From: Meiothermus ruber DSM 1279
Lineage (GTDB): Bacteria; Deinococcota; Deinococci; Deinococcales; Thermaceae
DNA: 64,000 nt
Direction: 5' to 3'
Assembly: GCF_000024425.1 (NCBI RefSeq)
Contig: NC_013946.1
Coordinates: 1,240,001 to 1,304,000 of the forward strand
Part shown: positions 1-64,000 of the stretch, in pieces
Position numbering within the stretch: position 1 is the stretch's first letter
Layout: each line of letters begins with the position of its first letter
The notes under the pieces: generated by a model
What the model saw: the letters and a program-made list of their open reading frames with translations, nothing else
What the model was told of the DNA's origin: nothing
Databases searched by the model: none
Position numbers and translations under genes: made by a program

Positions 1-29
1 AATTAAACCCAACTGGTCTAACATAAAGC

Positions 30-1037
30 ATGGGACTTGAAAAGCGCTCACACCGGAAGTCCAGACGCTTGCTCGAGGTCGTAGGGCTACTGGAACTCAG
101 GCCCCACAGCACAAAAGAGCTTGCTGAGCGTCTGGGCGTCAGCCAGCGCACGGTGCAACGGGATATTGATGAATTGCATTCCCTGCGCCCAGAGCTGCAA
201 GAGGATGGTCATGGTCGGTATTTCATACCTAATAATGCGCCCTCCAATCCATACAACCTGCTCCTGCGCTACGCTACCTTTCGATTCTTCTACCACCAGG
301 CGCCTACGCACCATCAGTACTTCATGCAGGAATTGCACCGTCTGGTCAAGGAACTGCCGGAGCATATCCGCCACCTGGTCGCCCTGGACCTCGAGGCCTA
401 CCGCCGGCGCAACCTTCCCTCCGACCGCACCCTGGAGATGGTCTTGCGGGCCTGGGGAGAACGCCGCGTCTTGCAGGTGGACTATCAAAGTCTGCAGGGC
501 CGGCAGACCCGACGGGAACTGGAGATCTGGTTTCTGGAGCTAAACCGCTGGAACCTGGCGCTCTATGTTCTTGCCCGGGTACCCGGTTCAAGCTATCCAG
601 GCCCCCAGATGTACAAGCTGGCGCGCATGTCAAACCCGAGAATCCTGGAAAAAACCTACACCATCCCCCAGGATTTCAACCCCAATAAATTCTTTTCCGG
701 GGCCTGGGGGGTTGCCCTGGCCCATCAAAAGGCGCGGGTGGTGCTTCGGTTTGCCCCAGCGGTGATTCCCAGACTCCGTGAGGGGGATTTGCCAGGGCCC
801 GCCGAGTGGCGCGTGCTGGAGGACGGCCGCGCGGAAGCGGTGTATGAGGTCAACACTGGCCCGGATGGCTACCCCTTCGAACTTCTGGGCTGGGTGCTTT
901 CCTGGGGCAGCCTGGTGGAGGTGGTGGCCCCCGCCGATCTACGGGCCCGCTGGCTTCAGGAGATTCGCAACCTGGCCGAGAGATGGATAGACACCCTGCC
1001 GCCGACGCCTCTTCTGCACAGCAGTTGGCGACACTAG
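30..1037 (+). CDS. HTH/WYL-domain transcriptional regulator
   Basis: A 335-residue DNA-binding regulator. Residues about 28-55 form a DeoR-like winged helix-turn-helix (STKELAERLGVSQRTVQRDI). The C-terminal half carries a WYL-type domain, seen around LNRWNLALYVLAR and the following strands. WYL regulators often act as ligand- or nucleic-acid-sensing repressors and are frequent beside phage-defence islands; that is family knowledge. Here the gene opens the window and reads toward the YbjN, Ro and defence genes, so control of that region is an inference. The stop codon TAG lies in the loop of a 17-bp palindrome at 1028-1044, a possible autoregulatory operator. No ligand can be named. Confidence 0.85.
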   Translation: MGLEKRSHRKSRRLLEVVGLLELRPHSTKELAERLGVSQRTVQRDIDELHSLRPELQEDGHGRYFIPNNAPSNPYNLLLRYATFRFFYHQAPTHHQYFMQELHRLVKELPEHIRHLVALDLEAYRRRNLPSDRTLEMVLRAWGERRVLQVDYQSLQGRQTRRELEIWFLELNRWNLALYVLARVPGSSYPGPQMYKLARMSNPRILEKTYTIPQDFNPNKFFSGAWGVALAHQKARVVLRFAPAVIPRLREGDLPGPAEWRVLEDGRAEAVYEVNTGPDGYPFELLGWVLSWGSLVEVVAPADLRARWLQEIRNLAERWIDTLPPTPLLHSSWRH

Positions 1038-1044
1038 GTGTCGC
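1028..1044. promoter_or_regulatory. 17-bp palindrome, candidate operator
   Basis: GCGACAC-TAG-GTGTCGC is a perfect inverted repeat with 7-bp arms and a 3-bp loop. It ends six bases before a candidate -35 box at 1051. It spans the end of the WYL gene and has no T-tract, so an operator is more likely than a terminator. Confidence 0.4.
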
Positions 1045-1050
1045 AGTGCT

Positions 1051-1080
1051 TTGCAAAACTGACCTTACTTCGGCTAGGTA
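1051..1080 (+). promoter_or_regulatory. candidate promoter of the YbjN-like gene
   Basis: TTGCAA at 1051-1056 and TAGGTA at 1075-1080 are separated by 18 bp. They lie 16 bp upstream of the chosen ATG at 1097, directly downstream of the palindrome at 1028-1044. Confidence 0.4.
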
Positions 1081-1096
1081 TAGGGGTGATGCCAAC

Positions 1097-1591
1097 ATGG
1101 AGATGAAGCGCCAGCATCAAACGGTGGAGTTTAACCGCGCACTCATTCGCCAGTACGTGGAGGAGCGAGGCCTCCGGTACCTGACCGATCAGGATGGGGA
1201 CTACGTAGCCATTATGGCGATGGAACATTGCCCGCAAAAGCTTTTCACCATCTTTGCGGCTTCGGGTCTGCGGGAAGATGTTTTTTCCATCACCATGCGC
1301 GTGGAGCCCTCTCCGGAGATGTCCGAGCTGGAGGCGCTTCGGCTGGTGAACCGCTGGAACACCCAGCGCCGCTGGCCCAGGGCCTACCACACCGAGGACG
1401 GTTTTACCCTGGACTGGCACATCGACCTCGAGATGGGCATCAGCCCGGCCCTTTTCGCCGATATGTGCAATACGGTGATGCTGGCGGCCCACCAGTTTGT
1501 GATGGAGCTCAACCCTGGGCGGGGCCAGGGCGTGGCTGAGATGCAGGATCTGTTCCGTACCTTGCTGGAGCGATTGCGAGAGAGAAGATAA
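1097..1591 (+). CDS. YbjN-domain protein
   Basis: A 164-residue protein with the YbjN-like fold: an N-terminal helix, a central sheet and a C-terminal helical part. The segment LVNRWNTQRRWPRAY followed by FTLDWHIDLEMG is characteristic of the family. YbjN-like proteins resemble type III secretion chaperones and are thought to bind partner proteins; no enzyme activity is expected. The reading frame is open from 983, but ATG 1097 (or 1103) lies just downstream of a plausible promoter and the extra residues look non-coding. The next gene follows after 20 bp, so the two are probably co-transcribed. The partner is unknown. Confidence 0.75.
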   Translation: MEMKRQHQTVEFNRALIRQYVEERGLRYLTDQDGDYVAIMAMEHCPQKLFTIFAASGLREDVFSITMRVEPSPEMSELEALRLVNRWNTQRRWPRAYHTEDGFTLDWHIDLEMGISPALFADMCNTVMLAAHQFVMELNPGRGQGVAEMQDLFRTLLERLRERR

Positions 1592-1611
1592 GCCGGCCAC
1601 AGGAGGCAGAT

Positions 1612-1884
1612 ATGGACAAGCTCAAGCACAACCCTTACACCGGAGCCTACGAGTTTGCGGAAGATGATATGGAGCCGACCTACAACGAGTATGAAGGGCG
1701 CTACGAGCTGGGCCGCCCGGAGGATCTGAGCTACTCCCCCTATACCCGCAGCTACAGCAAAAAAGGGAGCAAGCTGGTGGATCGATACAACCCCTACACC
1801 GGCCGCTACGAGCAGGCGCCGGAGGATTGGGAGCTTATGTACAACCCTTACAGCGGGAAGTACGAGTTTGGACCCAAGGAGTAA
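1612..1884 (+). CDS. Small NPYTG-repeat protein
   Basis: A 90-residue protein built almost wholly of a short repeat. HNPYTGAYEF, YNEYEGRYEL, YSPYTRSYSK, YNPYTGRYEQ and YNPYSGKYEF recur about every 16-18 residues, five units in all. A good AGGAGG ribosome site lies about 8 bases before ATG 1612, and the stop at 1884 closes a compact gene, so I regard it as real. I do not recognise a named family. The regular Tyr/Pro/Gly units with charged linkers suggest a repetitive binding or structural peptide. It sits in the transcription unit of the YbjN-like gene, just upstream of the Ro/Y RNA locus. Confidence 0.7.
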   Translation: MDKLKHNPYTGAYEFAEDDMEPTYNEYEGRYELGRPEDLSYSPYTRSYSKKGSKLVDRYNPYTGRYEQAPEDWELMYNPYSGKYEFGPKE

Positions 1885-1933
1885 AGCCGAGGAGGTGTAG
1901 AAAGGGCTGTCCAGTTCGAATCAGGCCCACCTA

Positions 1934-1962
1934 TTGACAGACTTTGAATGGGCATGTACAAT
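1934..1962 (+). promoter_or_regulatory. Strong sigma-A-type promoter
   Basis: TTGACA (1934-1939), a spacer of exactly 17 bp, then TACAAT (1957-1962). This is one of the best consensus promoters in the window. No open reading frame begins soon after it: the next start codon with a ribosome site is at 2192. A non-coding RNA or a long leader is therefore expected to begin near 1969. Confidence 0.7.
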
Positions 1963-1968
1963 GCACCC

Positions 1969-2080
1969 TTGCGGCGTTGCGAGGATCGGCTACTTCCGAA
2001 GTAAGATCATCCACTTATGTTGATCAGGAGTAAGAAGGCCAGCACCGATCCCACCTTGACCCGCCCCGCTTTGCGGGTAG
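1969..2080 (+). ncRNA. Candidate Y RNA
   Basis: An untranslated stretch behind a consensus promoter and upstream of a Ro60/TROVE gene, the place where Y RNA genes are known in Deinococcus. GGATCGG (1983-1989) pairs perfectly with CCGATCC (2045-2051) to close the RNA. Inside are two hairpins, TACTT-CCG-AAGTA (1991-2003) and GATCA/TGATC (2005-2025). The outer strands GCGG (1971) and CCGC (2061) can also pair, and the 3' strand has CTTGAC (2055-2060), resembling the conserved CUUGAC of Ro-binding stems. CCCGC-TTT-GCGGG (2065-2077) may be a weak terminator. This is folding by eye; the remaining sequence to 2190 shows nothing else. Confidence 0.45.
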
Positions 2081-2191
2081 TCTTGTATCCAAGAAATTCT
2101 AGTTTATAAATCCTAATACAATCTGTACTTCGTAGGTCGGTCGGCGAGATAGGTGACCTGTGGCGGCTTTGGCCGCGATAAGGAGGGTGGC

Positions 2192-2629
2192 ATGTTGCGC
2201 ATGAAAGCCATCGTGGAGGATTTGTCGTCCTGGATTCGGGGGAACGATATGGAAGTCTTGCAAAGCAAGGTAGACGGGGAAAGGGATGGATTCCTGGCCT
2301 TCGCCTCTGACGACCACCTGAAATTCACGCTGCTCTTGCAAGAGGAGGACGACGGGCTTTTCTACTACCGCCTTGCCGTCTTTTTCTCCAGGATCGGCCT
2401 GCCCTGCACCCCCGCGGAAGCCCTGCTCCAGAACATCACCTCCAAGGTTAAGGGGGTCAAGGCCTACCTGGACGAGGATGGCGATATGGTGCTGGGCACC
2501 GATGGTTTTACTCACGATCCTCACGCTCTTCCCTTCGTGCTGCCCAGGCTGATGCAGGTGCTGGAACACGCTAGTAAGTTGATAGCCATGTGGTTCTTGA
2601 TGGATCAGCTTTTGCTGCTGAGGAGGTAA
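2192..2629 (+). CDS. YbjN-like protein beside the Ro gene
   Basis: A 145-residue protein with an alternating strand/helix pattern (LKFTLLLQEEDDGLFYYRLAV) and a final helix. It resembles the YbjN/secretion-chaperone fold, like the protein at 1097. ATG 2192 is chosen because AGGAGG lies about 7 bases upstream; the frame is open from 2153. The stop is 4 bp before the TROVE gene, so the two are translationally coupled in practice. The tail ends in a hydrophobic, leucine-rich helix (MWFLMDQLLLLRR) that could be a docking surface. It may be a partner or chaperone of the Ro protein; that is an inference. Confidence 0.65.
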   Translation: MLRMKAIVEDLSSWIRGNDMEVLQSKVDGERDGFLAFASDDHLKFTLLLQEEDDGLFYYRLAVFFSRIGLPCTPAEALLQNITSKVKGVKAYLDEDGDMVLGTDGFTHDPHALPFVLPRLMQVLEHASKLIAMWFLMDQLLLLRR

Positions 2630-2633
2630 GCTT

Positions 2634-4103
2634 ATGTCCTTGACCTTCACCTATGAGGGCGGTCTTGCCCTCGTACCTACTGCCCATGCAGAGTTTCTGG
2701 CACTTGCTCTAAACTGGCTTCCTGGCAACACCTTTTATGAGGGTGAGACCGAGCGTCAGCGGAGATACCTACACCTAAGCTCGAGCCTTCTCTTGCACGA
2801 CCCTGCCTTTGTGGCGGATCTGGCAGCCTACAGCCGCCAGATTCTGGGCCTTCGCACGGTGGGGGCGTATCTGGTAGGTACCCTCTTCCTGGCGGGCTCC
2901 GAGGTGAGCCAGGGGCTCGGTTATCCAGGCGAGGCCCGATCCCTGGCCTTCCGGGCAGCCCGCGCGGTATGGCGCCGTGGGGATGAGCACCTGCAAACCC
3001 TGGGCCACCTGGCTCACCTCAAGCTTCCCCTGCCCAAGGGGCTTCGAAAGGCGGTGAAAGCTCATCTGGAGGCCCTGCCCCCCAGGCAGCTCCTCAAGTA
3101 CAAGCAGGTGAGCCCTACCGCGTTATCCGAGGGGTTCAGCCAGCGGGACGCCATTCGCTTGGTGCATCCCCGCCCCCGTACCCAGGAAAGCGAGGCAGTC
3201 TTCCGCTACCTCCTGGGTAGGGCAGGCCCCATGGAAATTGCTCTGGTAGAGCGCATGCGCCAGGAAGCCCCCACCTGGGAGGCGCTGCTTTCTGCTCAGG
3301 GCAGTACGCCTGAGGTATGGCGGGGGGCGCTGCCCCGGATGAAGGCCCTGGCCCTGGTGCGCAACCTGCGAAACTGCCTCGAGGCCGGTCTTTCCATCGA
3401 GGAGCTTCTGCCAAATGCGGAGCGGGTGGATGTGCGTGATCTCTTCCCCCACCAGCTTTTCCGGGCCTACCAGGAGGTTTCTCCGGCCCTCCCCCTTCTG
3501 GATCGCCTGTTCCACCGCATGGTGGAGGCGCGCCCGCCTATGAAGGATACCCTGGTGCTCCTGGACGTCTCGGGTTCCATGTGCGGTACCCCGCTGGCAC
3601 AGGCTGCCCCGCTGGCGGTGGCCCTGGCCCTCAAGGGCGGGATCATCGTCCCCTTTGACAGCGTGGTGCGCCCTGCGGTTCTCCCCGGTGAAAGCCCCAT
3701 CCAGACAGTGGAGGAGCTGTTGCGGCTGGGGGGTGGGGGCACCTGCCTGGGGCAAGCGGTGGATTACGCTGCCTACCAGGCAGCCGAGGAAGGGTATCGC
3801 CGCCTTGTGGTGATCACGGATGAGCAGGCCCACGACGACGCCCTCCTGGCCTTGCGGCGTTTTCTAAAGGGGGGCACCAGGCGTCAGGCGCACGTGATCA
3901 ACCTGGTCGGCTACGCCCCCAGCGTGGTGAGCCCCCATCCCCGGCTCCACCGCCACGCGGGGTTCAACCCCCGGTTGCTGGATTTCCTGCCACTGGTAGA
4001 AGGCGGCGGCGAGGCGGTCAGGGGCTTCCTGGAGCGCTGGGAGCGGGAAGCCGGGCTGGAAGGGAAGGCGCTCGAGGCTGTTTCCGGGGAAGAGGAGGAT
4101 TGA
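2634..4103 (+). CDS. rsr: TROVE/Ro60-family RNA-binding protein
   Basis: A 489-residue member of the Ro60 (Rsr) family, which forms a ring that binds Y RNAs and the ends of misfolded RNAs. Residues about 1-290 form the helical TROVE ring (the segments around HLAHLKLPLPKGLRKAV and LLKYKQVSPTALSEGF). Residues about 300-470 form a von Willebrand A domain with the MIDAS motif DVSGSM beginning at residue 311 and a later VVITDEQ. The length matches bacterial Ro proteins. In Deinococcus, Rsr works with Y RNA and exonucleases after UV or heat stress. Here a candidate Y RNA lies at 1969-2080 and a YbjN-like gene immediately precedes it. A good AGGAGG site precedes the ATG. Confidence 0.9.
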   Translation: MSLTFTYEGGLALVPTAHAEFLALALNWLPGNTFYEGETERQRRYLHLSSSLLLHDPAFVADLAAYSRQILGLRTVGAYLVGTLFLAGSEVSQGLGYPGEARSLAFRAARAVWRRGDEHLQTLGHLAHLKLPLPKGLRKAVKAHLEALPPRQLLKYKQVSPTALSEGFSQRDAIRLVHPRPRTQESEAVFRYLLGRAGPMEIALVERMRQEAPTWEALLSAQGSTPEVWRGALPRMKALALVRNLRNCLEAGLSIEELLPNAERVDVRDLFPHQLFRAYQEVSPALPLLDRLFHRMVEARPPMKDTLVLLDVSGSMCGTPLAQAAPLAVALALKGGIIVPFDSVVRPAVLPGESPIQTVEELLRLGGGGTCLGQAVDYAAYQAAEEGYRRLVVITDEQAHDDALLALRRFLKGGTRRQAHVINLVGYAPSVVSPHPRLHRHAGFNPRLLDFLPLVEGGGEAVRGFLERWEREAGLEGKALEAVSGEEED

Positions 4104-4114
4104 CGTACAGATTC

Positions 4115-4146
4115 GATATTGACAATGCCAAATGATATTGACAATG
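4115..4146 (+). promoter_or_regulatory. Direct-repeat operator with two TTGACA boxes
   Basis: GATATTGACAATG occurs twice exactly (4115-4127 and 4134-4146), with centres 19 bp apart, about two helical turns. Each copy contains TTGACA. The stretch lies between the TROVE stop and ATG 4173 of the MerR-like gene. TATTAC at 4158 could be a -10, but its spacing to either -35 is unusual. Confidence 0.45.
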
Positions 4147-4172
4147 TAAGATGTAAGTATTACCCTTGGAAT

Positions 4173-4790
4173 ATGGACAGCCTCGAGACCCTGTTGCAGC
4201 GCGGTGCCGAGTGGGATCTGGCGGGGCTGGTGCGCGAAGCCAACGCCCGCCTGCCCCGCTACTTGCCCCAGGAGTTCGGCAGCCAGCGGGTGCGCGAGGC
4301 GGTTACGGCCCGCCTGGTGCGCCACTACACCGGGCTGGGGATGCTCGACGAGCCCCTGCGGGTAGGGCGGGAGGCCCGCTACTCGGCGCGGCACCTGCTG
4401 CAACTGCTGGTGGTGCGGCGCCTGATGGCCGAGGGGCACGGGGCCAGCGCCCTGGGGGATCTGGCCCGGCGCAAGAGCGACGCCGAGCTGCTGGCGATGC
4501 TCGAGGGTGGGGTGGCCCTCACCGCCAAAGAGACCCCATCCGCGCTTAGCTACCTGACGGAGCTGCGCCAGCAGTACCGGATGCCCACTGCTCCGATCCC
4601 CTCGGCTGCCCCGCTCCCTGTGGAGGCAGCCCCACCAGCCGAGCTGCGCTGGCGACGCTTCGAGATCGTCCCTGGATTGGAACTGCACGTGCGCGAAGAC
4701 TTCCGCCTACCCAAGACCCCCAGCGAGCTGGACGCCTTGTTGCGACACCTGCGCGAGCGGCTCGAGACTCAAAAACCGCGCCGACGCTGA
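4173..4790 (+). CDS. MerR-like HTH regulator
   Basis: A 205-residue protein. Residues about 25-100 look like a MerR-type winged helix: a YSARHLLQLLVVRRL helix pair followed by EGHGASALGDLARRKSDAEL, the usual MerR pattern of a turn, a wing and a recognition-like segment. The C-terminal half has a proline/alanine linker and a short domain (FEIVPGLELHVREDF) that I do not recognise. The frame is open from 4119, but ATG 4173 is chosen because the upstream part is the repeated operator. It lacks a clear ribosome site and may be leaderless. It is followed after 28 bp by a vWA gene; the pairing of a regulator with the TROVE/vWA genes suggests it controls them. Confidence 0.6.
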   Translation: MDSLETLLQRGAEWDLAGLVREANARLPRYLPQEFGSQRVREAVTARLVRHYTGLGMLDEPLRVGREARYSARHLLQLLVVRRLMAEGHGASALGDLARRKSDAELLAMLEGGVALTAKETPSALSYLTELRQQYRMPTAPIPSAAPLPVEAAPPAELRWRRFEIVPGLELHVREDFRLPKTPSELDALLRHLRERLETQKPRRR

Positions 4791-4818
4791 AACCTGCGCA
4801 ACCAGAAGGAGGAAGGAT

Positions 4819-6057
4819 ATGCACCCCGATTCAAGCCCGAACGCCCGGCCCCACCTCGATCTCATCCCCCTCAAGCCGGGGGTGAGCGCCACCCGCCCGA
4901 CCCGCCAGCAGGTGTTGCTGCGCATCCACACCCCCACGCCCCAGGCCCGGCCCGAGCGCCCGCTGCTCAACCTGGCCCTGGTGCTCGACCGCTCCGGCTC
5001 CATGGGGGGGAGCAAGCTGAAGTACACCAAGGAGGCCGCTATCTACGCGGTGCACAACCTGCTGCCCGAGGATCGGGTGGCGGTGGTGATCTACGACGAT
5101 GCTGTGGAGGTGCTGGTGCCCAGTACGCCGGTGGCGGATGGGCGTGCGGCCATTGCGAACCTTATTCGCACGATTCGCACTGGCGGGAGCACCGCGTTGC
5201 ACGCGGGCTGGCTGGAGGGGGCCACCCAGGTGGCGGCCTACCAGGAGGCGGGGCGGCTCAACCGGGTGGTGCTGCTCTCCGACGGCCTGGCCAACCGGGG
5301 GGAGACCAACCCCGGCGTGATTGCCGAGCAGGTGCGGGAGCTGGCCCGCCGGGGCGTGAGCACCAGCACCCTGGGCGTCGGCCTTGACTACAACGAGGAT
5401 CTCATGACCACCATGGCCGATGCGGGGGAGGGCAACTACTACTTCATCGAGAGCCCCGCCGACCTGCCCCGCATCTTCGCGCAGGAACTAGCGGGCCTGG
5501 CCGGGACGCTGGGCACCCGGGTGCGGCTGTGGCTGCGGCCCGGCGACGGGAGCCGGGCCTGGCTCTTCAACGACCTCGAGCAAGACCCTTCCGGGGCTTA
5601 CGTGCTGCCCAACCTGGTGGCCGGGATCCCGCTGGAGTTCCTGCTGGAGCTGGAAGCCCCGGCGGGCCGCGAGGCTTCTTTGCGTCTGGAGCTCGACTGG
5701 GAGACCCCGGAGGGCCAGCGGGAGCGCCTCGAGGCGGTCCTGAGGCTGCCCGTGCTGGAGGAAGCGGAGTTTGAGCGGCTCCAGCCCCACCCCGATGTCG
5801 CTGCCATGACGGCCAAGCTCGAGGCCACCCGCGCCCGCCAGCGGGCCATGGAGGCCCTAGCCGACGGCGACCTCGAGGCGGCCCGGCACGCCCTGCACCG
5901 TGCCGCCCCCATGCTCGCCAGCTTTGGCCCTGCGCTGGCCGCCGAGGCGCATGAACTCCGGCTTTTGCTCGATGAGATTGAGACCGCACCCCAGCGCGCC
6001 CGCAAAACCCTTTCCAGCCAGGTCTACCGCGACCGTAAGGGCCGCAAGGATTTCTGA
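4819..6057 (+). CDS. vWA-domain protein (ChlD-like)
   Basis: A 412-residue protein with no signal peptide or membrane segment, so probably cytoplasmic. Residues about 50-220 form a von Willebrand A domain. The MIDAS motif DRSGSM starts at residue 57, TGGSTAL supplies the threonine loop, and VVLLSDG is the third metal-site segment. The middle part is a beta-rich domain (about 225-310), followed by alpha-helical residues that include a run of arginines. A GGAGGAAGG ribosome site precedes the ATG. vWA proteins of this kind bind partners through a metal ion and often work with AAA+ ATPases; no ATPase lies beside it. It closes the Ro gene cluster. Confidence 0.85.
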   Translation: MHPDSSPNARPHLDLIPLKPGVSATRPTRQQVLLRIHTPTPQARPERPLLNLALVLDRSGSMGGSKLKYTKEAAIYAVHNLLPEDRVAVVIYDDAVEVLVPSTPVADGRAAIANLIRTIRTGGSTALHAGWLEGATQVAAYQEAGRLNRVVLLSDGLANRGETNPGVIAEQVRELARRGVSTSTLGVGLDYNEDLMTTMADAGEGNYYFIESPADLPRIFAQELAGLAGTLGTRVRLWLRPGDGSRAWLFNDLEQDPSGAYVLPNLVAGIPLEFLLELEAPAGREASLRLELDWETPEGQRERLEAVLRLPVLEEAEFERLQPHPDVAAMTAKLEATRARQRAMEALADGDLEAARHALHRAAPMLASFGPALAAEAHELRLLLDEIETAPQRARKTLSSQVYRDRKGRKDF

Positions 6058-6100
6058 GCCTCGAGGTGCATCTGCCGCTGCTTAGCCTTGCTGGACTCCC

Positions 6101-6106
6101 TATAAT
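6101..6106 (+). promoter_or_regulatory. Perfect -10 box TATAAT
   Basis: TATAAT at 6101-6106 has only a poor -35 (CTGCTT, 6078-6083) at 17 bp. It is the only promoter-like signal in the 282 bp between the vWA gene and the large helicase gene, so it probably drives the DISARM-like cluster through a leader of about 230 bases. Confidence 0.45.
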
Positions 6107-6150
6107 GCGTGCAACCGGCACGGGCATGGCCTGCCAATGGGGGAGACAGA

Positions 6151-6264
6151 ATGCCGATGACTGAAGCCCTTCATCGCGTGCTGGTGGTATGCGCTGTGAT
6201 GGATAGGGCTATGCAGAAGGGCTGCGAGATTCTATACCGGCCCCCAGGGGCAGTGCTACCCTGA
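6151..6264 (+). CDS. Possible 37-residue leader peptide
   Basis: ATG 6151 is preceded by GGGGGAG with a 5-base gap, a good ribosome site, and lies 45 bases after a TATAAT box. The product begins MPMTEALHRVLVVCAV and has no recognised family. It may be a leader peptide, a small unknown protein or chance. Nothing except the ribosome site supports it. Confidence 0.2.
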   Translation: MPMTEALHRVLVVCAVMDRAMQKGCEILYRPPGAVLP

Positions 6265-6339
6265 CCATGCGTCCTGAGGCCACGATTCCCACGGACGGCT
6301 ATTCGAGCTGCGGCAATGAGCTGTATGAGGGGGACTGGG

Positions 6340-9300
6340 TTGAACGTCTTTGATTTGCGAAATAACCTTATCGGCGATTATCGAAGATTTATAACCAGCT
6401 TTGTCCGCATCCGGGACGATCGAATTGCGGCGTATGTGCAGGCCCGACTGCAGGAAGGGGCCCTCTGGCCCGACCCGCTGGTGCAGCTAAACCCCACCTT
6501 CGCACCGGGGGCGGCCCTCGAGCGCCTCGTCGAGGAAGGGCTGCTGCACCCCGAGACCCTGCGCATCTTTCGCCTGAAGGATCGACCCGACCAGCCCCTG
6601 CTCAAGCTGCACCGTCACCAGGAGGAGGCCATCCGCACCGCAGCACGCGGAGAAAACTACGTGGTCACTACGGGGACGGGCTCCGGCAAGAGCCTGACCT
6701 ACCTCATTCCCATCGTCAACCACGTGCTCCAGCGGGGCAACGGCCAGGGCATCCAGGCCATCGTGGTCTACCCCATGAACGCCCTGGCCAACAGTCAGAT
6801 GAACGAGCTCGATAAGTTCGTCAACGAGGGCTACCCCGACCGCAAAGGCCCGGTGCGGTTTGCGCGCTACACGGGGCAGGAAAGCGAGGCCGAGCGGGCG
6901 GAGATCCTCTCCCGGCCCCCGGACATCCTGCTGACCAACTACGTCATGCTTGACCTCATCCTTACCCGGCCCCGTGACAAGAACCTGATCCATGCGGCCA
7001 GGGGACTCAAATTCCTGGTGCTCGACGAACTCCACACCTACCGCGGGCGCCAGGGGGCCGACGTGGCCCTGCTGGTGCGCCGGCTGCGGGAGCGCCTCGA
7101 GGCCCATCATCTGCTCTGTATCGGCACCTCGGCCACCATGGCCAGCAGCGGCGGGCGGAAGGAGCGCCAGGGCACTATCGCCGATGTGGCCACGCGCATC
7201 TTTGGCCTTCCGGTAAAGCCTGAAAACGTCATCGGCGAGACCTTGCAGCGCATTACCCAACCCTATGACTTCACAGACCCCACCGTGATCGCACGCCTGC
7301 GCGAGCGGGTGCAGTCTGCGGCTCCGCCAGCGCAGGGCTTTGAGGCCTTCGTGCAGGATCCCCTGGCGAGCTGGATTGAGCAGGAACTGGGGCTTGGCGA
7401 GGAAGAAAGCGTGCTGGTGCGTCGGACTCCCCGGCCCATCACCGGCCCGGAGGGCCTGGCCGCGCAGCTGGCAAAGCTGGTTGGCCTGCCCCAGGAACAG
7501 TGCCAGCGGGTACTGGAGGCATATCTGCTGGCCGGATACCGACTGACCAACCCCGGGACGGGCCTGCGAACCTTCGCTTTTCGGCTGCACCAGTTCATCA
7601 GCCGCGGTGATACCGTCTACGCCTCGCTGGGCCCGCCGCAGGAGCGCTACATCACCCTGCAGGCCCAGAAGTTCGTGCCCGAGGATCGCTCAAAGGTCTT
7701 GCTGCCCCTGGCCTTCTGCCGCGAGTGCGGGCAGGAGTTCTACACGGTTTGGCGCATTACGGGCTCGGAAGGTTCTTACTATGAGGCCCGCCGGCTCAGC
7801 GACCGTTACTCGGAGTCCGGGGCTGAACCGGGGTTCCTGTACCCCGGCGACTGGCCTACCGACGAAGAAGAGATCACGGAGCGCGTACCGGAGGACTGGC
7901 TCGAGCCCCTCGAGCGTGAAATCAAGCGGGATAAGCGCAAGAAGCTGCCCCGGCCGGTCAGGCTGACGCCGGACGGCCGCGAGCTGGCCTCGGGTCAGCC
8001 GCCCGGGGAGGATGTGCAGCTTCTGCACTACCTCGAGGCCCCCTTCGAGTTCTGCCCCTGCTGCGGGGTGGCCTACGGGGCGCGGCAGGCCTCGGACTTC
8101 GGCAAGCTGGCCACCCTGGGATCGGAAGGGCGGGCCACGGCCACCACCGTACTCTCCCTGTCCACCGTGCTGCACCTGCGCAAGACCGAGCTGCCCCGGG
8201 AAGCCCAGAAGCTCCTATCCTTCACCGACCACCGCCAGGACGCCTCGCTGCAGGCGGGCCACTTCAACGACTTTGTGCAGACCGGGCTGTTGCGGGGGGC
8301 GCTGTACCGCGCTGTGGAAGCGGCCGGCCCCCAGGGGCTGCGCCACGACCACCTCACCCAGAAGGTCTTCGAGGCGCTGGGGCTCGAGCTGGCCGAGTAC
8401 GCCAGCAACCCCGAGGTCAAGTTCGGCGCCCGGCAGGACACCGACCGGGCCCTGCGCGATGTGCTGGGCTACCGCATCTACCGCGATCTGCTGCGCGGCT
8501 GGCGCATCACCGCGCCCAACCTCGAGCAGGTCGACCTACTGCGCATCGACTACGAGTCGCTGGACGAGCTGTGCCGCGCGGAGGAGGAGTGGCGGGGGGC
8601 CCACCCCGCCACTCCTCCTCCGCGCGGCGCCAGAGGTGCGGCAGAAGGTGGCCCGGGTGCTGCTGGACTACCTGCGGCGCGAGCTGGCCATCAAGGTCGA
8701 TTACCTCCACCCCGACTTCCAGGATCGCATGCGCCAGGCCAGCAGCGCCCGGCTGATAGCCCCCTGGGCCCTGGAGGAGAACGAGCGGCTCGAGTACGCC
8801 CGCGTGGCCTACCCGCGCCCCAGCCGCCCTGGCGACAGCCGCGAGGCGGTGTACATCTCCCCACGGGGTGGCTTCGGCCAGTACCTGCGGCGCAGCACCA
8901 CCTTTCCCGGGTTTGCCCTGAAGAGCGCGGACAGCGAGGTCATCATCAAGGAGCTGCTGCAGCGCCTCGTCGTGGCCGGGCTGGTCGAGCGGGTGGATCC
9001 CGATGGGGACGGCTACCAGGTGGTGGCCGCGGCCTTCATCTGGCGGCCCGGCGACGGTAGCCGGCCCGGCCTCGACCCCCTGCGGGTGCGCCTGCGGGAG
9101 AACGCCGAGCGCGAAGCCAACGCCTTCTTTAGCGCGTTTTACCGACTTACCGCACAAAACCTGGGCGGCCTGGAGGCCCGGGAGCACACCGCCCAGGTGC
9201 CCTCCAAGGAGCGCGAGCAGCGCGAGGAGGATTTCCGGGCCGGGCGGTTGCCGGTGCTGTACTGCTCGCCCACCATGGAGCTGGGGGTGGACATCTCCAC

Positions 9301-11482
9301 CCTCAACGTCGTGAACATGCGCAACGTTCCGCCCACCCCGGCCAACTACGCCCAGCGCTCGGGCCGGGCCGGGCGCAGCGGCAGCCCGGCGCTGGTCTTC
9401 ACCTACGCCGCCAGCGGCAACTCCCACGACCAGTACTTCTTCCGCCGCCCCAGGCTGATGGTGGCCGGCGCGGTTTCGCCCCCGCGGCTCGACCTGACCA
9501 ACGAGGAGCTTATCCGCTCGCACCTGCAGGCGGTGTGGCTGGCGGCCACCGGGGCCGACCTGGGAAGCTCGCTGGCGGATATCCTGGAGGTGGAGGGTGA
9601 CGAGCCCACCCTGGCCCTGCGGCCTTCGGTGCGGAATGACCTCCAGCGCCCCGCTGCAGTGCAAGACGCGTTGAAGCGGGCGAAGCGGGTGCTGGCCGAC
9701 CTGATGCCCGAGCTCGAGCAGGCCCCCTGGTACACCCCGGCCTGGGTAGAGGGGGTGATGGAGCAGGCCTACGCCCGCTTCGAGGAGGCCTGCGAGCGCT
9801 GGCGTACCCTGTACAAAGCGGCCCGTGAGCAGTTTCAGGTGCAGAGCCGGGTCATCCTGGACGCCAGCCGCAGCGCCGCTGAAAAAGATCAGGCCCGCCG
9901 CCTGCGCTCCGAGGCCGAGTCGCAGCTCAAGCTGCTGACCGAGACCGGCGAGCTGGCCCAGTCCGACTTCTACTCCTACCGCTACTTCGCCAGCGAAGGC
10001 TTCCTGCCCGGCTACAGCTTCCCCCGCCTGCCGCTATCGGCCTTCATCCCGGCCCGGCGTCGTGTGAGCGACCGCAATGAATTCCTCTCGCGCCCGCGTT
10101 TTCTGGCGATTACCGAGTTCGGTCCTTTCTCGATCCTCTACTACGAGGGCTCAAAATACGTTATCAACCGGGTCATCCTGCCCCCTGGCAGCGAGCAGCA
10201 GCTTCGCACCAGCGCGGTGAAGCGGTGTGAGCACTGCGGCTATCTGCATCCGGTGAATCAGGCGGGGGGGCCGGATCTTTGCATGCGCTGTAAGGCCGAG
10301 CTACCACCGCCCCGCAGCAACCTGCTGCGCATGCAAAACGTCTCCACCATCCGGCGGGAACGCATTAACTCCGACGAGGAGGAGCGCCAGCGCCTGGGCT
10401 ACCAGGTGCTCACCGGCATCTCCTTCCCGCCCCACGGGAGCCAGCCCGCTTTTCAAAGCGCCCAGGTGTACCGGGAGGGCCGGCTCCTGGCCGAGCTCAC
10501 CTTTTCCCAGGCCGCCAGCATCTGGCGCATGAACCTGGGCTGGGCGCAGCGCAAGAACAAGAAGGAGGAGGGGTTCTGGCTTGACCCGGAGCGCGGGTAC
10601 TGGATCAAGCGCCCGGACGACCCCGAGGAACTCGACGAGCAGAACCCCAACAGCCGCCAGACCGTGCAGGTGATACCCTACGTGGAAGACCGCAAAAACG
10701 CCCTGCTCCTGAGGCCGGGGCCCACGCTCGATGAAGTGCAGTTTTACTCGCTGCTCTCTGCCCTCAAGACCGCCATCCAGGTGGGCTACCAGCTCGAGGA
10801 TGGCGAACTGGCCGCCGAGGTTCTGCCCGACGGGGATAACCGGCGCGAGCTTTTGTTCTACGAGGCGGCCGAGGGAGGGGCGGGGGTGCTGCGCCAGCTG
10901 GTCAGTGACACCAAGGCGTTGCCTCGAGTGGCCCGCATTGCCCTGGAAATCTGCCACTTCGATGAAAATGGCGTGGATCAAGGCCGTGCGGCCCACGCCA
11001 GCGAGAGCTGCGAGGCGGCCTGCTACGACTGCCTGATGAGCTACAGCAACCAGCGCATCCACCGCTACCTGGATCGCAAGGCCATCCGGGACTTCCTGCT
11101 CGAGCTTGCCGGCAGCCAGGTGGCCTCCTCCCCGGTGGAAGCCCGCCGCGACGAGCACCTACGGCGCCTGCTGGCGATGTGCGAGTCGAACCTCGAGCGT
11201 GAGTTTCTGGAGTTCCTCGAGGCCCGCCGCCTGGCCCTGCCCAGCCGGGCCCAGGTCTTCATCGAGGAGGCCGCCACCCGGGTCGACTTCCTCTACGACA
11301 GCCAGCGGGCGGTGATCTACGTGGACGGCCCCCACCACCTCTACTCCGAGCGCCGCGCCCGCGACCAGCAGCAGGAGCGCCTGTTGCGCCTGAAGGGTTA
11401 TTCTGTGCTGCGCTTCGCTGCGCACGAGGAATGGGAGGCCAAGGTGCGCGCGCGCCCGGACATCTTTGGAGGTCTTTCGTGA
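6340..11482 (+). pseudogene. DISARM-like helicase-DUF1998-nuclease, frameshifted
   Basis: Restored, this is a protein of about 1,700 residues. Its N-terminal half has an SF2 helicase: Walker A TGTGSGKS ending near residue 118, DELH near residue 229 and TSATM. Two zinc-type Cys clusters (CRECGQEFY, CPCCGVAYG) and the helicase C part (MELGVDISTLN, QRSGRAGRSG) follow. A DUF1998 region has a further cluster (CEHCGYLH, CMRCKAE). A C-terminal DUF559/Vsr-like nuclease domain contains VDGPHHLYSE. It resembles DISARM DrmA and DrmB fused. The frame changes inside an inverted repeat at 8574-8627. The upstream part runs out of frame to 9060; the downstream part could start at GTG 8636. TTG 6340 is chosen for the start because GAGGGGG precedes it (ATG 6316 is possible). 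Confidence 0.75.
8574..8627. repeat. Perfect 54-bp palindrome that breaks the helicase gene
   Basis: Two perfect 24-base arms (8574-8597 and 8604-8627) surround the loop GGCCCA. The outer eight bases of each arm are CCGCGCGG, itself palindromic, so the structure reads as a 38-bp hairpin (8582-8619) flanked by an 8-bp direct repeat. Removing 46 bp (8 + 38) joins ELCRA to APEVRQKV and restores one open frame across the whole helicase gene. Confidence 0.85.
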
Positions 11483-14301
11483 ACAAATCCCTTACCTACC
11501 CCGATGGGGGGGCGAACCACACCCCGGGCTCGCTCATCAAGGCGCGGGGGCGGGAGTGGGTGGTGCTGCCCGAGTCGCAGCCGCCCCTGCTCATCGCCCG
11601 GCCCATCGGCGGCACCGAAGAGGAAATTGCTGGCATCCACACCGAACTGGAAGAGGTCAGTCCCTCCAGCTTCGGGACACCCACCCTGGACGACCTGAGC
11701 GACTACCGCTCGGGGCGCCTGTTGCGGGAGGCGGTGCGCCTGACCTCGCGCAACGTGGCTGGGCCCTTCCGCTCCTTTGGCCGCATTGCGGTGGAGCCGC
11801 GCCCCTACCAGCTGGTGCCGCTCCTGCTGGCGTTGCAGCAAGACCCGGTGCGGCTGCTGATCGCCGATGACGTGGGCATTGGCAAGACCGTGGAAGCCCT
11901 GCTCATCGCGCGCGAGCTGTGGGATCGGGGGGAGATTCGCAGTTTGAGTGTGCTGTGTCCGCCGCACCTGGCCGAGCAGTGGCAGGCCGAGCTCTCCGAG
12001 AAGTTCCACCTCGAGGCCGAGCGGGTGCTCTCTTCCACGGCGGCCCGCCTCGAGCGCGGCCTGCGGGTGGGGGAGACCCTCTTCCAGCGCCACCCCATCA
12101 CGGTGGTCTCGATGGACTTCATCAAAAGCGAGCGCCGCCGCGAGGAGTTCCTGCGCACCGCGCCCGAACTGGTTATTGTGGACGAGGCCCACACCTGCGC
12201 CTACGGCGGGGTGAACCGGGGCAGCCAGCACCAGCGCCACACCTTGGTGGCCCGCCTGGCCGAGCACCCTGAGCGCCACCTCATCCTGGTGACCGCCACC
12301 CCCCACTCCGGCCACGAGGAGGCCTTCCGCTCGCTGCTGGCCCTGCTCGACCCGGCCTTCCGCGAGATGCCCCCTGACCTCAGCCGCGAGGAGGCCGAGG
12401 GCTGGCGGCGGCGGCTGGCCCGGCACATGATTCAGCGCAAGCGGGCCGATATCCGGGGCTACCTGAACGAGGGCACCCCCTTCCCCGAGCGCCTCGAGGC
12501 CGAGGTCAACTACAACCTTTCGCCCGAGTACGGCCGCCTGCTGGACAAGGTGCTGGCCTACGCCCGCGAGCTGGTCAGCGACCCCACGGGCGACCAGCGG
12601 CACCAGCGGGTGCGCTGGTGGGCGGCCCTGGCCCTCTTGCGCTCGGTGGCCTCGAGCCCCGCCGCTGCCGCCCTGGCCCTGCGCAACCGGGCCGCGGTGG
12701 CCGATGCCGAGACCGAGGCCGAGGTGGACGAGCTGGGCGGGCGGATGGTGCTCGACCAGGAGGAGTACGACCAGGAGTTCGACCTCACGCCGGGGGGTGA
12801 GGTGAGCGCCGAGGCCGCCGAGCAGCGCAGGCTGCGCGAGCTGGCCCGCGAGGCCGAGGCCCTGGCCGGGGCCAAGGACCGCAAGCTGCAGAGGGCCATC
12901 GAGCTGGTGAAGGATCTGCTGGCCGAGGGCCACCACCCCATCGTCTTCTGCCGCTTCATCCAGACCGCGGAGTACGTGGCCGGGCACCTGCGGCAGGCTT
13001 TGGGCGCGGGGGTGGCGGTGGAGGCGGTGACGGGCCTTTTGAGCCCGCCCGAGCGCGAGCAGGCCGTGGAGCGGCTGGGCCAACAGCCGGTGCGGGTGCT
13101 GGTGGCGACCGACTGCCTCTCCGAGGGCATCAACCTGCAGCAGTACTTCAGCGCGGTGCTGCACTACGACCTTTCCTGGAACCCCACCCGCCACGAGCAG
13201 CGCGAGGGCCGGGTGGATCGCTACGGCCAGCCGCGCCGCCAGGTCAAGACCCTGACCTACTTTGGGGCCAACAACCCGGTGGACGGGATCGTGCTCGAGG
13301 TGCTGTTGCGCAAGCATAAGGCCATCCGCAGCGCCCTGGGCGTCTCGGTGCCGGTGCCGGTGGACAACGACGCGGTCATCCAGGCCGTGATGCAGAGCAT
13401 GCTGCTCCGGGACACCCGCCGCGCCCAGATGCAGAGTCTGTTCGAGCCCTTCGACGAGCGGGGCTTCGAGGTAGAGTGGCGCAACGCCGCCGAGCGGGAG
13501 AAGCGCTCGCGCACCCTCTTCGCCCAGCACACCATCAGGCCGGAGGAGGTGGCCCGGCAGCTTTTCGAGACCCGCCGGGCGGTGGGCTCGGGGGTGGAGC
13601 TGGAGCGCTTTGTGCAGGAGGCGCTGGAGGTGCACGGGGGCCAGGTGCACGCCCTGGGCGAGGGCCTGTACCGCTTCGACCTGGGGGGGCTGCCCCGCGC
13701 CCTGCGTGACCTGCTGGGCCGCGATAGCCTCACAGGGCGCTTCTCGCTGCCGGTGCAGCCGGGCGAGGTGTACCTGAGCCGCACCCACCCGCTGGTGGAG
13801 ACCCTCTCGAGCTTCCTGCTGGAGGGGGCGCTGGATCCGCTTTCCCAGAGCAAGGCCCGGCGGGCCGGGGTGATCGCCACCGACGCGGTGCGCGATCTCT
13901 CCACCCTGCTGCTGCTGCGCCTGCGCTACCACCTCACCACCACCTCCACCCGCAAGGACAGAACGCGCTGGCAGCAACTGGCCGAGGAGGTGCACGCTGT
14001 GGCCTTCCGCGGCTTCCCCGACGCGCCGGAGTGGCTGGACGGGGCGGAGGTGGAGGCTTTGTGGCAGGCCCGCCCCACCGAGAATCTTTCTTTACCGCAG
14101 GCCCAGGAGTTCGCGGACATGGTGCTGCCGGAGCTGGGGCGGTTGCAGGGCTACCTCGAGGAGGTGGCGCAGAAGCAGGCCAGGCGCTTCGAGGAGGCCC
14201 ACCGCAGCGTGCGCCAGGCCGCCGACCTCAAGCTGCGCTACGAGGTGGAGCCCATCCTTCCGGTGGACGTGGTGGGTGTGTACGTCTATGTCCCGAGGTG
14301 A
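11479..14301 (+). CDS. drmD: SNF2-family helicase, DISARM DrmD-like
   Basis: A 940-residue SWI2/SNF2 ATPase. Walker A DDVGIGKT lies at residues 130-137, the DEAH box is VDEAHTC, LVTATPHSG is motif III, VLVATDCLSEGINLQ motif V and HEQREGRVDRYGQ motif VI. A charged insertion rich in Glu/Ala separates the two helicase halves. The order and length match the DrmD helicase of class 1 DISARM, a phage-defence system combining methylation and restriction. GTG 11479 is chosen because it overlaps the preceding stop (GTGA) and follows GGAGG; the frame is open from 11431. It is coupled to the helicase/DUF1998 gene. The function in DNA translocation is inferred from family. Confidence 0.85.
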   Translation: MNKSLTYPDGGANHTPGSLIKARGREWVVLPESQPPLLIARPIGGTEEEIAGIHTELEEVSPSSFGTPTLDDLSDYRSGRLLREAVRLTSRNVAGPFRSFGRIAVEPRPYQLVPLLLALQQDPVRLLIADDVGIGKTVEALLIARELWDRGEIRSLSVLCPPHLAEQWQAELSEKFHLEAERVLSSTAARLERGLRVGETLFQRHPITVVSMDFIKSERRREEFLRTAPELVIVDEAHTCAYGGVNRGSQHQRHTLVARLAEHPERHLILVTATPHSGHEEAFRSLLALLDPAFREMPPDLSREEAEGWRRRLARHMIQRKRADIRGYLNEGTPFPERLEAEVNYNLSPEYGRLLDKVLAYARELVSDPTGDQRHQRVRWWAALALLRSVASSPAAAALALRNRAAVADAETEAEVDELGGRMVLDQEEYDQEFDLTPGGEVSAEAAEQRRLRELAREAEALAGAKDRKLQRAIELVKDLLAEGHHPIVFCRFIQTAEYVAGHLRQALGAGVAVEAVTGLLSPPEREQAVERLGQQPVRVLVATDCLSEGINLQQYFSAVLHYDLSWNPTRHEQREGRVDRYGQPRRQVKTLTYFGANNPVDGIVLEVLLRKHKAIRSALGVSVPVPVDNDAVIQAVMQSMLLRDTRRAQMQSLFEPFDERGFEVEWRNAAEREKRSRTLFAQHTIRPEEVARQLFETRRAVGSGVELERFVQEALEVHGGQVHALGEGLYRFDLGGLPRALRDLLGRDSLTGRFSLPVQPGEVYLSRTHPLVETLSSFLLEGALDPLSQSKARRAGVIATDAVRDLSTLLLLRLRYHLTTTSTRKDRTRWQQLAEEVHAVAFRGFPDAPEWLDGAEVEALWQARPTENLSLPQAQEFADMVLPELGRLQGYLEEVAQKQARRFEEAHRSVRQAADLKLRYEVEPILPVDVVGVYVYVPR

Positions 14302-14318
14302 GCCGTGCCCTACCTTCG

Positions 14319-14684
14319 CTATCCCAAAGGCAATGGGCGCACGCGAACCCGACGGGAGTCCACCACTACGATGGCCCCAGCCTTGAGCGCCTCTGCTGCA
14401 GCCGCCAGCACTTGCAGCAGGCGCTCTCCGCTAGCCTCGGGCCGCAAGTCCACTTCCCGCAGAATCACCACGCTTGGGCTCGCCTTACGGCTATACGCCA
14501 GCAGGTCGCCAAAGTCGAGGTCGTGGGTTAAGAGCAAGTACCCTTGGGCGGCAGCGAAGCGCAACACCTCGAGGTCGTCTGCGCTAGCTAGCCCCACTTC
14601 CGACCATCGCACGGCCTGGTGGCCCCGTTCACGCAAAAAACCCACCCAGCGAGGGGTGAGGTTCATGTCCAGTAGAATCTTCAA
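14319..14684 (-). CDS. DUF5615 PIN-like toxin
   Basis: A 121-residue protein of the DUF5615/Mut7-C PIN-like family. It opens MKILLDMNLTPRW, with the first acidic residue at D6, and contains the second acidic cluster LLTHDLDFGDLL. PIN-fold proteins cleave RNA using a group of acidic residues. It is read from the minus strand, against the defence genes on both sides. Its start overlaps the last bases of the DUF433 gene upstream (4 bp), the usual antitoxin-toxin order for this pair. It looks like a cargo or addiction module between the SNF2 helicase and the methyltransferase. The target is unknown. Confidence 0.8.
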   Translation of the reverse strand: MKILLDMNLTPRWVGFLRERGHQAVRWSEVGLASADDLEVLRFAAAQGYLLLTHDLDFGDLLAYSRKASPSVVILREVDLRPEASGERLLQVLAAAAEALKAGAIVVVDSRRVRVRPLPLG

Positions 14685-14899
14685 ACCGCAACCTCGCGCT
14701 CCTCGGCCAGAAAAACCGCGTACTCCAGCGCGGCGTCGATATCCTCTGACTCGAGCTCGGGGTAGTCGCGCAGAATCTCTGCCGGGGTCTGGAAGCGGAG
14801 CTGGTTGAGGATGGTGCCCACGGTGATGCGCGTTCCCCGAATGCAGGGCCGCCCGCCCATGACCAGCGGGTTGAAGGTAATGCGCTCAGACAGCCTCAT
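14681..14899 (-). CDS. DUF433 antitoxin
   Basis: A 72-residue DUF433 protein. The conserved core is RITFNPLVMGGRPCIRGTRI, followed by VGTILNQL and an AEILRDYPELESEDI helix pair. DUF433 proteins are small homeodomain-like DNA-binding antitoxins that pair with PIN-like toxins. The gene overlaps its partner by 4 bp, and its promoter region is the 53 bp shared with the divergent methyltransferase gene. It could therefore repress transcription in both directions, an inference from position. Confidence 0.85.
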   Translation of the reverse strand: MRLSERITFNPLVMGGRPCIRGTRITVGTILNQLRFQTPAEILRDYPELESEDIDAALEYAVFLAEEREVAV

Positions 14900-14952
14900 A
14901 TGTTTATGTTAGCACTCCGGAATCAAGCCCCCACAGAACACCTGAACAACGT

Positions 14953-18962
<4,010 letters not shown>

Positions 18963-18963
<1 letters not shown>

Positions 18964-19033
18964 GGGGGCTCGAGGGAAGCCGACACTGTCCAGCAAATGT
19001 AAAGAAGCTGGCCTGGGTTGTGCAAATTACCCT
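18963..19033 (+). repeat. 71-bp upstream repeat, copy 1
   Basis: Matches 20011-20081. Both copies start GGGGGGCTCGAG, have a variable stretch, then share TGTCC, TGTAAAGAAGCTG and TTGTGCAAA with only about six mismatches over the last 47 bp. Copy 1 lies upstream of the truncated MoxR gene. Such an element with equal spacing in front of two defence genes suggests a shared regulatory site. Confidence 0.7.
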
Positions 19034-19053
19034 GGAATTGTAAAAAAACCGGC

Positions 19054-19059
19054 TATCAT
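19054..19059 (+). promoter_or_regulatory. Leaderless-type -10 TATCAT
   Basis: TATCAT lies 6 bases before ATG 19066, the spacing of leaderless promoters common in Deinococcota. No good -35 is seen at 17 bp, but the 71-bp repeat ends 20 bp upstream and may supply activator contacts. Confidence 0.4.
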
Positions 19060-19065
19060 GGCCCC

Positions 19066-19200
19066 ATGTCGGTTCATCCAGAAGGGGCAACCGAGCTGCT
19101 GTTGGCCCTGGCGACTCCGACGCCCAAGGGCTACTGGGGCGTGCCGGTGCTGGTCTGGGGACGTCCGGGCACGGGCAAGTCTACCGGTTGGTGGGGGTAG
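19066..19200 (+). pseudogene. Truncated MoxR-like AAA+ ATPase
   Basis: Only 44 residues remain: a short N-terminus (MSVHPEGATELLLAL) and the nucleotide-binding loop WGRPGTGKST, then a stop. MoxR ATPases need the Walker B, sensor and lid segments, all missing here. The end overlaps the stop of the minus-strand HepT gene (19181), so insertion of the HepT/MntA pair or a deletion probably removed the rest. An intact MoxR gene stands at 37065-38108. It still has a leaderless-type promoter and an upstream repeat shared with the vWA gene at 20116. Confidence 0.65.
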
Positions 19201-19573
19201 TTGACCCCAAGTCCGCCAGCATTGCCTCAAAGGTTCTCTTGAGCACCGGAATCTGCTTGCGACAAACGGCAAAAACAATCTCGGGGTTTATGTCGAAATA
19301 GTGGTGACTGATAACGTCGCGCATTCCCTTGACCCCCTTCCAGTCCACATCGGGGTACTGAGCCAGTAGCTCGCCCCCAGTGATTTTGTCCAAGTTCTTA
19401 CAGCTCTCGCCGATAGCGATGAGCATCATACCGATGGCGTCGAGCATGTCGTATCCCGCATCGCTCGACACGAAGTCGCTAGCCTGGGAGATGCCCGCTG
19501 CCCGGCGCTCGATGCGGCCAATGGCCGTCAGAATCTGTAAGATAACCTCCCGGATCAACTCACGGTCAGACAT
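19181..19573 (-). CDS. hepT: HepT-type HEPN ribonuclease toxin
   Basis: A 130-residue HEPN-domain protein (DUF86 group). It is all helical, with the RNase motif R-x4-H-x-Y seen in MRDVISHHYFDINPE, and the usual upstream helix MLDAIGMMLIAIGESCKNL. HepT cleaves tRNA or mRNA and is silenced when MntA adds AMP to its tyrosine. The start ATG 19573 overlaps the end of the MntA gene by 8 bp, so the pair is co-transcribed from the minus strand. Its C-terminus overlaps the remnant MoxR gene, which suggests this module arrived there. Confidence 0.85.
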   Translation of the reverse strand: MSDRELIREVILQILTAIGRIERRAAGISQASDFVSSDAGYDMLDAIGMMLIAIGESCKNLDKITGGELLAQYPDVDWKGVKGMRDVISHHYFDINPEIVFAVCRKQIPVLKRTFEAMLADLGSTTPTNR

Positions 19574-19871
19574 AAATGGCCCCGCGCTCGATGCGTGCTT
19601 TTAGGAAGCCGTTCATGAAGGCGGAGTAGGGAATTACATCAACAGGACGCCGGAACCCGGACTCCAGCTCCTCCTTGATATGCACCAGCGCAAAGAGATC
19701 TGGTTCGCTTAACTCGACAACAACATCAATATCGCTGCCAGGCTGCGCCTCACCCTGAGCGAAAGAACCAAACAGCGCGAGGCGGTTCACCCCGTAGCGG
19801 CGGGCAAGCTCTGGTTTGAGCCTGCGTAGTTCGGTGAGGATGGCATCGCGGGTTAGTGGCAGTTTGGTCAT
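19566..19871 (-). CDS. mntA: MntA-type nucleotidyltransferase antitoxin
   Basis: A 101-residue minimal nucleotidyltransferase. The active-site signature GSFAQGEAQPGSDID fits GSx10DxD exactly. MntA antitoxins transfer AMP onto the HepT toxin. ATG 19871 is preferred over the TTG five codons upstream because GAAGGA lies at ribosome-site distance. It is the first gene of the minus-strand pair, and the 240 bp upstream contains copy 2 of the 71-bp repeat reading the other way. The expected role is to keep the co-encoded HEPN toxin inactive. Confidence 0.85.
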   Translation of the reverse strand: MTKLPLTRDAILTELRRLKPELARRYGVNRLALFGSFAQGEAQPGSDIDVVVELSEPDLFALVHIKEELESGFRRPVDVIPYSAFMNGFLKARIERGAIYV

Positions 19872-20010
19872 GGTTCTATCCTTCAAGGTCGTGGCTATTT
19901 ACGTCACAGGAAACAATGTCATCAATACAACCATTGTATGCAGCACGTGTAGCAGGAGCAAGGAGAAAATATGCAAACGCAGGCTCTTGTGAGTGCCTGA
20001 GGTGAGCACT

Positions 20011-20081
20011 GGGGGGCTCGAGCACCGGCAGTTATGTCCAGCGACTGTAAAGAAGCTGCCCTCGATTGTGCAAAATACCCT
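20011..20081 (+). repeat. 71-bp upstream repeat, copy 2
   Basis: Second copy of the element at 18963-19033, here 35 bp upstream of ATG 20116 of the vWA/tubulin operon. GGGGGGCTCGAG and the TGTCC core keep the same 24-base offset as in copy 1. Confidence 0.7.
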
Positions 20082-20097
20082 AGGGCGGTTTGACAAG

Positions 20098-20114
20098 CTG
20101 CTAATCTTTAGCAG
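20098..20114. promoter_or_regulatory. Palindrome just before the vWA start codon
   Basis: CTGCTAA-TCT-TTAGCAG, a perfect 7-bp inverted repeat, ends one base before ATG 20116. TTGACA (20090-20095) lies just upstream, but no -10 sits at the right distance. It may be an operator or a hairpin masking the start, since no ribosome site precedes the ATG. Confidence 0.4.
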
Positions 20115-20115
20115 T

Positions 20116-21822
20116 ATGAGAAAGCGTTACACGGGGTTTGTATTGCCGCTGCTGCTGGCGGTGGCCTGGGCTGCTTGCATCCCCGCGCAACAGCCCCAGG
20201 GCGCGCCCCCACCCATCGAGCGGTACCGCTTTGTGTTTCTGGTAGATACCTCTGGCTCCATGATGGGCCTGGGGGACGGGAAGGCGGTTATTTTTCCCAA
20301 GGTGCAGGCCGAGCTGGTGCGTTTTCTGAGAACCCTGCCCGCCTCGGAGGTGGTGTTTGTGCCCTTCCACCAGGGGCCCCAGGGGGAGCGCCGCTTCCGC
20401 CTGCCCGATGAGCTGGGTCAGGCGGTGGCCTATGTACAGAACCTGAAGGCCAACGGACAGAATACCTGGATCTATCGCACCCTGATGAGCGTTTTGCGCT
20501 CCACCTCCTCCAGAGAAGGGGTGGCCACCATCTACTACATCTTTACCGACGGCATTGACAACGACCGCCAGGGGCCTTACCGCATGGCCGACGTGGTGCG
20601 AACCCTTCGGCTCCAGCAAGGGCCCTACGACTGGGTGTACTACATCGCCCTGGGGGTTTCCGTCCCCGAAGAGGTACGGCAGGGTTTGGGCAGCCTACCT
20701 CGTACCCGCATCCAGGAGGCGGGGGTGGGGGAGGTGCCCACCCTGGGGGCCTACACCTTCAAGCCGGCGGTGCTCCAGCTTGGTAACCTGCTGCAAACCC
20801 CCGAGGCCCGGGTGGAGGTGGCCCTCGAGGCCCAGGGACGGCCCCGGCCTCTGCGCCTGGTGGTGGACGATGCGAGCCTGCAGAAGCAGGGGGCCTTCCT
20901 GGAAGTGTCCCCCAACCGCCTGGAGGCGGGCAACCGCACCCTGACCTTCCGCCTGCGGGGCCAGGGCCTCCGGGAAGGGGAGTACACGGCCTGGCTCTGC
21001 CTCGAGGCCGCCGAGGGCACCCTGGTGCGCCCGGAGGCCATCCCGCTGCGCTTCGCCTACCACCCCCCTGCTGCCTACACCCTGACCCCCGAGAACCCCC
21101 CCGAGCGGCTGGAGCTGCGCCCTGGGGAGAGCGCCACCCTCCAGTACCGGCTGGAGGGCAACGCCTGGGCCCGGGAGCCCCTCTCCCTGAACATCGAGGT
21201 TCCCCAGGGTCTCGAGGCCACCCTGAACGGGCAGGAGGGCCCTGTGGGGCTGAAGCCGGGGGAAAGGCTCGAGGTGCGCCTCACCAACCAGGGCCTGACC
21301 CCCGGGCAGAGCGTGCAGCCCAGCTTCCAGGCCCAGGCCCCCTCCGGCAGCCAGCTCGGCCCCCTCCCCCCCATGCCCCCTGTGACCCAGCCCAAGACCC
21401 TGTGGGAGAGGCTTCTGGACTACTGGTGGCTTTTGCTCCCCCTTCTTTTGCTCCTCCTCTATCTCCGTTCTCGTTGGTTGGCTGCCCAAAGGCCCTGGGG
21501 CGAAGCCCAATACGTCGGTCCTCCTCCCGACTGTCCGCAAGAACGCTTGAGGCTGAAGAGGCGGGTGGACCTGGGGCGGTTGGACAGGAACCTCCAGGGC
21601 GTGCAGATCTATCCCCAGGGCGGTGAGGTGGGCCTGACCCTCCCTCCCCACCTGAGCGCAAAGAGCCTGCTGGGGGGACGGAGACCGTTGCCCTTGGAAA
21701 ACGGCGAAACGTTCTCGTACGGCACACCCGTTTACTTCTACGGGGACAATCCTAACCAAGAGATTGCAAGCCTTACCGTTTACCCCTTAAGAGGGGAGTC
21801 TTATGGAAACGAAAAAGCTTAA
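20116..21822 (+). CDS. Membrane vWA protein, first gene of tubulin operon
   Basis: A 568-residue exported protein. A signal sequence, GFVLPLLLAVAWAAC, ends in a lipobox-like cysteine, so it may be a lipoprotein. Residues about 35-200 form a von Willebrand A domain with MIDAS DTSGSM and YIFTDGIDN. Two beta-sandwich-like domains follow, then a membrane helix (YWWLLLPLLLLLLYLRSRW) and a cytoplasmic tail of about 110 residues. The frame is open further up, but ATG 20116 fits the signal peptide. It overlaps the tubulin-like gene by 20 bp, so coupling is tight. The topology could carry an outside signal to the cytoplasmic GTPase; that is an inference. Confidence 0.85.
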   Translation: MRKRYTGFVLPLLLAVAWAACIPAQQPQGAPPPIERYRFVFLVDTSGSMMGLGDGKAVIFPKVQAELVRFLRTLPASEVVFVPFHQGPQGERRFRLPDELGQAVAYVQNLKANGQNTWIYRTLMSVLRSTSSREGVATIYYIFTDGIDNDRQGPYRMADVVRTLRLQQGPYDWVYYIALGVSVPEEVRQGLGSLPRTRIQEAGVGEVPTLGAYTFKPAVLQLGNLLQTPEARVEVALEAQGRPRPLRLVVDDASLQKQGAFLEVSPNRLEAGNRTLTFRLRGQGLREGEYTAWLCLEAAEGTLVRPEAIPLRFAYHPPAAYTLTPENPPERLELRPGESATLQYRLEGNAWAREPLSLNIEVPQGLEATLNGQEGPVGLKPGERLEVRLTNQGLTPGQSVQPSFQAQAPSGSQLGPLPPMPPVTQPKTLWERLLDYWWLLLPLLLLLLYLRSRWLAAQRPWGEAQYVGPPPDCPQERLRLKRRVDLGRLDRNLQGVQIYPQGGEVGLTLPPHLSAKSLLGGRRPLPLENGETFSYGTPVYFYGDNPNQEIASLTVYPLRGESYGNEKA

Positions 21823-24523
21823 ACGAACGGTCCTTATCGGCCTGGGCGGCACGGGCAAGTGGGCCCTTCTCCACGCCAAGAAGAAGCTGCTCGAGGCGTT
21901 TGGCGAGGAGCCCCCTCTGGTCAAGTTTCTGCTCATCGACACCACTGCCGCCAACAACGATCACCTGCTCACCGCCGATGGCAAGAAGGCCCGCCTGCAG
22001 GCCAGCGAGATCCTCCACATCGAGGCCCGGGGGGCGAGTCTCCTGCCCAAGGTGCACGACGAGATCCGCGAGTGGTTCCCGCCCAAGGCCGACCTCAAGG
22101 CCAACATCCTGGCCGGGGCCGGGCAGATCCGGGCCCTGGGCCGCCTGGCCCTCTTCGCCAACGCCAGCCTGGTTTACGAGAACCTGCGCGACCTGCTGGC
22201 CCTGGCCCGCGACTACAAGGACGAGCGCCCCAGCGGGGAGCGCCGCTACATCTACGAGCCCTACACCCCCCACCTCACGGTGGCGGTGGTGGGCTCCCTG
22301 GCGGGGGGCACGGGCTCCGGTACCTTCCTGGACGTGGCCTTCCTCCTGCGCCAGCTCATGAAGGACGAGGACCAGCTCTTCGGCTACTTCCTCCTGCCCG
22401 ATATCTACACCAACCGCCCGGGCACCCAGAACGTGGAGGCCAACGCCTACGGGGCCCTGAAGGAGCTGGATCACTTCATGAACTTCAAGGAGAACCTGAG
22501 CTACACCTTGGGTGGGCGGCGCATTCAGGTGGAAAAAAAGCCCTTCGATATGGTTTTTCTGGTCAACCGGCAGAACCGCGCCGGGAAAACCTTCAACGAG
22601 GTGGACGACCTGACCGAGCTGCTGGGTCTCGGGCTTTTCCTCCAGGCGGGCCCCATGGGCAAGGAGCAGGCCGATGTGTTCGACAACATCGCCCACCAGC
22701 TCAACGAGCAGAAGGGGCGCTACTACGGCAAGACCGCCCACTACGCCAGCTTTGGGGCGGCGGAGCTGCGCTTTGAGCTCGAGAAGGTGCTGGGGGAGGC
22801 GCGAAAGCAGGCCACGGCCAGGGCCATCCAGGAGCTCCTGGCCGAGAACCCCCCCTGGGAGCCCGCCGGACTCCGACAGGCCATCGAGGAGGCCCTGGGG
22901 CAGAGCTCCCCGGAGCCGGAGGATCTTCCCAGGGTGCGGGGCGCCTCGAGCCCGGAGGACAACGCGCAGGTTATAGCAGAGCTCGAGGCGGCCCTCAACC
23001 TCCTCAAGAACCGCGCCAGGGAGACCGCCCGGAGGGCCTGGGAAGAAGTCCGCCTCGACCCCTGGCCCCACCTGGAAAAGGCCTTCCTCGACTACCCCCT
23101 AGGAAGCCTGGTTCGGGGGATGGAGCGACTGAGGGAGGAGCTGAACAAAAGCAAAGATGACCTCAGGGCCAGAGCGGAGGAAAGCGAGCAAAACCTTCAG
23201 GAAAGCCTGGATTCGCTAAAGAAGCGGTTTGGCGCGTCCCAACCCAAGGGATTCCGCCAGCTCTGGAACCCGTCCCCACCCGTGCCCCTTCTTACCAGCG
23301 CCCGCGTCAGCGATACGCTGAATCTGGCCTGGGATCTGGGCGTTGACCAGGCCCGCGCGGAGCTGGCCCAGGAACTCCTGCGGCAGTTGGAAGCAACCCT
23401 CGAGCGCATCAAAACGCTGCGCCTGCGCCTGAGCAACCACACGCAGGCCGCTCCTTCCGCCGCCTCCGCCCCCGCCCTGAACTGGGATCGCGCCCCCTTC
23501 ACCCTCACCCTGCCCCCGCCCTACCTGGCCCAGGAGGCCCAGGCCGTCCAGGAGGGGCGGGTGGAGCTTAGTTCCCTGAGGCAGAAAGGCCTCCGGGCCC
23601 TGCTGGAAAACACCGAGGAGGTTTTGCAGTCGCTGAGGCTGGAGGAGGTCGGCCTCTCGGACTGGCTGCGCGGGGCGCTGCAAAATGGGGACGAGACCCT
23701 GAAGGAGTCGATCAAGCGGGCTTTCCGCGAGCTGGATCACCTGGCAGCCCCCGCCTGGGACTACCAGGACGCCTGGGTTTCCAACCCCAACCTGGGCTAC
23801 CGGGAGATGGTTTCCATCCTGGGGGTGGGGGAGAAGGACGGCACCCACGATCCCCTCGAGGTCTCCGAGGATATCCTGAATATCCTGGCAGGCAACATCC
23901 ACGAGCGGAGCAAGCTCCAGAAGGTGTCCACCGGGGACGGGCGGCGGGTGCTGCTTTACCGCATCGAGGCCTCCATTCCAGCCTTCGCCCTGCGGGGCGT
24001 TGAGGCCTACCGGGAGAAGTACCAGGCCCTTTCCAAAGACCGTAGCTTCCACCTTCACCGCTCCTGGGAGGAGGGCCTCGAGGATCTCTTCCCCCTGCCC
24101 GACCCAGGGGAGGCCGCCCGGATATGGACCCGGGCCCGCCTGCTGGGCATCATCCGCGAGGACAAAGGGGAGTACAGCTACGAGGACACCCGCGAGGTGG
24201 GCGGACGACGCATCGCCCTGGGCAGCACGCCCGGGGAAGCCTTTGAGGCTTTTGCCCAAGACTTCTTCGCCTTTAAGGAGGTGGAGGGCCAGGTGGTGAA
24301 AAAGGATAGGGCCTTGCGGCGGGAGCGGGAGCGCCTGCAGGCGTACCTGAGCAAGGTGCAGGAAGCCCTGGAAAGCCGCGAGGGCCTGCTCCAGAGCCGC
24401 GACTCCTGGATGGAGAAAGACCTGGCGATGTTCGAGCGAGAAAAAGCGGCCCTGCAAGCGCTTCAGGAGGAACTCCAGAGCTACAACCCCGATAGCGGCA
24501 AAGACACCTTCCCCTCCCTCTAG
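21803..24523 (+). CDS. Tubulin-like (Tubulin_2) GTPase
   Basis: A 906-residue protein of the tubulin/FtsZ superfamily. The N-terminal strand and loop are TVLIGLGGTGKWALLHAKK, and the nucleotide signature AGGTGSGT lies at residues 167-174, matching the tubulin G-box. Residues about 1-330 form the GTPase domain. Beyond about 340 the protein is mostly charged helix with coiled-coil character, ending in a Lys/Glu-rich helix. This family is known from bacteria in operons with vWA proteins and has been proposed to act at membranes. GAGGGGAG precedes ATG 21803. The gene lies between the membrane vWA gene and an unknown coiled-coil gene. Polymer formation is untested. Confidence 0.85.
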   Translation: METKKLKRTVLIGLGGTGKWALLHAKKKLLEAFGEEPPLVKFLLIDTTAANNDHLLTADGKKARLQASEILHIEARGASLLPKVHDEIREWFPPKADLKANILAGAGQIRALGRLALFANASLVYENLRDLLALARDYKDERPSGERRYIYEPYTPHLTVAVVGSLAGGTGSGTFLDVAFLLRQLMKDEDQLFGYFLLPDIYTNRPGTQNVEANAYGALKELDHFMNFKENLSYTLGGRRIQVEKKPFDMVFLVNRQNRAGKTFNEVDDLTELLGLGLFLQAGPMGKEQADVFDNIAHQLNEQKGRYYGKTAHYASFGAAELRFELEKVLGEARKQATARAIQELLAENPPWEPAGLRQAIEEALGQSSPEPEDLPRVRGASSPEDNAQVIAELEAALNLLKNRARETARRAWEEVRLDPWPHLEKAFLDYPLGSLVRGMERLREELNKSKDDLRARAEESEQNLQESLDSLKKRFGASQPKGFRQLWNPSPPVPLLTSARVSDTLNLAWDLGVDQARAELAQELLRQLEATLERIKTLRLRLSNHTQAAPSAASAPALNWDRAPFTLTLPPPYLAQEAQAVQEGRVELSSLRQKGLRALLENTEEVLQSLRLEEVGLSDWLRGALQNGDETLKESIKRAFRELDHLAAPAWDYQDAWVSNPNLGYREMVSILGVGEKDGTHDPLEVSEDILNILAGNIHERSKLQKVSTGDGRRVLLYRIEASIPAFALRGVEAYREKYQALSKDRSFHLHRSWEEGLEDLFPLPDPGEAARIWTRARLLGIIREDKGEYSYEDTREVGGRRIALGSTPGEAFEAFAQDFFAFKEVEGQVVKKDRALRRERERLQAYLSKVQEALESREGLLQSRDSWMEKDLAMFEREKAALQALQEELQSYNPDSGKDTFPSL

Positions 24524-24525
24524 CC

Positions 24526-26574
24526 ATGGTGCACCCCACCCTACTGCTCGTCTTTCCTAGTGCCCGCGCCCTGGTGGAGCCCCTTTATGCAGTATGGGAG
24601 AAGAGGCTGGGCCCTAAGGCCCTGGCCCTGGAGAGAGCCCAGCCGCAAGCCTGGCGGAAAGAGTTCTGGCGGCTTCTGAACCAGGGCCGCCTTCTGACCC
24701 TGCATGCGCGGGGTTTCCCCCCAGACCCCGCCCCTACCCTGGTGGTGGTGGCCAGTCCCCTGGATGGGGAGCTCGAGGCCACCCTGGCAGAGCTGGAGAC
24801 ATTTTTCCTGGGTGCGGGAAGCCAGGGCCTCGAGGCTCGGTTGCACCTGGTGCTTCTCCTGCGCAACCAAGAGGAGTTCCGGGCCGCCGGTCGCTTTCCC
24901 CCAGACCCCAACCACCCCCTACCCAGCCGGGTCTGGCCCCTGGCCCTGTGGAACCGCCAGGGGGAGCATCTGGCCCGGGAGGAGTACCTCCAGGTATGGG
25001 TACAGTATTTTGTGGAGGCCCTGCTCCACACCAACGCCCCCCTCCAGCCCACCCGGGGCCGGGACTGGATGGGGCTGGGCATCGCCTGCATGAAGCGCTC
25101 ACAACCCCAGGCCCACGACCTGGTTCCGGGGCTCTGGGAGGCCATCAAGGGGGCCGGTGAGGGGTACTCGCCGACCCTCAGCCTCCCCCCGCCCCCAGGA
25201 AGGCCCTCCGAGGCCAGGTATCCCCCAAAGCCAGAGCGCCAGGACTGCTTACGCTACCCCGAGTGGCAGGGCTCGCTCTGGGAGAGGGCCCTGCAGGCGC
25301 TGTCTCAGGAAGAGGAGGCGGCTCTGGAGGAGGCCCTGCTATCCCTGGAGAACCCCATTCGCTTTTCTGGCGTAGACCAGGCCCTTTGCCAGGGCCCCAA
25401 GGCCCTGGAGGCCACGCTGACGGCCCTCCGCGGGGCCCAGGCCGAACTCCAAAGCAGGCGGCAGGCCGTGCTGGCGGAGCTGGATGAGGGCCTGGGGCTC
25501 CGGGGCCAGCGGGCCCGTTATCGTAGGCTGAAGGCCCGCAAAGACCAGGGACGACCCGTTGACACAGAGGAGTTCAACCGCCTCGAGGCCCTCTTCCAGG
25601 GGCTGGACGGGCTTTTGGAGGAAGGGCGCCTGGATGCGCTTTTGGAGAAGGACGGGGAGGCCCGGATCATTCAGAACAAACTGAATGACCTAAAAGCTGA
25701 GCTGGCGGAAGGGCAGGAGGCCTGGAACAAGCAGGAGGCTGTACCACCACCTCCGCCTCGAGGGCTCCGGGGTTTTTGGGAGCGGTTTCGCCCCCGCCCC
25801 ACCGCTTCAGAAACCCCCTCCAGCCGCAAGCGGCTGTGCGACGAGGCCTGGAGCATCCTGGGGGAAGCTCATGAGCTGCACAAGGCTTACGCTGACAGGC
25901 TGGGGAAGTACCGGCGCATCTACCTGGAGATCAGTTACCTGAACGTGCTGCTCCCTGCCCTGGCCGAGGAGGAGCGCCAGCTCCAGGAAACGCTCGAGCG
26001 CATCCAGTCTTTTAGCCCACGGCCTCCCTCGAGAACCCACAACCCCCTGGTGGTTCGGCTTACCGGGCCCCGCCCCCCCCGCTCGGCCTACCGCCAGGAG
26101 GCCGCGCGGCTTTTGCAGGATGGGATTCTGGAGCATCTGTGGTACGGAGACGACCGGGAAGCCCTGGAAGAGGAGCTGCTGGAGGGGGCCGAGCGCCTCC
26201 TGGCCCACACCCCTCCCCCCGAGCCCCTGAACCCCTCGCCCGAGGCCTGGGCCCTCCTGGTGAAGGCGGCCACCCCCCAGGTGCCGGTGCGCACCTGGCC
26301 GGAGCACCGCGTCTACGCCTATGTGCTGGGAAGTGCCCAGGGACAGCGCTGGGGGGAACCTTACGCGGAAGAACCTGGGCGGGAGGGGGAGGTGGTGCTC
26401 TTCCGGCTCCTTTATCCCTTGACGGCTGAGGATCTGTGGCGGGAAGGGGCGGAGCCTTTCCCTGAGGAGGGGGAGGAGGTCTCTGCGCCAGAAGCCTCTT
26501 CACAAGGGGACGCTCCTACAGATGCTCTCCGACCCAACTCGCTTCTCGACGAATTGCAGGGGCTTTTGAGATGA
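24526..26574 (+). CDS. Unknown protein of the tubulin operon
   Basis: A 682-residue protein that I do not recognise. The N-terminal 180 residues are an alpha/beta domain (LLLVFPSARALVEPLYAVW; TLVVVASPLDGE; LHLVLLLRNQEEF) and look like a small globular fold. Residues about 245-440 are long charged helices with coiled-coil character, including a Gln/Glu/Arg-rich stretch. A proline-rich linker precedes another helical region and a C-terminal tail. It starts 2 bp after the tubulin gene stop and is followed after 12 bp by the BrxL-like gene. It may be an adaptor between the GTPase and the ATPase; nothing in the sequence proves this. Confidence 0.75.
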   Translation: MVHPTLLLVFPSARALVEPLYAVWEKRLGPKALALERAQPQAWRKEFWRLLNQGRLLTLHARGFPPDPAPTLVVVASPLDGELEATLAELETFFLGAGSQGLEARLHLVLLLRNQEEFRAAGRFPPDPNHPLPSRVWPLALWNRQGEHLAREEYLQVWVQYFVEALLHTNAPLQPTRGRDWMGLGIACMKRSQPQAHDLVPGLWEAIKGAGEGYSPTLSLPPPPGRPSEARYPPKPERQDCLRYPEWQGSLWERALQALSQEEEAALEEALLSLENPIRFSGVDQALCQGPKALEATLTALRGAQAELQSRRQAVLAELDEGLGLRGQRARYRRLKARKDQGRPVDTEEFNRLEALFQGLDGLLEEGRLDALLEKDGEARIIQNKLNDLKAELAEGQEAWNKQEAVPPPPPRGLRGFWERFRPRPTASETPSSRKRLCDEAWSILGEAHELHKAYADRLGKYRRIYLEISYLNVLLPALAEEERQLQETLERIQSFSPRPPSRTHNPLVVRLTGPRPPRSAYRQEAARLLQDGILEHLWYGDDREALEEELLEGAERLLAHTPPPEPLNPSPEAWALLVKAATPQVPVRTWPEHRVYAYVLGSAQGQRWGEPYAEEPGREGEVVLFRLLYPLTAEDLWREGAEPFPEEGEEVSAPEASSQGDAPTDALRPNSLLDELQGLLR

Positions 26575-26586
26575 GGAAGGTGGGCA

Positions 26587-28182
26587 GTGGTGCTTTTGGA
26601 AAAAGCTGAACAAGCGTTCCCGGGCCATATCCTGGACAAAGGCCTGATTCAGGAAGAGATTTTCTACCGCATCCCCCGCTACGTGGTGGAGTACCTTCTG
26701 GCCCGCATGGGGGGCCACCACGAGGCCGTGGAAAAGGTGCGCAAGCTCCTGGAGGAGCGCTACCTGGGCCCCGGCCACGAGCAGTGGATCAAGGACCAGC
26801 TCCTGCGCGCGGGCCGGTTTGTCCTCATCGATCGCCTCGAGGTGCAGGTGGATCTGCAGACCGGCACCTACCGGGGCCGGATCCCCAGCCTGGGGGAGCA
26901 CCCCTTGGAGGTTCGCCCCCGCCTGGCGGAGGAGCACCCGGGGGTGTTGTACGGGATGTGGGGCACCCTGGAGCTCCTTTACGACCCGGCCACCCGCAGG
27001 GTGCGCCTGGGGCAGTTCATCCCCTTTGAGGCCCACCTCAAGGGCCTCGAGCCCTTCCAGCGGGGCCGGCAGGCCTTCACCGAGGAGGAGTGGACAGATT
27101 TCCTTCTGGGGAGCGTGGGCATCAACCCGGAGGCCCTGAGCGAGCGGCAAAAGCTCCTCTACCTGGCCCGGCTGGCCCCCCTGGTGGAGCCCAACCTGCA
27201 CTACCTCGAGCTGGGCCCCCGCCAGACCGGGAAGACCTACCTCCTGCGCAACACCTCGGCCGAGGCCTTTGTGGTCTCCGGGGGCAAGGTGAGCCCGGCG
27301 GTACTGTTCTACAACCAGCTCACCCGTCGCCCCGGCCTCATCCCCACCTACGAGGTGGTGATCTTTGACGAGATCGCCCACACCGCCTGGGAGGATCCCT
27401 CGGTGATTTCCATCCTGAAGGACTACATGGAATCCGGCCAGTTCAGCCGGGGTGGGAAAACCCTGGCTGCGCAGGCCTCGCTGGTCTTCCTGGGCAACGC
27501 CGACGACCCCACCCCGCCCGTGACCCGCGTTCTGCCCAATGGGCTGCGGGGGGATACGGCCTTCCTGGATCGCATCCACGGCCTGCTCCCCGGCCATGAG
27601 TTCCCCAAGGTCACCCCCGAGCTCCTCTACCAGGGCCCGGCCCTGGTGGTGGACTACCTGGCCGCGGCCCTGCGCGGCCTGCGCCCCCTGGCCTTCTCTG
27701 TGGAAGTGAGCCTGCCCTCGGGGTACACCCAGCGGGACATCCGCGCGGTGCGCAAGTGGCTTTCCGCTTTGCTCAAGCTCCTTTACCCTCACCGGGCCTG
27801 GCCAGAGGGGCGGGTGAAGGAGCTTATGGACTTCGCCCTCGAGCTGCGGGAACGGGTTTACGAGGAACTCCATCGCCTGAACCCGGGCGAGTTCCCCTCG
27901 CGCAAGCCCCAGGCCCCGCCACCCCGCCTCGAATGGGCGGGGCTCCACGCCCTGCTGCCTGCAGAGTACACCGGCCTTTTTCAAGCCCTGCAGGAGGCGG
28001 GCCTGCCCCCGCCGGAGGAAGGCCCTGAGGATCTCACGGAAGAGGGGCGGGTTATCGGGCAGAGCCTGGCCCGCTGGGGCCAGAAGCGCCTGGTGCCTCC
28101 AGGGCTGGGGGCACACGGCCTCGAGGTTCACCCGGATACCCCGGTGGTGGATATACGTACTTACCTGGAGGGAGGGCTATGA
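26587..28182 (+). CDS. BrxL-like AAA+ ATPase
   Basis: A 531-residue protein of the BrxL family. The Walker A loop GPRQTGKT lies at residues 210-217. The family pattern continues with FVVSGGKVSPAVLFYNQL, Walker B VVIFDEIAH, ISILKDYMESGQFSRG and ASLVFLGNADD. BrxL of BREX assembles as a DNA-bound ring resembling MCM-type ATPases. This protein is shorter than typical BrxL proteins and its Lon-like C-terminus looks reduced. No PglZ, BrxC or other BREX genes are in the window, so it is a BrxL outside BREX. The GTG start follows AGGAAGGTGG. The stop overlaps the RelE-UvrD start by 4 bp (ATGA). Confidence 0.85.
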   Translation: MVLLEKAEQAFPGHILDKGLIQEEIFYRIPRYVVEYLLARMGGHHEAVEKVRKLLEERYLGPGHEQWIKDQLLRAGRFVLIDRLEVQVDLQTGTYRGRIPSLGEHPLEVRPRLAEEHPGVLYGMWGTLELLYDPATRRVRLGQFIPFEAHLKGLEPFQRGRQAFTEEEWTDFLLGSVGINPEALSERQKLLYLARLAPLVEPNLHYLELGPRQTGKTYLLRNTSAEAFVVSGGKVSPAVLFYNQLTRRPGLIPTYEVVIFDEIAHTAWEDPSVISILKDYMESGQFSRGGKTLAAQASLVFLGNADDPTPPVTRVLPNGLRGDTAFLDRIHGLLPGHEFPKVTPELLYQGPALVVDYLAAALRGLRPLAFSVEVSLPSGYTQRDIRAVRKWLSALLKLLYPHRAWPEGRVKELMDFALELRERVYEELHRLNPGEFPSRKPQAPPPRLEWAGLHALLPAEYTGLFQALQEAGLPPPEEGPEDLTEEGRVIGQSLARWGQKRLVPPGLGAHGLEVHPDTPVVDIRTYLEGGL

Positions 28183-30167
28183 CGGGTAGTGCATCTGTTT
28201 GCATTTCGGAGAGTTTCTATAAGGGTAAGGATCGCCTTAATCAGATGGAACGGGGCCAGATAATGGATGCCCTTCTCAGCTTCTTCCAGGATCCTAGCTA
28301 CCCTAGCTTGAGGCTGGAGAAAATCCATAATGACTTCTGGTCTATTCGAGCAAGCCGCGATCTGCGCATCATTCTTACTCGACAAGCCCAGGTGTGGATA
28401 GCGGCTTATTGCGGTCATCACGATGAGGCTTACCGCTGGGCGGAGCGTCGCCGGGTGGAGGTTCACCCCCAAACCGGTGATATCCAGATTGTTCGCATAC
28501 CCGAGGTGGATACACCATCCAGGGAGCCTCCTGCCAATGCTCCTCTAGCCCGCTTCGACGAGGACTACCTCCTGAGCCTGGGGGTGCCCCAGGATTACGT
28601 AAAGCCCCTGCGCTACGCCACCGAGGATGGGGTTCTGGAGCTGCTGGACGGGCTTCCTCAGGCGATTCAGGAACGCATTTTAGATCTTCTGGATGGCAAA
28701 CCTGTGATTCCGCCGCCCAAAATCCAGGTTCAAAACGCGGAGGAGCTCCTGGCCCATCCCATGGCTCAGCGGCAGTTCGTCCTGCTCAGAAGCCTCCAGG
28801 AGGTGCGCCAGGCCCTGCAAGGCTCCTGGGAGGCCTGGCACTTCTTCCTGCATCCCTTGCAGCAGGAGGTGGTGGGGGCCCGCTTTGGGGGGCCGGCCCG
28901 GGTGACGGGCGGGGCGGGCACGGGTAAGACCGTGGTGGCGATTCACCGCGCCCGCACCCTGGCCCAGCGCTACCCACAGGCGCGCATCCTCCTCACCACC
29001 TTCAACAAGGGCCTGGCCCGGAAGCTTAAAGTCGCCCTCAAGGGTCTGGCCGGGGAGGAACTCCCCAACGTTTGGGTGGATCACCTGCACAACCTGGCCC
29101 TGCGCCTCCACGAGGAGGTTGCTGAGCCGGTGCAGATCTGGACGGAGGAAAAATACCGTCCCATCCTGGAAAAGCTATGCCAAGGCCTGCCCTACAGCTC
29201 GGGTTTCCTCCTCTCCGAGTGGGAGATGGCCGACGCCTGGGGCCTGTACATCTGGGAGGCCTACCGGGGCTTTTCCCGCGAGGGCCGGGGCACCCCCCTG
29301 AGCGCCCGGGAGCGTCAGGCCCTTTTTGAGGTCTTCCAGCGGGTTTGGGAGACCCTGCGCGCCCAGGGGGCCGCCACCTTTAGCGGGGTCTGCCACCGGG
29401 TGCGCGCCGCCCTGGAGGAAGGGCACCTGCCCCGCTTCCGCGCGGTGGTGGCCGACGAGACCCAGGACTTCGGCCCCGCCGAGCTCATGCTCCTGCGGGC
29501 CCTGGCCGAGGAGGGGGAGGACGACCTCTTCCTCACCCTCGACCCCGCCCAGCGGATCTACCGGGGCCCCACCTCCTGGCGGGCGCTGGGCCTCGAGGTG
29601 CAGGGGCGCTCCCGCAGGCTTCGGGTCAACTACCGCACCACCCGGGAGATCGGGGAGCTGGCGGAGCGGACGCTTCCCTCCCAGGTGGAGGGGGAGGCGC
29701 GGGGGAGCCTGGCCCTCCTCCGGGGCCCCACACCGGAGCAAAGAGGCTTTAACCGGGAGGAAGAGGCCCTGAAGGAGCTTTTACGCTGGGTTCGCTGGCT
29801 CTTGGGCCAGGGTCTGGAGCCCCGCCAGATTGCCGTTTTGGCCCGGGTGCACAAGTTGGCAGAGTCGGTGGGGAAGCGTTTGCTGGCAGAAGGCCTCCCC
29901 GCTCAAAAGCTGGATGAAGACGGGGAAGGGGTCTGGTACGGAACGGTGCATGCGGCCAAGGGCCTGGAGTTCCGGGCAGTGGCCCTATTCGGGGCCAGCG
30001 CTGACCTGTTCCCCTTGAAAATCCTCCTGAATAAGGCCGCCGACCTTCAAGAAAAGGCCCTGGTGGAGGAGAAGGAGCGCAGCCTGCTGTACGTGGCCCT
30101 CTCCCGGCCCCGGGAGTACCTCTGGGTGGGTTACTGGGGTGAGCCCAGCCCCTACCTACCTTCCTAA
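28179..30167 (+). CDS. RelE-like domain fused to UvrD-type helicase
   Basis: A 662-residue fusion. Residues about 1-100 look like a RelE/ParE-type toxin fold (GQIMDALLSFFQDP, FWSIRASRDLRIILTRQ, VWIAAYCGHHDEAYRWA). After a short helical linker comes an SF1 helicase with GGAGTGKT at residues 244-251, VVADETQDFG as motif II, VNYRTTREIGE as motif IV and TVHAAKGLEF as motif V. The C-terminal YVALSRPREYLWV is motif VI. Fusions of this kind are found near toxin and defence genes. The start overlaps the BrxL-like stop. The stop TAA (30165-30167) abuts an IS element whose target duplication AAGAT includes its last two bases. Confidence 0.85.
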   Translation: MTGSASVCISESFYKGKDRLNQMERGQIMDALLSFFQDPSYPSLRLEKIHNDFWSIRASRDLRIILTRQAQVWIAAYCGHHDEAYRWAERRRVEVHPQTGDIQIVRIPEVDTPSREPPANAPLARFDEDYLLSLGVPQDYVKPLRYATEDGVLELLDGLPQAIQERILDLLDGKPVIPPPKIQVQNAEELLAHPMAQRQFVLLRSLQEVRQALQGSWEAWHFFLHPLQQEVVGARFGGPARVTGGAGTGKTVVAIHRARTLAQRYPQARILLTTFNKGLARKLKVALKGLAGEELPNVWVDHLHNLALRLHEEVAEPVQIWTEEKYRPILEKLCQGLPYSSGFLLSEWEMADAWGLYIWEAYRGFSREGRGTPLSARERQALFEVFQRVWETLRAQGAATFSGVCHRVRAALEEGHLPRFRAVVADETQDFGPAELMLLRALAEEGEDDLFLTLDPAQRIYRGPTSWRALGLEVQGRSRRLRVNYRTTREIGELAERTLPSQVEGEARGSLALLRGPTPEQRGFNREEEALKELLRWVRWLLGQGLEPRQIAVLARVHKLAESVGKRLLAEGLPAQKLDEDGEGVWYGTVHAAKGLEFRAVALFGASADLFPLKILLNKAADLQEKALVEEKERSLLYVALSRPREYLWVGYWGEPSPYLPS

Positions 30168-30170
30168 GAT

Positions 30171-31060
30171 AACCCAAGTTGCCACCTATCCTGACTACGC
30201 AGAAAATAAAGGCCACTATGAACTGGACTGTTCTAGTGGCCTTCTGCATTATAGACGATCTGCTCAAGACCCTCGGACACAAGGACGACCCCCAGAGCAA
30301 GACCCCTGTCAGCGTCGTCCTCACCCTCTGGATTCTGGCCGCCCTGGCTTTCGCTGGAAAGCACAAGCACGCCCTGATCTATGCCAAAGAGCAGGGTCTT
30401 TTCAGCTACATCCCCTCCCCCAGCCGCTTCAGCCGACGGCTGCACAGCCTGGCCCACTGGATACCGCTGCTATTGTCCCTGAGCAAGACTTTATGGGAGC
30501 AGCTAAGCTCAGTGGAGCACTACATCCTCGACACCTTACCCCTGCCGGTCTGTGAAAACATCCGCGCGCCCCGTTGCTGCCTGGCCCCAGCCCGCGTATA
30601 CCGGGGCTACATTCCCAGCAAACGCAGCTACTTCCACGGACTCAAGCTCCACCTGGTCTGCACGGATAACCAGTGGATCAGCGAAGTTCTCCTCACCCCT
30701 GGCGCCACCGCGGACGTGGAGGGGTTGTATCGGCTGCCGCTGGACTTGCCGCAGGGAAGCGAGCTGTACGTGGATCGGGGGTACACCGACTATCAGGCCG
30801 ACGGTGACCTGGCCATGGCTGAGGGCATCCGGCTGCGTGCCATCCGCAAGGGGAACTCCAAGCGCTACCACCCACCCGGTCAGTTCATAGCCACCGTGGG
30901 CAGGAAGATTATCGAGTCGGTGGGTGCTGCCCTGACGGAACTATTCCCCAAGCGCATACATGCCACGACCCTCCAGGGCTTTGTGCTCAAGGTGTGGGGC
31001 TTCATCTTTGCCCACAACTTCAGGCGGCTGGCTAGTATTTTGTAGGTGGCAACTTGGGTT
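30171..31060 (+). mobile_element. IS982-family insertion sequence
   Basis: An 890-bp element with perfect 18-bp inverted ends beginning AACCCAAGTTGCCACCTA (30171-30188 and 31043-31060). It is flanked by the target duplication AAGAT (30166-30170 and 31061-31065). Intact ends and transposase suggest a recent insertion. It landed at the point where the two convergent operons end. Removing it leaves overlapping stops: TAA of the plus gene and CTA (TAG read from the minus strand) of the helicase gene. The insertion changed the latter stop to TAA and altered neither protein. Confidence 0.9.
30218..31045 (+). CDS. IS982-family transposase
   Basis: A 275-residue DDE transposase. The family hallmark ILDTLPLPVCENIRAPRC holds the first catalytic Asp, ELYVDRGYTDY the second, and the final Glu is probably in IESVGAALTELF. 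IS982 transposases are about 290 residues, so the protein is essentially complete. ATG 30218 is chosen; an upstream TTG at 30179 lies inside the terminal repeat and would add 13 residues. The stop TAG overlaps the right terminal repeat. It is probably active or recently active. Its GC content and absence of CTCGAG differ from the neighbours. Confidence 0.85.
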   Translation: MNWTVLVAFCIIDDLLKTLGHKDDPQSKTPVSVVLTLWILAALAFAGKHKHALIYAKEQGLFSYIPSPSRFSRRLHSLAHWIPLLLSLSKTLWEQLSSVEHYILDTLPLPVCENIRAPRCCLAPARVYRGYIPSKRSYFHGLKLHLVCTDNQWISEVLLTPGATADVEGLYRLPLDLPQGSELYVDRGYTDYQADGDLAMAEGIRLRAIRKGNSKRYHPPGQFIATVGRKIIESVGAALTELFPKRIHATTLQGFVLKVWGFIFAHNFRRLASIL

Positions 31061-33560
31061 AAGATATTGAGCTGGGGAGGGCTACAGGCTTCTCGGGGTA
31101 GTCGTTGGGGGAGGCTTCCCGCTCTTTCACCTGGGCAAGATCCCACACCCGCTCCCAGCACCCACCGAGCAACTCCCCGAAGGAGGGGGGGCGGGGAAAC
31201 TCTTCTTCGGCCGTGGTCATCCAGAAGTGACGCGCACCGAACCCCGGGGAAAGCACCAGCAGATCCCGGGCTCGAGTGAGGGCCACGTAGAGGAGGCGCG
31301 CCTCCTCTTCGACCTGGCCGCGCAGGCTTTCCTTTAGAAGCTCCGCGTAAAGCCCACCTGGCTCTTTGTCCAGGCGAATTCCGAGGCCCCTCTCGGGGTG
31401 GAGCAGGAGGGAGGGGCTGGGGGCTGCGGGCCTTCTGTCCAGGCCCACCAGGAAGACCACCCGCCACTCCAGGCCCTTGGCCGCGTGAACGCTCAGGAGC
31501 TGGACGGCCTCGAGGCCCCCCAGGGGCGGCCTGGGTAGCTCCAGCCTGCGGCGCGCCAGGGTCCTGAGGCGATCCACCACCCCCCACAGCCCCTCGCCGC
31601 GGGCCTCCAGGCCCCTGACCAGCTCCAGGAAAGCCCCGTAATCCGCCAGGCGCCGCTCCGGCCCCGGAAGGTGGGCCAGGACGGCGGTGTACCCGGTGGC
31701 CAGGTCGGCCTCCTGCAGGAGGAAGCTGGGAAGCAGGCTCCGCTTCTGGCGCAGCTCCTCCAGCATCTGCCGGGGCTCCTCCGGGCCATCCGCCTGGAGG
31801 GCCTCCCACCAGGAGGCGGCCTGCCGACCCTCGGCCAGCCGGTGCAGAACAGCGTCGGGAACGGCAAAGTAGGGGCTTCGCAGGAGGGTCAGCAGGGCCA
31901 GGTCGTCCCGGGGGTCGGCCAGGAAGGCCAGGAGGGCCATCCCGTCCCGGGCCTCGGGGGTCTCCAGGAGGCTCCCTCCACCGGCCGATACGGCCGGGAT
32001 GCCCTCGGCCTCCAGGGCCCGGGTGAAGGGCTCGAGGGTGTTCCAGGTGCGGGCCAGGATGGCGATCTCGCCGGGGCGCAGCGGGCCGTCTGGGAGCCCT
32101 TTTTCCAGAAGGGTGCGCACCTCCTGGGCCACCCGGCGGGCCTCAGCCTCTCGCAGCCTTTCTTTATCTTTGCTGGGCAGGGAGCCGCTAAAGACCAGGC
32201 GCCACAGGCAGGGTTCGGGGCTGTTCCAGGCGGGGCGGGTGGGCTGTAGGGGCTGGTGCAGGGGGCCGAGGAAACCCTCGGCCAGGCGATCCACAGCCTC
32301 CAGGAGGGGGGCCTGGGTGCGGTAGTTGGCCTCCAGCCGGACGGCCCGCCCCCGGGGCCGGGTTTTCACCTCCTCCACGAACCCCGTAAAGACCCGGTGA
32401 TCCGCGTAGCGGAAGCCGTAGATGGCCTGCTTGCGATCCCCCACCACCGCCACCGGGGCCTCTCCGAAAAGCCGCTCGAGGATCTCCCCCTGGATGGGGT
32501 TGGTGTCCTGGTGCTCGTCCACCAGAAAGGCCCGCCAGCGTGCCCGGTAGGCCTCCAGCACCGGGGGGTGATCCAGGGCCCGCAAAGCGTGCACCTCGAG
32601 GTCGGCGAAGTTCAGGACGCCGTCCTCCCGCTTGCGCCTCTGGAGAAAATTCCGCACCCCCTGAAAAGCCTCCGCCAGGAGGTGGCGGTGCTTCAGGAGG
32701 AATAGATCCCCCGAGCCCATCTCGGGCAGAAAAAGGGCTGCCCGCCGGGCCTTATCCTTCAAGTCGCGCAGAAACTCCCTGGCCTCAGGGGCCCGGGGCA
32801 GCTTGAGGAAGCGGATTTCTTCCAGATGTTTACGGGCCATCTGGGGGTCGTTCTCGGCCGCCGCGGCCGCCTCCAGGAGCATGGATACCGCATGGTAGAG
32901 GTTGACTAGCTGGCTGGGGTGGTGGTGGGACTTCATCTTCCGCAGTTCTCCATCCATCTCCTCGGCCAGGCTGCGCACCTGATGGGCCCACCGCGCTCGA
33001 CCCTGGTGAAACGCCCGCTCCAGGGCCTCCTGCCCCCCGGCCAGGCGCTGCTCCAGGGTGCGGAAAGCCTGCTCGGCCTCCAGGGGTTGGCGCAGGAGGG
33101 TCAGGAGGGCCTCCTCCAGAAGGCTGTAGGGAAGAAGTTGCTGGAGCTCCGGGGGCACCCCCTCCTCCAGGGCCTCGTCCAGGTGCTCGGAGAGCCAGAG
33201 GGCGCTTTCCACCTCGTCCAGAATGCGGAAGGCCGGATGAACCCCGGCTTCCTCGGGGTACTCCTGGCAGATGCGAGCCGCCAGGCTGTGCAGGGTCCCG
33301 ATGGGGGCGGCTTCCACCTCGTACACCCGCTCGGGCGCCACCTGGCCCTGGAGCACCCGGCGCACCCGGGCCCGGAGTTCCCGGGCGGCCTTCTCTGTAA
33401 AGGTCACGGCCACGATCTCCAGGGGGGAAAACCCCTTATGCTCCACCAGCCAGAGGTAGCGGTGGGCCATGAGGTGGGTTTTGCCCGTCCCCGCCCCGGC
33501 CTCCACCGCCACCGGACCGTCGTGCTCCACCGCTGCCCGTTGTTCCGGGTTCAGGCTCAT
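31059..33560 (-). CDS. AddA/UvrD-like SF1 helicase
   Basis: An 833-residue SF1A helicase read leftward. Q motif NPEQRAAVEH, Walker A AGAGTGKT at residues 21-28, VDEHQDTNP as motif II, VVGDRKQAIYGFRYAD as motif III, ANYRTQAPLLEAV as motif IV and VHAAKGLEWRVVFLVG as motif V; YVALTRARDLLVL is motif VI. The length is below AddA because no C-terminal nuclease domain is present. ATG 33560 overlaps the preceding stop by 4 bp and is preferred over an upstream alternative. It is the last gene of the minus-strand operon. Its stop TAA is formed with the last two bases of the IS. Confidence 0.85.
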   Translation of the reverse strand: MSLNPEQRAAVEHDGPVAVEAGAGTGKTHLMAHRYLWLVEHKGFSPLEIVAVTFTEKAARELRARVRRVLQGQVAPERVYEVEAAPIGTLHSLAARICQEYPEEAGVHPAFRILDEVESALWLSEHLDEALEEGVPPELQQLLPYSLLEEALLTLLRQPLEAEQAFRTLEQRLAGGQEALERAFHQGRARWAHQVRSLAEEMDGELRKMKSHHHPSQLVNLYHAVSMLLEAAAAAENDPQMARKHLEEIRFLKLPRAPEAREFLRDLKDKARRAALFLPEMGSGDLFLLKHRHLLAEAFQGVRNFLQRRKREDGVLNFADLEVHALRALDHPPVLEAYRARWRAFLVDEHQDTNPIQGEILERLFGEAPVAVVGDRKQAIYGFRYADHRVFTGFVEEVKTRPRGRAVRLEANYRTQAPLLEAVDRLAEGFLGPLHQPLQPTRPAWNSPEPCLWRLVFSGSLPSKDKERLREAEARRVAQEVRTLLEKGLPDGPLRPGEIAILARTWNTLEPFTRALEAEGIPAVSAGGGSLLETPEARDGMALLAFLADPRDDLALLTLLRSPYFAVPDAVLHRLAEGRQAASWWEALQADGPEEPRQMLEELRQKRSLLPSFLLQEADLATGYTAVLAHLPGPERRLADYGAFLELVRGLEARGEGLWGVVDRLRTLARRRLELPRPPLGGLEAVQLLSVHAAKGLEWRVVFLVGLDRRPAAPSPSLLLHPERGLGIRLDKEPGGLYAELLKESLRGQVEEEARLLYVALTRARDLLVLSPGFGARHFWMTTAEEEFPRPPSFGELLGGCWERVWDLAQVKEREASPNDYPEKPVALPSSIS

Positions 33561-35785
33561 ACCTTCTCCTTCCGCGCAAAGTGGGCACCGTGGCGGCACA
33601 GGGCCTTGAAGCCGCAGCTCCAGCAAGCCTTCTGGCTCCAGTCAGGGGGGAAAGCGGTCTGGAAGAAGCTTCCAGGGTTGACCTCAGAGGCCTGGTCTTC
33701 TCGAGGCTCCCCGTAGAGGTGCACGAACTCCACCTGGGCCTGCTCGCCCACCACCTCGGGCAGGATGTTCCTGAAGACGTTCAGGGCGGGGTCAGGCCCC
33801 TCCCGGCCCACATAGACCAGCACCCAGAGCGCCTCCGAGCGGCGCTCCACGTGATCCAGCCGGCCCTCCAGCGGGATGCCCTTCCAGGTGGCGGTGAAGG
33901 GGGCGTCTACCAGGAGAAGCTGGCTTTCCTGGGGCAGGATGGCCTCCGATTCCAGGCGCGCCCGCAGGGCCTCCCGGTGGCCCCGGGCCAGGGGAAGCTG
34001 GGGCAGGCGTTCCAGGGCCGCTTCCTTGGGGTTGGGGTGAAGGTGCACTTCCCGCAAAAGCCTCCGCAGGGCCTCGGCCCGGGGGTCTGGGGCCCGGTGG
34101 GGGCGCAGCACGCCCCGCAGCCAGAAGCGGAAGGGGCAGCGCCTGAGATCGGGAAGGGCTTCCAGGGGGATGGGGCCCCGGGGGATTGCCCCCACTTCCC
34201 CCTCGTGGCTGGGTATCCGGTCGTAGAGGCGGTGAAACTCCACCCACAGGGCTTTCCGGGCTTTCTGGGCCACCGGGTCTTGCAAGGAGAGCTGGGCCCA
34301 CCGGGCCTCGATGGGGCTGGCTGGGGGGAGGTGGGCGGGCGGCTGGGCCTCGAGGCCCAGTTCCTCCAGCAAGGGGCTTGGGGCTAAGGGCTCCCGCCCC
34401 AACCGCAGGGGGAGGGAAAGGTGGAGGGTCTTTTGAGCGGTGAGGAGGAGGGCCAGGGCGGAAAGGCGTTCCCGCTGGGCAGCCTCCACCGGGCCTTCCA
34501 GGGGCAGGCCGTGGGCTTCTCTGAGTCGGCGGCGCAGGTGGAAGGGCAAAACCGGGTCGTCCGCTACCGGCTGGGGCCAGAGGCCCTCCGCCGCCCCCAG
34601 GACAAAAAGGTGATCTACCGCCGCCCCAAAAAGGGCCAGGGGGCTGTGGAATTCCACGCCCTTACCCGGCCAGTAGGGCACCGCCTCCTGTCGCAGGAGG
34701 CTTCGCAGCTCTTCCGCTAGGGCCGGGCCTTCCCGCACCTCTCTCTGATAGAGGCCGAGCAACTTGCGGATGGCCTCCTTGGCGGCCCGCTCCCGGGGGT
34801 TGGGGGTGGGTAGGGTTTCCACCCAGTCCCACAGGGTTTGGGCGTAGGCCAGCCCCGGGGCCTCCGCGGGCAGGGCCTGGAAGGCCTCCACCTCTGGGGC
34901 CAGGGGGTGGCGCTTCAGGAGCCGCAGGGGCGCCCCCTGCCAGCCCGAGGCCCAGGCAGCCAGGAGGAGATCGAAGGCCCGCCCCACCAGGGTTCGCTCC
35001 AGGGAAAGGCGCTGAAAAAGGGACAGGGATAGACCGTACTCCCGGGCCACGGCCAGGAGGAGGGGCAGATAGACCTGCTCCTCCCGGGCCGAGATGGCGA
35101 TCCGGCGGGGAGGCACCCCAGCCTCCAGGCGGGCCCTGACCTGTTTCAGGGTGTGGCGAACCTCCGCCTCGGGGTCGGGGTGGACAGAGGCGGAAGGCTG
35201 GGCCTGAACCCATTTCCTCCAGTCCCAGGGGCCCGGCTCTCGCACCACTTGGAAGCCCTGGGCCTCGAGGAAGGCCGCGGCCTCCTCGTTGAGGCGGAAC
35301 AGAGGGTCATCCCCAAAAGGGAGCCAGACCTCGCTACCTGGGGCGGCCAGGCGGGCCAGGAAGGACAGCTCTCCGGCGCCTAGGTAGGGGTAGCCCAGCA
35401 CCTGGATGGGCCGGGGTCGGGAACGGGCGCGGTGGAAGACCTCTGCCGAATCACAAAGCCCTTCCTGCCGCAGGCTTTCCAAATAGCCCTCCAGGGCCTT
35501 GCGCAAGGGGCCTGCCTCCAGGTGCTCGGGCTCGGCCCCGGCTCGAAGGAGAAGGCGCAGGGCCGGGAGCAGCCGGGCTGCTTGCTCCGGGCCTGCCACC
35601 CGGGCCAGCCGCAGAAACCGCTCAGGCCCTTGCGCTACCCGAAGCCCGGCCATGGCTACTTTTTCCAGAGATTGAAAGGGCACCCCATAGCGGTAGGCGG
35701 CCTGGGGGGTGGGCACCAGCACCCGCAACTCCCCCCGCGGAGCCGGGGGGCGGTGGGTCAGGTAGAGGGTGCGCGCTAATCCCAT
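33557..35785 (-). CDS. AddB-like Fe-S protein, nuclease site degenerate
   Basis: A 742-residue protein resembling the AddB/RecB nuclease subunit. Helicase-like segments without a Walker loop occupy the first 500 residues. The C-terminus has the AddB-type cysteines: one in RRCPFRFWLRG and three in CWSCGFKALCRHG, which would hold a 4Fe-4S cluster. Between them is the nuclease region GRLDHVERRSEALWVLVYVG. The usual D-Y-K of this family reads V-Y-V here, so nuclease activity looks doubtful. The gene overlaps its neighbours by 4 bp (helicase) and 10 bp (DUF2201). With the helicase it would make an AddAB-like complex, probably DNA-binding rather than cutting. Confidence 0.75.
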   Translation of the reverse strand: MGLARTLYLTHRPPAPRGELRVLVPTPQAAYRYGVPFQSLEKVAMAGLRVAQGPERFLRLARVAGPEQAARLLPALRLLLRAGAEPEHLEAGPLRKALEGYLESLRQEGLCDSAEVFHRARSRPRPIQVLGYPYLGAGELSFLARLAAPGSEVWLPFGDDPLFRLNEEAAAFLEAQGFQVVREPGPWDWRKWVQAQPSASVHPDPEAEVRHTLKQVRARLEAGVPPRRIAISAREEQVYLPLLLAVAREYGLSLSLFQRLSLERTLVGRAFDLLLAAWASGWQGAPLRLLKRHPLAPEVEAFQALPAEAPGLAYAQTLWDWVETLPTPNPRERAAKEAIRKLLGLYQREVREGPALAEELRSLLRQEAVPYWPGKGVEFHSPLALFGAAVDHLFVLGAAEGLWPQPVADDPVLPFHLRRRLREAHGLPLEGPVEAAQRERLSALALLLTAQKTLHLSLPLRLGREPLAPSPLLEELGLEAQPPAHLPPASPIEARWAQLSLQDPVAQKARKALWVEFHRLYDRIPSHEGEVGAIPRGPIPLEALPDLRRCPFRFWLRGVLRPHRAPDPRAEALRRLLREVHLHPNPKEAALERLPQLPLARGHREALRARLESEAILPQESQLLLVDAPFTATWKGIPLEGRLDHVERRSEALWVLVYVGREGPDPALNVFRNILPEVVGEQAQVEFVHLYGEPREDQASEVNPGSFFQTAFPPDWSQKACWSCGFKALCRHGAHFARKEKV

Positions 35786-37083
35786 AGCCGGGCCACCTCC
35801 CCAAAGGGAAAGCCCTCGTCCGCCAGGCCCCCCGGGGCCACCACCCAGAGGACGGGGAACCGGGGGGGCGTTTCGAGAAAGTCCCCATACCCGTCGGTGA
35901 GGTAGACCGCCAGGATCTCCCCCAGGGGGTTCTCCTGGGCCTCCAGGTGGCGGAAGAAGGGGCGGAAGTCCGTGCCGCCGCCCCCCCTTGGCCTAGGCCA
36001 GGGGCCCTCGGGCTCCAGGGGGTAGGGGCCGTAGAGCTGGGCGTCCGCGTAGTAGAGCTGGGCCTGGGTTCGGGGGTAGGCCCGCAGGATGGCCCGCACC
36101 TCTCCCAGGAAGCGGCTGAGCACCGCGCTCCCGATGGAGCCCGAGGTGTCCACCGCGATGTGCACCCGCACGTTCCACTCCTCCAGGGCCTCGAGGTAGA
36201 GCCGCTGGTGCACAAAGCGGCGGTCCAGGCCGCCGAAGTCCGTGGGGGTGGGGGTGAGGAAACGCCAGAGGAGGGTGCGCCAGTCCAGCCGCCCCTCCAC
36301 TGCCTCCCGGTACTCCCTCGAGGCCCCCAAAGCCCCCTGGCCCTGGGAGCGGCTCCTGTAGGCGGTCTCCACCGCCACCTGGGCCTCCTCCAGAACCCGG
36401 CGCCAGTAGTCCCGGAGGTTGCTCGGGGCCAGGGCTTTCCCAGACCCGTCCTCGAGGCCTTGACTAAGAGCGTTTCCATCCCCTTGACCGCTGCGCTTCT
36501 GAGAGGCTCCTTTACCCTCACCTCCTTTTTCCTGGGCAGGGCTGCTTCCTTCTGCACCGGCCTCGCTGCCTTCTTCCCGATCCCCGCCCTGCCCCTTTTC
36601 AGCGCCACCTGGCTCGTCCAGGGACTCGTACTGGGAGGGGGCCTCCTCCAGCAGATCGGGCTGGGGTAAGGGAGGGGGCTCGGGGAGGAGTGCGTAGACC
36701 TCCTCCACCGGCAGATCCTGCAGGGCCAGATCCCGCAAGGCCCCCTGGGGCAGGCAGCCCACCCCCTCCCGCTCCACAATGCCGTTTACCACGATGTCCG
36801 CCGCCACGTTCCAGCGCAAAGGATCCCGCCCCCCCCGGCGGGGCAGGTGGCTGTAGGCCGCATGGAGAACCTCGTGCAGGAGAACCCCCAGCGCCTCGTC
36901 GTCGGTGAGGGTCTCCACAAAGGCAGGGTTGTAGTAAATGGCGTAGCCATCGGTGGCCATGGTGGGTATCTCAAAGGTCTCCCGCAGGGGGGCATGCAGG
37001 AGGAGGGTGCCGAAGAAGGGGTGGTCGGCCAGGAGGCGCAGGCGCAGGCGGTGGAGGCGTTCCCTTACCACAAGCTCCCCCAT
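35776..37083 (-). CDS. DUF2201 metallopeptidase-like/vWA protein
   Basis: A 435-residue protein of the DUF2201 type. The N-terminal part contains LLHEVLHAAYSH, an HExxH zinc site. Then comes a low-complexity Glu/Gly/Ser/Gln-rich linker (about 130-210). The C-terminal von Willebrand A domain has IAVDTSGSIGSAV as MIDAS and AVYLTDGYGDF as third motif, with GGGGTDFRPFF between. Such proteins pair with MoxR ATPases, and here the MoxR gene directly precedes it with a 19-bp overlap. ATG 37083 is chosen inside that overlap; the frame is open further up. Probably a chaperone-like MoxR/vWA pair that remodels a target. Confidence 0.85.
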   Translation of the reverse strand: MGELVVRERLHRLRLRLLADHPFFGTLLLHAPLRETFEIPTMATDGYAIYYNPAFVETLTDDEALGVLLHEVLHAAYSHLPRRGGRDPLRWNVAADIVVNGIVEREGVGCLPQGALRDLALQDLPVEEVYALLPEPPPLPQPDLLEEAPSQYESLDEPGGAEKGQGGDREEGSEAGAEGSSPAQEKGGEGKGASQKRSGQGDGNALSQGLEDGSGKALAPSNLRDYWRRVLEEAQVAVETAYRSRSQGQGALGASREYREAVEGRLDWRTLLWRFLTPTPTDFGGLDRRFVHQRLYLEALEEWNVRVHIAVDTSGSIGSAVLSRFLGEVRAILRAYPRTQAQLYYADAQLYGPYPLEPEGPWPRPRGGGGTDFRPFFRHLEAQENPLGEILAVYLTDGYGDFLETPPRFPVLWVVAPGGLADEGFPFGEVARLWD

Positions 37084-38108
37084 CCCGTGTTCTCGGTAGC
37101 AAACCGGAAGTAGCGCTGGCCGAACTGGTTGAGCCCTGGGCTCTGCTGAACGGCCTCTAGCCATACTCCACGCTCCAGACGCTCCAGGACGATAAAGGCA
37201 AAGAGGTACAGGAGCTCGTCGAGAAAATTGTGCTGGATGAGCCACTCCCCTGCCCGGGCCACCTGCCCGGCCTCCACCACCCGCTGGGCCAGGCCCACCA
37301 CCGCCGCGTAGCGGGCGGAGAGCTCCCTAGGAGGCTTGGGGTTTTTCCCCTCGAGGATGGCCTCGAGGTCGGGAACCTGCCGCAAAACCCGCAGGAAGGC
37401 CTCAAACTCCCCCGCGGCCCCGGGGCCCACCGCCGGGGCGATGGGGAGGCCTTTCTCGTGGAGGCGGCTGGCCATCTCCCAGCTCCGGGGGCTGGGCCAG
37501 GCGGGCTCTTCCCGGTGGAGCTGGTGCAGGAGCTGTGGGCGGAAGCGCAGGAAGGCCAGGATATCCGGGTGCAGGCCATTTTGCACCGCGTACTGGGTGA
37601 AGGCGTCCAGATCCGGGCGGACGTGGAGGTGGAGGAAGCGGTTGGCCAGGGGGGCGGGCATGGCGTACACGCTGGCCGCATCCTCCTTGCGGTTGCCCGC
37701 CGCCCAGATGAACCACCCCTCGGGCACCCGGTAGGCGCCCACCTGCCGATCCAGGATGAGCTGCTGGGCGATGCCCTGGACGGCCGGGGGGGCCATGTTG
37801 AGCTCGTCCAGGAAGAGGATGCCCCGGGGCCCGTGCACCTCCTCCCGGGGAAGGAACTCCGGGGGCCACCAGCGGCTCACCCCGTTCTCGGGCACCGGCA
37901 GGCCGCGCAGGTCCGTGGGGGCCAGCTGAGAGAGGCGGAGGTCGATGGGCTCGGGCAGGCCGTGCTTCTGGGCCACCTGGCGCACCACGCTGGACTTGCC
38001 GATGCCCGGCGGGCCCCAGATCATCAGGCTCAGGGCCAGGCTTTTGGCCACCAAGCTGTCTAAGAAGGCTAGGAGCTGGGCAGGGGTCATCTCCTCAGGA
38101 CGGCTCAT
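37065..38108 (-). CDS. MoxR-family AAA+ ATPase
   Basis: A 347-residue AAA+ ATPase. Walker A is WGPPGIGKSS, Walker B ILFLDELNMAPP, followed by the sensor segment WFIWAAGNRKED. The C-terminal lid is helical and ends near FRFATENTGWGSLW. MoxR ATPases remodel partner proteins together with vWA proteins; the DUF2201/vWA gene follows with a 19-bp overlap. ATG 38108 has an AGGAGG site and sits 14 bp inside the end of the repeat-protein gene. The truncated MoxR at 19066 is a different copy. This gene is intact and expected to be active. Confidence 0.9.
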   Translation of the reverse strand: MSRPEEMTPAQLLAFLDSLVAKSLALSLMIWGPPGIGKSSVVRQVAQKHGLPEPIDLRLSQLAPTDLRGLPVPENGVSRWWPPEFLPREEVHGPRGILFLDELNMAPPAVQGIAQQLILDRQVGAYRVPEGWFIWAAGNRKEDAASVYAMPAPLANRFLHLHVRPDLDAFTQYAVQNGLHPDILAFLRFRPQLLHQLHREEPAWPSPRSWEMASRLHEKGLPIAPAVGPGAAGEFEAFLRVLRQVPDLEAILEGKNPKPPRELSARYAAVVGLAQRVVEAGQVARAGEWLIQHNFLDELLYLFAFIVLERLERGVWLEAVQQSPGLNQFGQRYFRFATENTGWGSLW

Positions 38109-39057
38109 GCTTCCTCCTCGCGCGGTCCCGCACCACACTGGCGGGGTCTTCTAAAAGCTTCTGCCGGAGATCCTCCGGTAGGTCGGGCCTCGAGGCCACC
38201 TCCGCCCGCACCGCGGTCTCTGGGTTCTCCGCCAGGCGGGCTAGGAGGGCGTGGGAAAGCCCCGGGCGTTGGGCCAGGAGGAGGCGCAGGTGCACCGGGC
38301 CCTCCAGCCAGGGGAGAAGGGCCGCTTCCGGGAGGGCGGCGAGGGCTTCCTGGGTGGCCCGCTGGGGTACAAGGACGTAGAGGCGGGCTTTGAGGTCTGG
38401 GGGGAGGTCCCTTTGAAGCAGGGCCTCTGCCCACTGGGGCTGCCCCTCCAGCTTGGGCCAGAGGGCCTCAACCAGCTCCGGCGGTAGGTCTTCCCGCTGG
38501 CAGAAACCTTCCAGGACAAAAGGGTTTTTACTCCGGGCTATCTCACGCAGCACCCTTTCGGGGGTGGCCGGGTGGCGGGCCAGGAGGATCTCCAGATAGG
38601 GGCCTCGAGGGGTGAAGGCCAGGGCTTTGGGCAGCACCTCCTGGCTTTCCTTCTCCATGGCTTGGAGCAGCCGGATCAGTCCGAGCACCGGCTCATTCTG
38701 AGCCTCGGGGCGCGCCCAGGCCTGGGCCCTCACCCCTGGGTCGGGATCCTGCACCAGCCGGAGCAGGGTCTCGGGCGGAAGGGGTTTTTGAGCCAGCGCC
38801 AGGCGCAAAGGGGTGTAGGGGATGCCAACCAGGATGGGCAGCCAGAATGCAGGCACCTCTTCCCAGGCCTGCACTGCCCGCAGCAGGAGCAGGGGAGAGA
38901 GCGAATGCAGGTACTCTTGGGATTCAGGGACGAGCCAGGCGGGGTTGGCCAGAGCCGCGCACGGGCACACCTCAGCCAGAGTCACAAGCTCCTCGAGGGG
39001 TGTCTCGGGATTGGAGGCCCGTGCGCAAGCTTCATCACTTGTCAATGAATCTAACAT
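38095..39057 (-). CDS. HEAT/LRV-like repeat protein
   Basis: A 320-residue all-helical repeat protein, first gene of the minus-strand operon. Units such as LVQDPDPGVRAQAWARPEA, LAENPETAVRAEVASRPD and LLEDPASVVRDRARRK repeat with the spacing of HEAT or LRV (leucine-rich variant) helices. These proteins bind proteins or nucleic acid. Likely a scaffold or target-recognition part for the MoxR/vWA pair. ATG 39057 is almost leaderless: a TAAAAT box lies a few bases upstream on the minus strand, and a strong palindromic operator at 39078-39100 lies beyond it. Function not known. Confidence 0.75.
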   Translation of the reverse strand: MLDSLTSDEACARASNPETPLEELVTLAEVCPCAALANPAWLVPESQEYLHSLSPLLLLRAVQAWEEVPAFWLPILVGIPYTPLRLALAQKPLPPETLLRLVQDPDPGVRAQAWARPEAQNEPVLGLIRLLQAMEKESQEVLPKALAFTPRGPYLEILLARHPATPERVLREIARSKNPFVLEGFCQREDLPPELVEALWPKLEGQPQWAEALLQRDLPPDLKARLYVLVPQRATQEALAALPEAALLPWLEGPVHLRLLLAQRPGLSHALLARLAENPETAVRAEVASRPDLPEDLRQKLLEDPASVVRDRARRKHEPS

Positions 39058-39069
39058 ATATTTTACCTA

Positions 39070-39100
39070 GATTACACGATTACACCCGCATGGTGTAATC
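39070..39100 (-). promoter_or_regulatory. GATTACACC operator of the minus-strand operon
   Basis: GATTACACC (39078-39086) and GGTGTAATC (39092-39100) form a perfect 9-bp inverted repeat with spacer CGCAT. A further GATTACAC half-site abuts it at 39070-39077. It lies between the repeat-protein start (39057) and any -35, where a repressor would block the TAAAAT promoter. No obvious gene for its regulator lies beside it. The remaining 175 bp to the ribBA stop show no other feature. Confidence 0.55.
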
Positions 39101-39276
39101 CCGTGTTTTTGCCAAGTGGCACACAAAGATGGGTGGATAGCCTAGCCTGCCCGCCAAAAAATTGATCAAGCGCGGTGCGCCCGGCAGGTGAGAGGAAAAT
39201 CTGCAATGAAGGCCCACAGGCAACAATATGGGTAGCTTTGAGGAAGGCACCGATCTGCTCGGTGCGATCATCAAGC

Positions 39277-40476
39277 TCAGCCGTCCATCCAGTGCCCCAG
39301 CCGATCCCGCTTGGCTGCCAGGTATCCCTCGTTGTGTGGGTTATCTCCACTTCGCAGGGGCACCCGCTCGAGAATCTCGAGGCCGTAGCCGGAGAGGGCC
39401 CGCACCTTGCGGGGGTTGTTGGTCAGCAGGCGTAGGCGGCGAACGCCCAGGTCGTAGAGGATCTGCGCGCCCACCCCGTAATCGCGCAGATCTGGGGGGA
39501 AGCCCAGGGCCAGGTTGGCCTCCACGGTGTCCAGACCCCTATCCTGCAGGGCGTAGGCCCGAATTTTGTTGACCAGGCCGATGCCCCGCCCCTCCTGGCG
39601 CAGGTAGACCAGCACCCCCCGTCCCTCCTGAGCGATCATCTTCAGGGCCAGGTCGCGCTGGAAACCGCAGTCACAGCGCAGGCTGTGCAGCACATCCCCG
39701 GTCAGGCACTCCGAATGCATGCGCACCAGCAGCGGCCCGCCCCCCGCAACCTCCCCCATGACCAGCGCGGCGTGCTCCTCGCCGGTGAGGGTGTCGCGGT
39801 AGGCGATGATCCTGAACGCCCCGTACTGGGTGGGCAGGGCGGCTTCAGCCTCGCGCGCCACGTAGCGTTCGCCAAGGCTCAACCTATAGCGAATCAGCTC
39901 GGCAATGGTGCCCACCCGCAGGCCGTGTTGAGCGGCGAACTCCAGGATGGCCGGCAGCCGCATCATGGTGCCGTCGTCGTGCATGAGCTCGCTGATGGCC
40001 GCCACCGGCTTGAGCCCGGCCAGGCGGCACAGATCCACGCTGGCCTCGGTGTGGCCGGCGCGGCGCAGCACCCCGCCCTCCCGGGCCCGCAGCGGGAAGA
40101 CGTGGCCCGGGCGCACGAAGTCCGCGGCCGTCACGCCGTCTTTGGCGGCCAGGCGCACCGTGGTGGCCCGGTCGGCGGCGCAGATGCCGGTGGTCACCCC
40201 CTCGCGGGCCTCGATGGAGACCGTGAAGGCTGTCCCCCTGGGCGCGGTGTTGTCCCGCACCATGGGGGGCAGCTCGAGGTGATCGGCCCAGGCCTCGGTC
40301 ATCGCCAGGCAGACCACCCCCCCGGTGTAGCGGATCATGAAGGCCATCCACTCGGTGGTCATGTGTTCAGCGGGCATGACCAGGTCGCCCTCGTTCTCCC
40401 GATCCTCGTCGTCCACCAGGATGACCGGGCGACCGGCCCGGATCTCCTCCAAAAGTTCAGGAATCGAGCTGAGCAT
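39277..40476 (-). CDS. ribBA: RibBA: DHBP synthase / GTP cyclohydrolase II
   Basis: A 399-residue bifunctional enzyme for the first committed steps of riboflavin synthesis. Residues about 1-200 are 3,4-dihydroxy-2-butanone-4-phosphate synthase ([31 protein letters not shown]). Residues about 210-399 are GTP cyclohydrolase II, with zinc ligands in [16 protein letters not shown] and the catalytic [10 protein letters not shown]. It starts at ATG 40476 with AGGAGG upstream and overlaps the riboflavin synthase stop by 20 bp. Third gene of the riboswitch-controlled ribD-ribE-ribBA unit. Confidence 0.95.
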
Positions 40477-41086
40477 CGCGTCCTCCTGTTGTGCTCACTC
40501 CTGTTGTGCTCACCAGACGCTCCAGGTAGCGGGCCAGCAGGTCGACCTCGAGGTTCACCTCGTCCCCCTCTGCCAGCTCCTTTAGGGTGGTGACCTCCAG
40601 GGTGTGGGGGATCAGCGTCACCCAGAAGCGGTTGCCCTCGACGCCGGCCACCGTCAGCGAGACCCCGTCCAGGGCCACCGAGCCCTTGGGGGCGATGTAG
40701 CGGGTGAGTTCCTGCGGCACCTCGAGCCAGACGTCCCAGGCCCCCATCTCGCGGTTGATCCGCACCACCCGGGCCCGCCCGTCCACGTGGCCCGTGACAA
40801 GGTGCCCGCCCAGCCGGTCGCCCAGCGCCAGGGCGCGCTCGAGGTTGACCCGCTGCCCCACCTCCCAGCGCCGGGCTGTCCGGCGGAGGGTCTCCTGGGC
40901 CAGTTCCACGGCAAAGCCTTCTGAACCCAGCTCCACCACGGTCAAGCAGACGCCCGAAACCGCCACCGAATCCCCGAGCCTGGTGCCCTCCAGCGCCCGC
41001 TGGGCCTCGATGAAAAGCCGCCGCAAACCACCCATCTCGCGGGCCTCGCGGATCACCCCTGTTTCCTCGACAATTCCACTAAACAT
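40457..41086 (-). CDS. ribE: Riboflavin synthase alpha chain
   Basis: A 209-residue riboflavin synthase, with two lumazine-binding halves opening MFSGIVEETG. Key segments are VSGVCLTVVE and VTGHVDG in the first half and VALDGVSLTVAGVEG in the second. It turns two lumazines into riboflavin and a pyrimidinedione. ATG 41086 is chosen because GAGGTGAGG precedes it. Its C-terminus carries a 15-bp in-frame tandem duplication (40484-40513, encoding VSTTG twice) that partly overlaps the ribosome site of ribBA. Confidence 0.95.
   Translation of the reverse strand: MFSGIVEETGVIREAREMGGLRRLFIEAQRALEGTRLGDSVAVSGVCLTVVELGSEGFAVELAQETLRRTARRWEVGQRVNLERALALGDRLGGHLVTGHVDGRARVVRINREMGAWDVWLEVPQELTRYIAPKGSVALDGVSLTVAGVEGNRFWVTLIPHTLEVTTLKELAEGDEVNLEVDLLARYLERLVSTTGVSTTGGRDAQLDS
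40484..40513. repeat. 15-bp tandem duplication in ribE
   Basis: TCCTGTTGTGCTCAC occurs twice head to tail (40484-40498, 40499-40513), lengthening the RibE C-terminus in frame. The first copy begins next to the ribBA ribosome site. Confidence 0.8.
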
Positions 41087-41117
41087 CCTCACCTCACCGA
41101 AAGATGCCCCGGCCCGT

Positions 41118-42272
41118 TCAGCGCCAGACCGGATAGGCCTCCAGCCAGATATCCCCTTCCAGAAGCTCCAGCCGCCGGGTCTCGAGGCCCAGCGCTTCGT
41201 CCATGCGCCCGGCGGCGAAGCCCAGCAGGGCCCCCCGCCCCTCTCCTACCAGCTTGGGCGCCAGGAACAGGGCCACCTTGTCCACCCACCCTTTCCGCAG
41301 CAGGGCCCCGGCCAGGGTGGGGCCGCCTTCCAGCAGCACCCCGTCCACGCCCTGCTCCCAGAGCCAGGCCAGCGCGGCCTCCAGGCTCACCCGGCCCCCC
41401 TCCCGGGGCAGCTCGACCACGGTGGCCCCGTGCCGCTCGAGGACGCGAATCCGGGCGGCGGGAGCACCTGCACCCACCAGCACCGCCACCCGCGCGGGCT
41501 CACCCCTGGGGCCCGGTGCGAACAGCCGGGCCCCCGGTGGGGTGCGGGCCTCGGTGTCCAGCACCACCTTGAGGGGGTCGCGCAGGGGGGGCGGCTCGAG
41601 CAGGTGGGGAAAGGCCCGGAAGTCGGGCTCGCGCACGGTGAGCTGCGGATCGTCCGCCAGCACGGTGCCCACGCCCACCATCACCGCCGGCAGCCACTGG
41701 CGGTAACCCTGGGCCACCCGGCGGGAGAGGGCGTTGGATACCCAGGCGGCGTGGCCGCTCCGGGTAGCCACCTGCCCGTCCAGGCTGAGCGCGGCCTTCC
41801 AGAGCACGAAGGGGCGCCGCCGCCGCAGGGCGTGGAAAAACACCTCGTTCTGGGCCCGGGCCTCGGCCTCGAGCAACCCTAGCTCCACCGCCACCCCGGC
41901 CGAGCGCAGCCGCTCCAGGCCCCCCTGGGCCTTCGGGTTCGGGTCGCGGGCTGCCACCACCACCCGGCCGACACCGGCCTCGAGGAGGGCCAGGGAGCAC
42001 GGGGGGGTGCGTCCGTGGTGGTCGCAGGGCTCCAGGCTTACGTAAAGGGTGGCCCCCTGGGCTTCTTCCCCTGCCTGGTGCAAAGCGAAAACCTCGGCGT
42101 GGGGTTCCCCAGCCCGGGGGTGGTATCCTTCCCCCACGATGCGGCCGTTCTTAACCAGCACCGCGCCCACCAGGGGGTTGGGATGGGTGTGGCCCCGGCC
42201 TCTTTCCGCTAGTTGTAGGGCTCTTCGTAGATAGCGCTCATCCAGGGCGCACTGCAAAGAATGTTCAAGCAC
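41118..42272 (-). CDS. ribD: RibD: bifunctional deaminase/reductase
   Basis: A 384-residue bifunctional pyrimidine deaminase and reductase of riboflavin synthesis. The N-terminal deaminase has HAEV followed by PCDHHGRTPPC, the zinc ligands. The reductase part includes KAALSLDGQVATRSG and GVLLEGGPTL. A GTG codon at 42272 is taken as start (VLEHS in codons, read as MLEH). It follows the FMN riboswitch after a GC-rich hairpin (42279-42294). First gene of the operon; ribE and ribBA follow closely. Confidence 0.92.
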   Translation of the reverse strand: MLEHSLQCALDERYLRRALQLAERGRGHTHPNPLVGAVLVKNGRIVGEGYHPRAGEPHAEVFALHQAGEEAQGATLYVSLEPCDHHGRTPPCSLALLEAGVGRVVVAARDPNPKAQGGLERLRSAGVAVELGLLEAEARAQNEVFFHALRRRRPFVLWKAALSLDGQVATRSGHAAWVSNALSRRVAQGYRQWLPAVMVGVGTVLADDPQLTVREPDFRAFPHLLEPPPLRDPLKVVLDTEARTPPGARLFAPGPRGEPARVAVLVGAGAPAARIRVLERHGATVVELPREGGRVSLEAALAWLWEQGVDGVLLEGGPTLAGALLRKGWVDKVALFLAPKLVGEGRGALLGFAAGRMDEALGLETRRLELLEGDIWLEAYPVWR

Positions 42273-42302
42273 ACCACCGCCGGGCTACCCCGGCTTTCAC
42301 CT

Positions 42303-42413
42303 CCTTCTCCCATCCGGACTGTTACCGTCGGCCTCAGGATTCCACTGAGTCGGGCCCCTTGGGGGCTTCGCGGGCTTTCACCGCCGGTCGGGAATTGCAC
42401 CCTGCCCTGAAGG
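42303..42413 (-). promoter_or_regulatory. FMN riboswitch (RFN element)
   Basis: On the minus strand the aptamer runs from CCTTC (42413) to GAAGG (42303). It carries the conserved runs GGGCAGGGTG, AATTCCCGACCGGCGGTG, AGCCCGCGA, CCGACGGT and AGTCCGGATGGGAGAAGG, all intact. The paired ends CCTTC/GAAGG form P1. A hairpin GCCGGG-(4 nt)-CCCGGC at 42279-42294 follows, before the RibD start. FMN binding probably shuts down translation or transcription of ribD-ribE-ribBA. Confidence 0.95.
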
Positions 42414-42472
42414 AGGGCATAGCGTAGCCTAGCTTATTACATAAGCCCACGGACTCTGTAGGGCACACTTCT

Positions 42473-42501
42473 TTGTCGCCGTAGACCTGCCGCTCTAGTA
42501 T
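42473..42501 (+). promoter_or_regulatory. Leaderless promoter of ribH
   Basis: TTGTCG (42473-42478), 17-bp spacer, TAGTAT (42496-42501). ATG 42509 lies 7 bases downstream, the spacing of leaderless transcripts. The -10 covers another in-frame ATG at 42500, which is therefore not the start. Confidence 0.7.
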
Positions 42502-42508
42502 GGCGTGT

Positions 42509-42982
42509 ATGAAGCGTGTTCAAACCCTCCTCTCGGCCCGCGATGTTCGGATAGCCTTCGTAGTAAGCCGTTTCAACGAGCGCGTTACCCGGGCGCTGCT
42601 GGATGGGGCGCTCGAGGCCTATACCCGCCTCGGAGGCAACCTCGAGGAGGCCTGGACGGTCTGGGTGCCGGGTTCCTTCGAACTCCCTCTAGCGGCTAAA
42701 AAGCTAGCCCAGCGCCCCGAGGTGGACGGGGTCGTGGCCTTGGGGGCGGTCATCCGTGGGGAAACCCCACACTTTGAGTACGTCAGTGCCCAGGCTGCCA
42801 GCGGCTTGATGCAGGCCATGCTTGCCAGCGAAAAGCCCATCGCCTTCGGCGTGCTCACCACCGATACCTCCGAACAGGCCGAGGCCCGGGCCGGGGGTAA
42901 GGCCGGCAACAAGGGGGTGGAGGCGCTGTACAGCGCCGTGGAGATGGTGCAGCTCTTACGGGCTTTACAAACCCCTAGCTGA
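42509..42982 (+). CDS. ribH: Lumazine synthase (RibH)
   Basis: A 157-residue 6,7-dimethyl-8-ribityllumazine synthase, the penultimate step of riboflavin synthesis. It carries VSRFNE near the N-terminus, VPGSFELPLAAKKLA, VALGAVIRGETPHFEYV and FGVLTTDTSEQAEARAG. The length is typical. ATG 42509 is chosen from the leaderless promoter (42473-42501). It is transcribed divergently from the other rib genes and is not behind the riboswitch, so its control differs. An inverted repeat GCTGCA-GAA-TGCAGC follows at 42997-43011. Confidence 0.95.
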   Translation: MKRVQTLLSARDVRIAFVVSRFNERVTRALLDGALEAYTRLGGNLEEAWTVWVPGSFELPLAAKKLAQRPEVDGVVALGAVIRGETPHFEYVSAQAASGLMQAMLASEKPIAFGVLTTDTSEQAEARAGGKAGNKGVEALYSAVEMVQLLRALQTPS

Positions 42983-43145
42983 CCTGTGGGTTGGCGCTGC
43001 AGAATGCAGCTTGCACCTCCTCCCAGGCAGGCAGACCGCTGTGGGCGGGCCCGGGTAAGGGGCTCGAGCGGGTTGCGTTGGTTGTGAACTGCCTGGGCCG
43101 CTGCAATGTTCTAGACTTGCTGATAGGCAATTGGAGGAGGTGAGC

Positions 43146-43628
43146 ATGGAGCACATCGACCAGGAGATCGCGGAGGAACTGGGCTTTGGTCTGGTGCCCA
43201 ATGTCTTTGCCTATGCGCAAAGCTCCGAACTAAAAGCGGCCTTATGGAAGGCTTTCCGCCACGTGGTGCTACGAGGGCTGCTGCCCCGAACAGTCAAGGA
43301 GATGATGGGGGTGCTCGTCTCGCGGGCCAGGGGTTCGAGCTACGCCGCCGAGGTGCACCTCCACGCCTTGATGGTGCAGGGCACCGAGACCGCGCTGCTG
43401 GAGGCGCTGCGGCGTGGGGAGGTGCCTTCGGGCCTGCCGGGTAAGGTACAGGCCTTGCTGGCTTTCGCCCACAAAGCGGCCACGGCCCCCGATCCAGGGC
43501 TGCTGGCGGGCCTGCGCCAAGCCGGGCTGAGCGAGGCTGAGGTGCAGGAGGCGGTAGCGGTGGTGGGGCTTTTTGCGCTGGTCAACACCTGGACTGATCT
43601 GCTTGAGATTCCTGTAGACCCCCTGTGA
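43146..43628 (+). CDS. Carboxymuconolactone decarboxylase-like protein
   Basis: A 160-residue AhpD/carboxymuconolactone-decarboxylase fold protein. The pattern VSRARGSSYAAEVHLHAL aligns with the family's active-site helix, but both cysteines of the usual CxxC are replaced (SSYAA). It therefore should not act as an AhpD-type peroxidase. The C-terminal helices match the family in size. A good GGAGG precedes ATG 43146. Its stop overlaps the next gene's GTG start (GTGA), so the two are coupled. Substrate unknown. Confidence 0.7.
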   Translation: MEHIDQEIAEELGFGLVPNVFAYAQSSELKAALWKAFRHVVLRGLLPRTVKEMMGVLVSRARGSSYAAEVHLHALMVQGTETALLEALRRGEVPSGLPGKVQALLAFAHKAATAPDPGLLAGLRQAGLSEAEVQEAVAVVGLFALVNTWTDLLEIPVDPL

Positions 43629-44371
43629 GCCTCGAGCCCCTCCTCCTACGCCTGCTGCTGCTGCACGAGGCAGTGGTGGGTTATGGCAGCCTGGATTTTA
43701 ACGGGGTTCTGCAGCGCGCAAAGCATGCAGCAGAATGGATTTTTGAAGATGGTAAGCTGGAAGTGGTGCGCCCTGAAGCAGCTATAGGCCTTCCAGCGCG
43801 CGGGAGGGTGCCGGGGGGCTATGGGGCCTACTTCCCCGGCCCACCGGAGCCGCTGTACCTGCGCCTGGCATACCCAAAGATAGATGACGCCACCGAACTG
43901 CGCATAGCGGCCCTTTTTGTTGACCATCTGCTGGCAGCCCTGGAAGGGGCGGGCTACCGCGAGGAACTCGAGCGCCAGGCCCGCATCGACTGGCTCACCG
44001 GGCTGGGCAGCCGGCGTTTCCTCGAGCGGCGGCTGCAAGAGGGTCTTGGCGAGGGATGGGGTCTGGCCCTGCTGGATCTGGACGGACTTAAACAGGTCAA
44101 CGATACGCAAGGTCACCTGGCCGGGGATCGCCTTCTAAAGGCACTGGCTGAGAGCTTGCGCCGCTACGCCCTCGAGGCCTACCGCCTGGCAGGGGACGAG
44201 TTCGTCGTGGTGCTGAGCCGGGAGGATATTCCACGGCTTCACCGCGCCCTGGAGGGCTTCGCTGTGAGCTATGGGGTGTCCTGGGCCGAAGAAGCACAGG
44301 GCGAAGCCCTGCTGGCGCTGGCCGATGCGCGGATGTACCAGCAAAAGCGCTCCAGGGGGAGGGATCGGTGA
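43625..44371 (+). CDS. GGDEF-domain protein
   Basis: A 248-residue protein with a GGDEF domain. Residues about 115-245 contain DWLTGLGSRRFLE, LLDLDGLKQVND (metal site) and YRLAGDEFVVVL, in which GGDEF reads AGDEF. The first Gly is replaced, but active enzymes with AGDEF exist, so cyclic-di-GMP synthesis remains possible. The N-terminal 100 residues look like a reduced sensor domain. The gene starts with GTG inside the previous stop, and its own stop overlaps the LOV kinase start. It is likely a partner of that kinase in signalling. Confidence 0.75.
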   Translation: MSLEPLLLRLLLLHEAVVGYGSLDFNGVLQRAKHAAEWIFEDGKLEVVRPEAAIGLPARGRVPGGYGAYFPGPPEPLYLRLAYPKIDDATELRIAALFVDHLLAALEGAGYREELERQARIDWLTGLGSRRFLERRLQEGLGEGWGLALLDLDGLKQVNDTQGHLAGDRLLKALAESLRRYALEAYRLAGDEFVVVLSREDIPRLHRALEGFAVSYGVSWAEEAQGEALLALADARMYQQKRSRGRDR

Positions 44372-46104
44372 GGGATGAGATTTTTCGCATTGCGGTAGAG
44401 ACGATTCTGGCTGGGGTGGTCATTACGGATGCCCAACTCCCCGACTACCCAATCGTCTACTGCAACCCAGGTTTTGTGCAGCTCACTGGCTATCCTTCAG
44501 AAGAAGTACTGGGGCGTAACTGCCGCTTCCTGCAGGGGCCTGCTACCAACCCTGAGACCGTTGCGCGCTTGCGCCGGGCTATTCATGAGGGGCGCCCAGC
44601 GCACGTCCTGCTGCTCAACTACCGAAAAGATGGTCAACCTTTCTGGAACGATCTGCGCATTGCGCCGGTGCGGGATGTGGAGGGGCGGTTGACGCATTTC
44701 GTGGGCATCCAGTCCGATGTGAGCGCGAAAGTGGAGGGCGTTCGTTTGCTGGAGCAGGCCCTGGAGGAGTGGCGTAGCACAGTGGACACGCTGCCTGAAA
44801 TGGTATTCATGACCGATGAGGCCGGGCGCGTGCGACGGTGTAACCTGGCTGCCGCGGAGTTTTTTGGCTTGAGTTTTCACACTATCATAGGCCAGCCCCT
44901 GGCCAGTCTGCTGGGTCAGAAAGAGGAGCTCTTTCGCGGCGCTGGAGGGGAGTTTCGCCTGGGACGTAGCAGCTACGTTGTGCTTAACTATCCGATCCCC
45001 CGCCGCCCGCATGAATGGGTTCATGTGGTGCGGGATATCACTGCTCATAAAGAGATCGCATCCCAGATGGAGTGGCTGCTCACAGCGGTAAAGCAGGCTG
45101 CAGAGGCTATGGTGCTTACCGATCCATCCGGACTAATCGAAAGCCTCAACAATGCGTTTCAAGCCAAGACTGGCTGGCAAGAGGAAGAAGCGTTGGGCAA
45201 GGATATTTTTACGCTGCAGGCCATCCCACCAGAAGTCGCATCTGAGATACGCCAAACACTAGGGGCTGGACGGGTGTGGAGTGGTAGCTACCAGGCCTGC
45301 CGCCGCACCGGTGAGGTTTACTTGGCGGAGGCTACGATCTCACCGGTGAGGGATCTCAAGGGGCGCATAGTCAAACTGGTTCACATCCAGCGGGATGTAA
45401 CGGAGCGGCGCCGCCTCGAGGCTATCGCCGAGACCATCAACATGACCGAGCAGATCGGCTATGTTTTCGCCGGTCTGCGCCATGAGCTGGTGAACCCTAT
45501 CGGCTCAGCCATGATGGCCCTCAGCGCGTTGCGAGAAAATGTGGCCCTTTGGCCCCTGGAGAAGGTGGTGGAGTACGTAGAGCGGGCCCTGGCCGAGCTG
45601 GATCGGGCGGGTTATCTGCTGCGCACCCTCAAGACTTTTAGCCTGGAAGAGCTCGAGCTAGCACCGCTGGAGCTAGGCGCCTTTCTGCGACAGTTTGTGA
45701 AGCTAATACAGGAAGATTTCGAGCAACGGGGTATCAGCCTTTCTCTTGCTCCCACGCAGGAGAAAGTGATGGCGCTGGCTGATCCCAGGGCGCTGTACCA
45801 GGTACTACTCAATCTGCTATCTAACGCTGCAGATGCCCTGGAAGGACAGCCTTTGCGAGAGATTAGCTTGCGCCTGGAACGTCAGATACAAACGGTCGAG
45901 CTGGTAATAACGGACACTGGCCGGGGGATGGGGCCAGATGAGATGGCCCGGCTGTTCCGCCCCTTCTACACCACCAAGCCGCAAGGAAGCGGGCTTGGGC
46001 TGGTTATCGCTCAACGGCTGATGGCGGGGATGCGGGGTACCATCACGATAAAAAGTGAGCGTGGCCGGGGTACCGAAGTAACCCTTACCCTTGAGGGGGC
46101 TTGA
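44368..46104 (+). CDS. LOV/PAS histidine kinase (blue-light sensor)
   Basis: A 578-residue soluble sensor kinase. Residues about 10-115 form a LOV domain with the flavin signature GRNCRFLQG; C52 would form the flavin adduct. NYRKDGQPFWN and VGIQSDV supply the other flavin contacts. Two more PAS domains follow (about 130-225 and 245-345). The kinase part has an H-box LRHELVNPIG (H372) and the ATP-binding DTGRGMG and GSGLGL. It opens with GTG 44368 overlapping the GGDEF stop. It ends tail to tail with a response regulator (20-bp overlap). LOV domains bind FMN, and the rib genes lie nearby. Confidence 0.9.
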   Translation: MRDEIFRIAVETILAGVVITDAQLPDYPIVYCNPGFVQLTGYPSEEVLGRNCRFLQGPATNPETVARLRRAIHEGRPAHVLLLNYRKDGQPFWNDLRIAPVRDVEGRLTHFVGIQSDVSAKVEGVRLLEQALEEWRSTVDTLPEMVFMTDEAGRVRRCNLAAAEFFGLSFHTIIGQPLASLLGQKEELFRGAGGEFRLGRSSYVVLNYPIPRRPHEWVHVVRDITAHKEIASQMEWLLTAVKQAAEAMVLTDPSGLIESLNNAFQAKTGWQEEEALGKDIFTLQAIPPEVASEIRQTLGAGRVWSGSYQACRRTGEVYLAEATISPVRDLKGRIVKLVHIQRDVTERRRLEAIAETINMTEQIGYVFAGLRHELVNPIGSAMMALSALRENVALWPLEKVVEYVERALAELDRAGYLLRTLKTFSLEELELAPLELGAFLRQFVKLIQEDFEQRGISLSLAPTQEKVMALADPRALYQVLLNLLSNAADALEGQPLREISLRLERQIQTVELVITDTGRGMGPDEMARLFRPFYTTKPQGSGLGLVIAQRLMAGMRGTITIKSERGRGTEVTLTLEGA

Positions 46105-47080
46105 GGATACCCCCAAGCTGAAGGCGGGCGAGCGCCAGCCGCTCCGGCCCCTCCAGTAGCAAGCCAAGCAAAGCTGTGGGTTTCTTGAGGGGACGTACCA
46201 GCAGGGCCCACCCTGAGCTGCACAGCGTCAGCTCTTCCACCTCTGCGCCGGCGAGTTGCTGGGCCACTTGACAGGCCAGGGCCAAAGAAGAGCCAAAACC
46301 CGCCACAACCTGGGTGAGCTCGCCTGTTCCGGCCAGCAGCTCACCCTTGGGTGTCAGCAAACACGCTGCCCGCACCCCCTCAATTTCTAAACAGGCTTCC
46401 AGGGGAAATTCTACACTTTGGGTCTTTCCCTTATAACGAGCAGCCTTAAGGAGCAATTGGGTCAGTGGGATGGGTTTGCCTGGCGCCCCGGGCTGCGCCT
46501 GGCGTACCTCGATGCGCACATCCTGCCAGGATAAAATCTCCAAGGCTGCCGCCTCTCCCTGCAACGCCCCTGCCTCTGCCCCGATCAAAGCGCCTGCGAA
46601 ACAGCGCAATACCCCTACCTTTCCCCTGGCCGTTACCCAGACATCGCATACTTTTCGCTCCAGCTCGATAAGCTGTAAGAATCTTGATAAGGCCGAAGTA
46701 CCTATGCCGTTTACATGCTCCCCGGCCAGTGCCTGGCGAATGGTCTCGAGGAGTTGCGGTAGTCGAAAGGGCTTCTCGAGGTAGGCATAGACTATACCCT
46801 GCAAGGAGCGCCCCATTGCCTCGCTACCGAAGGCGGTCATCACCACAATTGGTATCTGCGGGAAAGCGCTCGCAGCATAGGCAACAAGCGCGAGTCCATC
46901 CGTGCCTGGCATTCGCAGATCGCTGATCAGGAGGCTTACGTTTCCCTCTTCCAGGATGCGCACCGCTTCCGAGCCGTCTGTGGCGGTAAGCACCTGGAAT
47001 TCCTTGCAATACGGCTGAAGCCCCTCAGCCAGGCTGCGGAGGAACAGCGGCTCATCGTCGACGATGAGCACCCGCCTCAC
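46085..47080 (-). CDS. Response regulator with Roadblock-like C-terminus
   Basis: A 331-residue response regulator. The receiver domain (about 1-120) has DDE at 8-10, the phospho-acceptor D54 (LLISDLRMP) and the lysine in YLEKPF. The centre looks like a DUF4388/PATAN-type domain (RFLQLIELERKVCDVWV, GALQGEAAALEILSW). The last 100 residues resemble a Roadblock/LC7 domain. It starts with GTG overlapping the Roadblock gene stop. It is probably the partner of the LOV kinase, whose gene faces it. There is no DNA-binding domain, so it likely acts by protein contact. Confidence 0.75.
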   Translation of the reverse strand: MRRVLIVDDEPLFLRSLAEGLQPYCKEFQVLTATDGSEAVRILEEGNVSLLISDLRMPGTDGLALVAYAASAFPQIPIVVMTAFGSEAMGRSLQGIVYAYLEKPFRLPQLLETIRQALAGEHVNGIGTSALSRFLQLIELERKVCDVWVTARGKVGVLRCFAGALIGAEAGALQGEAAALEILSWQDVRIEVRQAQPGAPGKPIPLTQLLLKAARYKGKTQSVEFPLEACLEIEGVRAACLLTPKGELLAGTGELTQVVAGFGSSLALACQVAQQLAGAEVEELTLCSSGWALLVRPLKKPTALLGLLLEGPERLALARLQLGGILKPPQG

Positions 47081-47439
47081 AGGGTGAGCTTGCCCTCCAC
47101 CTCAGCGAGCTTGAGGCGGGCCAAGGCCAGGTTGGCCCGTCCTCGGTCAAGCACATAGTAGAAAAAAAGGTTGTTGTGTTTTTGGCCCAGCCGAATCAGG
47201 TGGTACTGCTTACCAAGGGTAATCAGGATATCCTCGATGCGATCCTGTAGGCCCAGGCCCTGCATGGTTTTCAGTTTGGCCCGGACAACCTCGGTGTTGC
47301 CCGCAGCGGCGAATTCCAGGTTGACCCCCCCACCGGCCATGCCCAGGGCCATCCCGCTCTTGAAGTCCACCAGGGCCGCCCCCAGGGCGCCCTCGAGCCC
47401 CAACAATTCCTCCAAGCATTCTTTTACGTTGCTAGCCAT
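47077..47439 (-). CDS. Roadblock/LC7-domain protein
   Basis: A 120-residue Roadblock/LC7 protein: LLGLEGALGAALVDFKSGMALG is the typical first half, and the end HNNLFFYYVLDRGRANLALARLKL the second. Bacterial members pair with small GTPases or sensor proteins; MglB is the known example. No Ras-like GTPase lies in the window, so its partner is likely the Roadblock-like tail of the adjacent response regulator. AGGAGG precedes ATG 47439. The 253 bp upstream are shared with the divergent DUF1385 gene and include the small palindrome CTAAA-G-TTTAG at 47452-47462. Confidence 0.8.
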   Translation of the reverse strand: MASNVKECLEELLGLEGALGAALVDFKSGMALGMAGGGVNLEFAAAGNTEVVRAKLKTMQGLGLQDRIEDILITLGKQYHLIRLGQKHNNLFFYYVLDRGRANLALARLKLAEVEGKLTL

Positions 47440-47661
47440 ATATCCTCCTGCCTAAAGTTTAGCTAGCTGCCCACTGCTCCTTGGTTTATTTGTCACAAGC
47501 GCGGTAGGACTGCACCTGTCCAGAAGTACGATGAGCTGTGTATGGAAAACCTGCAATGGAAAGGGATGCGGACTATCCAGATTCGGTTCTGGGCGATTTA
47601 CAGCGGCGGGGCCGTACAGAACCTCGATTTGCGAACAGGGCTATACGGATTTTGCCCTATA

Positions 47662-47682
47662 CTCCAGAAGTAGTTTCTGGAG
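47662..47682 (+). promoter_or_regulatory. Hairpin covering the DUF1385 ribosome site
   Basis: CTCCAGAA (47662-47669), loop GTAGT and TTCTGGAG (47675-47682) form a perfect 8-bp stem. The last bases, GGAG, are part of the ribosome site GGAGG before ATG 47693. A -10-like TATACT lies just upstream of the stem. The structure could limit translation or act as a temperature switch. Confidence 0.5.
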
Positions 47683-47692
47683 GTCATGAAGA

Positions 47693-48466
47693 ATGGATCT
47701 GATCGGTGGTATGGCCCTGCCCACAGGGGTGGTATTGGTCAGCGAGGAACGAACGGCGGTGGGCTATCACGAGAATGGCAAGCTCCGCCTGCACACCCGG
47801 ACGATTGAGGCTGGGAACAGGGGGCGCGTCAGGCGGCTGGCCCTGCTGCTGCTGGAAGGGTTGAGAGGTCTGAGCCATGTTTACAGTGGAACCCCTGACA
47901 GCCGGCAAGATTTCATCTATACGATGATCACGATTGTCGTTGGGGCCATTACTGGTACAGCCATCCGGGCGTTGGGCCTGGCCACGTTGCAGGTGGCGTT
48001 GTTAGCCAACCTGCTGCTGGTAGTGGGCTGTGTTCTGGCCTACTACTACTACGAGCCTTTTCGTCGGTTTGTGCTGGAGTTTCGTCGCTACCACGGAGCC
48101 GAACATAAGGTAGTGCAGGTATTGCTGGCGGGCCGACCGCTAGAGGATGCGAAAGACCCTTCCGTTCCAATCACCACCGTTCATTGCGGCACCAACCTGT
48201 TTGCCCTGGTGCTGCCGTTTGGCGTGCTTTTCTTCTTCACTCCGATATGGCTGGCGATCCTGCTGGGCCTGGTGCTACCTTTTGCCCTGCTACCCCTCTG
48301 GGGCTGGATGCTGGATCACCCGCAGCACCCCGTCGCCCGGGCCTTCCTGGGCCTGGGCCTGTGGTTCCAGCGTTTTACCGTGGCGGAGCCGGAAGAGCGG
48401 TACCTCGAGGCCGCCATCCTGGCTGCCCGGGCGCTGAAGTGCGAAACAGTTCAGCCATCAGATTAA
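47693..48466 (+). CDS. DUF1385 membrane protein
   Basis: A 257-residue DUF1385 protein. The hallmark RRYHGAEHKVVQ lies in the middle, with TTVHCGTNLFALVLPF a little later, and membrane helices surround them (MITIVVGAITGTAIRALGLA; LLANLLLVVGCVLAYYYY; FGVLFFFTPIWLAILLGLVL). The family is common in thermophiles and Firmicutes, but its biochemical role is not established. A hairpin at 47662-47682 may mask its ribosome site. The following 130 bp to the next gene hold no clear signal. Confidence 0.85.
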   Translation: MDLIGGMALPTGVVLVSEERTAVGYHENGKLRLHTRTIEAGNRGRVRRLALLLLEGLRGLSHVYSGTPDSRQDFIYTMITIVVGAITGTAIRALGLATLQVALLANLLLVVGCVLAYYYYEPFRRFVLEFRRYHGAEHKVVQVLLAGRPLEDAKDPSVPITTVHCGTNLFALVLPFGVLFFFTPIWLAILLGLVLPFALLPLWGWMLDHPQHPVARAFLGLGLWFQRFTVAEPEERYLEAAILAARALKCETVQPSD

Positions 48467-48602
48467 ACGCGGCCTCGAGACGATTAGTGGCTTTGGAAGC
48501 CCTCCCTTAAGGGGGTGATCAGGTGGGAGGCGGTCACCCAGTTGGGCGTTCCGGTCAAAAATCACGGTTGGTTCTGATAGTCGACCTAGAATCTAAAACC
48601 GT

Positions 48603-48875
48603 ATGTGGTTTTTTGCGGCACGCAAACCCCTCGAGGAAGCCGAGGTAGAGAGAAGGCTGATCCTCCTCAAAACCCAGGTAGAGGCCAGGCTTCACCGCCA
48701 CGAGGCCCGTAACCAGGTCATCCATGAGCGCGCAGAGGTGCCCGCCTGGGTATTGACGGAAGGCCCCACACTCCTTGCCCGACTCTTTTACCACCTCGAG
48801 CTCAAAGGCTTCTACGAGCACAAGGAGGTGGAGGAGCGTTACACCTTCCTCCTGCCCAACAACCCCAGCCGATAG
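48603..48875 (+). CDS. Unknown 90-residue protein
   Basis: A small protein that I do not recognise. It is largely helical and charged, with an alternating Glu/Arg stretch (EAEVERRLILLKTQVEARL) and a C-terminal segment FYEHKEVEERYTFLLP. TAGAAT at 48587-48592 may be a -10 box, 10 bases before ATG, which would make it leaderless; no ribosome site is seen. It ends 130 bp before a convergent response regulator. The gap shows GCCGG...CCGGC complementarity but no T-run, so a terminator is not convincing. Confidence 0.5.
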   Translation: MWFFAARKPLEEAEVERRLILLKTQVEARLHRHEARNQVIHERAEVPAWVLTEGPTLLARLFYHLELKGFYEHKEVEERYTFLLPNNPSR

Positions 48876-49005
48876 AGCCGGCCCGCGCCCAACCGGCGCT
48901 TCCACCTGCGCACCCTCTTTTTGCTCCGGCGCCCGCTCCGCTAGGCCTGTCCTTACCTCGAGCCGCCTGCTGGCAAGCCTCAAGGAGGCTCCAGCCATTC
49001 CGTAA

Positions 49006-49604
49006 TTAAAGCCAGCCCTTCTCCCGGGCAATGCGGGCCGCTTCCACGCGGTTCTGAGCCCCCAGCTTGCTGATGGCCTCGGAGAGGTAGTTGCGCACGG
49101 TGCCTTCCGATAGCCCCAGCTCGGCGGCGATCTCGGCGCTGGTGCGGCCCTCTCCAGCCAGGCGCAACACCCTGCGCTCGCGGTCGGTGAGGGGGTCTTC
49201 CTCGCTCCAGGCCTGCGCGGCCAGAAGGGGGTCGATGGCCCGGCCTCCCAGGTAGACCCGGCGCACAGCCTCGGCCAGTTCGGAGGAGGGGGCGTCCTTG
49301 AGGAGGTAGCCGCTGGCCCCGGCCTCCAGCGCCCGCCGCAGGTACCCGGCGCGGCCAAAGGTGGTCACGATGACAACACGGGTTCCCAGGCCCAGCTTTT
49401 TCACCTCAGCGGCGAGCTCGAGGCCGCTCAGGTGGGGCATCTCGATGTCGGTGATCAGAAGGTCGGGCTGGTGGGTTTTTACCTCTTCCAGGGCGCTCCG
49501 GCCGTCTTTGGCTTGAGCCACCACCTTGATGTCGCCCTCAAGCTCCAGCAGCGCGGCCAGGGCCCCCAGAACCAGGGCCTGGTCTTCAGCGATGACGACG
49601 CGGA

Positions 49605-49608
<4 letters not shown>
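49006..49608 (-). CDS. NarL/DesR-type response regulator
   Basis: A 200-residue response regulator. The receiver has E8-D9, phosphorylation site D54 (LLITDIEMP) and the KD of LLKDAPSSEL. The C-terminal LuxR-type helix-turn-helix reads LTDRERRVLRLAGEGRTSAEIAAELGLS in part, with the TVRNYLS recognition helix. ATG 49608 overlaps the kinase stop (ATGA). It belongs to an operon with an ABC exporter and a DesK-like kinase, so it probably controls that transporter. The 12-bp palindrome at 52519-52530 is a candidate target. Confidence 0.92.
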
Positions 49609-50765
<1,157 letters not shown>

Positions 50766-50799
50766 GGCGGCTAGTAACCTCCCTATTTTACTTCGTCGC

Positions 50800-51534
50800 C
50801 TAGCTAAAACGCTGCCCTTCATCACGCCGGTAGCCCCACAGGGCCAGGGCTCCAAAAATCAGAGCGAAGACGGCCAGCCAGGCAAAGTCCTGCCCATGCC
50901 AGGGCTGCCCGGTCACCGCCGGCCACACCACCTCGCCCCAGCGCCGGGTGGGGGTTAGGAGTGAGATCGGCTGCACCAGGGTGGGCAGCTGCTGTGGCGG
51001 TGCCCACAACCCGCCCGCGTACGAGAGCGGCAGGTAAAAGAGCTGGGCCAGGGTCACCGCACCCCTGGAGGAGGCGAAGTAGCCGATAGCAAAGCCCAGC
51101 AGGCTAATGGGAATTGCACCGGCCAGCAGGGCCAGCGCCAGGCGGCCCCAGGCCACCGGCGGGAGGTGGACGGGCGTGGTGAGGTGGGCCACCAGGGCCA
51201 TCACGATCGTAGCGCAGGCGGCAAAGGTGAAGCCGTTCAGAACCCTCGAGGCCAGCCGCACCAGCGGCGGGGCCGGCAGGGTGCGCTCGTAGACCGCCCA
51301 TGCCGAGGCTCGATCGTGGGCGATGCCCACCGCAAAGCCAAAAAACAGCGCCCCCATCACCGCGAAGATCATGAAAGAACCCAGCGCGAAATTGGCCCCG
51401 CTGCTGTCCCGGACGCTAGAGGGAACGAAGAAAAGGAAGAAGAGCGCCGGAAAGACGATGCTGCCGATGAAGTAGCCGGGGTTGCGGGAGAGGGAGAGGA
51501 GACCGGCTTTGTACTGGGCGAGAACGAGTTGCAT
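50800..51534 (-). CDS. ABC-2 type transporter permease
   Basis: A 244-residue permease with six predicted membrane helices (for example FIGSIVFPALFFLFFVP, MIFAVMGALFFGFAVGI, IVMALVAHLTTP, ALLAGAIPISLLGFAIGYF and FAWLAVFALIFGALALWGY). The pattern is that of ABC-2 exporters. ATG 51534 lies 2 bp downstream of the end of the ATPase gene. With it the protein forms a typical DesKR-linked exporter. Substrate is unknown, possibly a lipid or a drug. Confidence 0.9.
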   Translation of the reverse strand: MQLVLAQYKAGLLSLSRNPGYFIGSIVFPALFFLFFVPSSVRDSSGANFALGSFMIFAVMGALFFGFAVGIAHDRASAWAVYERTLPAPPLVRLASRVLNGFTFAACATIVMALVAHLTTPVHLPPVAWGRLALALLAGAIPISLLGFAIGYFASSRGAVTLAQLFYLPLSYAGGLWAPPQQLPTLVQPISLLTPTRRWGEVVWPAVTGQPWHGQDFAWLAVFALIFGALALWGYRRDEGQRFS

Positions 51535-51536
51535 CT

Positions 51537-52448
51537 TCACTCCTTTTGGGGCTCGCCCGTCAGGGCGACAAAGGCTTCCTCCAGGCTCACCGACCGAACT
51601 TCCAGGCCCTTGAAGGCTACGCTTTTCTGCACCAACTGGCGCACCACCGTGTCGGCCTCGGGGGTGTAGAGGGTGAAGGTGTCGCCCTCGCGCTCGAGCC
51701 GGCTCACCCCCTCCAGGGGTGGAAGCTCGGCGGCAGCGAAGCGCACCTGCTTGAGCCCGACCCTGGCCTTGATCTGGCCCACCGTCCCCTCGGCGATGAG
51801 CCGGCCGCGGTCGATCACGGCGATGCGGCTGGCCAGGGCCTCGGCCTCCTCGAGGTAGTGGGTGGTCAGCAGAACGGTGCCGCCCTGGGCCTGGTAGCGC
51901 TTTACCCCTTCCCACAACGAACGCCGCGCCTCCACGTCGAGGCCGGTGGTGGGCTCATCGAGGATCACCAGCCGGGGGTTCCCGGCAAAGGCCAGCGCGA
52001 CCGCCAGCCGGCGTTTCTGCCCGCCGGAGAGGCCGCCGCACTGCCGCCGCTCGAGGCCACCCAGGCCGAAGCGCTCGAGGAGCTCCCGGCGCGGCGTGGG
52101 ATTGGGGTAGTGGGCCTGCACCAGCTCGAGCACCTCGTGCACACGAAGCTCGTTGGGCAACCCGGTCTCCTGTGGGGTTACGCCCAGGTTGGCCCGGGCC
52201 TGGGGGTCTCGCGGGTCGAGGCCGAACAGCCAGGCCCTCCCACGGTCGGGCCTGCGCAAACCCGCCAGCAGGCTGATGGCCGTGCTCTTACCCGCCCCGT
52301 TGGGGCCCAGGAGGGCCAGGAGTTCCCCCTCTGTTACCTCGAGGCTCAGCTCCTCGAGGGCCTTTACCCGGCCGTAGTGCTTGGAAACCTGCTCGAGCAC
52401 CGCCGGGCTCGAGGCTTTGTGGACGACCTTTGCGAGACTGCGAACCAT
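51537..52448 (-). CDS. ABC-2 type transporter ATPase
   Basis: A 303-residue ATPase. Walker A is LLGPNGAGKSTA, the signature GGLSGGQKRRLAVAL and Walker B PRLVILDEPTTGLD; the switch is TVLLTTHYL. The C-terminal domain after about residue 215 is typical of DrrA/CcmA-type exporters. ATG 52448 is chosen: GGAGGA lies 5-6 bases before it. It is the first gene of the exporter/two-component operon. A 12-bp palindrome overlaps a -35 box upstream (52519-52531). Confidence 0.92.
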   Translation of the reverse strand: MVRSLAKVVHKASSPAVLEQVSKHYGRVKALEELSLEVTEGELLALLGPNGAGKSTAISLLAGLRRPDRGRAWLFGLDPRDPQARANLGVTPQETGLPNELRVHEVLELVQAHYPNPTPRRELLERFGLGGLERRQCGGLSGGQKRRLAVALAFAGNPRLVILDEPTTGLDVEARRSLWEGVKRYQAQGGTVLLTTHYLEEAEALASRIAVIDRGRLIAEGTVGQIKARVGLKQVRFAAAELPPLEGVSRLEREGDTFTLYTPEADTVVRQLVQKSVAFKGLEVRSVSLEEAFVALTGEPQKE

Positions 52449-52518
52449 GCATTCCTCCAGGGCCCAGTCTGGCAAGGATGGGGGAGGCACGGTACTGGTA
52501 AAAATCAGCGTGCAGAGA

Positions 52519-52531
52519 TGACAAATGTCAA
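52519..52531 (-). promoter_or_regulatory. Palindromic operator on the exporter promoter
   Basis: TGACAAATGTCA (52519-52530) is a perfect inverted repeat. On the minus strand it overlaps TTGACA (52531-52526), the likely -35 of the exporter operon. It is a plausible target of the DesR-like response regulator. Confidence 0.45.
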
Positions 52532-52549
52532 GGGAGGGGGATGCGTGCT

Positions 52550-53494
52550 TCAGAGAACCTCAAGTCTTACCTCGCCGATCAGCGCTTTGACCCGGTTCAG
52601 ATCAGGAAATTCCACCCCTTCGCCACCGGCCCGGGCTGCCGCCAGCGCTGTTGCAAACCTGGCTCCGTCCGGCCAGGGGCGCTGATGGAGAATTCCCGCA
52701 ACAACCCCGGCCAGTAAGGCATCTCCACAGCCCACGGTACTCTTCACCTGAACCCTGGGTGGGTGTGCCCAAACGCCTTCCTTGGGAGACAGGAACACCG
52801 CCCCATCGCCCCCCAGGGAGAGCACCACGTGCTGTGCGCCCAGCGCCTGGATGCGCTGGGCAGCCCAGATGGCATCCTTTCGGTCTCTGATGGGCAGACC
52901 CAGCAATTCCTCGGCCTCGAGTCGGTTCGGCTTGACTAGAAAAGGCCTGGCAGGAAGCGCTTCTCGTAAAGCCGCTCCTGCTGTGTCCAGCAGGGCGCTG
53001 GCTCCGATTTCATGGGTTTTCTGCACCAGGCTGGCGTAAACCGTGGAGCTGGCTCCAGCCGGCAGGCTACCCGCTAGAACTACCTGGTCACCTTCTTCCA
53101 AAGGCTCAAACAAAGCTGCTTCAATCCGTTTCCACTCTTCTCTGGTGAGGGCTGGCCCTGGGGCGTTAAATTCGGTAACCTCGCTGCTGTTGGCATCGAT
53201 AACCTTAAGGTTGCAACGGGTAGATTCGGTGATCTGCACACCAATCAACTCAAGGCCGGTCTCGGCTAAAACCAACTGCTCTATGGCTAGACCGAAACTG
53301 CCCCCTAGTGGGGCTACGGCCCGAACCCTGATGCCCAGCCGGGCCAGCGCCCGCGCCACGTTAATACCCTTACCGCTGGGCTCTACGTCCATGCGCTGGG
53401 CTCGGTTGAGCGCACCTAGCCGGGGCGCGCTAAAGCGCATCTTTACGTCCAGTGCTGGATTCAGGGTCAGGGTGATGACTGTCTTTGGTCTCAT
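52550..53494 (-). CDS. PfkB-family hexose kinase (FruK/LacC-like)
   Basis: A 314-residue PfkB-family sugar kinase of the 1-phosphofructokinase/tagatose-6-phosphate kinase group. GKGINVARALARLG is the N-terminal signature, PFLVKPNRLEAEELLG and SLGGDGAVFL are inner motifs, and the ATP-site pattern ends with VGCGDALLAG (usually GAGD). It converts a phosphorylated ketose to a bisphosphate. The gene ends the minus-strand kinase operon, overlapping the FGGY gene by 4 bp. The bisphosphate product would feed the two aldolases in the divergent operon. Confidence 0.85.
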   Translation of the reverse strand: MRPKTVITLTLNPALDVKMRFSAPRLGALNRAQRMDVEPSGKGINVARALARLGIRVRAVAPLGGSFGLAIEQLVLAETGLELIGVQITESTRCNLKVIDANSSEVTEFNAPGPALTREEWKRIEAALFEPLEEGDQVVLAGSLPAGASSTVYASLVQKTHEIGASALLDTAGAALREALPARPFLVKPNRLEAEELLGLPIRDRKDAIWAAQRIQALGAQHVVLSLGGDGAVFLSPKEGVWAHPPRVQVKSTVGCGDALLAGVVAGILHQRPWPDGARFATALAAARAGGEGVEFPDLNRVKALIGEVRLEVL

Positions 53495-55029
53495 GCCTTC
53501 CCTTCTGGGACGAGCAGGCTGGATTGAACCTGAGCCAGGGCCTGGAGTAAAAGCCCATAGGAGCGACGTAGCTTGGCTGCCGCTTCCGTCTGGCCTGGCA
53601 TGTAGCGAGCTCGAGGCTTCAATCCCTTAAGCTCGCCCTGGAGGGGCTGGCCTTGCAGGTGCAACCAGGCCAGGAGTGCCGCTCCCCAGGCTGCTGCGTG
53701 TGGACACTCGTAGATCTCGATGGGCCGCCCCAGCATATCGGCTTTGATCTGCATCCAAACCGGGTTGGTCGTGGGGCCGCCTACCGCACGGATGGGGTCA
53801 CTCGACCCCTGTTTACCAGCCCCTCGCATACGCTCCAAAAGCCGGTAGCTCTCAAAAGAGAGACCCTCGAGCACAGCCCTAGCAAGGTGCCCTGAGTGGT
53901 GCGACTCCTGCAGGCCCCAGAACACCCCGCCTGGCAAGGCAACGTCCTCTGGGTTATCGGTAAGTTGGCGCAGATGAGGGATGAACCGCAGGCCATCCGC
54001 ACCGGGGGGAATGCTAGAGGCCGCCTGGGTGATGCTTTGGCGGGCAGCTTCTACGTCTTCACCAGGGAAGAGGGCGTGCGCGAACCAGTCGAACACCGAT
54101 CCCGAGGCCCTCAGTGTAGCCATAAGGTAGTAGGTGTCCGGTATGGCATGATGACCGACGATGAGGGTGCTCGAGTTTAGAGAATCGACCAGGCCATCCG
54201 GGCCGATAATCTGGAGTAGGGTTTCAGCGGTACCGCAGGCATTGATGATGGATCCGGGATCGAGGGCGCCGAGACCCGCTGCCGCGCAGGCCTGATCGTG
54301 TCCGGCCTCCATGACCGGAAGACTGGAGGGAAGACCGCTCTGGCTTGCAGCCTCAGGGGTTACGGGGCCGATGGGAGCGCCGGGAAATCGCAGGGAGGGG
54401 AGTAAACCAGGGTTCAGCCCCACCTCGAGCAGGGTATCTTCCATCCAACGGCGTGACAGCAGGTCAAAAAGTAGGGTGCGGGAGGCCTGGGTCAGACCCA
54501 TCTGCAACCTCCCGGTGAGACGGAAGGCAATCCAATCGGCCACCGAGACCCAGCATAGACTGCCCTGGAGCAGCTTTGGGCACTCCTGCCGTAACCATAA
54601 GAGCTTGGCCAGGCTATAAGTGTGATCGGGCAGCAGGCCGGTTCGCAGGCGCAACCGGCTTGGATCCAGGGCCAGCAGAACCTGGCTTAGGTGCTCAAAA
54701 ATCTCCTTGGGGCGTTCATCGTACCAGGCCATCACCTCAGGAAATCGCAGGCCACCATCCCGTCCCAGCAGCACCCCGGACTCCCCAAAGCTGCTAATGC
54801 CCACCACCCCCAGCCGCTCCCATTCAGACTGGGATAACTCCTTGGTTAGCCTGCCAACCAACTCCGCAACGCTTTCCCATAGCTCGTCTGCCAGGTAGTA
54901 ACCCTGAACAGACCCAATGCGGTTCAGGGGTGCAGGGGCTTGATTAAGGGCAACCACCTCGCCTAAAGGGGTAAAAACCCCCGCCTTGATGAAACTGGTT
55001 CCTATGTCGATTCCCAAAAGAAGTTGCAT
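53491..55029 (-). CDS. FGGY-family carbohydrate kinase
   Basis: A 512-residue FGGY kinase. The ATP-binding first half opens LLLGIDIGTSFIKAGVF. MEAGHDQACAAAGLGALD contains the catalytic Asp, and GGPTTNPVWMQIKADMLG is the FGGY-like signature. It phosphorylates a pentose or hexose or a sugar alcohol; which one cannot be told. It lies between the ROK kinase and the PfkB kinase genes and overlaps the latter by 4 bp. Its presence beside a PfkA-type kinase and two aldolases suggests a ketose pathway. Confidence 0.88.
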   Translation of the reverse strand: MQLLLGIDIGTSFIKAGVFTPLGEVVALNQAPAPLNRIGSVQGYYLADELWESVAELVGRLTKELSQSEWERLGVVGISSFGESGVLLGRDGGLRFPEVMAWYDERPKEIFEHLSQVLLALDPSRLRLRTGLLPDHTYSLAKLLWLRQECPKLLQGSLCWVSVADWIAFRLTGRLQMGLTQASRTLLFDLLSRRWMEDTLLEVGLNPGLLPSLRFPGAPIGPVTPEAASQSGLPSSLPVMEAGHDQACAAAGLGALDPGSIINACGTAETLLQIIGPDGLVDSLNSSTLIVGHHAIPDTYYLMATLRASGSVFDWFAHALFPGEDVEAARQSITQAASSIPPGADGLRFIPHLRQLTDNPEDVALPGGVFWGLQESHHSGHLARAVLEGLSFESYRLLERMRGAGKQGSSDPIRAVGGPTTNPVWMQIKADMLGRPIEIYECPHAAAWGAALLAWLHLQGQPLQGELKGLKPRARYMPGQTEAAAKLRRSYGLLLQALAQVQSSLLVPEGKA

Positions 55030-55044
55030 GCCCGGCCTCGAGTG

Positions 55045-56073
55045 CTAGTTTCTGGAATGAATACCCTGGCCCCTACGCTGCTCCAACACTGCCAGTGCAC
55101 CGTGGAATACGGCTGCGGAGTCCAGCTCAGCCCAGGTCAGGCGAATCGTGGTGCGGGGATAAGGACGGCGTAGGTGCTCGAGAACCGTTTGGCTAAAAGC
55201 CTCCCGGGGGTAGCCTTCCATCTGGGGAATCCCACCGCCTATCACACACACTGCCGGGTCAAGGAGGTTGATGGCCGTTGCCACCGCGTATGCCTGATCC
55301 CGCACAAACTCGTGCAGAGCCCGATCCAGCCCTGGGTCTTCATGGCGACGTACGAAAAGCTCAGGTACAGGAATACCTGTCTGCTGGGAGAGCGCGTTCA
55401 GGGTGTGGCCACAGGCGTAGGCTTCCAGGCAGTCCAGATTGCCACAAATACACACACGACCCTCGCCCCGGATGGGGATATGCCCCAGCTCGAGCCCCAC
55501 CGAGTATCCCCGGTAGGGCCTGCCTTCGAAGAGCATGGCAGCCCCCACACCGGTGCCGAAAAAAACACCCAACACAGAATTCGCGCCCTCTGCAGCCCCG
55601 GCGCGATACTCTCCCAGGAGCAGCAGGGCGATATCCCGTTCAAGGTAAACGCGGTACCCTAGCTGCACCTCGAGCTCGCTGGCCAGGGTGAGCCCCTCGA
55701 GCTGGGGGATGTTGGGACTGGAAAGCACCTTATCCAGATCGCGGTCAAGGCTTACCGGCACCCCCAGGACAGCGGCCTGGGGGGAGAGGTTCTCCTCCGC
55801 AGCATAAGCCTTGAGCAGGCCCGCTAGGGACGCTACTGGGGTGGGGGTTCGAATTAAATCGGTGGAGAGCTTTTTAATTTCCTCTCTAAGGGCAGGGATT
55901 CGCCGGCTTACCCCTTTGCTACTGACTTTTCCTACAAGCCTTATATGCCCGACCCTGATCTTGGTTCCGCCTATGTCGGCCACTAGGATAACGGGCTCCT
56001 GCTTACTTCGACCACGACCTTTAGGGGTCGACCCCGGCGGGTTTACTACATTAGTATCCGAGAAGTCTACCAT
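55045..56073 (-). CDS. ROK-family sugar kinase
   Basis: A 342-residue ROK kinase with no helix-turn-helix. The ATP motif is LVADIGGTKIRVG after an N-terminal extension of about 30 residues. The zinc-binding motif CICGNLDCLEAYACG is intact, and LGVFFGTGVGAAML precedes it. The kinase could act on a hexose such as glucose or allose. ATG 56073 is the first start after a consensus promoter. It is divergent from the ROK regulator, sharing the 293-bp control region. Confidence 0.85.
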   Translation of the reverse strand: MVDFSDTNVVNPPGSTPKGRGRSKQEPVILVADIGGTKIRVGHIRLVGKVSSKGVSRRIPALREEIKKLSTDLIRTPTPVASLAGLLKAYAAEENLSPQAAVLGVPVSLDRDLDKVLSSPNIPQLEGLTLASELEVQLGYRVYLERDIALLLLGEYRAGAAEGANSVLGVFFGTGVGAAMLFEGRPYRGYSVGLELGHIPIRGEGRVCICGNLDCLEAYACGHTLNALSQQTGIPVPELFVRRHEDPGLDRALHEFVRDQAYAVATAINLLDPAVCVIGGGIPQMEGYPREAFSQTVLEHLRRPYPRTTIRLTWAELDSAAVFHGALAVLEQRRGQGIHSRN

Positions 56074-56078
56074 TTATA

Positions 56079-56115
56079 GTTAGCTAACCTTACTAATAAT
56101 CCCATACTGTGTCAA
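56079..56115 (-). promoter_or_regulatory. ROK-controlled promoter of the kinase operon
   Basis: On the minus strand TTGACA (56115-56110), a 17-bp spacer and TAAGGT (56092-56087) precede ATG 56073. The perfect palindrome GTTAGCTAAC (56079-56088) overlaps the -10. A similar TTAG-rich box lies at 56243-56264 on the other promoter. Confidence 0.55.
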
Positions 56116-56233
56116 TAGTGAGCCTTGGAGCAATAAAAGCCCGAAAATAGAGTTTGCTCGATAAAATGAGGATAATCTCTCTGTTTGCATACTCTGCCAA
56201 TAGGGTGCTGCCGTTGGGTATCGCTGGACTCCC

Positions 56234-56264
56234 TTGCATTATTTAGTTAGGTTGCTTTATTATA
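56234..56264 (+). promoter_or_regulatory. Promoter/operator of the ROK regulator
   Basis: TTGCAT (56234-56239), 18-bp spacer and TATTAT (56258-56263). The spacer contains TTAGTTAGGTT, which resembles the reverse complement of the box at the divergent promoter (TTAGTAAGGTTAGC). The two boxes probably bind the same regulator. The rest of the 293-bp region shows nothing else. Confidence 0.5.
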
Positions 56265-56366
56265 TTGCAAACCATCTAGGGCAACGCTCTGCAGGCGTTA
56301 GTCGGCTCTCTTGTTCGAGTTATTGAGGCCGGGCCGCGAGACTGTGAAACGCACACCACTTTTTCT

Positions 56367-57575
56367 ATGAAGAAGACCGAATCTTTGAACAAGACCCCAC
56401 CCCAACCGGCGCTGGACTCTCTCAGTGGGCATCGTCCGACAGATGCCCGCAGACTCAATCGAGCCAAGGCCCTCGAACTACTAAGGGTGATGCCCAGGAG
56501 CCGGGCTGAGCTGGCTCGAGCGCTGGGGCTTTCTAAACCCGCGCTGGGAGACCTGGTTGGTGATCTGATTGAACTGGGGTTGGTTCTGGAAGCAGCGCCA
56601 ACTTCCATTCAGCGCGGCCGCCGCCCCGCGCCGTTGCGCATCAACCCAAGGCGCTTCTGCGTGATGGGAATTGACCTTGGCGTGGATACCTATGAACTAG
56701 GATTGTACAATCCTCTGGGCCAGCCTCTGCAAATCCTGCAGACCCCCTCTGGTGTGGGCAAGGGCGCCGAGGTGGTTTACAGCCGTTTGCTCGAGGCCGC
56801 ACAACATCTGATCGAGCAGGCACCGGTGCCTGTTGTAGCGGTAGGCGTGGCCTCTCCGGGGCCCATCAGCTTCGAGCGCGGCCAGATACTAACCCCCCCT
56901 CATTTCCCCGATCTGCACAACATGTACCTGGTCGAACGCCTTCAGCGTGACCTGGACAGACCCACATACCTGGAACACGATAGCGCTGCTGCTGCACGAC
57001 GCTTTCTGCGCTCCACCTCAGCCGAGAACTTCATCTACATTCTGCTACAGCAAGGTATTGGTGCCGGCATTGTAATAAAGCGACAGGTATATCGAGGCCA
57101 TCACGGTTTCGCTGGGGAGCTGGGCCACATGTCGGTCAATATGGACGGCGAGCCTTGCCCATGCGGCAACCGTGGCTGCCTGGAGAATGTGGCCGGTACC
57201 ACCGCCATCGAGTTTCGCTACCTCCGCCTGACCAAACAAAGCCTTCCGCTAAGCACTATTGCTGAGCTTGCGCATGCTGGTAACCCCCAGGCCCTTCTCT
57301 CCTTCGAGCAGGCCGGGCGGGCACTGGGCTGGGCGGCTGTAAACCTGGTCAACTTATTCGACCCCGAGCTGTTGGTGCTTGGGGGGCCAGGCGCTGCTTA
57401 TGCAGACTTGCTCATCCCCAGCCTGCGACACCACCTCAACACCCACGCCTACCCCTACCTGGGTTGGGGGGAGCACCTACAAATTCTGGTTGACCCGCTT
57501 CTAAACCCCATTGGCCCTGGTGCTGCCGAGTGCGCCCTCGAGGCCATCTACCTGGGAGATATTCCGCTCCCATAG
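56367..57575 (+). CDS. ROK-family transcriptional repressor
   Basis: A 402-residue ROK repressor (NagC/XylR type). Residues about 45-80 form the winged helix (RSRAELARALGLSKPALGDL). The ROK sugar-binding domain follows with GIDLGVDTYELGLY, HDSAAAARRFLR, QQGIGAGIVIK and the zinc-type CPCGNRGCLENVAG. It likely senses the sugar imported by the downstream ABC system. Operators lie in the intergenic region upstream (56079-56264). No strong ribosome site is seen before ATG 56367. Confidence 0.88.
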   Translation: MKKTESLNKTPPQPALDSLSGHRPTDARRLNRAKALELLRVMPRSRAELARALGLSKPALGDLVGDLIELGLVLEAAPTSIQRGRRPAPLRINPRRFCVMGIDLGVDTYELGLYNPLGQPLQILQTPSGVGKGAEVVYSRLLEAAQHLIEQAPVPVVAVGVASPGPISFERGQILTPPHFPDLHNMYLVERLQRDLDRPTYLEHDSAAAARRFLRSTSAENFIYILLQQGIGAGIVIKRQVYRGHHGFAGELGHMSVNMDGEPCPCGNRGCLENVAGTTAIEFRYLRLTKQSLPLSTIAELAHAGNPQALLSFEQAGRALGWAAVNLVNLFDPELLVLGGPGAAYADLLIPSLRHHLNTHAYPYLGWGEHLQILVDPLLNPIGPGAAECALEAIYLGDIPLP

Positions 57576-57712
57576 CGGAGGGAAGGAGGTCGAAGAACTA
57601 GACAACACAACAATCGGCAAACGGCACCTTGGCAAGCGGTTCTGAACCTGGCAGCGAGATGCCTGATTGGGAAGCAGGTTCTGCCGAAGGATACTTTCCC
57701 CGGAGGAAGCAC

Positions 57713-58705
57713 ATGAGCAAACGAGTGAAGTGGGTATTTACGGTTCTGACTTTGAGTCTGTTGATTGCGGTGGCGATGTACGGCCTTGCCCAACAACAGA
57801 AGAAGTACACCATTGCTCTCATTCCTGGTCTCACCACCGACGGCTTTTACATCACCATGCACAAGGGCGCGGAAGAAGCTGCTAAGAGGTTGGGTGTGGA
57901 GTTGATTTTCCAAGGCGGCCCTGAGTTCAGCCCCACCACACAGATTCCAGTACTCAATGCCATCATCGCCCGTAAGCCTGATGCCATCCTGATTGCCCCT
58001 ACTGACAGAAACCAGCTCATTGCCCCCTTGAAACGTGCCCACGAGGCTGGCATCAAAATCATTACCGTGGACACCTTCATCGGTGAGAATGGTCAGTACC
58101 AGACCGGCAAAGGCAACGCCGACTTCCCACTGGCTTACGTGGCTTCTGACAACGTTGAGGGCGGGCGCATCGCTGCCAGGGCCCTAGCCAAGGCTATCGG
58201 TGAGAAGGGCAAGGTCTACGTTTCAAACGTCAAACCGGGCATCTCCACAACCGACCAGCGCGAACAAGGCTTCAAGGAGGAAATGAAGAAGTACCCCGGC
58301 ATCACCGTGCTCGCAACCCAGTACAACGATAATGATGCTAATAAGGCTGCCTCACAGTTGGCGGCTGCGCTGGCCCGCAACCCTGACCTTGCCGGCGTTT
58401 TTGGCGCAAACCTATTCAGTGCCATAGGTGCAGCCAATGGGGTGAAGAACGCAGGCAAGCGCGGAGCAGTAAAAGTAGCGGCTTTCGATTGCCCCGAATC
58501 CATCATCAACGATATAAAGGGTGGAACCATCGATATGGCCGTCTGCCAGCATCCGGCCGAGATGGGTCGGATAGCTGTCGAATGGGCAGTTAAGGCCCTT
58601 AATGGTGAGAAGATCCCCAACCGCTATGGCACCGGCTACACCGTGATTGACAGGGCCAACGTCGATAGCGCTGAAGCCAAGGCTGCTATCTACTCCTCCA
58701 AATAG
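57713..58705 (+). CDS. Sugar-binding protein of ribose-type ABC importer
   Basis: A 330-residue periplasmic binding protein. A signal peptide MSKRVKWVFTVLTLSLLIA precedes a Peripla_BP-4/RbsB-like fold (YTIALIPGLTTDGFY, GIKIITVDTF, YVASDNVEGGRIAARAL). ATG 57713 follows GGAGG. The pocket residues suggest a monosaccharide ligand but not which. The 204 bp to the permease hold a weak inverted repeat, AGCAG-TGCGG-CTGCT (58725-58739), that may reduce downstream expression. Confidence 0.9.
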   Translation: MSKRVKWVFTVLTLSLLIAVAMYGLAQQQKKYTIALIPGLTTDGFYITMHKGAEEAAKRLGVELIFQGGPEFSPTTQIPVLNAIIARKPDAILIAPTDRNQLIAPLKRAHEAGIKIITVDTFIGENGQYQTGKGNADFPLAYVASDNVEGGRIAARALAKAIGEKGKVYVSNVKPGISTTDQREQGFKEEMKKYPGITVLATQYNDNDANKAASQLAAALARNPDLAGVFGANLFSAIGAANGVKNAGKRGAVKVAAFDCPESIINDIKGGTIDMAVCQHPAEMGRIAVEWAVKALNGEKIPNRYGTGYTVIDRANVDSAEAKAAIYSSK

Positions 58706-58909
58706 ATTCGGGCTGGGGGCGGCTAGCAGTGCGGCTGCTCCCAGACCTCATGGCTTCTATACGAGCAACTTCGAGAAAAATCAAAGATCAACCAATGTGC
58801 GACCTTAAGGGCTTACCGATAAGGGAAGCAGATGGTTTAGCTGTCATCTAATCAACGGTGGGCGTTAAATACACGTAGAAAAGCTCCCTTGAAAGGAAGG
58901 TTACTTGTT

Positions 58910-59926
58910 GTGAATCCACCTATAACAGGCTCCGAACGCAAACCTTCGGCCTGGCTTGGTTTTCTGGCTGGGGCCTGGTCGTGGCTTTTCCTGATCTTCA
59001 TGACTGTGTTTTTCGAAGTATGGGCCAGGATGGCCTACGACAGCAGCTTTATTCTCAATGCTACCAATATTCAGAGCATACTTTTGGCTGCAGTACAACC
59101 TTTACTGCTCGCCCTGGGGCAGACCCTGGTGATCATTGCAGGCGGCATCGACCTCTCCGTTGGCTTCACAGTGGGCTTAGCGGCTGTGGTGAGTGCCCGG
59201 GTCATGCAGCACCTCGATCCCTCCATGCCTGCAGCGCTCTCTTTTGTGCTGGCATGTCTTTTTGCGCTGATCGCAGCGTTGAGTGTGGGTGCGGTTAATG
59301 CCTTTCTGGTGGCGCGGCTCAATGTTCCCCCCTTCATCGGAACGCTGGGGATGTATGGGGTGGCCAGGGGTGTGGGCTTTCTGGTCGCGGCGGGAAACAC
59401 CGTACCTACCGACAACCCTGTTAATTCCGCAATGGGCAATGGCTTTGTGCTGGGTGTAATCCCCATACCAGTGCTGATTACTGCGGTGGTGGTACTGTTT
59501 ATGCACTACCTATTAAGCCAGACCAGGTTTGGGCAGTACACCTATGCTATCGGCGGTAACCGCCAGGCTGCTGAACGGGCTGGCATCAACGTAACGCGCC
59601 ACACCATGCAGCTCTATCTAATCACGGCTTTGCTGGCAGGCATCGCTGGAATTATCTACACCGGGCGCTTCACAGCCGGGGCCGCCCAGGCCGGTGAGGC
59701 CACCCTGTTGGACTCCATCGCTGCAGTGGTAATCGGAGGGGCCAGTCTGTTTGGAGGTGCCGGAACCATTGTAGGCACAGTGATCGGGGCTTTGATTATC
59801 GCAATCATTCAGTTTGGCCTGGTGTTCATCAATGTGCAGCCCTTCTGGCAGTTCATAGCGGTAGGCTTGGTGATCATCCTAAGCGTGCTGGTGGATCAGG
59901 CTAAGCAGGGGGTGGTAAGGCGATGA
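58910..59926 (+). CDS. Sugar ABC importer permease (RbsC-like)
   Basis: A 338-residue permease with about nine membrane helices. GGIDLSVGFTVGL is the typical RbsC motif, and GGASLFGGAGTIVGTVIGAL lies near the end. GTG 58910 is chosen because AAGGAAGG stands about 10 bases upstream. It overlaps the ATPase start by 4 bp. With the preceding binding protein and the following ATPase it makes a complete importer. Confidence 0.9.
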   Translation: MNPPITGSERKPSAWLGFLAGAWSWLFLIFMTVFFEVWARMAYDSSFILNATNIQSILLAAVQPLLLALGQTLVIIAGGIDLSVGFTVGLAAVVSARVMQHLDPSMPAALSFVLACLFALIAALSVGAVNAFLVARLNVPPFIGTLGMYGVARGVGFLVAAGNTVPTDNPVNSAMGNGFVLGVIPIPVLITAVVVLFMHYLLSQTRFGQYTYAIGGNRQAAERAGINVTRHTMQLYLITALLAGIAGIIYTGRFTAGAAQAGEATLLDSIAAVVIGGASLFGGAGTIVGTVIGALIIAIIQFGLVFINVQPFWQFIAVGLVIILSVLVDQAKQGVVRR

Positions 59927-60657
59927 GCAGCCCTCTGCTGGAAGTTCGCGGTATCACCAAGCGGTTTGGTGGGGTGACCGCCCTGAGCGAGGTATCGTTT
60001 CAAGTCTACCCGGGCGAGGTGCTAGCCCTAGCTGGTGACAACGGCGCTGGGAAGAGCACCCTGATTAAGTGTATAAGCGGTGTTCATCAACCTGAGGAAG
60101 GGCAGATTTTATTTGAAGGGCGCGAGGTGCGTTTTCACAACCCTCGAGAGGCCCGGAACGCAGGCATTGAGACCATTTATCAGGATCTGGCCCTGGCCGA
60201 TAACCTGGATGTTGGGGCCAATGTTTTCCTGGGTCGTGAACCCATGAAGCGAGTCCTTGGACTGCCTGTACTGGATCGGGCCAGGATGCGGGTTGAGGCC
60301 CGCGCTGTGCTGGATACCCTTGATATTCACACGGCCTTGAACCGACCTGTTAGCGCGCTTTCTGGTGGGCAGCGCCAGGCTGTGGCCATCGGGCGGGCTG
60401 TCTACTGGAAAGCCCGCTTGCTGATCATGGACGAGCCTACCGCCGCTTTGGGGGTGCCCGAGCAGCGCAAGGTGGTGGAGCTGATCCAGCGGCTGAAGTC
60501 GCAGGGGGTGGCCATCATCTTTATTTCGCACAACCTGGGTGACATCTTTGCGGTTTCGGATCGAATCCTGGTGCTCTTGCGCGGCAAGAAGGCAGGCGAG
60601 CGCAGGATAGGCGAGACCAGCGGTGATGAGATCGTGAAGCTGATGGTTGGGGGATGA
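59923..60657 (+). CDS. Sugar ABC importer ATPase (single domain)
   Basis: A 244-residue ATPase of the sugar-import type. Walker A is LAGDNGAGKSTLIK, the signature SALSGGQRQAVAIGRA and Walker B LIMDEPTAALG. Ribose-type importers usually have two fused ATPase domains of about 500 residues; only one is present here, so it should work as a homodimer. It overlaps the permease by 4 bp and precedes the PfkA-like gene by 8 bp. Confidence 0.9.
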   Translation: MSSPLLEVRGITKRFGGVTALSEVSFQVYPGEVLALAGDNGAGKSTLIKCISGVHQPEEGQILFEGREVRFHNPREARNAGIETIYQDLALADNLDVGANVFLGREPMKRVLGLPVLDRARMRVEARAVLDTLDIHTALNRPVSALSGGQRQAVAIGRAVYWKARLLIMDEPTAALGVPEQRKVVELIQRLKSQGVAIIFISHNLGDIFAVSDRILVLLRGKKAGERRIGETSGDEIVKLMVGG

Positions 60658-60665
60658 GGTGAGCC

Positions 60666-61583
60666 ATGCCTAAGCTAGCCATCCTGACCTCTGGGGGTGA
60701 TGCACCCGGTATGAATATGGCGGTATGGGCGGCATGTAACGCTCTCGAGCCTCGAGGATGGTCGTGTGTGGGGGTTCGAGAGGGTTTTGCTGGTCTGCTG
60801 GTAGGTAACTTTGTCGGTCTCAATGCGGCCTCCATCCTGCCCTATACCCGCCTGGGCGGTACCTTTCTGGGCACCTCGCGAGATCCTGGGTTCAGGGCCA
60901 AGCTGCCAGAAGCCTTGAGGGCTTTGCAGGCAGCCGACATCAACCACCTGATGGTGCTGGGCGGGAATGGCTCGCTCCAGGGTGCCAGAATCCTGGCCCA
61001 GGCTGGCCTCTGTGTGGTGGGGCTTCCCGCCACCATCGACAACGACGTGGCTGCCTCGGAGGAGTCGATTGGCTTTGATACCGCGCTGAACCTTGGATTA
61101 TTGCTTCTGGATCAGTTTCGCGACACCGCTGAGTCCCTGCCGCGGCTGTGTGCCCTCGAGACCCTGGGAGGCAGCACCGGCTTCCTGGCGCGGGCGGTGG
61201 GTCAGGCTGGTGGAGCCGATGCCTTGCTGCTGCCGGAGGAGCCCCTCCCACTTGAGCGCCTCCTGGAGATTACCCAGACCGCTGTTGCCCGCCATCGCTT
61301 TGCCCTGATCGTCGCCTCGGAGGGCTACCCCGGTCTCGAGGCCACCCTAGAGGCGCTGTCTGAGCGGGTTGGCCTGCGCCTGCGCTTTGCACGCCCCTCC
61401 CACACCCTGCGGGGTGGCAGGCCTAGCGCTCGCGATCGCCTGCTTGCACGGGTGCTGGCCGAGGCTGGGGTGGAACACCTGGCCAACCATCGCTCGGGGG
61501 CTTTGCTGATCCAGCAGGGGCAGCCTGTTCTGGTTCCCTTTGAGCAACTTGAACCATACAAAACCCCTTTCGGACAGGTGTAG
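60666..61583 (+). CDS. PfkA-type kinase with altered catalytic residues
   Basis: A 305-residue protein of the ATP-dependent 6-phosphofructokinase family. TSGGDAPGMNMAVW is the N-terminal site and GLPATIDND (D125, D127) the catalytic motif. RGGRPSARDRLLA near the C-terminus is conserved. Two places differ from standard PfkA: GGDGS reads GGNGS (N101), losing a metal-binding Asp, and the MGR motif reads LGGS, losing its Arg. It may be specific for another phosphoketose or use another donor, or be impaired. It lies between the importer ATPase and the aldolase genes. Confidence 0.85.
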   Translation: MPKLAILTSGGDAPGMNMAVWAACNALEPRGWSCVGVREGFAGLLVGNFVGLNAASILPYTRLGGTFLGTSRDPGFRAKLPEALRALQAADINHLMVLGGNGSLQGARILAQAGLCVVGLPATIDNDVAASEESIGFDTALNLGLLLLDQFRDTAESLPRLCALETLGGSTGFLARAVGQAGGADALLLPEEPLPLERLLEITQTAVARHRFALIVASEGYPGLEATLEALSERVGLRLRFARPSHTLRGGRPSARDRLLARVLAEAGVEHLANHRSGALLIQQGQPVLVPFEQLEPYKTPFGQV

Positions 61584-61704
61584 CCTTTATATAACCCGCG
61601 GGAAACTTTGCCCTTTGGCTTGTCTTACAAAGTATTTTTCTCATTCGAACGCCCTTTTGCGCTTCCCGTGGGAGCCCAGGAAGAAGAAAAATCAGGAGAA
61701 CACC

Positions 61705-62550
61705 ATGCCCTTAGTTACTGCAACCGAAGTTCTTAAGCCTGCTCGAGCCCATAAGTATGCGGTGGGGGCCTTTAACTGTATCAACCTTGAATACGTTCGC
61801 GCCGTGGTGGACACCGCTGAAAGCCTACGGAGTCCGGTTATAGTGGCCCTGACCACCGGAGCCTTGGGCTATGCCGGGTGGGAGGCCCTTCCTGCTGCGG
61901 TGCGGGCGGTGGCTGAGGCCGCCAGCACCCCCGTGGTAATGCACCTTGACCATGGTCAGAGCTTAGAGGATATCCGGCGTGCGCTGGAAGCGGGCTTCAG
62001 CAGCGTGATGATTGATGCTTCACATCTGCCGCTGGAGGAGAATATCTTGCTCACGCGCGAGGCAGCCCAGATGGCCCACGCGGTGGGGGTGAGCCTGGAG
62101 GGGGAACTGGGCCAGATCGGCGGTAAGGAAGAGGAAATTGTCTCCGAAGGGCTGTTAACCGATCCGGAGATGGTGCCGTACTTTGTGGAAGCTACCGGCC
62201 TGGATGTTCTGGCAGCCTCCTTCGGTTCGATCCATCAAAAGGCCACACGGGATGCGCATTTAGATCTGCCCCGGCTGGAAAGGATCGCCGCGGCCACGCC
62301 GTTGCCCCTGGTGCTGCACGGGGGCTCGGGTGTCCCCAACAACATGCTCCAGGCCGCTGCGGGGCGGGGGGTGGCTAAGGTCAACGTGGGAACCGAACTT
62401 CAGCGCACCTTTGCCCGTGCCCTGCGTAATACACTGCAGTTACAGCCTGAGGAGTGGGACGTGCGCAAGCTGCTCAAGCCCAGCATCAAGGCCATCGCCT
62501 CGGTTGTGCGAGAGCGGCTTGAGGTGCTGGGTAGCGTAGGTAGGGCCTGA
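61705..62550 (+). CDS. Class II fructose/tagatose-bisphosphate aldolase
   Basis: A 281-residue zinc aldolase of the FbaA/GatY/KbaY group. HLDHGQSLEDI holds two zinc ligands, GELGQIGGKEEE is the loop seen in tagatose-type enzymes, and VLHGGSGVP and VNVGTELQ complete the site. It splits a ketose bisphosphate. ATG 61705 is chosen because AGGAG lies 8 bases upstream. It follows the PfkA-like gene after 121 bp and precedes a second aldolase gene by 14 bp. Confidence 0.88.
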   Translation: MPLVTATEVLKPARAHKYAVGAFNCINLEYVRAVVDTAESLRSPVIVALTTGALGYAGWEALPAAVRAVAEAASTPVVMHLDHGQSLEDIRRALEAGFSSVMIDASHLPLEENILLTREAAQMAHAVGVSLEGELGQIGGKEEEIVSEGLLTDPEMVPYFVEATGLDVLAASFGSIHQKATRDAHLDLPRLERIAAATPLPLVLHGGSGVPNNMLQAAAGRGVAKVNVGTELQRTFARALRNTLQLQPEEWDVRKLLKPSIKAIASVVRERLEVLGSVGRA

Positions 62551-62564
62551 GAGGAGAAGCGAGC

Positions 62565-63323
62565 ATGAAGACACTAAACCAACGCCTGCACCGCGTTCTT
62601 CCTCCAGATCGTAAAGCCCTGATTGTTCCCATCGATCATGGTCTGAGCCTGGGCAACCTGCAGGGCCTGGAAAACCCTCGAGCCACGCTGCAGGCCCTCC
62701 GCGAGGCCGGGGTGGACGGTACTTTGATGTCAGCCGGGCTTGCTAAACAGCTCGGCCTGGAGCGGGGCGAAATGAGCCTGACCCTGACTATGGACTCACA
62801 GCTCTGGGGTAACCGCCCAGGGACTTTGGAGCAAATCAAAGCCGCAATTCCCGTTGCGACAATGCGCCGTGCTGCAGCGCTGGGGGCGGATGCAGTAAAA
62901 GTTCTTTTTCCCTGGGGCCTAAACCTCGAGGTGATTGAGGCCAATATCCGCCTGATTGCTCAGGTGGCCGAAGAGGCTGATCAGTACGGCTTTCCGCTGA
63001 TGATCGAACCCCTGTGGATGGGCGGGGTCTTGCCGCTGGAGGAGCACGACCAGGCTATTGTTCACGGGGCGCGCATCGCTATGGAGTTGGGGGCCGATAT
63101 CCTGAAAATTCCGGCGGTGGGGTTGAGCGCCCTCGAGCAGATCCTGGCCTGGGAAGTGCCCACGGTTTTTCTGGGTGGAGCTAAACAGGACAACCCTGAG
63201 GTGCTATACCGGCGCATCTCGGAGGGGCTTAGGAGCGGAGCCCGTGGGGTGGTGATTGGGCGCAACGTCTGGCAGCGCCCAGATATGGCTGAGGCTATCC
63301 AGGCCATCCGTGCGTTGATGTAA
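62565..63323 (+). CDS. DhnA-type class I aldolase
   Basis: A 252-residue aldolase of the DeoC/DhnA-LsrF family. It has VPIDHGLSLGNLQG near the start. The Schiff-base lysine is probably in LGADILKIPAVG, with GAKQDNPEVLYRRIS and GVVIGRNVWQRP near the end. These enzymes act on fructose bisphosphate or related phosphoketoses; LsrF is a thiolase. Having two mechanistically different aldolases next to each other is notable. A good GAGGAGAAG ribosome site precedes the ATG. Confidence 0.82.
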   Translation: MKTLNQRLHRVLPPDRKALIVPIDHGLSLGNLQGLENPRATLQALREAGVDGTLMSAGLAKQLGLERGEMSLTLTMDSQLWGNRPGTLEQIKAAIPVATMRRAAALGADAVKVLFPWGLNLEVIEANIRLIAQVAEEADQYGFPLMIEPLWMGGVLPLEEHDQAIVHGARIAMELGADILKIPAVGLSALEQILAWEVPTVFLGGAKQDNPEVLYRRISEGLRSGARGVVIGRNVWQRPDMAEAIQAIRALM

Positions 63324-63345
63324 GGTGCGGTTTAAGGATGAGGAG

Positions 63346-64000
63346 ATGAGGGCTATAGAAGCGGTTTCAGTGGGTATTCTGGTGGCAGATGTGATCGCCA
63401 GACCGGTACGGGGTACCGCCGAGAAAGGCCGCCTGGAGCTGGTAGACGAGGTCTTGCTCTGTTCGGGAGGGTCGGCGGCCAATACCGGGTATGTCCTGGC
63501 GCGCTTTGGCATCCCCACGGCGGTGATCGGACGTGTCGGGCAGGATGGCTTTGGTGACTTCCTGGTTGCCGAGGCCCGGCGACATGGGGCCGAAAGCCTG
63601 CTCATCCGCGATCCTTCAGCAGCCACCTCGGCGACCCAGGTGCTGGTGGATGAGGAAGGGGAGCGTACCTTCATCCACGCCATCGGGGCCAACGCCAGGC
63701 TGGTACCAGGTGACGTGCCCCTGGAAGACTTGCGAGCCCGGGGAGCCAGGTTGCTGCACCTGGCGGGGTACTTTGCCCTGCCCGGGATGGAAGGGGTGGA
63801 CGGGGGCCCAGCACGAGACCTTTTTGCCCGCGCTGTGCAACTCGGCTATGTTACTTCGCTGGACAACGTCTGGAATGCCAGAGGAAACTGGGAGCTGATA
63901 AATCCACTGCTGCCCCACACCGATATCTTCTGTCCCAGCATCCACGATGCTCGTCACATTACCCGAGCCCACGAACCCTACCTCGTAGCGCAAAAGCTAT
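63346..64000 (+). CDS. PfkB-family sugar kinase, cut by window end
   Basis: The first 218 residues of a PfkB kinase. GGSAANTGYVLARFG is the family signature; GRVGQDGFGDFL and ATQVLVDEEGERTF follow. The sequence runs off the window at 64000 before the GAGD motif. It starts at ATG 63346 after GAGGAG and lies 22 bp after the DhnA-type aldolase. It may phosphorylate a ketose or a 2-keto sugar acid for the aldolases. Confidence 0.85.
   Translation, partial: MRAIEAVSVGILVADVIARPVRGTAEKGRLELVDEVLLCSGGSAANTGYVLARFGIPTAVIGRVGQDGFGDFLVAEARRHGAESLLIRDPSAATSATQVLVDEEGERTFIHAIGANARLVPGDVPLEDLRARGARLLHLAGYFALPGMEGVDGGPARDLFARAVQLGYVTSLDNVWNARGNWELINPLLPHTDIFCPSIHDARHITRAHEPYLVAQKL

Follow-up and report, generated by a model that had tools for sequence, protein, structure and literature searches.

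The five-gene locus at positions 20116 to 30167 of the window, the 64,000-nucleotide stretch of Meiothermus ruber DSM 1279 DNA analysed here, is made up of two things: a conserved four-gene core (G1 to G4) and, as its fifth gene (G5), ArmD of ARMADA type II, a system described in a preprint by Bell et al. 2025 (PMC12458937). The core genes form a unit, are inherited together, stand apart from BREX, and are tied to ARMADA II both by physical coupling and by a shared domain. The probability that the core co-operates with ARMADA-type restriction, with ArmD as its fifth neighbour, is put at about one half. In hot-spring bacteria the four core genes stay together and are joined to ARMADA time and again, which points to a kind of bacterial immunity, assisted by a cytoskeleton, that has yet to be described.

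The conserved core and its proteins

All five ORFs lie on the forward strand, with the overlaps of 20 and 4 bp and the gaps of 2 and 12 bp on which the sequence-only reading had based a single unit (spacing from G1 to G5 of -20, +2, +12 and -4 bp). That unit stands for G1 to G4, which are invariant, and not for G5, a frequent companion whose place and strand vary; the five genes are therefore not one indivisible operon. A promoter and terminator scan around the core gave no signal above shuffles.

G1 (20116..21822, +; VWA PF00092, E=1e-5) is a membrane vWA protein. A longer GTG ORF from 19993 is also present, and the start at 20116 is favoured by homologues. Alignment of 11 loci shows a signal peptide, an extracytoplasmic vWA domain, beta-rich domains, one C-terminal transmembrane (TM) helix and a small cytosolic beta-rich tail; the vWA MIDAS is intact, with DxSxS...T...TDG invariant. 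The earlier description of G1 as lipoprotein-like is abandoned, as the canonical lipobox is not conserved and homologues resemble a type I signal peptide with a C-terminal TM helix. G2 (21803..24523, +) is a Tubulin_2 GTPase as originally read, possessing both the profile match (PF13809, E=9e-61) and the GTP-binding glycine motif. Its motifs GLGGTGK and GGTGSGT/I are conserved, with GGTGAGI in bacterium HR30, and its C-terminal half is long and helical or coiled-coil, the conserved tail ending in DxFPSL in most homologues.

G3 (24526..26574, +) is an orphan coiled-coil protein, and its earlier label of unrecognised is borne out by zero matches in Pfam, NCBIfam, PADLOC and PHROGs. It contains an N-terminal alpha/beta domain, a long coiled coil, a flexible linker and a C-terminal peptide, RxNxLLDEL, kept in 13 of 13; its AF2 model is confident at residues ~1-130 and ~290-400 only. 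A fold search with the N-terminal domain returned Tubulin/CetZ/PhuZ/BtubA at Z 6.9-7.9, level with unrelated Rossmann-like folds. A first profile match of G3 to tubulin gave P=4e-4 over 24 columns, but did not hold up in a domain-only rerun, where the real score was 14.2 and the best of the shuffles reached 21.3. No G3 homologues were detected adjoining other Tubulin_2 genes (Azospirillum, Deinococcus), and neither the tubulin profile against viral contigs nor G3 against phage records gave a match. G4 (26587..28182, +) is a short BrxL (BrxL_ATPase PF13337, E=1e-92; BrxL_N PF20442, E=8e-20; NCBIfam TIGR02688 above its cut-off), consisting of the BrxL_N OB region and an AAA+ ATPase with intact Walker A (GPRQTGK[TS]) and Walker B (DE) motifs and no Lon-like domain.

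The G2 tubulin clade and G3 are found in an identical set of 12 of 111 Deinococcota genomes. Gene order from G1 to G4 is fixed and spacing mostly tight, the same arrangement recurs in bacterium HR30, and BrxL is the fourth gene in every core. Co-location in other genomes, chosen beforehand as the test of the sequence-only reading, was thus observed, with G1 to G4 kept together across carriers, and pairwise distances among the four proteins correlate (r=0.94-0.98). The known range of the core is narrow, covering Thermales and one other genome, and its defence context is strong. Several core loci lie on large plasmids; that of the M. ruber window genome is chromosomal (single 3.1 Mb contig). In the literature on tubulin with BrxL, vWA or DISARM, no paper describing the G1 to G4 set was found. 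The assertion that no named system has this set survives to that extent, and fails for the fifth gene, as this is ArmD of the named ARMADA II.

The core is not BREX, because PglZ (PF08665 search) is absent from the window genome and the 13 tubulin-linked BrxLs form one clade (support 100/99), with BREX-1 and BREX-4 BrxLs each separate in the tree. On these grounds a BREX variant was ruled out and the earlier view of a BrxL without BREX upheld. Among the 12 core genomes PglZ occurs in one only (G024), on a contig other than that of the core. The BrxC family had no match among the locus proteins scanned with PADLOC and NCBIfam, the neighbours of the core BrxL being vWA, tubulin, G3 and ArmD.

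ArmD, ARMADA and the shared BrxL tail

G5 (28179..30167, +) joins a RelE-like domain to a GajB/UvrD-like SF1 helicase (UvrD, E=3e-17), and a RelE-GajB fusion has been described for ArmD (PMC12458937). Over its full length it shares 31% identity with gene four of an ARMADA-II-type cluster from E. coli. Support for the RelE part is weak but present (PHROG 'RelE-like toxin', residues 7-86, E=7e-4); against PDB profiles this part matched HigB killers only, at E 0.1-0.3. The RelE-UvrD fusion proposed earlier is therefore retained, with its RelE half weak, and its original membership of the set is not, the protein being ArmD of ARMADA II. The idea that RelE-UvrD is a constant fifth member of the core was rejected: it is missing from two core genomes (G026 and G001) at the cut-off used, and none is found near the HR30 core.

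In Allomeiothermus silvanus (L009), the core is followed directly by ArmA-ArmB-ArmC-ArmD, in the strict ARMADA II order SNF2, MTase, YprA and RelE-UvrD (25482-38718+). The same series follows the core in one Meiothermus genome (L033), with one extra ORF between ArmB and ArmC, and the core also abuts ARMADA-II genes in L010 with L122, L030/L032, L036 (with L116) and L041. ArmD is present in 9 of 12 core genomes and 12 of 99 others (p=9e-6), and ArmB relatives in 10 of 12 and 13 of 99, respectively (p=1e-6). ARMADA II protects E. coli, with all four Arm genes required (PMC12458937), and in T. thermophilus SNM1-7 it persists after IS-bounded loss of the core. Coupling is thus frequent and not obligate, because ARMADA II works and persists without the core, and some cores (HR30, G026 and G001) have neither ARMADA nor ArmD beside them. 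In the window itself, ArmD follows BrxL and not a type-II ArmC, with no type-II ArmABC adjoining; the window ArmC lies more than 16 kb upstream of ArmD and has no type-II tail.

That ArmC belongs to a set of ARMADA-like genes just upstream of the core, overlooked in the sequence-only reading. Gene order and family matches over 6316-18963 (YprA, BrxHII-like, PglX-like) make this set ARMADA type I-like. The YprA/DruE-like helicase ArmC is split into two ORFs, as in L108 and L109: an N-terminal half (6316..9060, +; PADLOC DruE, E=5e-51) and a C-terminal half (9062..11482, +, start approximate) with family matches to Helicase_C, MZB/DUF1998 and a DUF559 Vsr-like nuclease. It is followed by an ArmA-like BrxHII/DrmD/RapA-type SNF2 helicase (11431..14301, +; NF038317 DISARM_DrmD, E=2e-93, below its cut-off, and PADLOC DpdE/DrmD) and an ArmB-like PglX/DrmMI-type N6-adenine methyltransferase (14953..18963, +; PADLOC DrmMI, E=3e-58; Eco57I, E=7e-16). 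Between this set and the core sits a HepT/MntA pair, with HepT (HEPN) at 19181..19573 (-; PF01934, E=2e-19) and the MntA-type nucleotidyltransferase antitoxin at 19566..19886 (-; PF01909, E=5e-16). Close relatives of the type-I-like set in G026 and G043 are on contigs other than that of the core, and its adjacency to the core in the window may be due to chance. A MoxR/DUF2201 pair lies ~7 kb from the core on the opposite strand.

The last ~80 residues of G4 (27919..28182, +) form a C-terminal domain that is also found at the very end of ARMADA-II ArmC (YprA) helicases, with 43-57% identity to the ArmC tails of thermophile ARMADA II (L009, L033, L032). In an HMM scan of all loci, the tail was present on BrxL at 12 of 12 loci with ArmD or ARMADA-II genes nearby and at 0 of 3 with neither, a contrast that does not represent 15 independent events because tail-bearing BrxLs are one clade. 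Where ArmC carries the tail, ArmD adjoins at all loci except L101; ArmC without adjacent ArmD has none. Identity to the E. coli ArmC tail, an inactivated Vsr-like domain, is 33% over 51 columns, with 7 of 200 shuffles as good, so that homology of the two is suggestive only. The shared BrxL/ArmC tail and the non-random enrichment of ArmD and ArmB imply that, in the Thermaceae clade, core and ARMADA are linked at the molecular level.

Proposed mechanism and rival explanations

The locus had been read as a membrane-sensing, GTP-driven defence ending in DNA or RNA attack, and this remains plausible. The extracytoplasmic vWA protein would sense envelope disturbance or a phage-surface ligand where DNA enters, and its cytosolic tail would nucleate GTP-dependent assembly of tubulin and G3 at the membrane. 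The assembly would concentrate BrxL, possibly via the conserved C-terminal peptide of G3, and BrxL would close on incoming DNA as an ATP-dependent ring. Its C-terminal domain may dock the same protein as ArmC does, with ArmD the likeliest candidate. ArmD, or else the methylase-helicase-nuclease genes next door, would then unwind and destroy DNA that lacks modification, or would set an RNase free. Generalised, this gives a new immune machine in which the vWA sensor triggers a membrane tubulin scaffold (G2, possibly with G3 as a degenerate partner), which delivers a BrxL clamp and plugs into interchangeable restriction effectors via the ArmC-shared domain; the proposal is tentative and rather doubtful in this complete form. 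We know of no earlier defence system powered by a cytoskeletal GTPase. Should the tubulin scaffold be confirmed, cytoskeletal polymers would become a further bacterial immune device.

The core may instead be a self-standing defence system, with ARMADA or ArmD merely a frequent island neighbour and BrxL alone serving as a DNA roadblock or remodeller. Neither ArmD nor ARMADA genes adjoin it in HR30, G026 and G001, and other modification systems do so instead in M. taiwanensis (a DUF1156 MTase and HEPN-DUF499, BREX-related type 1-like) and G071 (HsdM/HsdS-like ORFs, judged by eye). Independence is nevertheless somewhat unlikely in view of the C-terminal domain common to BrxL and ArmC and the enrichment of ArmD and ArmB.

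Tubulins of phages and plasmids serve to segregate DNA or to position it, which, like the plasmid-borne loci, would suit a plasmid or replicon maintenance module: a TubZ-like segregation machine anchored in the membrane and equipped with a ring that binds DNA. Such a role is improbable for a module that is chromosomal in the window genome and restricted to just 12 of 111 Deinococcota, within defence-gene-rich islands; moreover, G2 matches Tubulin_2 and not the TubZ family, and BrxL and ArmD are restriction-system proteins. It is also hard to credit that vWA and tubulin are an envelope or heat stress-response scaffold swept by chance into defence islands: an extracytoplasmic vWA with a cytoskeletal GTPase could serve envelope repair, and the known carriers are largely thermophiles, but the core is patchy in its presence, BrxL is always its fourth gene, and the BrxL tail is common to the ARMADA helicase. 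Co-operation of the core with ARMADA-type restriction therefore remains the preferred reading.

Comparison with known systems

Tubulin with a membrane vWA protein is a recurrent theme of predicted conflict systems (Kaur et al. 2020, PMC7159879). GAP1-N2 GTPase conflict systems (PMC7159879) resemble the core in combining a tubulin-family protein with a helical C terminus and a membrane vWA; BrxL and the restriction context, however, belong to the core, and TRAFAC GTPase, GAP1 and FNIII had no Pfam match among the 18 window proteins scanned. The core contains no MoxR ATPase as in the MoxR-vWA ternary system. DISARM class 1, in which DrmB and DrmC (PLD) accompany DrmA/DrmD/DrmMI, does not fit: no PLD gene was found among the proteins scanned, and the best matches of YprA are to DruE, not DrmA. 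Zorya, often co-located with ARMADA or Druantia in E. coli (PMC12458937), offers a working analogy to the proposed machine: its complex sits in the membrane, extends a long structure into the cytoplasm and relies on a nuclease effector that is separate from it (PMC11890865). No ZorA/ZorB homologue was found, however, and the core would use a GTPase instead of an ion motor.

BREX types 1 and 4 share with the core a BrxL homologue, in the short form of type 4, and methyltransferase-type modules are often near; the core BrxL differs in that the ArmC-type tail takes the place of a Lon-like or HKD domain. In purified form BrxL makes a ring that encircles DNA and depends on ATP (PMC10164562), and BrxL has been described as limited to these two types (PMC10164562, PMC12839542). 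Its presence in another conserved unit, alongside a sensor-like membrane protein and a GTPase of the tubulin family, marks it as a portable part, and the core offers a route to studying BrxL action without BREX. A set of the BREX-Related type 1 (DUF499/DUF1156; PMC12839542) and Hma kind adjoins the core in M. taiwanensis and was seen beside it nowhere else; it is not a core part. Gabija resembles the locus in that the ArmD helicase part is GajB-like, but its GajA OLD nuclease model was matched by no protein scanned in the locus. Neither tubulin nor vWA nor BrxL figures among the components in the ARMADA II preprint (PMC12458937); the likeness lies in G5, which is ArmD, in the ArmA-B-C-D genes behind the A. 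silvanus core, and in the ArmC C-terminal domain carried by BrxL. This common tail represents a concrete, testable bridge between BREX-type and ARMADA-type defences.

Four conserved genes and their distribution

The five packed genes at 20116-30167 described in the sequence-only reading are all present, with the spacing it gave. HMM scans identified VWA in the first (20116-21822), Tubulin_2 in the second (21803-24523), BrxL_N and BrxL_ATPase in the fourth (26587-28182), and UvrD in the fifth (28179-30167, + strand), whose N terminus is weakly RelE-like. The third, the coiled-coil G3 (24526-26574), had been called unrecognised and is indeed an orphan with no match. In alignment, the vWA protein retains an intact MIDAS and possesses a single C-terminal TM helix, after which comes a small cytosolic tail; judging from its signal peptide and conserved cysteines, it looks extracytoplasmic. 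The GTP-binding glycine loop is kept in 10 of 10 aligned tubulins, reading GGTGAGI in bacterium HR30, and Walker A and Walker B in all 13 BrxL sequences. After the AAA+ domain of the window's BrxL, an extra ~80 residues (27919-28182) stand in place of a Lon-like domain. The extreme C-terminal peptide of G3, RxNxLLDEL (~26535-26571), is kept in 13 of 13 sequences and may act like a docking peptide. The tubulin tail also has a conserved peptide, DxFPSL (~24490-24520), and both are similar to the docking peptides at the C termini of FtsZ-type proteins.

The genome of the window is one 3.1 Mb contig. G3 is present in 12 of the 111 Deinococcota genomes searched, and the close tubulin clade is found in exactly these 12; a distant tubulin occurs alone in one more. 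Gene maps of the 12 genomes and of plasmids of Meiothermus taiwanensis, Thermus oshimai, Allomeiothermus silvanus and T. thermophilus give a constant order, vWA-tubulin-G3-BrxL, wherever the contig is complete and undisrupted, with spacings of -32 to +42 bp save where an IS intervenes; in both A. silvanus and T. thermophilus, IS copies break or shorten this core. The four proteins have correlated distance matrices (r=0.94-0.98). HR30 carries all four genes, as 1 of 345 genomes sampled from its own phylum; the wide genome collection was scanned once with a single-sequence query, which distant relatives in other phyla may escape. The search for co-occurrence that had been suggested thus finds the four genes co-located in other Thermaceae and in HR30. 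The proposal of one five-gene unit holds for these four in their fixed order, but not for the fifth gene, ArmD, which is also found without them. That the four form a functional unit is given a probability of about 0.95.

Separation from BREX

The non-core BrxL genes inspected in the phylum lie in BREX-like settings: PglZ is the neighbour in G092, another Deinococcota genome, and genomes G027 and G033 have a cysteine desulfurase next to BrxL, like type 4 BREX. In the plasmid records inspected, BrxL has PglZ as its neighbour wherever the annotation is informative; one record has only hypothetical proteins. In the tree, the core BrxLs make up a clade of their own with full support, and a search of the core genomes found PglZ neither in that of the window nor in the others, except for one where it lies on another contig than the core. 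Classification of the core as BREX is ruled out by this absence and the separate clade, in agreement with the earlier claim of a BrxL without BREX genes.

ArmD, ARMADA and the shared tail

ARMADA is defined by a YprA helicase (ArmC), a BrxHII-like helicase (ArmA) and a PglX-like methylase (ArmB), to which type II adds ArmD, in which a GajB-like helicase is joined to a RelE-like domain; a type II cluster protects E. coli, all four genes being required (2025 preprint, PMC12458937). The RelE-UvrD protein of the window shares 31% identity across its length with the product of gene four in a cluster of type II order on an E. coli plasmid, and is by this similarity identified as ArmD. ArmA-ArmB-ArmC-ArmD follow the core on the same strand in A. 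silvanus and, with one extra ORF, in genome G031. ARMADA-II genes also abut the core in G024, G061, G064 and T. thermophilus SNM3-3, and only ArmD is near BrxL in the window, M. KatS3mg071, M. taiwanensis, T. oshimai, G071 and G030. In the ARMADA II of T. thermophilus, ArmA and ArmB are separated by an NYN-domain nuclease gene (locus L010, 22350-23063; locus L117, 4627-5340).

The last ~80 residues of core BrxL show 43-57% identity to the extreme ArmC C terminus of A. silvanus, G031 and G024, and by profile this tail is also found in ArmC of G063, G061 and both T. thermophilus strains, and weakly in G010. ArmC carries it where ArmD is adjacent, G063 (tail, no ArmD) being the exception; where ArmD is not adjacent, as in the window, ArmC has no such tail. 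The BrxL tail occurs in 12 loci, all of them close to ArmD or ARMADA-II genes, and BrxL is tailless in HR30, G026 and G001, where neither lies beside the core; the tail-bearing BrxLs are all one clade, so this contrast represents few events, not many. Most simply, the tail would dock ArmD, or an Arm complex with ArmD, and the Thermaceae BrxL clade would have gained it to plug into that partner. A remote version, suggestive only, may be carried by E. coli ArmC.

ArmD is strongly enriched with the core (9 of 12 core genomes vs 12 of 99 others), and the core is probably coupled to ArmD/ARMADA in Thermaceae. Against strict dependence, T. thermophilus SNM1-7 has lost the core at an IS junction sited at the BrxL stop codon and keeps ArmABCD, so the core is dispensable for ARMADA. 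ArmD also turns up in varied gene contexts: 12 Deinococcota genomes have it without the core, and an ArmD-like RelE-UvrD closes Res/Mod-type restriction operons on Rhizobium and Pseudomonas plasmids (L119, 8158-18064; L121, 10022-18082), outside ARMADA. Among the T. thermophilus plasmid loci (L010, L122, L117), the core loss of SNM1-7 is IS-bounded with ARMADA II kept, and the tubulin gene of SNM3-3 is shortened.

A type-I-like ARMADA set (split YprA, BrxHII-like, PglX-like; 6316-18963, +) lies upstream of the core, with a HepT/MntA pair between. Its relatives at 80-90% identity in G026 and G043 are on contigs other than that of the core, so its adjacency in the window may be incidental. In three genomes its YprA (6316-11482; loci L108, L109) is split over two ORFs that lie in different frames, an arrangement reminiscent of DISARM DrmA/DrmB.

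Other genes recur nearby. A second, apparently soluble vWA protein is beside the core in three loci (window 4819-6057, +; L031, 4337-5470; L042, 7446-8684), its gene being directly upstream of the core vWA gene in G024 and near BrxL in G001. A TROVE (Ro60-like) gene (2634-4103, +; L008, L009, L031, L006, L086, L101) is found repeatedly in the vicinity of the core and also without it; it is often accompanied by a WYL regulator, a DinG/RecQ-type helicase and a small YbjN-like gene, and this group looks like a separate island module. The pair of a MoxR-type AAA ATPase and a DUF2201 vWA/metallopeptidase protein (35776-38138, -) recurs on T. oshimai pTHEOS01, again in the neighbourhood of the core (L008, 36425-38733). 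Convergent to ArmD, an AddA-like UvrD protein adjoins a 742-aa protein without Pfam match, possibly an AddB-like partner (31059-35785, -; similar pair in L043). Directly upstream of the core on the M. taiwanensis plasmid (L007, 2748-12519) are a helicase, a DUF1156 methylase and a Swt1-HEPN/DUF499 ATPase, a set likened to BREX-related type 1.

Possible mechanism and related systems

What is established is limited to the four genes as a unit, the way they are inherited, the tail shared by BrxL and ArmC, and the statistics of the gene neighbourhood. An anti-invader function of the core is likely. A specific mechanism of envelope sensing and tubulin scaffolding is a tentative proposal, drawn from the parts and by analogy. 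The extracytoplasmic vWA protein would be the sensor at the envelope, and cytosolic tubulin and G3 would form a scaffold whose assembly is driven by GTP. BrxL, an AAA+ DNA ring that encircles DNA in vitro (PMC10164562), would be loaded on entering DNA, which would be handed to ArmD or a neighbouring restriction set; the effector would be a helicase-nuclease or RNase, with the methylase marking self. The analogy is to Zorya, with its membrane complex, long cytoplasmic tail and separate nuclease effector (PMC11890865), and to tubulin-vWA conflict systems (PMC7159879).
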